From positions 1 to 25,580 of IMG/VR virus record IMGVR_UViG_3300030109_001891: a stretch of 25,580 bases of DNA; one strand, written 5' to 3'. The notes beneath the pieces were generated by a model that ran no database searches, was not told the DNA's origin, and was given only the letters and a program-made list of their open reading frames with translations. Made by a program: the position numbers and the translations under genes. This document shows positions 1 to 25,580 of this stretch, piece after piece. The stretch comes from a virus. How positions within the stretch are numbered: the stretch's first letter is position 1; the number at the start of each line of letters is the position of its first letter.

Positions 1-496
1 AATAGTCCTCGATCCATTCTTTTCGTTTCGGTTTATTTGTTTGTTTAAAATCTATTATGGCCTCTTTACCTTCGTAGATTCCTACACCATCGGTTGCACC
101 TGCGTACATTTCTGGATAAAATAAAACACATTCTGTGGCCCACAACTCATTGAGTCTACCTTTTAATCCCTGGTCCGCGATTATCTGTGCCATCTTCGTA
201 GCATGTCTACCTTCAGGCGTTAGATCCACAATAGGTTTATCTAACATATATCCTTCAAGAACCGAGTGCATAAGGGTCCCTCTCGATGCAGCAGTCTCAG
301 TAATTTTTTTAGCCTCAGCTTCGCCTACTCTATTTCGCCAGGAGTCGAGTGAAGCTTTCTTCTCGTCACTTTCGCAGGCTTTCAATATACTTGTAACACT
401 CGGTAACTTTTCGTCACCTACCAGGTAATGTCTTTTACCATCAATAATTTTACGAGTCGAAGTTGGGTAGTAAAATCTTTTATTTATCTTGATCAT
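1..496 (-). CDS. PD-(D/E)XK (RecB/Cas4-like) exonuclease, 3' part cut by window edge
   Basis: The first 165 residues are visible; the gene runs off the left edge. The protein carries a RecB/lambda-exonuclease-like core. A GTLMHSVLEG segment (residues 73-82, H77) is followed by E122, then AGATDGVG with D136, then IIDFKQTNK with D149-x-K151, the D...DxK arrangement of PD-(D/E)XK nucleases. Members of this family in phages degrade or resect DNA ends during replication, recombination or host DNA breakdown; which of these applies here cannot be told. The start is ATG at 494-496. It lies inside the end of the upstream HNH gene (17-nt overlap), which suggests translational coupling. No stop occurs in frame down to position 1. 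The nuclease class is well supported; exonuclease rather than endonuclease activity is inference from phage relatives. Confidence 0.85.
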   Translation of the reverse strand, partial: MIKINKRFYYPTSTRKIIDGKRHYLVGDEKLPSVTSILKACESDEKKASLDSWRNRVGEAEAKKITETAASRGTLMHSVLEGYMLDKPIVDLTPEGRHATKMAQIIADQGLKGRLNELWATECVLFYPEMYAGATDGVGIYEGKEAIIDFKQTNKPKRKEWIEDY

Positions 497-977
497 TTAT
501 TAATTCCTTTCCAATTCTTAAATAATTTTTCCAATCATCCGGGTTACTATTATGTTTTCTATCATTACAACCCACGCAACAAAATATAATATTGTTACTT
601 TGATAAGTTAGTCTCGGATCAAATCGGTCAATACTAAAGTTAGTATAGTTTTGTGTTGCACGATTTTTAGGTTGTCCTTTACCTCTAGTTCCTTTCTTGG
701 TTTCAAAAGTAAAAGGTTGCTCACAATATCTACAAAGCCTTCCATCTGATCCTGGAAATTTTTCTTTCATATTAATAATATGATTCATGTACAATCTCCA
801 AAATTCTTTTTTGTCCATAGACTCATGCGCTCTGTGACCACCATACTTTTCTATACTAGGCTTAAACTTTCTTGCAATGCAGGACATTATAAATCCACGT
901 TCCGTGTTCATGTATGCATAATCCATCTCTACTCTTTTTCTTAATACTTCGGGATCTTTAGGATTTTTGTAAGCCAT
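480..977 (-). CDS. HNH-type endonuclease-like protein
   Basis: A 165-aa protein with an HNH/zinc-binding arrangement in its second half. C82-x2-C85 comes first, then SIDRFDP (D117, R118) in the usual place of the catalytic segment. NIIFCCVGCNDRK follows (N129, C133/C134, C137, N138), the second metal ligand pair with the conserved Asn. The catalytic residue aligns as Asp-Arg rather than a clear His-His/Asp-His, so activity is not certain. The N-terminal 80 residues are not recognised. It overlaps the nuclease gene downstream by 17 nt and the methyltransferase gene upstream by 20 nt. It could be a homing-type or a DNA-processing phage nuclease; two nucleases side by side suggest a DNA metabolism role. 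Confidence 0.75.
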   Translation of the reverse strand: MAYKNPKDPEVLRKRVEMDYAYMNTERGFIMSCIARKFKPSIEKYGGHRAHESMDKKEFWRLYMNHIINMKEKFPGSDGRLCRYCEQPFTFETKKGTRGKGQPKNRATQNYTNFSIDRFDPRLTYQSNNIIFCCVGCNDRKHNSNPDDWKNYLRIGKELINDQDK

Positions 978-1620
978 TAGACCTTTCTAAACACATTTTA
1001 TTTTGACCACGTTCTATTATGTAAAAATCATAATGAGTTAATGCTTGTTGTATTACACGCATGTCATAAGTATCTACATCATCAAATACAAACCTAGTCC
1101 CTGGTCTAGATCGATTAGCAAAGAATAAAGCTTCATGTAGCACTGCAGCGGTAGTGTGGGGACCATCGAAGTGTACAAAGTCATAAGTGTTCATGATATT
1201 TTTTTGACCTTTGTAATAAATAGGTACACCCTGGCCAAAAGCATTAAAGTATTCAATGTCTTCCAATTGATATAAAATAAAATTTTCGTGCTTGTTAAAA
1301 GCAGTTAAGAAAGTTTGTTTCATAGAACTAGGATACGTTGGAGTCTTGAAAGAACCATCTGGATTATATAAAATATTACCCTCAAAGTCTGTCCATCTAG
1401 GAACTACTCCTCCTTGAGTATCTACATGATCATAGAGAATGTCCCCATAAGGATCTATTCCTATATGAAAATGATTTTTATTTTTAAAATTCTCCATGAT
1501 GACGTGAGAGCCGTAACCTTCACGAACACCAATTTCTACACTTAAATAAAAGTCTCGCGGACTTAATTGATCTGCCCACTTAGCAAGTAAGTTATAGTCT
1601 TTACTGTCTCCTTTAAGCAT
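958..1620 (-). CDS. Class I SAM-dependent methyltransferase-like protein (Methyltransf_24 type)
   Basis: A 220-aa protein with a Rossmann methyltransferase layout. VEIGVREGYG (28-37) fits motif I, GIDPYGD (54-60) follows as the second strand with its acidic ligand, and YDFVHFDGPH (146-155) plus RFVFDDVDTY (176-185) match the DGxH...DD pattern of Methyltransf_24/TylF-like enzymes that modify small molecules or sugars. It has no DPPY/NPPY motif, so it does not look like an adenine DNA methylase, and pairing with the adjacent HNH gene as restriction-modification is not supported. The substrate is unknown. The start is ATG at 1618-1620, whose last base in coding sense meets the stop of the next upstream gene. 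About 70 residues between motif I and the DGPH motif look like an insertion. Confidence 0.7.
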   Translation of the reverse strand: MLKGDSKDYNLLAKWADQLSPRDFYLSVEIGVREGYGSHVIMENFKNKNHFHIGIDPYGDILYDHVDTQGGVVPRWTDFEGNILYNPDGSFKTPTYPSSMKQTFLTAFNKHENFILYQLEDIEYFNAFGQGVPIYYKGQKNIMNTYDFVHFDGPHTTAAVLHEALFFANRSRPGTRFVFDDVDTYDMRVIQQALTHYDFYIIERGQNKMCLERSNGLQKS

Positions 1621-1838
1621 TAGTTTTCCTTTATATATAATTTAGATCGAAGTGATCTTACTTCTTCGATTAGTTTTTGATTGTAGTTATGTAGTTTCTC
1701 GTTCCTAAATTCTAAAATTTCTATCTGTTTAGTAAGGTCATTGGGACCCCGGTCATCAACCGGGGTCCCTTTCTTTTTTAATAACTCTAACTGTTCTGTT
1801 AGTTTATTGTACTCAATTATGTCTGCTTCACTCATCAT
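1620..1838 (-). CDS. Small predicted coiled-coil protein
   Basis: A 72-aa protein, rich in Leu, Glu and Lys, with two heptad-like stretches (about residues 1-21 and 33-67) separated by a short KKKGTPVDDRGPNDL linker. The DNA for that linker contains a perfect 10-bp inverted repeat (see the hairpin at 1743-1773), so base sequence there may be under selection for structure as well as coding. The start overlaps the stop of the upstream 60-aa gene as ATGA, which supports coupled translation. No family recognised. Confidence 0.6.
   Translation of the reverse strand: MMSEADIIEYNKLTEQLELLKKKGTPVDDRGPNDLTKQIEILEFRNEKLHNYNQKLIEEVRSLRSKLYIKEN
1743..1776 (+). terminator. Strong hairpin followed by T-rich tract, reading rightward inside a leftward gene
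   Basis: GGGACCCCGG (1743-1752) and CCGGGGTCCC (1760-1769) form a perfect 10-bp GC-rich stem with a 7-nt loop. It is followed on the plus strand by a T-rich run from 1770 (TTTCTTTTTTA). This is the form of an intrinsic terminator for rightward transcripts. It stands out sharply from AT-rich surroundings and lies wholly inside the 72-aa minus-strand gene. On the minus strand the T-tract is absent, so sense transcription should pass. Confidence 0.55.
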
Positions 1839-2017
1839 ATATTATATTTCATCAACCCATTAAATTTTTTGAGTTCATGCTCCGATATATTTTGCAGACC
1901 ATTGGTTCGGTTATAAATTTCACGTGCTTGTAATAACTTATCACTATTATCTTTTTCATAAGCTATAGCTTTGTTTCGACTTATAACCTCCAAATGTTCG
2001 TCTCTAAGTTCCGTCAC
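1835..2017 (-). CDS. Small hypothetical protein (60 aa)
   Basis: A short charged protein beginning MTELRDEHLEVISRNKAIAY, with no recognised domain and no membrane segment. Its stop overlaps the next start as ATGA and its own start overlaps the upstream stop as ATGA. It thus sits as one link in a tightly coupled run of four small genes (57-, 78-, 60- and 72-aa products) behind the promoter at 2478-2506. This packing is the main reason to accept it as a gene. Confidence 0.55.
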   Translation of the reverse strand: MTELRDEHLEVISRNKAIAYEKDNSDKLLQAREIYNRTNGLQNISEHELKKFNGLMKYNI

Positions 2018-2250
2018 GATGCTTTCTTAGTTTCAGCGTCACCAGTTAACATTAAAGGCTTTTGTGTAAAGTCAAAAGCATCATCGGTACTAATCAAGAT
2101 TTGAATAGTGTTGTCCGACTCCTTTGTCTCCAACATTTCTGCTGCTACTTTAAACTTCATAGCATCCTCGAATGTTTCTGCTTCTTTAATCACCGTCACA
2201 TAATCATTTGCATGTGAAAAGTGTATTCTTTTTACTACTGTATATTTCAT
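2014..2250 (-). CDS. Small hypothetical protein (78 aa)
   Basis: A 78-aa soluble protein with a pattern of alternating strands and a helix. MKYTVVKRIHFSHANDYVTV is followed by a FEDAMKFKVAAEMLE helix and QILISTDDAFDF; the alpha/beta look resembles small phage proteins of unknown role. It starts at ATG 2248-2250 behind a good ribosome binding site (AGGAGAAAGT, immediately upstream). It is the second gene after the ribbon-helix-helix regulator and is probably cotranscribed with it. Function unknown. Confidence 0.6.
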   Translation of the reverse strand: MKYTVVKRIHFSHANDYVTVIKEAETFEDAMKFKVAAEMLETKESDNTIQILISTDDAFDFTQKPLMLTGDAETKKAS

Positions 2251-2271
2251 ACTTTCTCCTGTATTGGTTGG

Positions 2272-2445
2272 TTAGTCTTTAAGTTTGCCATTTAATCTTT
2301 TGGCTTCTTTGTTTACTAGAATAGTTACTACCTGCGCTCTCGATACTTCGGGATCATCGGGTACTAACACTTTTCTAATTTTGTCAATCTTCGCATACGT
2401 TTCTTTTTTTATAGAAATGTTTTTGTATTTGCTAAAATCAGTCAT
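2272..2445 (-). CDS. Ribbon-helix-helix (Arc/CopG-like) putative transcription regulator
   Basis: A 57-aa gene read from ATG at 2443-2445 to TAA at 2272-2274. The order of elements fits a ribbon-helix-helix DNA-binding protein. A short polar beta strand, YKNISIKK (7-14), is followed by a first helix (ETYAKIDKIRKVL), a turn with PDDPEVS, and a second helix SRAQVVTILVNKEAKRL (35-51) beginning with the typical Ser-Arg N-cap. These dimeric proteins insert the ribbon in the major groove and often repress their own promoter. An AAAGGA ribosome binding site lies about 9 nt upstream of the start. A consensus-like promoter and a perfect palindrome lie directly upstream at 2473-2506, a plausible autoregulatory site. 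It is the only clear regulator in the window. The fold is inferred from pattern, not from a search. Confidence 0.65.
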   Translation of the reverse strand: MTDFSKYKNISIKKETYAKIDKIRKVLVPDDPEVSRAQVVTILVNKEAKRLNGKLKD

Positions 2446-2474
2446 TTGTTATATCCTTTCATTTTTAATATAAG
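2446..2474 (+). promoter_or_regulatory. Putative sigma70-like promoter for the rightward 93-aa gene
   Basis: TTGTTA (2446-2451), a 17-bp spacer, then TATAAG (2469-2474). The predicted start is near 2481, giving a leader of about 33 nt before ATG 2514, with a short AAGGG ribosome binding site at 2505-2509. The -35 match is only 4 of 6 and AT-rich DNA gives chance hits. Position and spacing are right. Confidence 0.4.
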
Positions 2475-2482
2475 GATATCCT
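2473..2482. promoter_or_regulatory. Perfect 10-bp palindrome, candidate operator
   Basis: AGGATATCCT is fully palindromic. It covers most of the -10 element of the leftward promoter (2478-2483) and the -10 edge to start region of the proposed rightward promoter. A dimeric ribbon-helix-helix protein bound here could block both. Binding is inference. Confidence 0.4.
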
Positions 2483-2506
2483 ACAAAATATTCTTCTTTA
2501 TGTCAA
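2478..2506 (-). promoter_or_regulatory. Sigma70-like promoter driving the regulator and genes to its left
   Basis: Read on the minus strand: TTGACA (plus positions 2501-2506), a 17-bp spacer, and TAGGAT (2478-2483). The -35 is a perfect consensus and the spacing is optimal. The predicted start is near 2471, about 26 nt before the regulator ATG. Confidence 0.65.
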
Positions 2507-2513
2507 GGGTGAT

Positions 2514-2795
2514 ATGAAATTTTTTTTAACCATATTTGTATGTTCAGTAATTAATCAAAACTGTGCTGAAGTTCCACCAACAAAGCATGATTATAAACGT
2601 CTATATGATAGTCACTATGAATGTGTACAGAAAGGACTCGGTGAGTCATACTCTATCTTGTATGATGGCGAGCTTTTTGCACAACCTGTTGTGGAGGCTT
2701 TAGAATTGTATCCCAAGTTTCATTGTGCGAAAATTGAAAATTATCAAGAGAGCGAACCACTTGATACCACTTCTCCCGAAGAGAAGGATCTTTAG
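2514..2795 (+). CDS. Small exported protein, hypothetical
   Basis: A 93-aa protein with an N-terminal hydrophobic stretch (MKFFLTIFVCSVIN) that looks like a short signal peptide, possibly a lipoprotein signal or membrane anchor. The next part has spaced cysteines (C10, C17, C37, C71) and a body with YDSHYECVQKGLGESYSIL and YPKFHCAKI. From memory, small phage proteins of this shape (hydrophobic start, YD-x-C-x-G-x-S, final FxC) recur in marine podoviruses. It is one of only three rightward genes here. The last 143 nt overlap a convergent minus-strand gene. A weak AAGGG ribosome binding site precedes ATG 2514. Function unknown; a periplasmic or inner-membrane role in infected cells is inference. 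Confidence 0.6.
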   Translation: MKFFLTIFVCSVINQNCAEVPPTKHDYKRLYDSHYECVQKGLGESYSILYDGELFAQPVVEALELYPKFHCAKIENYQESEPLDTTSPEEKDL

Positions 2796-2850
2796 TTTTA
2801 TTATACTCTCTAGCTAACTCATCAGCTTTTTTACTAATTTCATCAATCAT
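2653..2850 (-). CDS. Small helical protein (65 aa), antisense to the exported-protein gene
   Basis: A charged, helix-rich protein (MIDEISKKADELAREYNKTK, then DPSLREKWYQVVRSLDNF). Its ATG overlaps the stop of the upstream oxygenase gene as ATGA, the junction used throughout this operon, which favours a real gene. Its last 143 nt lie opposite the 3' end of the rightward 93-aa gene. The last 15 or so residues look less regular than the start. No family recognised. Confidence 0.5.
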   Translation of the reverse strand: MIDEISKKADELAREYNKTKDPSLREKWYQVVRSLDNFQFSHNETWDTILKPPQQVVQKARHHTR

Positions 2851-3377
2851 TTCATAAACATTTGTACAGATATTCTAGGTATAGTAGGAGATAAAACAGG
2901 ATTAACTTTATGATTTATTGGTGCTTTTACAATAAGTAACGAATTTCCTTGAACAGGAATAAACCCATGCCCATTATTATGTGTGAACATAAACTCACCA
3001 CCCCATTGATTACTCCATCTATTATTTACATAGTATGTAGCTCCGTATTTCCATGTGTTATCACTATGCCAATTAATTCCTGTTCCCTTTTCCATATAAT
3101 GAATGGTAGTAGTTATTTTTTTTAATTGTAATTGAAAAAATTTATTTTGTTTAGTTAATGTTTTTAAAATTTCAAAGGGAGGATAATTAGAAACCTCAAC
3201 TCTTTTAGGAGCCTTTATATTTTTTATTAAAGATTTGTCCCACGTCCCACCAACTGACTTTAAATTTATTTTTTTACGTTCCTTAAAAATAGAATTATGA
3301 ATACCTTTGTAGTTATTATAATCTAAAAAATGTTGTATGTAATATAATTGATCCGGTATGTGATATATTAATTTCAC
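2847..3377 (-). CDS. 2OG-Fe(II) oxygenase-like protein
   Basis: A 176-aa protein with the double-stranded beta-helix ligands of 2-oxoglutarate/Fe(II) dioxygenases. INWHSDNTW gives H104-x-D106, APINHKV gives the distal H156, and R168 in IPRISVQMF is placed to bind 2-oxoglutarate. The QWGGEFMF strand and a GNSLLIVKAP strand between them match prolyl-hydroxylase-like phage enzymes that act on proteins or other targets. The start is GTG at 3375-3377, overlapping the upstream stop as GTGA. It is separated from a second, distinct oxygenase only by a 44-aa gene. The substrate is unknown. Confidence 0.8.
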   Translation of the reverse strand: MKLIYHIPDQLYYIQHFLDYNNYKGIHNSIFKERKKINLKSVGGTWDKSLIKNIKAPKRVEVSNYPPFEILKTLTKQNKFFQLQLKKITTTIHYMEKGTGINWHSDNTWKYGATYYVNNRWSNQWGGEFMFTHNNGHGFIPVQGNSLLIVKAPINHKVNPVLSPTIPRISVQMFMK

Positions 3378-3508
3378 CCCTGTCCTTTGTATCGTGTCAA
3401 TTTTTTTTGACGTTTCTCGCTTTTATTTAAATTTTTCTTGTGTTGGCGAGGCCCTCTCTTTTTAGGTTTGTCTCTAGGAATGTAGTGAGTAAATTTTTGT
3501 TTAGCCAT
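3374..3508 (-). CDS. Very basic 44-aa protein
   Basis: Read from ATG 3506-3508 to TGA 3374-3376. The product is dominated by Lys and Arg, with segments YIPRDKPKKRGPRQHKKN and NKSEKRQKKLTRYKGQG. No hydrophobic core is visible, so it is probably disordered and nucleic-acid or ribosome binding. From memory, similar tiny basic proteins with an RPG-x-H-KK pattern recur in pelagiphages and cyanophages. It overlaps the second oxygenase gene upstream by 8 nt and the first downstream by 4 nt. A run of eight A residues occurs in the gene. Function unknown. Confidence 0.65.
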   Translation of the reverse strand: MAKQKFTHYIPRDKPKKRGPRQHKKNLNKSEKRQKKLTRYKGQG

Positions 3509-4103
3509 TATTTACTGTAAGATTACCTGAAATAGATATTCTTTCTCCCTCACTTTGAAAATGATTAACATAATGATGTAGACTAGCAGGAAAAATAAAA
3601 AAATCTCCTACTTCTGGCATAAAAGTGTGTTGGTTGATATGATATTTACCCGTCTCTAAAGTATACATAAAATTAATTGCACCTGGGCGTGTATTATTTG
3701 AAACGGTGTTGTTAGCTTCTTCTTTTAATTCTTTAGGAATTTGAGTAAAGATAACAAAAGATAAATCGTCAGTGTGTGTATGAATAGGATTGGATTCAAA
3801 CTTAGTCATATAATTAACCCATGCAGATATTAATTCAATTTTATTACCTAACATTTTAGAAGTATAGTCAGAGTAAGCTATGGTGTAGCTATGTAAATAA
3901 GGATTAATTATTGGAAATAATTTTTTATGATCTATTTCATATTCATTTTTTATTAAACCAGCCAAACTACGTCTGTAATCTTTTGATTTTTTAGTACATA
4001 ATTTTTTTATAGAATTTAATTCTTCTTGAGTCACAGAAGTTTTATATAAAAATGGACCCCAATGAAAAAAATCATAGTTTATTGTTTTATTTGGTTTGTC
4101 CAT
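3501..4103 (-). CDS. Second 2OG-Fe(II) oxygenase-like protein (2OG-FeII_Oxy_5 type)
   Basis: A 200-aa protein matching the putative 2OG-Fe(II) oxygenase pattern common in marine phages. AWVNYMTKFESNPIHTHTDD gives H110-x-D112, PGAINFMYTL is the following strand, PEVGDFFIFPASLHHYV gives H176/H177, and ERISISGNL provides R188. It differs clearly in sequence from the neighbouring oxygenase, so the pair is not a recent duplication. Its stop overlaps the 44-aa gene start by 8 nt, and its start overlaps the zinc-ribbon gene by 17 nt. The role is unknown; phage enzymes of this kind may modify proteins, nucleotides or metabolites. Confidence 0.75.
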   Translation of the reverse strand: MDKPNKTINYDFFHWGPFLYKTSVTQEELNSIKKLCTKKSKDYRRSLAGLIKNEYEIDHKKLFPIINPYLHSYTIAYSDYTSKMLGNKIELISAWVNYMTKFESNPIHTHTDDLSFVIFTQIPKELKEEANNTVSNNTRPGAINFMYTLETGKYHINQHTFMPEVGDFFIFPASLHHYVNHFQSEGERISISGNLTVNNG

Positions 4104-4305
4104 TTTCTTTTATAAATTCTTTATCACTTTCACTTAATCTTAAATACCTTATACTACCATTAATGTGTTGTCTAGTGTCACTTCCACAGTTAGTACATCT
4201 ATAATACTCAGAAACTATAGCTACTAATATAGTCTCTTCTTGACATTCTTCACATACCCCATGAACAGTGTCTATTTTAGCAAACACTTTAAATGTTTTA
4301 GACAA
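4087..4305 (-). CDS. Zinc-ribbon protein, small
   Basis: A 72-aa protein with two CxxC knuckles, C18-x2-C21 and C37-x2-C40, the spacing of a treble-clef or zinc-ribbon fold. A SIRYLRLSESDKEFIKENG tail follows. Such proteins in phages may bind nucleic acid or RNA polymerase, but nothing here decides that. It overlaps the endolysin gene upstream by 8 nt and the oxygenase downstream by 17 nt. Confidence 0.65.
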   Translation of the reverse strand: MSKTFKVFAKIDTVHGVCEECQEETILVAIVSEYYRCTNCGSDTRQHINGSIRYLRLSESDKEFIKENGQTK

Positions 4306-4774
4306 GATCTACTGCCTTTCCAATAATTGGTTTGTATTTAGTTTTTTTATCTTCACGATATGCTCGTAAATATTGATGTCTAGGATTAAAAGGTATGTAG
4401 CTTGCGTGGATCCATCCCGAGTTAGGTTCGCCGGGCGTGTAGTACTCGAGGATCAATTGATCTACCTCACAATTCATTTTAACCCAATCTGCTACTTCAG
4501 CGTTGTCAATTCCCATACATTCGAAATCAACCGCCTCAGCTTTTGCATGCTGTGAATTAACTGAGCTACCGATGGCAGCACAAAGTTCTGGTGAACGATA
4601 GCCGCTGGTCACCTTGACTCTACCGAATTGATCACGTACTGGCTGTAAAATATTTTCACACAATGCTTTTAATTTATCTATTTGATCAGCGTTAGGCTCG
4701 TTATCAATACCTTTACGTATTGCTGTATCTGATTTTGTTAATTCCTGAAGGGAAAAATTTCGACTAAGATTCAT
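4298..4774 (-). CDS. M15-family peptidase endolysin
   Basis: A 158-aa protein with the Peptidase_M15 layout. VTSGYRSPELCAAIG (55-69) is the family's substrate-binding segment, SQHAKAEAVDF supplies zinc ligands H76 and D83, and WIHASY supplies H123. The length fits a single-domain phage enzyme that cleaves peptide links in peptidoglycan. There is no signal peptide, so release probably depends on a holin. The genes upstream (4774-6600) encode small membrane-anchored proteins and probably form the lysis region with it. The start forms a TAATG junction with the preceding gene. Confidence 0.88.
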   Translation of the reverse strand: MNLSRNFSLQELTKSDTAIRKGIDNEPNADQIDKLKALCENILQPVRDQFGRVKVTSGYRSPELCAAIGSSVNSQHAKAEAVDFECMGIDNAEVADWVKMNCEVDQLILEYYTPGEPNSGWIHASYIPFNPRHQYLRAYREDKKTKYKPIIGKAVDLV

Positions 4775-4992
4775 TATTCCAATATTAGTTTTTTTATTGA
4801 CAAAGATCCATCAATATTTTTTTCTAATTCCGCTGAACCCTTATAGCATTTGTAGGTTACAGACTCACTATATTGTCTTTCTGCCTGACGTTTGCCACGT
4901 AAACACTGTGCCATACCGTCTACCTGATAACGCGCCTCTTTAATTTCTGCGTTTACAAACATCAACAGAGCCACTACAGATTCAATAATCAT
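4774..4992 (-). CDS. Small protein in lysis region, hydrophobic N-terminus
   Basis: A 72-aa protein with a short hydrophobic start (MIIESVVALLMFVNAEI), then a polar part with two cysteines (C30, C49) in MAQCLRGKR and TYKCYKG. It may be exported with one disulfide. It is linked by TAATG to the endolysin and by ATGA to the 140-aa gene upstream. From memory, proteins of this shape are common beside M15 endolysins in pelagiphages. No defined function; a spanin-like accessory is possible but unproven. Confidence 0.6.
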   Translation of the reverse strand: MIIESVVALLMFVNAEIKEARYQVDGMAQCLRGKRQAERQYSESVTYKCYKGSAELEKNIDGSLSIKKLILE

Positions 4993-5411
4993 TGGCCATT
5001 CCCATTTTTATAATGTTGATCTCTTGATGCATCTTTTAATTTTTCTATGTCTTGTAAAACTTTGTCCATTTGTTTTGTTAAAAATTCTATGTTGACTTTG
5101 TTTAAAGCCATTGAGTCGATGTGTTTACTTAACTTATCCGTGGTCTTATAAAGATCCTCGATCATCATGTACTGCTCAGAATCCGCGGGCAGTGATCCTA
5201 ATTGTCCACGTGGCCATTTGATTCTAAACTCTGTATTCTCTTCAAGATCTTTTTCCATAATTTGTATACGTGTGTCTGCAACATTAAGACGTTCTATAAT
5301 TTGAAAATAGCCCATCGTGCCGAGTGCTACGATAACGATCAAACTAGCAACCGTCTTCATAGGCATTTGCACGGCAGCTGATTCAGATATGTTTAATGGT
5401 TTGTTACTCAT
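4989..5411 (-). CDS. Membrane-anchored coiled-coil protein
   Basis: A 140-aa protein with one clear transmembrane segment at about residues 19-37 (TVASLIVIVALGTMGYF). A long helical, heptad-rich part follows (about 40-60 and 85-128), with an aromatic EFRIKWPRGQLGSLPADSEQ segment between. The N-in/C-out topology with a periplasmic coiled coil would suit an i-spanin or a holin accessory, but no lipoprotein partner is recognised. ATGA junctions on both sides. Confidence 0.65.
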   Translation of the reverse strand: MSNKPLNISESAAVQMPMKTVASLIVIVALGTMGYFQIIERLNVADTRIQIMEKDLEENTEFRIKWPRGQLGSLPADSEQYMMIEDLYKTTDKLSKHIDSMALNKVNIEFLTKQMDKVLQDIEKLKDASRDQHYKNGNGQ

Positions 5412-5938
5412 CTTACAATTTTATCACCCATAAGTTTGATGTCAGGATTTTCTTTTTTATACTTGTCTTTAATTGAATCCCAGTAGCTTCCATCAGGTTT
5501 AATAATTTTATCATCAGGAATTATTATACCAGAACATTTAGAAACCAAAAGTTTGAAGTTAGGATTATTGTTTAAAGTGGGGTTTTTATTGACTTTTCCA
5601 CACATTTTCATGAGTTCCAACTGTTGTTTTAACTCCATATTTTCTTGTTGAACAGCTTTAAATTCATCAGTGCAAGCAGAGCCTAAATACTTTCTCCAAG
5701 TTAATCTTAATGACCTATCATCAGAAGGACTAGTATAATTATTATCGGGATTAAAATGCCTATAACTGTTTTCTGAATCTCTTTGTTCGACTGATAAGCT
5801 GAGATCACCAGTGCTACAAGTATTAGTACCATTATTAAGATACTCATTTCTAGGATAAGCCGGTTCCATAAAACACAGCACAACAAATAGAATAATTAAT
5901 GCACCTGTAAAATAATAATTCATCCTGGCTATCTCCAT
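5408..5938 (-). CDS. Exported or membrane-anchored cysteine-containing protein
   Basis: A 176-aa protein with an N-terminal hydrophobic stretch at about residues 8-23 (YYFTGALIILFVVLCF). The following domain holds four cysteines (NTCSTGD, GSACTDE, MKMCGKV, SKCSGII), enough for two disulfides, and a helical EFKAVQQENMELKQQLELMK. The KPDGSYWDSIKDKYKKENPD tail looks structured. Met at codon 6 is an alternative start. An AGGATG ribosome binding site precedes the chosen ATG. It sits in the presumed lysis region. From memory, related proteins occur in pelagiphages, with no known role. Confidence 0.65.
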   Translation of the reverse strand: MEIARMNYYFTGALIILFVVLCFMEPAYPRNEYLNNGTNTCSTGDLSLSVEQRDSENSYRHFNPDNNYTSPSDDRSLRLTWRKYLGSACTDEFKAVQQENMELKQQLELMKMCGKVNKNPTLNNNPNFKLLVSKCSGIIIPDDKIIKPDGSYWDSIKDKYKKENPDIKLMGDKIVR

Positions 5939-5946
5939 AATACATC

Positions 5947-6258
5947 CTAATAATTAATTTCCCGGTTAAGATCTTTAATATCATAACTGTGTTCTCTAAC
6001 TTGATCTGCTAGTTGTCTGTATAAATTTTCTGCCATCTGCCATGTTGCTTCAGCAGAAGATAGTCTTGTATTGATATCTGTAATATTTTTTTCTAATACG
6101 CCTACATCTCTTTCAAGATTAGTAAGTCTTAATTCGTTTTGATTAATAGTGTCAGTAAGATTTACAATGTAACGAACGCCAGTAAATGTTCCGACTAGCA
6201 CTGAAGCTACTACGGGTACCATTACTATATTTTTCTTTAACAGATCTACTAAATTCAT
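5947..6258 (-). CDS. Single-pass membrane protein with coiled coil (holin- or spanin-like)
   Basis: A 103-aa protein with one transmembrane segment at about residues 11-33 (IVMVPVVASVLVGTFTGVRYIV). A heptad-rich helix follows to the end (LRLTNLERDVGVLEKNITDI and onward). Size and topology suit a holin-like or i-spanin-like lysis protein; sequence alone does not choose. The ribosome binding site GGAG is embedded in the last codons of the upstream zinc-ribbon gene, eight to ten bases from ATG 6256-6258. Confidence 0.65.
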   Translation of the reverse strand: MNLVDLLKKNIVMVPVVASVLVGTFTGVRYIVNLTDTINQNELRLTNLERDVGVLEKNITDINTRLSSAEATWQMAENLYRQLADQVREHSYDIKDLNREINY

Positions 6259-6265
6259 TAAGCAT

Positions 6266-6427
6266 TTATCTCCAGAATATTAATTTTTTAAACCAAGTCT
6301 TGATGGCTTCTATCCAATTGTGGTCCAGTGTTACTGTTTCCCAGACACAATCACAGAATTTACATTCCGCAATACCTCTATGTCTGTGTCCACAGTCCAT
6401 ACATATTCCATTTACTACTGTAATCAT
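6266..6427 (-). CDS. Small zinc-ribbon protein
   Basis: A 53-aa protein read from ATG 6425-6427. CMDCGHRHRGIAECKFCDC holds two CxxC pairs, with histidines between, and fits a small zinc ribbon. A tryptophan-rich amphipathic end follows (HNWIEAIKTWFKKLIFW) that could lie on the membrane. The frame is open further upstream to 6484. I prefer the later start because it forms a TAATG junction with the 57-aa gene, and the upstream extension is entirely antagonised by that gene's reading frame. Function unknown. Confidence 0.55.
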   Translation of the reverse strand: MITVVNGICMDCGHRHRGIAECKFCDCVWETVTLDHNWIEAIKTWFKKLIFWR

Positions 6428-6600
6428 TACAGTAGTCCTATGATTATTAACACTATGATAAGTGTAAAGATTCCAAAATGCCAATTCAATAATTCTTTTG
6501 GATGAAATAGGCTAGGATTCATTATTACATTGTACAAAAGATGTACTTGATCTTTAGTAAAAGACCACACCTTTCCTACTATATTTTTTAACTGATTCAT
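6427..6600 (-). CDS. Small membrane protein (57 aa)
   Basis: Read from ATG 6598-6600 to TAA 6427-6429. A soluble N-terminal part (MNQLKNIVGKVWSFTKDQVH) is followed by a C-terminal hydrophobic segment GIFTLIIVLIIIGLL that ends at the last residue, giving a tail-anchored topology. The preceding gene's stop and an AAGGGGGACTT ribosome binding site lie directly upstream; the downstream zinc-ribbon gene begins at a TAATG junction with its stop. It may be part of the lysis region. Small holin or unrelated membrane peptide cannot be separated. Confidence 0.55.
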   Translation of the reverse strand: MNQLKNIVGKVWSFTKDQVHLLYNVIMNPSLFHPKELLNWHFGIFTLIIVLIIIGLL

Positions 6601-6609
6601 AAGTCCCCC

Positions 6610-7266
6610 TTAATCGTTAGTTTCGTCTAAATTTTTCAGCTTATAATCATAGCTACCTTCTTCATGTTCGTCGGTAATCCATTTAGCTGAATTTTCTACG
6701 GAGTATATTTTACTGCTTACTAGTCTATTGATCAAGTTTTTATTTGGGTCCACACCCATTGATGCATCAAACATTTTAAGCCTATTATTGGGCTGTATTG
6801 CAAAGTTTCCGTCCTCTAATTCAAGAACGTGACCACACTTATGTTGGTCAGGTTTCTCTGCATAACCAAAATTTAACTCATTAAAGTCTCCTGCGCACCA
6901 GTCAATTGTAAATAAATACTTACCTTTACGTTTTACTTTACGTCTAGATATGTATTGCATAGTGGCACCTGCTAATTCATAAAAAGTTGTAACACTTACG
7001 TTGTAACTAAAGCTGTCCCACATCACTAACTCATCAAGTGGTAATTCTTTGACTCCAGGTTTGGTGCAGAAAGCTGAGATAGGTGCTCTCCACCATAGAC
7101 CACCATCTTCCATTAAGAAATGAAACATAGGTACTCTGTTTGGAATAGAACTAAAACCAAATACTCCTACTTCAAAATATTTATCGTGTGAATCTTTTTG
7201 ATCTCTTAGATAGTTACCCCTGACATAACATTCTATGACAGGTATGTTTGCATTTAGATAAGCCAT
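6610..7266 (-). CDS. Conserved phage protein next to DNA polymerase, unknown function
   Basis: A 218-aa protein read from ATG 7264-7266 (MAYLNANIPVIECYVRGNYL), two bases after the polymerase stop. The frame extends to a TTG at 7290 inside the polymerase gene, but the ATG fits the operon better. Features include MFHFLMEDGGLWWRAPISAFC, a LDELVMWDSFSYNVSV stretch, YLFTIDWCAGDFNE and a GHVLELEDGNFAIQPNNR segment; it is a soluble, aromatic-rich alpha/beta protein with no catalytic motif I recognise. From memory, close relatives occur in many marine podoviruses and siphoviruses near replication genes. Confidence 0.7.
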   Translation of the reverse strand: MAYLNANIPVIECYVRGNYLRDQKDSHDKYFEVGVFGFSSIPNRVPMFHFLMEDGGLWWRAPISAFCTKPGVKELPLDELVMWDSFSYNVSVTTFYELAGATMQYISRRKVKRKGKYLFTIDWCAGDFNELNFGYAEKPDQHKCGHVLELEDGNFAIQPNNRLKMFDASMGVDPNKNLINRLVSSKIYSVENSAKWITDEHEEGSYDYKLKNLDETND

Positions 7267-7268
7267 AA

Positions 7269-9125
7269 TTAACCATTTATCTCTCCCCAAGTGTTTGCTA
7301 ATTCGCAGTCTACTTTGTTAGGGACTTCCAGAGTAACTGCATCCTGCATGATCTCAACAATTTTGTTTGCTTGTTCTTGATCTTTAACAGAAATACAAAG
7401 TTCATCATGAATTTGTACGTGAGCCACTATACCATTTTTGTATAAATCTAACATGGCTTTCTTTGTCATATCAGCCGCGCTACCTTGAATTAATTTGTTT
7501 AAAGATTTGTAAGTAAATGCTCTTCTAATCCCTGGTCCATGTTCCTGTAATGCATCCTCATGAGGCAATGCTTTATGCATACCGAATTGATTAGGTTCCC
7601 ATAAATGAAACCTACACAATCGTCCCAAGAGAGTTCGAATTTGACCACGCTCTTGGGCACGATTGGAAGCACTATTCATTAACTGCTTAACGAAGGGAAC
7701 TTTAGCGTGGTATTGATCGAACAATTCTACTGCTTTGTCTTTTGATACACCTAGTTCGGCCTGGAGTTTTGCTTTACCCATACCATAAAATAATCCAAGG
7801 TTAATTACCTTGGCTTGTGATCTTGGAATCTTTGCCATGTCTGCTACGACCTGGTGAAAGTCCGTTGAGGTGTCATTTTCATAATTATCTATTACGTCAT
7901 TTACAGACGGAAATTTGTGTAAAGAGGCATAATGCACTACCAACCTAGGTTCTTGCTGAGAATAGTCAAAACTACCCCATCTATGGCCCTTCTCGGGTAT
8001 AAATATAGACCTAATCATAGGTCCAAGATCCTTGTTTCTAGCAGGAAGTTGCTGTAAATTAGGGTTCGAGTAACTAAATCTACCTGTCACAGTTCCGCCT
8101 TGATCTGACCTTATTTGATTTATGTCAGCATGGATACGACCTTTGTGTTCATGTTTAATTATGGTATCTATAAATGTAGTATGAGCCTTATTAACTTCTC
8201 TAGCCTTAGCAATCATTCTAACTACAGGATGTTCATGATTCGAAATAAAATTCTTAGTAAAAGAAGGTGCCTTTGATTTTGCAGTTCTTTCATAAGCTAA
8301 ACCAAGTTTATCAAAAACTTTGGCAACACTTCTTGCAGCCATTAGTTGAACATCTACTCCTGTTTCTTTTTTTATTTGGTGGAGTAATGTTTCTTCTTGC
8401 AATGTTAATTGTTGCTTCAATTTATGAGCTCTTTCAACGTCCACTCTCACCCCAAGAAATCTCATGTCTACCAGACAAGGAAACAGATCCGTCTCAAGTT
8501 CAAAAATAGATTCTACATCTTGGTGTAGTAATTCTTTTTTAAATATCTGCCAAAGTTCTAAAGTAAGTTCTGCATCTTTCTCTGCGTAAGATCCCACATA
8601 CATTGCTGGCAGTTGCCACATATCTGCTTTAGGATCTAATCCTCTAGACTTTGCTTCTTCATTTAATGCAGATTCATTTTTACCGTGACCTAAATAATCC
8701 CAAGACAAACTATTTAAATCAAATCTAAATCTATTCTCATCAATCAATGATGCTGCAATCATAGTGTCTACTATCTGTCCATTAATCTTAAGACCCATAG
8801 ATCTAATCCAACAAACATCATACATAGCGTTGTGAAATATTTTTATAGCATCACTATCTAATATATCTTGAAACCAATTTAAGGTTCTCTTACGATCCAT
8901 GTTTGGCCCTGATCCGTGAGCAATTGGAAAATAAAATTTTCTACCCGGGACAGCAACAGCAATACCTACTACTTCACCATTACCAATAATAGCACCACTA
9001 CCTTTAGATTTTAAGTCGGGATCTCTTGTCTCTAAGTCAATTGCAATCTCATCATATTTTCTTAGATCTGGATACTCTTCTGGTTCATTCCATTCAGTCT
9101 GTGCTTCAAATAGAGGTACTTTCAT
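7269..9125 (-). CDS. polA: Family A DNA polymerase with 3'-5' exonuclease
   Basis: A 618-aa replicative polymerase. The exonuclease domain shows DLET (D30, E32), HNAMYD (N99, D103) and YAEKD (Y180, D184), all expected carboxylates present. The polymerase domain shows FDYSQQEPRL (D387, motif A), RSQAKVINLGLFYGMG (R435, K439, Y447, motif B) and VQIHDEL (H573, D574, E575, motif C). L443 aligns with E. coli Phe762. There is no 5'-3' exonuclease domain, as usual for phage enzymes. In published virioplankton surveys Leu at this site is widespread and has been linked to slower or temperate replication. The start overlaps a 36-aa gene upstream as ATGA. Confidence 0.97.
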   Translation of the reverse strand: MKVPLFEAQTEWNEPEEYPDLRKYDEIAIDLETRDPDLKSKGSGAIIGNGEVVGIAVAVPGRKFYFPIAHGSGPNMDRKRTLNWFQDILDSDAIKIFHNAMYDVCWIRSMGLKINGQIVDTMIAASLIDENRFRFDLNSLSWDYLGHGKNESALNEEAKSRGLDPKADMWQLPAMYVGSYAEKDAELTLELWQIFKKELLHQDVESIFELETDLFPCLVDMRFLGVRVDVERAHKLKQQLTLQEETLLHQIKKETGVDVQLMAARSVAKVFDKLGLAYERTAKSKAPSFTKNFISNHEHPVVRMIAKAREVNKAHTTFIDTIIKHEHKGRIHADINQIRSDQGGTVTGRFSYSNPNLQQLPARNKDLGPMIRSIFIPEKGHRWGSFDYSQQEPRLVVHYASLHKFPSVNDVIDNYENDTSTDFHQVVADMAKIPRSQAKVINLGLFYGMGKAKLQAELGVSKDKAVELFDQYHAKVPFVKQLMNSASNRAQERGQIRTLLGRLCRFHLWEPNQFGMHKALPHEDALQEHGPGIRRAFTYKSLNKLIQGSAADMTKKAMLDLYKNGIVAHVQIHDELCISVKDQEQANKIVEIMQDAVTLEVPNKVDCELANTWGEING

Positions 9126-9232
9126 TTTTTATAACCATATCCTTTTTTTCTACTTCCATATAATTTTTGCCATGACCATGAAGTTAAAGCTGTGGAATAA
9201 TGATATATTTTTTCTAGTATGTACTTAATCAT
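9122..9232 (-). CDS. Tiny basic protein (36 aa)
   Basis: Read from ATG 9230-9232 to TGA 9122-9124. The product begins MIKYILEKIYHYSTALTSW and ends GSRKKGYGYKK: an amphipathic aromatic helix with a Lys/Arg/Gly/Tyr tail. It fills the gap between the 66-aa gene and the polymerase exactly. Its start overlaps the upstream stop as ATGA and its stop overlaps the polymerase start as ATGA, which is strong evidence that it is translated. No family or function recognised. Confidence 0.55.
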   Translation of the reverse strand: MIKYILEKIYHYSTALTSWSWQKLYGSRKKGYGYKK

Positions 9233-9429
9233 TTTTTTACCTCGTATACATATTTGTTTTCTATTATTTTAGTCATCTTATCTTTGTTACTAAATGCATA
9301 TAAAGCTGCACTATAATCATGAGGAAATATTTCCCATGCAAGGTCTTTCTCTAGTCCAAGATAAATTTCTAAATTAAATTTATTTTTAGCAAACTTAATT
9401 GTTTTGCGTACAGTAGATTTTTTTGGCAT
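9229..9429 (-). CDS. Small hypothetical protein (66 aa)
   Basis: A basic protein (MPKKSTVRKTIKFAKNKFNL) followed by a more acidic, aromatic middle (EKDLAWEIFPHDYSAALYAF). No recognised domain. It joins the DUF3310 gene upstream by TAATG and the 36-aa gene downstream by ATGA, inside the replication operon. Confidence 0.6.
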   Translation of the reverse strand: MPKKSTVRKTIKFAKNKFNLEIYLGLEKDLAWEIFPHDYSAALYAFSNKDKMTKIIENKYVYEVKK

Positions 9430-9677
9430 TACTTTTTCTTTTTCATGTCGTTCATTTTTAACATCTCTAGCTGACAGTAATGTACAATCTTTTTAAGGTC
9501 TTCTACTCCCCCCTTCCGCTGATAACGACAAACGTATTTCACAACATTGCCTTGAAAGAATGAGAGATCATTTTTAGAAATAAACTCGTAAGGTTGAATG
9601 GGAAATTTTGTGTAGTGATTCCCGCCTACCTGAGTATACTGTGGAAATGATTCTTTAAATATATCTTCTGCTGTCAT
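9429..9677 (-). CDS. DUF3310-family protein
   Basis: An 82-aa protein read from ATG 9675-9677. QVGGNHYTKFPIQPYEFI is the DUF3310 signature, followed by SFFQGNVVKYVCRYQRKGGVEDLKKIVHYCQL, which matches the rest of the family (annotated in some phages as a nucleotide-kinase-like SaV protein). The frame stays open to 9755 within the helicase gene, but the chosen ATG overlaps the helicase stop as ATGA and gives the usual domain length. Biochemical role not established for this family. Confidence 0.85.
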   Translation of the reverse strand: MTAEDIFKESFPQYTQVGGNHYTKFPIQPYEFISKNDLSFFQGNVVKYVCRYQRKGGVEDLKKIVHYCQLEMLKMNDMKKKK

Positions 9678-11134
9678 AGTGGATATCCCTTTCGTTCTAT
9701 TTTTGCTCTCATTAAATATAAGTTTCTTTTTGCTCTCGTGCAACCTACATACCATACTCTGTGCTCTTCGTCACGCTTTATTATACTTTTGGTCGTAGCT
9801 TCCCTTATCTTTTTAGCATTGTCCAATACTAAAATTACATTCTTACATTCACCACCTTTTGCAGCATGAATGGTAGATACTTTGATTCGTGCTTCATCAC
9901 TTAATTTTTCTTTATTTGACAACATTAATCTTATATAAATTTTGTCTTCAGCAGGTGCGTTATCAAAACATTCAAACCATTTTAAATTATAATTCATTCT
10001 GTCTTTTATAAGTTCTCTGTTTCCTAAGTATTCTATTATATCTGCTCTGGCGGTATCAGTTATTGTTTCACCATTTAACCATTTATTGTGACTAACAATT
10101 GCTTTGTAAAGTTTAGTGTTGTAACTTTTTTGATGTCTGTTTTCATAATACAAACCTTTTACTTTTAAAAGATCACATACTTCTTTTGCTCTGGATAAAG
10201 TCCTAGTTAGTATTAACCAGTTGTCCTGGTAAAGATCTACATTTTCTAAACTATTGATTTTACTACACAATCCTTCTTCATCTCTTGGCAAATAATTTTT
10301 AGTTGCTCTGAGTCCTGCAATTCTTGCAGTAATAATTTCAGATACATCCTGTACTGCTTTTGGAATTCTTCTTGATCTTGATAATACTTTTTCTGTAGCA
10401 GGTTCTTGAATGAACCTATCAACATCTGCACCTGCCCAACCATATATTGCTTGGTCATCATCCCCAGCTAAATAAATATTTTTTGATTTAGATTTTAATA
10501 TGTCATAAAATTTCCATTGTATTGGAGATAGATCCTGAGCTTCATCAATAAATACTACATCAAAGTTTGGAATTTTATCTGGTTGTTGTACAATATCGTG
10601 AATCATATCTGTAAAGTCTACTAAGTTATTTATGTCTGGATGTTTGTAGTGATTATAATTTGCTTCAATGTGTTTTAACAAATCAGGTTTTACATTTGTT
10701 GAATGTTCACCAGTACAGTATTCATCCCATACTGGAATATCTTTTTCTTTTGCTTTTAAAATAATTTGAAAGTATTCATTATCGCAGGTTAAGTAAGGTG
10801 AGGCATCAGCATCTTTTTTAGCATTGACTCTTATACTTAATTGTTTTCCAAGATCATTGTAATGATAGTCTTGCATAACGTTTTCTTCTCTAAGTCCTAG
10901 ACTATGAAAAGCTAGAGAGTGTAAAGTTTGAAAATATCTAAGTTGTTTCTTTTTATACTCAGGATTTTTTTTAAGCATTCTATCTCTTGCTTCATGCGCT
11001 GCTTTACGAGTAAATGCAAAGTAACCTATTTTATTTACTGGCGTACCTACTCTTATGTAAGCCATGGCTCTTCGAATTAATTTTTCTGTTTTCCCTGTAC
11101 CTGGAGGGCCATATATCTTTGTAACCTTTGTCAT
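9674..11134 (-). CDS. UvrD/Rep-type superfamily 1 DNA helicase
   Basis: A 486-aa helicase with the SF1A motifs in order. GPPGTGKT (9-16) is the Walker A, YFAFTRKAAHEAR the Ia motif, FIDEAQD (195-201) the Walker B, and YLAGDDDQAIYGWAGA (221-236) the Q-to-motif III block. STIHAAKGGECKNVIL is motif V, and WYVGCTRAKRNLYL motif VI. At under 500 residues it is shorter than cellular UvrD or Rep (about 670-720 aa), as is common in phages. It may unwind the fork or act in recombination; no DnaB-like helicase is visible. It joins the primase gene by a TAATG junction. Confidence 0.93.
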   Translation of the reverse strand: MTKVTKIYGPPGTGKTEKLIRRAMAYIRVGTPVNKIGYFAFTRKAAHEARDRMLKKNPEYKKKQLRYFQTLHSLAFHSLGLREENVMQDYHYNDLGKQLSIRVNAKKDADASPYLTCDNEYFQIILKAKEKDIPVWDEYCTGEHSTNVKPDLLKHIEANYNHYKHPDINNLVDFTDMIHDIVQQPDKIPNFDVVFIDEAQDLSPIQWKFYDILKSKSKNIYLAGDDDQAIYGWAGADVDRFIQEPATEKVLSRSRRIPKAVQDVSEIITARIAGLRATKNYLPRDEEGLCSKINSLENVDLYQDNWLILTRTLSRAKEVCDLLKVKGLYYENRHQKSYNTKLYKAIVSHNKWLNGETITDTARADIIEYLGNRELIKDRMNYNLKWFECFDNAPAEDKIYIRLMLSNKEKLSDEARIKVSTIHAAKGGECKNVILVLDNAKKIREATTKSIIKRDEEHRVWYVGCTRAKRNLYLMRAKIERKGYPL

Positions 11135-12756
11135 TAAAGAATATCTTTTTTACTCTTCATTGGTAAGATTTCTATTTCATTTTCTTCTTTGTCAAAATAT
11201 TTCATAGAAACTTTTATACATCTTACAGGGTTATTAGATTTTTTTTCTGTTGCTTTTTTAGGATATCGTTTAGGATGTCTAAGTTCAGCATCAAAAAAAT
11301 CCATCAGCATTTGTCCTGTCCTGTCTATCTTAGCTTTCCATTCTTTATTTTTTAAAAAATTATAAAACGGATCAAATACAAAATAAGCAAAGCCATCAGT
11401 ATCAATCAAGGTACTACCACTTCTAAATGCAGCATCACTTACTGCTGGAACCCCATGAATATAATCTTCTAGATGTTTATGTAATACTTCTTTTGGTGAT
11501 GTACCTGGTGGAGCTTTTTCTGTTTTCATTCCTTGCCATAAAGTATCTAATACAGTTTGCATATCATCACCCTTGATCCGTGGTGGTGGAATAGGTGTAT
11601 GTGCTCCAATTAAACGTCTAAGTTTTTCTTGGTCCATGATGTAATTAATGTCTCTCGCAATTATTTGTTGCGTAGTTTCTCCTTCTACTTTGTCATTGTA
11701 GTGAACAGTAAATCTAAATTCTGGATCCGGTGAGTAGTCTATTTTAATTAATGCAGATAGTGTTGGAAACTTTTTAACTTTGTCTGATGCTACACCAAAC
11801 TTTCTTTTCAAACATTCTGATTTAACACACATACTATTAATAGGTTCTTCTGAACAAGTATGGCCTGCAGTATCTTTCTTGTACGCTTTAATTTTTTGTT
11901 TTACTTTTTCATCACCCCATATGTTATCGTAGACAATATAATTTCTAGCACCTTCTAAAAGTTTTTCTTCCCAATTATCAGGGTATTTCTTTTTAGCAAA
12001 CACCATGTAGTTATAAATAAATCTGTCTCTGTAATCATCTAGTTTAGATTTTGATAATCTTTGTAAACATACAGGACCATCTATAAATTCATCTGCACCA
12101 CCTGTAAGTTCAAGTCTAATTAATTCATCTGCAAACTCTTCTAGATCTTCTTTAGTCTTTGTGTTAGCCTCGACGACTTTTATAAATTGTTCGAAGGTAA
12201 ACTCTGTACCATCTAGATTCACACCCACTCTTTCATTACGATTGTAATAAGGTAAATTAATAAAATTACCATTAATTGGTTTTTGATCTGAGCCTATACC
12301 AAGTTGTGTTTGTTTTGGAAATATTTCTGTTGATGCTTTTAAATCAAACGTAAATAATAATTTGTCTAAAAAGTTTCTTACAAAACTTGCTTTGACCGGT
12401 TCTTTAAAAAACACATAAATATGTAGTCCACCACTTTTAGATTTGACGGGTACTACGGGAATATTTTTCTTATCAATAATTTCTAAATACTTTCTTAAAT
12501 CAAAGTTATCGTACTCATCTGAGTCTATATCAATCGCTCCAAACTTTGCGAGTCCTTCATCATTACAAGGTTGGATACCAATAGACTTTTTACCTGTAAG
12601 GTGATCTAAATAATCTGACTCTAATAATTCTTTCGCTGCCCAACCATATTTTAATTTAAGTTTACCTGTAGCAGGATCTTTGTAAGCAGAGTTTATATCT
12701 GCATAACCATAGTCTCTTTTAAGACCTGTAAATATTTCTATAAATTTGTTTTCCAT
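11134..12756 (-). CDS. Archaeo-eukaryotic primase (PrimPol) superfamily protein
   Basis: A 540-aa protein whose N-terminal 200 residues match an AEP primase catalytic domain. GAIDIDSDE carries the D76-x-D78 metal pair, and SKSGGLHIYVFF (106-117) carries the conserved SxGGxH with H112. This is the pattern of AEP domains of the TOTE/PrimPol type. A Cys/His cluster HTCSEEPINSMCVKSEC at about 307-323 is like the PriCT or metal-binding region of such primases. The C-terminal 200 residues have no Walker motif, so the helicase half seen in many phage primase-helicases is absent. A good ribosome binding site (GAGGAAAG) precedes ATG 12756. It probably primes replication for the polymerase. Confidence 0.8.
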   Translation of the reverse strand: MENKFIEIFTGLKRDYGYADINSAYKDPATGKLKLKYGWAAKELLESDYLDHLTGKKSIGIQPCNDEGLAKFGAIDIDSDEYDNFDLRKYLEIIDKKNIPVVPVKSKSGGLHIYVFFKEPVKASFVRNFLDKLLFTFDLKASTEIFPKQTQLGIGSDQKPINGNFINLPYYNRNERVGVNLDGTEFTFEQFIKVVEANTKTKEDLEEFADELIRLELTGGADEFIDGPVCLQRLSKSKLDDYRDRFIYNYMVFAKKKYPDNWEEKLLEGARNYIVYDNIWGDEKVKQKIKAYKKDTAGHTCSEEPINSMCVKSECLKRKFGVASDKVKKFPTLSALIKIDYSPDPEFRFTVHYNDKVEGETTQQIIARDINYIMDQEKLRRLIGAHTPIPPPRIKGDDMQTVLDTLWQGMKTEKAPPGTSPKEVLHKHLEDYIHGVPAVSDAAFRSGSTLIDTDGFAYFVFDPFYNFLKNKEWKAKIDRTGQMLMDFFDAELRHPKRYPKKATEKKSNNPVRCIKVSMKYFDKEENEIEILPMKSKKDIL

Positions 12757-12771
12757 CTTTCCTCTTTAGTA

Positions 12772-12827
12772 GGGGTGACTCTACTCTCGCTTTGCCACCC
12801 CTGTTGCAACCATTCCCGGAGGGGAAT
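12772..12827. promoter_or_regulatory. Two inverted repeats between ssDNA-binding-like and primase genes
   Basis: The 72-bp gap holds GGGGTG...CACCCC (12772-12777 and 12796-12801, 18-nt loop) and ATTCCC-GGAG-GGGAAT (12812-12827). The second sits immediately after the upstream gene's stop. Neither has a T-run on the minus strand, so a partial terminator, processing site or ribosome-site shield before the primase are all possible. Confidence 0.35.
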
Positions 12828-12828
12828 T

Positions 12829-13611
12829 TTACATAATGTGAGCCGCTCCATCCGTAGACTTAGCAGTATCTTCCTCACCATGTTTAACTTGAATATCTCC
12901 TTTAGAAATACTTTCAGAAAAACTCTTAGCTTGTTGATAGGTGTTAGCGTCTTGGATTGGACCTGTCTTGCTCACTTCCCAACCAAACCACGTACCTTTG
13001 TCGTTAGACTGTTGTACGGTTTTTAGTTGATAAAGATGGCTAAAAGATGCGGGTGTGAACATACCGTTCTTACCTTGCATCTTTATACTTTGCATCATAC
13101 TATTCCATTTTCTACTAATTTTTAATTGAGTAGATTTCATAGCAATCAACGCAGTGGTTGGTGAAGCACTGTTGACTACAACAAAATGTTGAGCAGTCTT
13201 CTCGATATAATTACCGTTTGGAAGTCTATCTTTAAAGTCTGCACCTCTAGTTGTTTTAGTCATGATGTCACTTGATGAAGGATAGATATTAACTGGCGCA
13301 CCAGATCCATCTTTTCCTCTATCTTTCCACTCGACATACTCGAGTTTGTAGTAACATGGAATCACTGGGACTCCTTGCTCACCATTGAAGAGTTCACCCG
13401 TTACTGAATTATAAATCATTCCAGGTTCTGCACCTTCAACATACTTGCCGTCTCTCTTGTTTACTTCAGGAGATAACTGTCCAAGTATTTTAAGAAACGG
13501 TAATGCAAGATCATCTTGTCCTACCGCTCCAGTCTGCATATTTGCATCGGCTTCAAACACAACGTTTGTAGACAATGCACCATTCTTTTTTATTGTTGGT
13601 TCTTTGTTCAT
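12829..13611 (-). CDS. Probable phage ssDNA-binding / replication accessory protein
   Basis: A 260-aa soluble protein with no catalytic motif. Notable segments are LALPFLKILGQLSPEV near the start, EPGMIYNSVTGELF, VPVIPCYYKLEYVEWKDRG and LKISRKWNSMMQSIKMQGKN. The KGTWFGWEV segment and a polar, acidic-rich C-terminal tail (EEDTAKSTDGA) follow. A beta-rich core with an acidic tail and a place at the head of the replication operon suggest a gp2.5-like or other ssDNA-binding role. From memory, relatives in marine phages are annotated both as ssDNA-binding and as hypothetical, so the role is tentative. The ribosome binding site is AAGGAAATAG. Confidence 0.55.
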   Translation of the reverse strand: MNKEPTIKKNGALSTNVVFEADANMQTGAVGQDDLALPFLKILGQLSPEVNKRDGKYVEGAEPGMIYNSVTGELFNGEQGVPVIPCYYKLEYVEWKDRGKDGSGAPVNIYPSSSDIMTKTTRGADFKDRLPNGNYIEKTAQHFVVVNSASPTTALIAMKSTQLKISRKWNSMMQSIKMQGKNGMFTPASFSHLYQLKTVQQSNDKGTWFGWEVSKTGPIQDANTYQQAKSFSESISKGDIQVKHGEEDTAKSTDGAAHIM

Positions 13612-13615
13612 GTTT

Positions 13616-14164
13616 CTATTTCCTTGTTATTTTGGTTCTGTTTCCTGCGAACACGTTAAATAGATCCGTGGGCATATCATCACCCTTTTCGATACGCTCA
13701 CGAACCAATGCTTTAAGTGTCATAGGCTCAACCTTTAACTTCTGGGTGGGTTGATATCCATGACCTTGCGCAAGGACAGCATAATCTGCCGCCTTGTTAT
13801 CCTCGTTACGACCAAAGGAAACGGTAATCTCATTTTTAATAAGATCCCCTAAGCCATTATTACGAAGCCAGTTGAATGCTTCTTCCTGTTTTGCTTTAGG
13901 AATTGAAGCACCATAGACGGGTTTGACTTCTACGCCAGCCCCATCTGATAAACTAAATTTTGATATATTCATTTCTGTCATCATCGTAGGTATAACCTCA
14001 CCCGATAAAACGTCCATATCATTTTTTAGTTTTTTTAATTCTTCTTCTTTTGCAGCGAACTTATCTTCCATGGTTCTTAATTTAATAACCTGTTCTGATA
14101 GTTCTTTCATGTCATTCGTGTTTGCTAACGAATCGACTTTGTCTTCTTCTAAGTTTATACTCAT
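13616..14164 (-). CDS. Conserved phage coiled-coil protein of replication operon
   Basis: A 182-aa protein with an N-terminal coiled coil (about residues 10-52, LSEQVIKLRTMEDKFAAKEE and onward), then a compact domain with FSLSDGAGVEVKPVYGASIP, AFNWLRNNGLGDLIKNEITV and SFGRNED. A C-terminal MTLKALVRERIEKGDDMPTD segment follows. This pattern belongs to a phage family common in marine and other phages that I recognise but cannot name a function for. As first gene of the replication operon it follows the promoter at 14201-14228 and an AAAGG ribosome binding site. A scaffold or loader role would be speculation. Confidence 0.7.
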   Translation of the reverse strand: MSINLEEDKVDSLANTNDMKELSEQVIKLRTMEDKFAAKEEELKKLKNDMDVLSGEVIPTMMTEMNISKFSLSDGAGVEVKPVYGASIPKAKQEEAFNWLRNNGLGDLIKNEITVSFGRNEDNKAADYAVLAQGHGYQPTQKLKVEPMTLKALVRERIEKGDDMPTDLFNVFAGNRTKITRK

Positions 14165-14200
14165 GTCTTTTTACCTTTCGTAGTAGTTAATGATTCTGTT

Positions 14201-14228
14201 AATATAATGTCATAATATCCTATGTCAA
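14201..14228 (-). promoter_or_regulatory. Sigma70-like promoter of the leftward replication operon
   Basis: On the minus strand: TTGACA (plus 14223-14228), 16-bp spacer, TATATT (14201-14206). The predicted start is near 14194, about 30 nt upstream of ATG 14164. This gap of 66 bp is the only intergenic space before a run of genes reaching at least 6610. Confidence 0.65.
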
Positions 14229-14230
14229 GT

Positions 14231-14581
14231 TTATTCTTCAATCTTTCCTTGTTCATATAAATTTATTTCTATTGGGTAATAAGTTTTCTCTTGCCTGTCC
14301 CATTTTAGTAAATTAAATTTTCCCCCCGTTTTATCTGCCACAATTGAACACGCTACACCTATGATTGCAGGATCACCTGTAAGTAGCAAATAATCATCCT
14401 CTGTATATTTATCTAATAGTTTTCTTAATTTAAAAATTAAAGGTCCTGGAGATAAAATAATTTGTGAATGTTCTGGTAATAAAGTTTTTAATGTGCCGAA
14501 CTTTTGAGCTCCCATAATATTAAATTTAGGGGTTCCTATCTTAGTTCCTGGTAATTCTTGTATTATATAAACTGTGTTCAT
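14231..14581 (-). CDS. Small hypothetical phage protein (116 aa)
   Basis: A 116-aa soluble alpha/beta protein. Features are MNTVYIIQELPGTKIGTPKF, LPEHSQIILSPGPL, DDYLLLTGDPAIIGVACSIV and a FNLLKWDRQEKTYYPIEINL segment. The LLLTGDPAIIG stretch has a nucleotide-binding look but no complete motif. From memory, a near-identical LTGDPAIIG...LLKWDRQEK protein occurs in many pelagiphages, always hypothetical. It is the leftward gene of a divergent pair with the SNF2 ATPase, behind its own promoter at 14601-14627 and an AGGAAAG ribosome binding site. Confidence 0.65.
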   Translation of the reverse strand: MNTVYIIQELPGTKIGTPKFNIMGAQKFGTLKTLLPEHSQIILSPGPLIFKLRKLLDKYTEDDYLLLTGDPAIIGVACSIVADKTGGKFNLLKWDRQEKTYYPIEINLYEQGKIEE

Positions 14582-14591
14582 AACTTTCCTA

Positions 14592-14621
14592 TTGACATCT
14601 ATTATAGGGTTATGTTATCAC
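14592..14621 (+). promoter_or_regulatory. Putative rightward promoter of the SNF2 gene
   Basis: TTGACA (14592-14597), 18-bp spacer and TATCAC (14616-14621, 4 of 6 matches). The start would fall near 14628, leaving a leader of about 17 nt to ATG 14645. The -10 is weak, so activation may be needed. Confidence 0.45.
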
Positions 14622-14627
14622 TGTCAA
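14601..14627 (-). promoter_or_regulatory. Leftward promoter of the 116-aa gene
   Basis: On the minus strand: TTGACA (plus 14622-14627), 15-bp spacer, TATAAT (14601-14606). Both boxes are exact consensus, with a spacer two bases short of ideal. It overlaps the rightward promoter completely, so the two cannot be occupied together. Confidence 0.55.
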
Positions 14628-14644
14628 TAGAAAGAAGAAATATT

Positions 14645-16075
14645 ATGGACTATAAATTTAAAACGAGGCCTTATGATCATCAATTATCTGCGTTAAAAAA
14701 ATCGTGGAATAAAGAAAACTTTGCGTATTTCATGGAGATGGGTACAGGTAAATCTAAAGTGTTAATAGATAATGTATCTATGCTTTATGACAAAGGTAAA
14801 ATTAACGGACTACTTTTAATTGCACCTAAAGGTGTTTATAAAAACTGGTTCGACTCAGAGATACCTACACATATGGTGGACCATATAGATAAAAAAATGG
14901 TGTTGTGGCAAGCCAATATAAATAAAGGACAACAATTAAAATTAGATACTTTATTTGAAACAGGTGAAGACTTGCATATATTAATTATGAATGTAGATGC
15001 TTTTAGCACAGAAAAAGGTGTAGAGTTTGCAGCTAAGTTTTTAAGATGTCATAGAACTTTGATGGCCATTGATGAGTCTACAACTATAAAAAATCCTGAC
15101 GCTAAAAGATCTAGAAATATTTGTTCATTAGGTAGACATGCAAAGTATAGAAGGATCTTAACTGGATCTCCTATTACAAAGTCTCCATTAGATTTATATA
15201 AACAATGTGAGTTTTTAGATGAAGGTTTATTAGACTTTACTTCTTATCTTGCATTTAGAACTAGATACGCAATCATGAGTACCATGAGGTTGCCTACACA
15301 CAATGCACAGATAGTAGTTGGTTATAAAAATTTAGCTGAACTATCAGAAAAAATAACTACGTTTTCAGATCGTGTATTAAAAGAAGATTGTTTAGATCTT
15401 CCTGATTATACTTATCAAAAAAGAGTTATCCAATTAAGTAAAGAACAACAAAAACTTTATGATCAAATGAAACAAGTAGCACTTGCTCAGATGGACGGTA
15501 AGTTGATGACTACATCTACTGCATTAGTTCAATTGATGAGACTTCAACAAATTACTTGTGGTCACTTTAAGGCAGATGATGATACCTTAAAAATAATTAA
15601 GAATGAAAGAATTCCTGCTTTGATGAACATATTAGAAGAGGTAGAAGGTAAAGCTATTATCTGGGCCCATTGGAGACATGATATAGACTCAATCGTTAAA
15701 GCAATTGAAAAAGTATATCCGGGTTCCGTGATGACTTATTATGGATCAACTTCTACCGAAGACAGAGCAAAAGCTATTAAAGAAATACAGGACCCAGAAT
15801 CTAAAGTTAGATTTTTAGTCGGTACCCCTCAAACGGGTGGTTATGGTATTACACTTACTGAAGCTAACGTTATGATTTATTATTCTAATGGTTATGATTT
15901 AGAGAAAAGAACTCAAAGTGAGGCTAGAATAAATCGTATAGGTCAAAAAAGAAAGATGACTTATATCGATATTATAGCTGAGAAAACTGTAGATGAAAGA
16001 ATTGTAAAAGCTTTACGTAAAAAAATTAACATAGCTAGTGAAGTTATGGGAGAAGAGTTAAAAGAATGGATCTAA
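14645..16075 (+). CDS. SNF2-family DEAD-like ATPase/helicase
   Basis: A 476-aa protein from ATG 14645-14647 (MDYKFKTRPYDHQLSALKKS). Motif I is MEMGTGKSKV (residues 30-39), motif II is AIDESTTIKNP (DEST, 143-146), and motif III is LTGSPITKSPLDLY. The C-terminal RecA domain has KAIIWAHWRHD, FLVGTPQTGGYGITLTEA and QSEARINRIGQKRKM, the SNF2 motif VI. Such ATPases translocate on duplex DNA. The frame is open upstream to 14558, but the promoter pair places transcription starts downstream of that. It is one of only three rightward genes, has its own promoter, and is followed by a 69-aa gene overlapping by 10 nt. DNA remodelling in replication, recombination or defence evasion is inference. Confidence 0.9.
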   Translation: MDYKFKTRPYDHQLSALKKSWNKENFAYFMEMGTGKSKVLIDNVSMLYDKGKINGLLLIAPKGVYKNWFDSEIPTHMVDHIDKKMVLWQANINKGQQLKLDTLFETGEDLHILIMNVDAFSTEKGVEFAAKFLRCHRTLMAIDESTTIKNPDAKRSRNICSLGRHAKYRRILTGSPITKSPLDLYKQCEFLDEGLLDFTSYLAFRTRYAIMSTMRLPTHNAQIVVGYKNLAELSEKITTFSDRVLKEDCLDLPDYTYQKRVIQLSKEQQKLYDQMKQVALAQMDGKLMTTSTALVQLMRLQQITCGHFKADDDTLKIIKNERIPALMNILEEVEGKAIIWAHWRHDIDSIVKAIEKVYPGSVMTYYGSTSTEDRAKAIKEIQDPESKVRFLVGTPQTGGYGITLTEANVMIYYSNGYDLEKRTQSEARINRIGQKRKMTYIDIIAEKTVDERIVKALRKKINIASEVMGEELKEWI

Positions 16076-16275
16076 TAATTTCAAATGATGGTGTGTATAG
16101 TTTAGTAACTGTCACTCAAGCCATGTTGGAACATATAAAAATACTAAGTGATGTAGATTGTTTTGATTTGTGTGAAATTATAAGAACAGAGTTTACAGAA
16201 TATTTAGACTCTCCTAATAATTTACATGTAATGAAAGATGGTAGTGGAAATTTTTATGGATGTATTTGCCGTTAA
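16066..16275 (+). CDS. Small hypothetical protein cotranscribed with SNF2 gene
   Basis: A 69-aa acidic protein (MDLIISNDGVYSLVTVTQAM, then HIKILSDVDCFDLCEIIRTE) with no recognised domain. It overlaps the SNF2 gene by 10 nt in another frame, so the two are translationally linked and may form a complex; that is inference. Its TAA shares three bases with the stop codon of the convergent 59-aa gene. Confidence 0.6.
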   Translation: MDLIISNDGVYSLVTVTQAMLEHIKILSDVDCFDLCEIIRTEFTEYLDSPNNLHVMKDGSGNFYGCICR

Positions 16276-16451
16276 GCTAACATATCCATAAGTAAAGTTA
16301 TAAGCACTGCACCCATACCACCAACAATCCAATACTCTAATCTTTTTATTCTTTCTTGCATTTCTTTTATTTGCTCAAACGTTTGTTTCTGCATAATTCT
16401 GCAAAGCTTTTCATGAGATTCTATTTTCTCTAATGCAGATTTTCTAGCCAT
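16272..16451 (-). CDS. Small membrane protein, holin-like (59 aa)
   Basis: Read from ATG 16449-16451 to TAA 16272-16274. An N-terminal coiled-coil part (MARKSALEKIESHEKLCRIM to RIKRLE) is followed by one C-terminal transmembrane segment YWIVGGMGAVLITLLMDML. This resembles XhlA-type haemolysin/holin-associated proteins and is, from memory, frequent in pelagiphages. It joins the 243-aa gene upstream by TAATG. If a holin, it is about 11.5 kb from the endolysin. Confidence 0.65.
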   Translation of the reverse strand: MARKSALEKIESHEKLCRIMQKQTFEQIKEMQERIKRLEYWIVGGMGAVLITLLMDMLA

Positions 16452-17182
16452 TAATTTGAACCTAAATTTTTTGTTGCGTTATTGATTAAAGCTTGAAGTT
16501 CTGCAATAGTTAATCCTCCTTGACCTGGTGGAAGAGCAGGTGATTCCATTCCAGAAGAATCAAATTCAAATGTTTGAACAGGTCTTACTTCGGATAAAAT
16601 TCCAGATCTATCAAACTTCTCTCTAATATCTATTGTATCATTTACAGGTACGCTCTGCATGTTTTTATAAAAATCTACTAAAGTAGGAGATTCTTGAAAA
16701 GTATTTAAAGTTTGTGGAACCTTATTTTTTAAAAAATTGTACCCAGTATATAGTCTGCCTGCCAATGGATTAATTAACCCTAAAATTCCTCCCATAAGAA
16801 TATTACTATAATCAGGAAGTTGATTTCTAGAACCAATCTGGTCTATGGTAACTGGCTGATACGTTCGATTAAAAAAGCTAGGTTCAAACCTAGCAGCATT
16901 GTTTTTATTTAAATTATCTATAAATTGATTTTGAGATCTTTGAAAGTCAGCACCTGTAATAGGTTTTTGATCTATGTTTGTAGAATCATATGTTGGTGCA
17001 ACAGGTGGACTATATTTTCTGTAATCAGAATCTTGTCCGCCTCCACCGCCGCCAAGGTTTCCCGAGCTTCCACCTGTACCTGGACTTGTTTTTCTACTTG
17101 AGGCTTCAGCACTACCAGGTGCTCCACTACCACCTTGATATGCTCCACCAAATCTAAAATTTATTCTTTTATCTATTGCCAT
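16451..17182 (-). CDS. Glycine-rich structural protein, probable virion component
   Basis: A 243-aa protein. Residues 10-50 are low complexity (runs of Gly, Ser, Pro; FRFGGAYQGGSGAPGSAEA, NLGGGGGG). The middle is polar, and a helical part with NILMGGILGLINPLAGRLYT lies near 130. The end, LPPGQGGLTIAELQALINNA, could be a short docking helix. No enzyme motif. Its place at the end of a row of large virion-type genes suggests a minor structural or ejected protein; no family recognised. Confidence 0.5.
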   Translation of the reverse strand: MAIDKRINFRFGGAYQGGSGAPGSAEASSRKTSPGTGGSSGNLGGGGGGQDSDYRKYSPPVAPTYDSTNIDQKPITGADFQRSQNQFIDNLNKNNAARFEPSFFNRTYQPVTIDQIGSRNQLPDYSNILMGGILGLINPLAGRLYTGYNFLKNKVPQTLNTFQESPTLVDFYKNMQSVPVNDTIDIREKFDRSGILSEVRPVQTFEFDSSGMESPALPPGQGGLTIAELQALINNATKNLGSN

Positions 17183-17184
17183 AA

Positions 17185-20100
17185 TTATCCTAAAGGAAAC
17201 AGTTTATCAAATTTTACGGCCGTTGGAAGTAAATTAAACTGAGTTCCTAGTGTGTTATTATTTCTAAATAAGTTAGCATTTACCCCTGTTCCAATTTGAG
17301 CTGGCGGTGGTAAATTTGCATCAGGTAGCTGTGCTATACCTGATAACGGTGCTGTGCCTTGAGTAGATACATCGGGTGGATTTAAAGTAAAATTAATAAA
17401 CTCTTGAAAAGCTCCTACACCTTCTCCAAGTTCTATAGCTTCTAAATCAAATCTTAAATCTTCAAATATATCAATAGCATCGTCAAACTGATCTTCTACT
17501 TCTGCAGCTTTTGTAGGATTTTCATCATACAGTCTTTCAATTATAGACTCTACCCTAGCTTCACTTATGTTAGGAGCAATAAATTCTCCATTCATTATAG
17601 CATTTAAACGTTTTTTATTTTTTAATCGAGCTCCAATTTTATCTTCTATTTCACCTATGTCTGCTCCCATTGCTTCCATGTCTTGTATGACTCGATACAT
17701 TCTACTTTGTGTATCGTAATTATCTGTTAGATATTCTGTCATGTAACCTAGTCGACCATTAAGATCTATGTTGGGATTATATATATTAGACGAAAATTTT
17801 CTTTGTATATTTTCTAAATCTTTTGCATATGATGTAACAATAAAAGGTAAACTGTCCATAGGTTTTGCTTCTTCGACACGAAGTCCTGACATCAACGCTA
17901 CTATTTCTGTTGCACTATCATAAGTAGTTCCATAATCAGTAAAGTCTTGGGTAACCCCTTTCCATACTCTTCTTGAACTTCTAGAAGCACCAGGTTCTAA
18001 TTGAGCTAATAAATGACCTAATGATGCATCAATAACTTCCATCGCTGAATCTTGTGGATAATAAATAGTTCGACCTTCTTTTGTTTTACCACCTCTTATA
18101 GTTAAATCTGCTACTGCACCTGCTCCAATTGATTCTGAAATAAATGGAGATAAAAATTCTGTGAATGCACCTGGCGTGTCATTTAAGTTATCGTAAATTA
18201 AAGCATTATAAACAATTTTACTTGCACTCTCATTAGTTAGAGTACCATTCCCGTATGCATTTAATACTGCATTGATAGGTCTTAACATTGAGTCATAAGG
18301 ATTGGTGTATGAAAAATTAAAATATTTAAAGTTTCCATTTTCATCAGACTCAGTCAATGGAATTAGTGTTGAGTTTTTTTGATAGTCTGGTGCAACTGAT
18401 CTTTTAAATGCATCCATTTTATCCGAAGATACACCTGTTATTTTTTCTGCTGCTTCAGCAATAATAGTACCTGTTCCACCAAATACAGCAGAAGCTCCAA
18501 CTAATCTTCTTGCTCCCATCTGTCGTATAAATGGATTAGTGCTAGTCAATTCTCTTGCACCTATTTCAATTAAGTGTGCGCTGGTTCTTAAAATTTCTGC
18601 AGGGAAAGCTACAAAATTACCTAAAGGTAAGTTTCTAATGTTTTTAATTATATTAGGAACTTTACTGTATGTAGGAATAGTGTTGGTTACTAGATAAGCC
18701 GATATATCTTTTACGTTTTTAAAATTTTGAACTAACGCTTCTTTTTGATTTAATAAAGATTGTTTGTTTGAATTGTCTGCTGATTTTAATGCATCATCTA
18801 TTTTAGCTATGTCATCGTTTGTTTTAGTTAATTGTGTAGCAACATCTTCTTGTTTACCTACTGTTCTATACCAGTCAATTATATTTTCTCTAATAGCTGC
18901 ATCTCCTTTTAAACCTTTTGAACTGTATTGAAATGCTTGACCTAATGCATCTTGATAAAAATCATCAGCATAAACTTTCCAAACGTTGTCACCCCCTTGA
19001 TACAAATCAAAAGCTTTTTTAACTGTTGGATTACTCATTAAAGCTGACATAGTAAATCTACCCTTCTTAGCTTTTTCTAAGATGGCTTTAATTTCATTGA
19101 CCTCAATGTTTTGGTCTACAACACCTCTAGCTATTCTATCCTCCATCTTTTTTGCTACATCTGCAGCACTTACAAATTTACTTGGGAAAATATCATCAGC
19201 CATTAATTTAAATGAATCTGTAAGACTCACTCTGCCACCGATTAATCCGCTGGCTAGTGCAAAGAAAGAAGCAGTGGATACGTTTCTTATTTGTGTCATT
19301 GGTGAAAATACTGTTTTACCAATTTGACCAGCAGCTTTAACTGACATCAAAGCACTGTATAAAGGAATGTCGTACATTCTAGTTAAGTATTCTTCCGTGC
19401 CTTTAACAGCATTTGCTATTTCTGGTGTCGTATATAAACCTGATGTTTTTTGTCCGTCTCTTGATAACCCACCTTTAAATAATTTACTTTCGAATAAATC
19501 AAATGTTTTACTACCAGGTGCAAGATCCGCTTTCACTGCTGTTAGGTTATTTGCATTTGGAATACCTTTGTTAATTGCTTCTTGCACAGATCTAAAAGCA
19601 TAACCATTTTGCAATGCATTGTCTGCAAACTTATCAAAGAATTCTTTTTTATAAACTTGTTTAGCTGTTTGTAAAAAAGTATCTGTTACAGCAGCTCTAT
19701 AATCTTTTAATGGTTCTAGGAAAGCACCTTGTACTTTGGATAAACCTTCATCATCCATAACCTTTTTCATAATCGTAGGCATGTCTCCGCCAGCTTTTAA
19801 TAATTTTCCTGTTGAAGTAAACACTTCAACTTCTTTACCTTCTTGAATTACTTTTTTAGTTATATCTAATAGCTGACCTTTTTTACCAATTCTAAACGTA
19901 TCCCCTACTAATTTAAATAAAGTCTCAGGACTTCTATTACTTTCAATTAAAGATTTTTGTAATTGAGCCATAGTGTTATCTGCCGATAATTCTATGGCTT
20001 CTTTTCTAGTTATGTTTTTACTTTGCATTAAATCAGTTATTAATTCTGGAGTTTCTGCTTCTAGTTTAGGTATTGTGTTTTTAATAAAAAATTCTTTGGC

Positions 20101-21579
20101 TCCTGCTACTTTTTGTGGATCAAATTGATAAGCTTTGTTTTTCATTACACTGTAAACTTGTTTTAGATAAGCTCCACCGTTTGCTACAATGGTTGCTCCA
20201 AGATCCGCTAACGCTTCGTCTGTATTCTCTGATAATAATTTACCGTACTTTAAACCTAGTTCATTTATTTTTTCTTTTAATACTTTAGCGTTCTTCTGTG
20301 TATTTTTAGGTAGTTGATTTAAAAACTCTAATGCTTCATCTGAATCTTTATATAAAGGTTTACCATCAACAGTAGTTCTTACTCTTCTAGCTTGAATGTA
20401 ATTGTATAGAGTATCATTGTTTTTTAAATACATTGCATCATCTACAGCAGTAATTGGTTTAGGATATTTCAATCCAGGTGTCTGTAAATATTTAGGTACC
20501 TCTAGTAAGTCAGCACCTTTTGCTATTTCTTTAAATTGATCATCAATTTGATTCATTATTTTAACCAAACCTTTTTCATCTTTTTGAACTAAATTCTCGT
20601 ACGTTCTTAAATCTTCTGCTTGACTAATACTTATAGGTCCATCTGATTTAAATGCATTTTTAACGTTGTCTAATTTTTTAAGTAGTCTTTCTTTTAAAGG
20701 TGCGTTTGCATCTGTAGAATAAAACTTCCAATCTTTTGGATCAGGTATATTTAATTTTTTTCTTAATTTAGTTGTTTGGTTTCCTAAAAATTCAGCAGTG
20801 GTTCTTGCTCCAGCACCCACAGTCTCACTACCAATTAATTTACTTAACGGATTAAATACTGTGTAATCAACTGCTCTTAACGCAGCACCTCCTACCGGTT
20901 TGACTATGTATTTCCCTGCAGGCATTAAACCATATTTAACACCTAACGTTCCTGCTACTGGTAACGCAGCAGTAATACCACCACCTAACACAGCACCTTC
21001 TGCACCAAATCTAATTTTCTCTTTAAAAAATTCTGCAGCTTTAGCAGATCCTTCAAGCTCATCACCTTTATAAGCTTCACCAAATCCCATTGTCTCACTA
21101 AGAGTAGTAAGGTCGCCAGGCGTCGATACTGCAAAGTCTGTAATACCACCAATACTTCCATAGTAACCTGCACGTTTTGCAAGCTCTGCACTTTTAGCGC
21201 CAATGGTTGGAAGACTATTTAGTTTTACAATTTGACTTGCTTTACTTAATTTTAAAACACCGTTAGCAATTTTAACTGCAGCACCTGCTGGTAATGCAAA
21301 CTGTCCTAAAATAGAAGTAATGTCTCCAACAGCGGTATCTGTTTCAGGAGTTATCTTTTCAAAAATATTATCAATTGCAGTAATTAAATTTGTATCTGCT
21401 AAGTAATCAATAGGGAGTGCACCTAATTGTAATAAACCTTGAACAGCTTGACTAATACCTTTAACAGCACCCACTGGAATATCAGTAAGGTAATCTAAAG
21501 CGCCAACTGTTTCTGGTTGAATATTTTCTGCAGGTTCAGAGAAAAGACCGCCAAATATACTGTCGTCTTGTTCAGCCAT
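17185..21579 (-). CDS. Very large virion protein, probable internal/ejection protein (1464 aa)
   Basis: The biggest gene in the window. The N-terminal part has amphipathic and hydrophobic stretches (VGAVKGISQAVQGLLQLGAL, ITSILGQFALPAGAAVKIAN, GAVLGGGITAALPVAGTLG), then a long, mostly helical, charged body. No lysozyme or transglycosylase motif is evident. A C-terminal Asn/Pro-rich end (PDANLPPPAQIGTG) follows. Size, helix content and a place next to other low-complexity virion-type genes resemble the large internal core proteins that podoviruses inject to cross the envelope; the assignment is by analogy, not homology I can see. A strong ribosome binding site, TAGGAGGTTAA, overlaps the upstream stop codon. 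Confidence 0.6.
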   Translation of the reverse strand: MAEQDDSIFGGLFSEPAENIQPETVGALDYLTDIPVGAVKGISQAVQGLLQLGALPIDYLADTNLITAIDNIFEKITPETDTAVGDITSILGQFALPAGAAVKIANGVLKLSKASQIVKLNSLPTIGAKSAELAKRAGYYGSIGGITDFAVSTPGDLTTLSETMGFGEAYKGDELEGSAKAAEFFKEKIRFGAEGAVLGGGITAALPVAGTLGVKYGLMPAGKYIVKPVGGAALRAVDYTVFNPLSKLIGSETVGAGARTTAEFLGNQTTKLRKKLNIPDPKDWKFYSTDANAPLKERLLKKLDNVKNAFKSDGPISISQAEDLRTYENLVQKDEKGLVKIMNQIDDQFKEIAKGADLLEVPKYLQTPGLKYPKPITAVDDAMYLKNNDTLYNYIQARRVRTTVDGKPLYKDSDEALEFLNQLPKNTQKNAKVLKEKINELGLKYGKLLSENTDEALADLGATIVANGGAYLKQVYSVMKNKAYQFDPQKVAGAKEFFIKNTIPKLEAETPELITDLMQSKNITRKEAIELSADNTMAQLQKSLIESNRSPETLFKLVGDTFRIGKKGQLLDITKKVIQEGKEVEVFTSTGKLLKAGGDMPTIMKKVMDDEGLSKVQGAFLEPLKDYRAAVTDTFLQTAKQVYKKEFFDKFADNALQNGYAFRSVQEAINKGIPNANNLTAVKADLAPGSKTFDLFESKLFKGGLSRDGQKTSGLYTTPEIANAVKGTEEYLTRMYDIPLYSALMSVKAAGQIGKTVFSPMTQIRNVSTASFFALASGLIGGRVSLTDSFKLMADDIFPSKFVSAADVAKKMEDRIARGVVDQNIEVNEIKAILEKAKKGRFTMSALMSNPTVKKAFDLYQGGDNVWKVYADDFYQDALGQAFQYSSKGLKGDAAIRENIIDWYRTVGKQEDVATQLTKTNDDIAKIDDALKSADNSNKQSLLNQKEALVQNFKNVKDISAYLVTNTIPTYSKVPNIIKNIRNLPLGNFVAFPAEILRTSAHLIEIGARELTSTNPFIRQMGARRLVGASAVFGGTGTIIAEAAEKITGVSSDKMDAFKRSVAPDYQKNSTLIPLTESDENGNFKYFNFSYTNPYDSMLRPINAVLNAYGNGTLTNESASKIVYNALIYDNLNDTPGAFTEFLSPFISESIGAGAVADLTIRGGKTKEGRTIYYPQDSAMEVIDASLGHLLAQLEPGASRSSRRVWKGVTQDFTDYGTTYDSATEIVALMSGLRVEEAKPMDSLPFIVTSYAKDLENIQRKFSSNIYNPNIDLNGRLGYMTEYLTDNYDTQSRMYRVIQDMEAMGADIGEIEDKIGARLKNKKRLNAIMNGEFIAPNISEARVESIIERLYDENPTKAAEVEDQFDDAIDIFEDLRFDLEAIELGEGVGAFQEFINFTLNPPDVSTQGTAPLSGIAQLPDANLPPPAQIGTGVNANLFRNNNTLGTQFNLLPTAVKFDKLFPLG

Positions 21580-21583
21580 TTAA

Positions 21584-21589
21584 CCTCCT
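21584..21589 (-). promoter_or_regulatory. Consensus ribosome binding site of the 1464-aa gene
   Basis: AGGAGG (minus strand) lies five bases before ATG 21577-21579 and overlaps the TAG stop of the 506-aa gene. It is the strongest ribosome site seen, which suggests high translation of this very long gene. Confidence 0.7.
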
Positions 21590-23108
21590 ATGCTGTTTGT
21601 GCCGGTAATACTAAAGTCACCCCGTATTTTGTATTAAACTTTGATACATCCCCTTGAGTTCTAATATAAGCAAAGTCTTGTAAAGCTTCATTACTGTTGG
21701 CTAATAGTCTAATTACATCATCAGTAATTTCTTTCGGTAGTCTGTTTCTTAATTCACTAAAAGATAATTGTTGTACTTGAGCCGTCGGTGTTTCGCCCTG
21801 ACCTACTGTTTCAGATACTTCCATAGCACTACCACCTAATTGTTTTTTAATTCTGCCTCCATCTTTTTTAAATAAAGTTCCCCCTATTTCTGCTTCTGCT
21901 ATAGCAATAGCACTATTAAACTGAGACATTCCTTGTAATGCTGCTTTAGCTCTTGCAAATTTTGCTAACGCTGCTCTGTACTTGTCTTCATTTTTTCCTT
22001 CATGTCTTTTAATTTCTTTTACCAATGCATCAATGTTTCCTAAAACTTTTAAATCTGCAGTAGTCAAACCTTCTGTTCCTTTTTTACTACCAATAACATC
22101 AATAGCTTGTTTTGTAATATTTATTTCAGCTTGAGCTGCTTTTTTCTCTGCAGCACTATAACTTCCAGTTGTATCATTTACAATTCTCTGTAGTCTTTTT
22201 AAGTCTTTAAGCTGTCTTTCACTAAAACCTTCTTTGCCTGCAGCAAGTTTAGCTTTCTCTATTTCTTTAGTTGCAGTGTACGCTAACTTAGCAATGTCTT
22301 TTTTATCTTTTTTCTTACCAACCATAATTCCTAATAAGGATTTATTTAATACAGCGGCTTTGTCTGCAATAGTTCCTGGTGTACCAATAGCATCAGATAA
22401 GGCAATAGCTAACATACCTTTATTATCATCTTCACCTATTAATCTTTCTATCTTCTTTTTTTCAGCTTCGTAAGTATCTTCAAAAGAAAGTTCTTTTTTA
22501 GGTGTGTCGTCCTCTTTTTTATTAGGAATTACATCTTCAGCAATTGACGTAAAATCTACTGCTTCATAATTAGGAGTATCTGTCATTTTAATTCTTGCTT
22601 CTGCACCTGTTTTATTTTTATTTTTATCAATAATTTCTTCTAATGCAATTTGAGTATCTCCACCTTGTAATTCGTTGTACATTTTAATATCATTGTCATT
22701 TGCAAATTTTCTTTCTTCCTTATTTAAATATCTACCTTCTTTGGCTTTGGTAGTAACTCTTTCATACATTGCAGCAAAAATTTCTTCTGGAGTAAAAGCA
22801 GTATCAACATTAATCATATCCCCACCTACTCCATAATCTAAACCCTGCATAGCGGGAATTTCTTTTTTATTTTTCGTAGGTACAATAGTACTACTAGCAC
22901 CCATAACTTGTGCATCCATAGGAAAACTTTTCATCATTGGAACAATACCACTACCCATACCCATCGCAGCACTTGCTCTAATTTGATTTAATGGAATGGG
23001 ATAAATAGGTGTTTGACCAAAATAGCCACCTTGTGCTTTTACTCTAGGTGTTAATTGTGCAATACCAGTTGATCCGCCTCTTTTAAATGATGGTCTTTTA
23101 AAATACAT
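21588..23108 (-). CDS. Probable virion protein with Gly-rich N-terminus (506 aa)
   Basis: The start MYFKRPSFKRGGSTGIAQLT and the following MGMGSGIVPMMKSFP are flexible and basic. Residues about 110-390 are highly charged helices (EERKFANDNDIKMYNELQGG, EDTYEAEKKKIERLIGEDDN, RAALAKFARAKAALQGM). A KKDGGRIKKQLGGSA element occurs near 415-430, related to the repeat in the 516-aa protein at 24007-25580. The end is LRNRLPKEITDDVIRLLANS. I infer a minor virion protein, perhaps acting with the 1464-aa protein. No family recognised. Confidence 0.5.
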   Translation of the reverse strand: MYFKRPSFKRGGSTGIAQLTPRVKAQGGYFGQTPIYPIPLNQIRASAAMGMGSGIVPMMKSFPMDAQVMGASSTIVPTKNKKEIPAMQGLDYGVGGDMINVDTAFTPEEIFAAMYERVTTKAKEGRYLNKEERKFANDNDIKMYNELQGGDTQIALEEIIDKNKNKTGAEARIKMTDTPNYEAVDFTSIAEDVIPNKKEDDTPKKELSFEDTYEAEKKKIERLIGEDDNKGMLAIALSDAIGTPGTIADKAAVLNKSLLGIMVGKKKDKKDIAKLAYTATKEIEKAKLAAGKEGFSERQLKDLKRLQRIVNDTTGSYSAAEKKAAQAEINITKQAIDVIGSKKGTEGLTTADLKVLGNIDALVKEIKRHEGKNEDKYRAALAKFARAKAALQGMSQFNSAIAIAEAEIGGTLFKKDGGRIKKQLGGSAMEVSETVGQGETPTAQVQQLSFSELRNRLPKEITDDVIRLLANSNEALQDFAYIRTQGDVSKFNTKYGVTLVLPAQTA

Positions 23109-24007
23109 TAACCTCTGCCTCCGAAGATGCTCCCTAAACCATAAGCACTTAATCCAGCGGATAAAGCTTGTGATAAAGGTCCAACAGTTCCTGCTCCACC
23201 TAGTGTAGTGTTAGTAGTAGTTGTTGGTGATCCGCTTGCCTGACTAGCTATCCCTGATCCAAAAGCATTAAGTCTACTTAATGGTTCATTGTATGCTAGT
23301 TGCGCTTGTTGTTGTGCTGCATCTAGTTGCGCTTGTTGGAAAGCCAAGTTTCCTGTACCAGCTGCACCTAATTGTTGTACACCACTCGCTGCCAAGGATG
23401 GTTGTAGTGATGCTAAGTTTCTTTGTTGTTCAAATGCGTTTTGTGCTAATTGACTTGCTTGAGTAAATCCTTGACCTAATAATTGTGCCTGTAATGCTGC
23501 TCTATTTTTTGCTGCATCCGAGGCATACTGAGCTTGAGCTACGCCTTCTCTACCACCACCAAAAGCTCCTGCCTGAATAGCATTCGCTGCAAGTTGTGGT
23601 ACACCCTGTGCAGTTTGTGTATCAAACTCTGCAAGAGTTGTATCAATAACTTGTTGTTGGTATGGGGACATAAAACCTTGAAAAGCTTGTGGGCCAGAAT
23701 AAGCTGCAGCTTGATCTAAGAAAGGTTGATAGCCTGCAACTCCTGTTCCTGTTCCAGCACCGGTTACGGCTCCTGTTGTTGGATCAAAAGTTAACTGACC
23801 TAGTCCTGCTTGAGTTGCTGCTTGTTGTTGAGCAGCTTGAGTTAAAACGTTTTGACCTGCAACCTGTGGTCCAAGTTCCGCTAACGTTGGTACACCGGCC
23901 GAGCCTGGAGCTCTACCAACTTGTTGTGTTAGTAAATCTATATAATTTTCTTGAGCAGCTTCTATAAAAGGAGCTCGTCTCGTTGTTTGTGTATAATCTG
24001 TAGCCAT
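23108..24007 (-). CDS. Gln/Ala-rich virion-type protein (299 aa)
   Basis: A 299-aa low-complexity protein rich in Ala, Gln and Gly (AAQQQAATQAGLGQLTF, LDAAQQQAQLAYNE). ATDYTQTTRRAPFIEAAQEN at the start and GFMSPYQQQVIDTTLAEFD in the middle are the most structured parts. The end is Gly/Ser/Thr-rich (SPTTTTNTTLGGAGTVGPLS). From memory, similar Q/A-rich proteins starting with R(A)PFIEA and containing SPYQQ(Q)VIDTT occur in many marine phages, and I recognise the group but know no function. TAATG junctions on both sides. Confidence 0.6.
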   Translation of the reverse strand: MATDYTQTTRRAPFIEAAQENYIDLLTQQVGRAPGSAGVPTLAELGPQVAGQNVLTQAAQQQAATQAGLGQLTFDPTTGAVTGAGTGTGVAGYQPFLDQAAAYSGPQAFQGFMSPYQQQVIDTTLAEFDTQTAQGVPQLAANAIQAGAFGGGREGVAQAQYASDAAKNRAALQAQLLGQGFTQASQLAQNAFEQQRNLASLQPSLAASGVQQLGAAGTGNLAFQQAQLDAAQQQAQLAYNEPLSRLNAFGSGIASQASGSPTTTTNTTLGGAGTVGPLSQALSAGLSAYGLGSIFGGRG

Positions 24008-25580
24008 TATGCTTTACCTACTTTTTCTGCTTGTTTCATTGTGTTGTATAATTTCTTAGATCCTTCTTCAACGCTGCCATTACCTATACCACGTACAGCA
24101 TCAGCAGTCATTACAAATTCATTTTTAGATAACATAGCAGGTACATCATCGGCTCTTTCTTTAATGCCAACTGGTACAAAACCACCTTCATCTCTGTAGT
24201 CTCTCTCAACTACACCAGCATTATTTCTTCTCATTTTACCTGTTGGTATATCGCTTATGCCACCAACCGATCTAAAAGTCTTACCTGTTAATTGGAATAT
24301 CTCTGCTTCAATGTCTGATACATCTTCACCATTTGCAAGTAAATTATCTCTTAAGATTAATAGTTCTGATACTCTATTAGCACCACCTTTGTAACCTATT
24401 CTTCCGCCATTTTTAAATTTTAGTTCATAGCTATATATTTTATCAGCTAATTCTTTTCTTTCATCAGAATTTAATTCACTTACCTTTTTACCAAATTCTT
24501 GCATTGAAAACTCATCTTGTCCCTCCAATAAAAAATCTATTTCTCTTATCGCATCTGTTCCATCTTTGTAACCTATTCTTCCGCCGTCTGCTTTACCCCG
24601 TAACATTTTTATTAACATTTTTTCACCTTCCGGAAACATACCTGGATTCATTAATACTTTAAATAGTTGTTTACGATCTAAATTAGTTGTTAATGATCTG
24701 TCACTAAATAATCTAGATATTTCGGAACTACTAAAAATTGTTTTAGGAAAAGCCATAGCCATATCCATATCTTCCATATCGTCGTCATCACCTGCTTCAA
24801 CGTCAATAGTCATGATACCTACTTCTGCATCTTTTGGTTTAGAACCAAATGCATAACTTATTCTTCCGCCGTCAGCAAATTTTGGAACAGGTCTTCCTCT
24901 ACCTGCATCGCCATAAGCGCTTGTAGTAGTATCCATCATCATAGACTCAGAAGGTAACTCAGATCTTAAAACCATTTTTGGTCCGTCTTCAGTCATAATC
25001 ATTACATAGTCTTCGGTAGTAGTATCTATATTAGGCATAATCTCCTCCAGTAATTGTGCTTTTATTATTTCATTAGCACCAGACTCGAACCCTATTCTGC
25101 CACCATCTTTTTTACCACCAAAGAAGTTAGTTAAGTAACCTGCGTACTCTTCTTTTTTTTCATCTTTAATAGCTTCATTATATTCTTCTTCAGTTAAATC
25201 ATCATCTACACCAGTTTCAGCCGCTAGTGCTCTAGCTTCTGCGTATGATCCAGCGAAAGCTATTGCTCCCATTACTGCTGCTTTGTCAATAAGAGGTTTG
25301 CCACCTGGAATTGGATTTGGTTTAGTAAACGCTGCTTTAGTTCCTCTTTTTAAAAGATTTAAAGCTTCTCCACCTTTTTCCTTTATTGTAGTATCTGGAC
25401 TTAAAATTTTTTGTATAGATTGTGTAATGGTCATTTGATTAGGGTTTCCCTTTTGTATAATATCAAGTTGTTCTGAATAACTAGGAATGTTCATTTCTTC
25501 ACCTTGAAAGGGTAAGTAACTTCCTGCCCCTGGAATCATTGGTTTCTTTAAAGGCACTTTAGATCTTAAATTACCTGCTT
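24007..25580 (-). CDS. Virion-type protein with DGGRIGY repeats (5' end probably beyond window)
   Basis: The frame is open to the right edge. A GTG at 25555-25557 could start it, but no good ribosome site is visible there, so the true start may lie outside. Numbering from that GTG (516 aa), a ten-residue motif occurs four times: DGGRIGFESG (151-160), DGGRISYAFG (229-238), DGGRIGYKDG (324-333) and NGGRIGYKGG (383-391). The intervals of 60-95 residues are charged or helical. An acidic run (EAGDDDDMEDMDMAMA) lies near 255-269. The C-terminus, DDVPAMLSKNEFVMTADAVRG (471-490) with KLYNTMKQAEK after it, matches a short domain at the ends of phage proteins of the form IPAMLSxGEFVMTAxAV. Function unknown; virion role inferred from position. 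Confidence 0.65.
   Translation of the reverse strand, partial: AGNLRSKVPLKKPMIPGAGSYLPFQGEEMNIPSYSEQLDIIQKGNPNQMTITQSIQKILSPDTTIKEKGGEALNLLKRGTKAAFTKPNPIPGGKPLIDKAAVMGAIAFAGSYAEARALAAETGVDDDLTEEEYNEAIKDEKKEEYAGYLTNFFGGKKDGGRIGFESGANEIIKAQLLEEIMPNIDTTTEDYVMIMTEDGPKMVLRSELPSESMMMDTTTSAYGDAGRGRPVPKFADGGRISYAFGSKPKDAEVGIMTIDVEAGDDDDMEDMDMAMAFPKTIFSSSEISRLFSDRSLTTNLDRKQLFKVLMNPGMFPEGEKMLIKMLRGKADGGRIGYKDGTDAIREIDFLLEGQDEFSMQEFGKKVSELNSDERKELADKIYSYELKFKNGGRIGYKGGANRVSELLILRDNLLANGEDVSDIEAEIFQLTGKTFRSVGGISDIPTGKMRRNNAGVVERDYRDEGGFVPVGIKERADDVPAMLSKNEFVMTADAVRGIGNGSVEEGSKKLYNTMKQAEKVGKA
24387..24585. repeat. 22-bp direct repeat encoding the GGRIGY motif
   Basis: CTTTGTAACCTATTCTTCCG plus two bases occurs identically at 24387-24408 and 24564-24585 inside the 516-aa gene. 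More diverged copies are at about 24855-24870 and 25087-25102. The DNA identity beyond codon need points to recent duplication, conversion or selection on the motif. Confidence 0.7.

Follow-up and report, generated by a model that had tools for sequence, protein, structure and literature searches.

A candidate autorepressor and a recurring promoter box in relatives of Pelagibacter phage HTVC027P

When a palindrome lies between a small regulator gene and a divergent neighbor, does it serve the two genes beside it or a larger set? The question was raised by the 25,580-base record of an uncultivated virus (the window, meaning the whole stretch that was analyzed), to which Pelagibacter phage HTVC027P and phage 023Pt_psg01 are the closest isolates. 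A sequence-only reading of the window had placed two divergent promoters around the palindrome and had proposed a compact autoregulated switch linking a ribbon-helix-helix regulator to a small exported protein. Pelagiphages infect SAR11, which excerpts of the HTVC027P transcriptome paper describe as the most abundant marine microorganisms (PMC12753301).

The 57-aa regulator is encoded on the minus strand (2272 to 2445) and is the first gene of a leftward run that continues with open reading frames (ORFs) at 2014 to 2250, 1835 to 2017, 1620 to 1838, and 958 to 1620 and with genes for an HNH-type nuclease (480 to 977) and an exonuclease (2 to 496), both assigned by PHROGs. On the other side of the intergenic region, the plus strand encodes a 93-aa four-cysteine protein (2514 to 2795; PHROG 19893). 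Elsewhere in this part of the window, a terminator-like hairpin on the plus strand (1743 to 1769; 11 pairs, 9 of them G-C, then a T run) sits within the opposite-strand ORF 1620 to 1838, and two neighboring, different genes (2847 to 3377 and 3501 to 4103) both match 2OG-Fe(II) oxygenase families. A search for RNA families found none in the window.

The regulator gene and its promoter

The structure model of the regulator (pLDDT 80) places helices at residues 14 to 27 and 36 to 50 behind an extended N terminus, with no strand in the monomer; the ribbon-helix-helix strand pair arises in the dimer, according to the accessible part of a paper on archaeal virus regulators (PMC5569661). Comparison with solved structures gave weak matches, led by Arc (1myl; Z 3.7, rmsd 5.1, 45 residues aligned), the N-terminal domain of MazE6 (7wj0; Z 3.6, rmsd 4.8, 47 aligned), and a second Arc entry (1bdv; Z 3.6, rmsd 6.3, 46 aligned). 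These top three of six rows are all ribbon-helix-helix proteins, and the three rows with other folds (Z 2.8 to 3.3) are tied with them or nearly so. Foldseek alone returned no match below E 4 for the model, the 57-aa sequence had no match in Pfam or PHROGs, and NCBIfam gave nothing useful. A sequence search of solved structures yielded nothing with the regulator profile and nothing convincing with the 023Pt_psg01 homolog (27% identity over the aligned part), which did match PF01402 (RHH_1) at E 0.0023, with 18.3 bits against a curated cutoff of 20.5. The fold of the regulator is likely ribbon-helix-helix, and HTVC027P carries the protein as gp21.

Read on the minus strand, the regulator promoter consists of a −35 hexamer TTGACA (2506 to 2501), a 17-nt spacer, and the −10-like hexamer TAGGAT (2483 to 2478), followed by the Shine-Dalgarno sequence AAAGGA of the regulator gene (2454 to 2459, minus strand), which has similar counterparts in the upstream regions of relatives. 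TAGGAT is proposed to be an operator half-site as well, within the candidate operator TAGGATATCCT (2473 to 2483, minus strand), which contains the perfect palindrome AGGATATCCT (2473 to 2482). The −35 hexamer overlaps the likely Shine-Dalgarno sequence AAGGG (2505 to 2509) of the divergent gene. Within the window alone, neither the promoters nor the palindrome exceed chance, and it is conservation that separates them. A promoter scan of positions 1 to 16000 gave 58 promoter-like sites against 69.7 in shuffles, with the leftward site listed at 10 of 12 matches and the rightward site not listed, while TAGGATATCCT with up to two mismatches occurred at 9 places in the window, one of them exact, against 8.1 by chance.

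A search of viral contigs found 204 stretches that encode a relative of the regulator, and the best 80 of these were retrieved. From all loci collected, 80 distinct 75-bp regions upstream of the regulator gene were assembled as a conservation set, made up of regulators that fit a start-of-protein pattern, with very divergent homologs lying outside it. TTGAC was present in 78 of the 80 regions. The leftward promoter reached a score of 10 of 12 or better in 49 of the 62 regions whose partner is divergent (6% of shuffles) and in 12 of the 18 other regions (11% of shuffles). TAGGAT or ATCCTA occurred in 68 regions, where 200 rounds of dinucleotide shuffling gave a mean of 8.7 and a maximum of 20, and the half-site TRGGAT, in either orientation, was found in 73. 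The leftward promoter described from the window alone is therefore both present and conserved. The palindrome was borne out in part: it is where it was said to be, and its half-site is widely kept across relatives, but the perfect form recurs in only 25 of the 80 regions.

The placement of the box within these regions was variable. It was present in the forward orientation only in 34 regions; in 28 of them its distance from TTGAC was 18 nt, and in the other 6 it was 13 nt, too close for a −10. It was solely reversed in 26 regions (22 of these at 22 to 24 nt) and present as both half-sites in 7; 11 regions had no box within 40 nt, and 2 had no TTGAC. A core promoter element would not change position and orientation in this way, whereas an operator could. 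It was also retained at the regulator's own promoter despite differing upstream neighbors, which is what autoregulation predicts. A viral repressor that controls its own gene should have a conserved putative operator there, and a TRGGAT half-site stands in that position in the 73 regions noted above. The compact promoter-operator ahead of a likely ribbon-helix-helix regulator, as it was first read, is supported by this comparison of sequences, and the pattern of conservation fits autoregulation.

The divergent neighbor

The claimed rightward promoter, TTGTTA (2446 to 2451) and TATAAG (2469 to 2474) separated by 17 nt on the plus strand (2446 to 2474 overall), is spelled out in the window, yet it is not conserved. 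It scored at least 10 of 12 in 7 of the 62 regions with a divergent partner, against 8% of shuffles, and the exact pair was found in 4 of these 62 relatives. With scores no better than those of shuffles, it was rejected.

Relatives of the 93-aa protein were found in 25 stretches of viral contigs. Neighbors of the regulator were surveyed in 80 loci, 4 of which had too little upstream sequence (L031, L049, L052, and L066), leaving 76 that were readable. By reading of the locus list, a divergent four-cysteine gene was present in 54 of the 76, mostly about 60 to 70 bp from the regulator. A related gene lay co-directionally just upstream in 15 (L010, L014 to L018, L020, L022 to L024, L026, L029, L034, L068, and L069), and the partner was recognized in neither arrangement in 7 (L053 to L057, L070, and L071). 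Identical regulator proteins occur with the partner divergent or co-directional, and the 93-aa gene is an optional partner of the regulator. Weak tblastn matches to the partner family in HTVC034P, Aegir, and Kolga (E 0.05 to 0.07) were not used as evidence.

Four cysteines are kept across 35 aligned members of the 93-aa family. The model of the window protein (mean pLDDT 85) is a compact alpha/beta domain that opens with a strand at residues 2 to 11 (pLDDT about 95) and continues through another strand and helices to a final strand. N-terminal residues modeled as a confident core strand argue against a cleaved signal, and the neighbor, first taken for a secreted-type protein, is probably not exported; export is no longer the leading view. 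Fold matches were weak (PurS at Z 4.7, with nothing below E 3 from Foldseek for the model), so no function is proposed.

The box over other promoters

Recurrence of the box over other promoters is not visible from one window. In a first scan of 17 records, all encoding the regulator, TTGACN{15,23}TAGGATA was found in 15 records at 26 places, and the reversed pattern was found in none of the 17. Hexamers were then ranked in 24 records that encode the regulator, fragments included, by collecting each TTGAC[AT] followed by a Shine-Dalgarno sequence and an ORF, which gave 205 places. Of all hexamer pairs downstream of TTGAC[AT], TAGGAT/ATCCTA came first, at 68 of 205 places against 3.7 expected, and it was again first when the regulator's own promoters were removed (49 of 182 against 3.3 expected); because the records are related and many sites are orthologous promoters, these counts and those that follow are not independent of each other and overstate independence. 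Since TAGGAT is workable as a −10, the ranking was repeated without the −10 register. With the regulator promoters also excluded, TAGGAT was first of 4096 hexamers (19 of 165 against 1.3 expected), and it was first when only the spacer was considered (15 of 165 against 0.7 expected); ATCCTA ranked 14th and 15th, respectively, under the same exclusions.

Genes downstream of boxed promoters in the 24 records form 19 clusters, of which the regulator is one, and by reading of the list the off-register boxed sites belong to roughly a dozen families of genes. Four of the 24 records had no boxed promoter followed by a Shine-Dalgarno sequence and an ORF. Box positions cluster near the −35 hexamer, with 71 of 90 occurrences within a 230-nt stretch falling 0 to 39 nt from TTGAC. 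Inverted pairs were present among the distinct boxed places, TAGGATAATCCTA at 6 and TAGGATTATCCTA, TAGGATAGTCCTA, and TAGGATATCCTA at 2 each. Taken as a whole, the boxed places away from the regulator gene are putative further operators at other viral promoters, of the kind looked for in an autoregulated viral repressor. Covariation of box variants (TAGGATA or TGGGATA) between the regulator promoter and other promoters was seen in one record (G020) and was mixed in two (W02 and G008), and it was not used. A near-identical leader, TATAGGATATTATATGAAAGGAATAAATATG, precedes different genes in four records (G002, G003, G004, and G011), as if a promoter cassette had been shared or its cargo swapped.

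Twelve further pelagiphage isolates were searched with the regulator profile, and none matched except HTVC028P, which was kept as a control despite its weak homolog (E 2e-5). The looser pattern TTGACN{0,23}TAGGATA was found in 4 of the 12, at one place each, and the 4 boxed control places stay in the counts. A higher-sensitivity search of HTVC023P, intended as a control lacking the regulator, found a very divergent regulator-type protein at 8538 (E 0.0026). In the same isolate (W03), ATGGGA replaces TAGGATA at promoters 13014, 16083, and 16551, with ATGGGATA in two of the three. Because it has both a divergent regulator-type protein and TGGGATA promoters, HTVC023P was left out of the control set, which then held 11 isolates. 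The box was present at 61 of 189 places, compared with 4 of 33 across the 11 controls, a contrast with a Fisher p of only 0.02. Outside the −10 register, TAGGAT ranked 70th in the controls. The Skadi-5 record had neither a regulator profile match nor the looser pattern.

The window itself contains a second box, TAGGATA (14216 to 14222, minus strand), placed directly behind TTGACA (14228 to 14223) in the spacer ahead of a separate −10, TATATT (14206 to 14201). The first gene behind it (13616 to 14164, minus strand) encodes a 182-aa protein of unknown function (PHROG 2378), two relatives of which are annotated as "putative DNA ends protecting protein" and "host-nuclease inhibitor protein." Among 78 relatives of this gene with at least 60 nt of upstream sequence, TTGACATAGGAT was kept in 40; the other 38 lacked the box, and many of these showed a different upstream sequence. 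Among 21 records with the gene that were searched, the regulator is encoded in 10, and in 9 of those the region upstream of this gene is box-free.

Expression data bearing on the box come from the isolate HTVC027P. Excerpts of its transcriptome paper report that the phage has no RNA polymerase of its own and depends on the host enzyme, that its early genes are all of unknown function, and that gp33 and gp34 are the sole members of an extra temporal cluster at 6 to 9 h; gp32, just behind gp33, is not named within that cluster in the same excerpts (PMC12753301). Both gp33 and gp34 lie behind boxed promoters, with gene starts 46 to 48 bp away from promoter first bases at 17395 and 17718 on the minus strand. 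The expression support consists of two genes named in the text. Further boxed genes of HTVC027P are 463 to 1005 (a relative of gene 13616 to 14164), gp21 (the regulator), gp36, and gp38. With a regulator, a box, and a small number of candidate target promoters now named, the expression order of HTVC027P becomes testable using a single protein and several DNA probes.

Regulator homologs were also found on 12 bacterial single-cell or metagenome contigs (L293 to L304). The six closest (L293 to L298) are boxed, and the six more divergent ones (L299 to L304) have no box in 110 nt. Five of the divergent homologs (L299 and L301 to L304) lie on contigs labeled Pelagibacteraceae and one (L300) in a metagenome bin, and one of these contigs is 206 kb long. 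The divergent homologs of L302 and L304 have neighbors that we take to be hisG and rmuC, and L302 carries an exonuclease that by eye resembles that of window positions 2 to 496. Contigs labeled Prochlorococcus (L295) and Flavobacterium (L297) carry a pelagiphage-type regulator with a boxed promoter, for which infection, carry-over, or mislabeling are possible explanations.

A proposed regulon, its alternatives, and known systems

We consider it reasonably probable, from comparisons of sequence, that in these phages, which would depend on the host RNA polymerase, the 57-aa protein acts as an autorepressor of the ribbon-helix-helix type and governs a small regulon. It looks like a self-limiting switch for a gene set, rather than a private link to one neighbor. 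The protein would bind TRGGATA half-sites, single or in inverted pairs such as TAGGATATCCTA or TAGGATAATCCTA, with TAGGATATCCT and TTGACATAGGATATTATG as candidate binding sites, and these sites would overlap the −35/−10/start region of sigma-70-type promoters. At the regulator promoter of the window, the half-site would double as the −10, so that bound protein would shut out host RNA polymerase and cap the level of the regulator. As it accumulated, the protein would turn down other boxed promoters, including that of gene 13616 to 14164 and those of at least 10 further gene families in relatives. The analysis shows the leftward promoter, the conserved box, its recurrence over other promoters, and its variable position and orientation; binding of the protein to the box, repression through that binding, and the resulting timing are what we infer. 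More broadly and more tentatively, a group of lytic SAR11 phages that lack an RNA polymerase may time a gene set by means of a 57-aa master repressor and a mobile TRGGATA promoter-operator box, in which the half-site can be the −10, with cassettes placed before unrelated genes recruiting members to the regulon; we regard this wider proposal as possible, if short of probable.

An alternative that we see as unlikely is that the box is the operator of another protein, be it a regulator of the SAR11 host or a different factor of the phage. The pairing of the 57-aa protein with the box is our inference, HTVC023P has TGGGATA promoters with only a very divergent regulator-type candidate, and nine regulator-encoding records lack the box at the gene 13616 to 14164 promoter region. 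Set against these points are the retention of the box at the regulator's own promoter under differing upstream neighbors and the pattern among bacterial contigs, where the closest homologs are boxed and the more divergent ones are not. There is rather less to recommend the idea that TAGGAT is only a −10 hexamer favored by many phages, with the palindrome incidental and the small protein acting elsewhere, which we judge to be quite improbable. In scans of viral collections, for which the share of matches followed by an ORF was used in place of raw counts, TTGACA-17-TAGGATAT was followed by a Shine-Dalgarno sequence and an ORF in 81 of 122 among the matches listed, from assorted viral contigs, and the permuted pattern in 8 of 119 among the matches listed; the regulator was the next gene in only 11 of the former, again among the matches listed. 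This promoter-like behavior in unrelated viral contigs makes TAGGAT a workable −10 in itself, and because it can be an ordinary −10 at spacer 17, that position alone proves nothing. TAGGAT is also enriched in the −10 register of the regulator-bearing records (rank 7 of 4096), and in that register of the 11 controls AGGATA comes first with 3 of 33 and TAGGAT 11th with 2. A pure −10 role was tested by omitting the register, and TAGGAT was first of 4096 hexamers outside it as well. Upstream of gene 13616 to 14164 the box occupies the spacer and the promoter has a −10 of its own; the box also stands solely reversed in many regulator upstream regions and forms paired half-sites at several boxed places. 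As a separate observation, TG was often seen by eye shortly before TAGGAT in viral contigs L305 to L424, and TG-preceded TAGGAT may be a phage −10 variant deserving a look.

The switch proposed in the sequence-only reading, in which two divergent genes tie the regulator to a small exported protein, now seems very unlikely. The partner is divergent in most readable loci, and at a distance of about 60 to 70 bp a protein bound between the genes would be near both starts, but the rightward promoter is not conserved, the partner is co-directional or unrecognized in the remaining loci, and its N terminus is predicted to be a core strand. We give hardly any credence to a toxin-antitoxin pair in which the ribbon-helix-helix protein is the antitoxin and the four-cysteine protein the toxin. 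Ribbon-helix-helix antitoxins control their own promoters, and the regulator has a weak structural match to the MazE6 N-terminal domain. A type II toxin-antitoxin system would have both genes in one operon, whereas here the two genes diverge, both in the window and at 54 of the 76 readable loci, and the partner goes unrecognized in 7; in addition, the 93-aa partner has no convincing fold match, and a toxin-binding tail would hardly fit within 57 aa.

A viral autorepressor with extra sites, such as the one favored here, is known as a kind. A search of open-licence literature (subscription papers and preprints lay outside it) turned up no account of such a regulon in phages of this group, and the words "promoter" and "operator" are absent from the main text, as accessible, of the HTVC023P-type genome paper. 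Arc and Mnt of phage P22 are small phage-coded ribbon-helix-helix repressors with an inverted-repeat operator at promoters; P22, a temperate phage, has a single control region of this kind. The 57-aa protein would resemble them as a small phage-coded ribbon-helix-helix repressor with an inverted-repeat operator, Arc being here only a structure match; unlike in P22, boxed promoters are scattered here, and the isolate HTVC027P is called lytic in the excerpts of its transcriptome paper (PMC12753301). CtrA sites in phages of alphaproteobacteria are likewise described, in the accessible part of the source, as one recurring box over phage promoters, but CtrA belongs to the host and its site is TTAA-N7-TTAA, whereas the candidate here is phage-coded and its box differs (PMC9437464). 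Skadi-1, an HTVC010P-type pelagiphage, is similarly reported to have no phage RNA polymerase; it is another phage type, and an operator is not named in the excerpts of that report (PMC10504331).

The comparison with SvtR of SIRV1 and AvtR of AFV6, ribbon-helix-helix regulators of archaeal viruses, concerns mode of action, not sequence relation or family membership (PMC5569661, in its accessible part, for this and the following statements on both proteins). The present case differs in involving a bacterial tailed phage, sigma-70-type promoters, and short TRGGATA half-sites over the core promoter to which binding is putative, and AvtR also activates, unlike the mode proposed here. The likeness lies in a virus-coded ribbon-helix-helix protein of small size repressing the promoter of its own gene while host RNA polymerase is used, a role the 57-aa protein may share by analogy, and in the presence of further sites in the viral genome, three for SvtR and eight potential ones for AvtR.

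Follow-up and report, generated by a model that had tools for sequence, protein, structure and literature searches.

The DNA analysed here (the window) is a single IMG/VR virus entry of 25,580 bases. The closest named relatives of its SNF2 helicase are those of phage 023Pt_psg01 (62.7%) and of Pelagibacter phage HTVC027P (gp87, 59.3%), and because of these neighbours the contig is placed as a relative of the HTVC023P/HTVC027P-type pelagiphages. The host of this marine phage, judged from the relatives, is probably a SAR11 bacterium. The SNF2-type helicase gene (14645..16075, + strand) starts with ATG and encodes 476 aa. A co-directional 69-aa ORF (16066..16275, +) overlaps its end, and the family search with this ORF returned no family. 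Further to the right, a perfect 7-bp GC-containing hairpin followed by TTTTTT (16877-16894, -) is terminator-like in the leftward sense and sits within a 243-aa ORF (16451-17182). To the left of the SNF2 gene, a 116-aa gene (14231..14581, -; Pfam PF23992 Pam3_gp32, phrog_5888) is the first gene of a leftward replication operon, where it is followed by gp33- and gp34-like proteins, a primase, a helicase and DNA polymerase A. The gap between the leftward 116-aa gene and the rightward SNF2 gene is 63 bases. The structure model of the 116-aa protein is a small α/β domain without an HTH (pLDDT 84). Among its fold matches in the PDB, CARF/SAVED and ring-nuclease proteins predominate, the best being a weak match to the viral SAVED ring nuclease 9r8s (E 0.0047); from so weak a match, the protein might help the phage to counter defence signalling by cyclic nucleotides.

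The 63-base gap contains a perfect 9-bp inverted repeat, whose left arm, CTATTGACA, is at 14589-14597 (+) and whose mirrored right arm, TGTCAATAG, is at 14622-14630 (-). The coordinates and the 33-base distance between the arm centres, as given in a first-pass annotation of the sequence, were confirmed. The search of the rest of the genome for CTATTGACA found no further copy, and the two arms are the sole copies in the 25,580-base record. The core pattern TTGAC-N(21-26)-GTCAA occurs once in the window, against 0.14 expected. A perfect 9-bp inverted repeat was also found in 359 of 20,000 shuffles (1.8%) of the intergenic region, which kept its length and composition; taken alone, the repeat is only mildly unusual. 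With a one-base bulge it extends outward as CTTTC-C-TATTGACA / TGTCAATA-GAAAG. These outer blocks are the ribosome-binding regions of the 116-aa gene (14584..14591, -; TAGGAAAG read leftward) and of the SNF2 gene (14630..14637, +; GAAAGAAG), and GAAAG is found upstream of 9 of the 32 predicted window genes.

Each arm also includes a TTGACA hexamer, so placed that two putative promoters face each other. The rightward -35 (14592..14597, +) lies inside the left arm and is followed by an extended -10, TGtTATCAC (14613..14621, +), with the hexamer TATCAC at 14616-14621 and a spacer of 18. The leftward -35 (14622..14627, -) lies inside the right arm and is followed by TATAAT (14601..14606, -) with a spacer of 15; an alternative leftward -10 is TAATAG (14604-14599), with a spacer of 17. 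The usual spacer between -35 and -10 is 16-18 bases. The leftward TATAAT is below this norm, and the rightward TATCAC is without the final T. Neither the rightward nor the leftward promoter passed a consensus scan of the window with 16-18-base spacers. The rightward transcript is predicted to start near 14627-14629, on the leftward -35, and the leftward transcript near 14592-14594, on the rightward -35, which would put the starts about 33-37 bases apart. An RNA hairpin or terminator was rejected as the role of the repeat, since by this geometry each predicted transcript would contain only one arm and the repeat could not fold.

For comparison, 80 SNF2 and 80 gp32-like loci were fetched. Both genes were found in 157 loci; in 155 of these they are divergent and adjacent, and the loci gave 92 distinct intergenic regions. 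Every one of the 92 has the rightward -35 core TTGAC, and 62 have the exact mirrored GTCAA. The inner arm spacings are 23 (2 regions), 24 (5), 25 (13), 26 (24), 27 (16) and 28 (2). Of 91 distinct homologous regions, 61 contain the pattern TTGAC-N(21-28)-GTCAA, whereas shuffles gave 0.06. It is this sharing of the mirrored pair among relatives, far above shuffles, that makes the repeat convincing. The flanks are also shared: of the 61 two-armed relatives, 57 have CTTTC directly outside TTGAC and 60 have GAAAG directly outside GTCAA.

The positions of TATA tetramers were compared among 33 non-redundant cores. Rightward TATA starts pile up at spacers of 16-18 (25 occurrences; about 2.8 expected) and leftward ones at spacers of 15-17 (24 occurrences; about 2.7 expected), and the middle of the core is avoided. 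In either direction the best -10 match scores above shuffles (z 3.6 and 3.9), values that overstate independence because the 33 cores are mutually related. A stricter -10 score, restricted to spacers of 16-18, hardly set the leftward direction apart from shuffles (median p 0.32, with 0.09 rightward). Among 14 close relatives, the sole invariant inner bases are TA.A, which fits the leftward -10, and TG.TA, which fits the rightward extended -10. The proposal that the SNF2 and 116-aa genes have overlapping, opposed promoters thus gains support from the sequences, as both -35 cores occur in most lineages with TATA at -10 distance both ways. The first-pass annotation had also made conservation of the repeat beyond the -35 hexamers a test of its reading. 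The outcome of this test is mixed: the conserved flanks are ribosome-binding sequence, and the invariant inner bases belong to the -10s. Its idea of a strong leftward and a weak rightward promoter was not supported, given a leftward spacer of 15, an extended -10 for the rightward promoter, and a rightward -35 that is universal whereas the leftward one was lost several times. The annotation had left the 15-base spacer and the TG of the extended -10 out of account.

The same arrangement was found at other gene pairs. A scan of viral contigs for TTGAC-N(22-28)-GTCAAYAGAAAG gave 119 loci, of which 99 adjoin SNF2/gp32 and 20 lie elsewhere. Several of these 20 are chance hits inside genes, and six led to a second locus or to similar intergenic sites. 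The second locus has an 81-86-aa gene pointing leftward on one side and, on the other, a small rightward gene close to a large-terminase-like gene. All 19 distinct regions from marine phages (L376-L402, some 100 bases ahead of the match in each) have TTGAC-N(21-25)-GTCAA there, flanked on the outside by CTTTC and GAAAG, and their rightward -10s are TATATT-like. Contig G004, a carrier of the SNF2/gp32 pair, also has the second-locus element (G004:54965-54998), ahead of the homologous right gene; its left gene there is different. A possible third two-armed element (L407:663-698, G005:32262-32297) is flanked by a leftward terminase small subunit-like gene and a rightward 78-aa ORF. That the repeat arose by chance in an AT-rich spacer could be argued from the 1.8% of shuffles with an equally good repeat, a figure that concerns one region. 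This explanation is extremely improbable in view of 61 of 91 homologous regions and of all 19 regions at an unrelated gene pair.

A one-way leftward promoter of the same phages served as a control. This promoter, P_L2 (14201..14228, -), follows the 116-aa gene, has the form TTGACA-16-TATATT, is the best consensus match in the scan and is conserved in relatives. No mirrored arm was found at P_L2 in any of 63 distinct copies. The spacer block of P_L2, ATAGGATWTTAT, is unusually conserved across many relatives, and similar GGATATTATG blocks precede -10s at other sites; this type of block is possibly a phage-specific promoter motif. In some lineages (L046, L052, L054 and similar loci), the gap between gp32 and gp33 is about 300 bases and appears to contain an extra small ORF with an internal TTGACA promoter.

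The control bears on a rival explanation, in which the rightward promoter alone is real, GTCAA belongs to the sequence after it (discriminator and start site) or to the SNF2 message at its 5' end, and expression of the 116-aa gene comes about in some other way. The universal TTGAC (92 of 92) would agree with it, as would the position of GTCAA, which in most lineages lies 0-2 bases past the rightward -10. The leftward -10 is the weaker one under the strict spacing rule, and one-armed lineages persist, including the cultured HTVC027P. However, P_L2 never has GTCAA after its -10 (0 of 63), so that GTCAA does not serve these phages as a start-site element in general. Moreover, leftward TATA recurs at spacers of 15-17 (24 occurrences in 33 cores), and the mirrored arm recurs at the second, unrelated divergent pair. 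We regard a rightward promoter alone as unlikely.

The history of the mirrored arm was followed on the SNF2 tree. Among 87 rows, its presence or absence requires 7 changes, with about six losses; HTVC027P and HTVC023P are without the arm, and 023Pt_psg01 has it. Because two-armed regions occur in deep branches and in large subclades, the two-armed form seems to be either old or repeatedly regained, the root of the tree being unresolved. The leftward half appears to be dispensable, since the arm was lost about six times and is absent in HTVC027P and HTVC023P, whereas the rightward promoter is the conserved core. Perhaps the leftward -35 can be lost because a second promoter usually follows the first gene of the leftward operon. 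Both arms are kept in 11 of 11 lineages without P_L2 and in 50 of 80 others; this association was rejected as evidence, because the tree gives only one or two independent contrasts.

The first-pass annotation had also suggested that the repeat might be the site of a symmetric regulator. As an operator, it would bind a dimeric regulator of phage or host origin, which would lie across both promoters and select one direction. The arms are perfect over 9 bp, and some subclades have altered arms, CTTTCTTG...CAAGAAAG, that still mirror each other but have fewer matches to the -35. Such control of divergent overlapping promoters is known, for example through RcoLS20 in pLS20 (PMC4207663). Against this, the arm spacing varies in single-base steps (23-28; 21-25 at the second locus), which would rotate the half-sites of a rigid dimer, and the sixth arm base shows no strict co-variation between the arms. 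The window has the repeat a single time and related genomes, as a rule, no more than once, and it recurs only as the same promoter design. No HTH regulator was found among the scanned window proteins, in a contig that is incomplete and has many proteins of unknown function. The exact repeat had 74 hits in 257 Gb of cellular genomes, against an estimate of roughly at least 34 by chance; a spread of the repeat in cellular genomes was rejected, as the hits are scattered and at about chance level. The 116-aa protein was also rejected as its own regulator, its model being α/β and without an HTH. An operator is slightly less probable still than a rightward promoter alone, and the suggestion of a symmetric regulator is not upheld, given the spacing variation, the scanned proteins without an HTH and the α/β prediction for the 116-aa protein.

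The element is probably a compact bidirectional promoter, that is, two facing sigma70-type promoters under one RNA polymerase footprint. The facing pair spans 36 bases between the divergent genes; both directions have a -35 that resembles TTGACA and a -10 that resembles TATA, and each -35 lies where the opposite transcript should start. This reading is preferred to a rigid operator because the arms differ in spacing by single bases (23-28). The transcript starting rightward at about 14627-14629 would encode SNF2, and the one starting leftward at about 14592-14594 would encode the 116-aa protein. Both leaders would be about 11-18 bases long, with the ribosome-binding site as the first feature. 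Because the two promoter footprints coincide, a host polymerase bound in one orientation should exclude the opposite one, so that the genes would compete for one initiation site and a dedicated regulator would not be needed. For this mutual exclusion we draw on the geometry and on published bidirectional promoters, where opposed polymerases are unable to bind together (PMC12825309). The basal activity of such promoters is usually low, and competition matters once one direction is activated (PMC12825309). By analogy, this low activity would fit the sub-consensus promoters found here.

A broader proposal is more tentative and, in our estimate, somewhat short of an even chance. The HTVC023P-type pelagiphages and their kin may hold a dedicated design, with mirrored TTGAC/GTCAA, both -10s inside and the ribosome-binding sites directly outside. 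It might be reused at unrelated divergent pairs (SNF2/gp32-like; the small pre-terminase gene; possibly terminase small subunit/78-aa), where a single host polymerase footprint would share out initiation between two operons, with no regulator involved.

Pelagiphages are among the most abundant marine viruses. To our knowledge, the timing of their gene expression is largely unknown, and the literature search on pelagiphage promoters found no paper describing them. An RNA-seq paper on HTVC027P infection gives expression times, without start sites (PMC12753301). The conserved two-way promoter that heads the replication operon would offer a testable rule, in which initiation is divided between two operons by the host polymerase alone. 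Moreover, the phage family supplies many natural variants, in arm spacing and in the presence or absence of one arm, for testing the published model of polymerase competition. The interest is moderate and comes mainly from the reuse of the design at unrelated gene pairs in abundant marine phages.

Compact divergent promoters inside palindromic DNA are known from Tn10 tetA/tetR and from E. coli bioA/bioB, where they have a known repressor. The phage element differs from these in its variable spacing, and no repressor was found. The element also resembles the bidirectional promoters of Escherichia coli and Salmonella described by Warman and Grainger (PMC12825309, PMC10268837), in which pseudo-symmetric DNA binds polymerase singly in either orientation and gives divergent RNAs. 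Those promoters have one shared symmetric -10, with starts commonly 18, or 10 or 23, bases apart; whereas the phage element has two separate TATA blocks in place of a shared -10, near-consensus mirrored -35s, and predicted starts about 33-37 bases apart that lie on the opposite -35s. Another similar system is Pc/Pr of pLS20 (PMC4207663), whose opposed promoters coincide or overlap, serve divergent genes and have polymerase on only one at a time. However, Pc/Pr relies on promoters of unequal strength, on DNA looping and on a dedicated regulator, RcoLS20, which one of the two genes encodes; the phage element showed none of these. These comparisons place the element, as far as its sequence allows, among the overlapping divergent promoters, as a variant with separate -10s and mirrored -35s that recurs at unrelated gene pairs.
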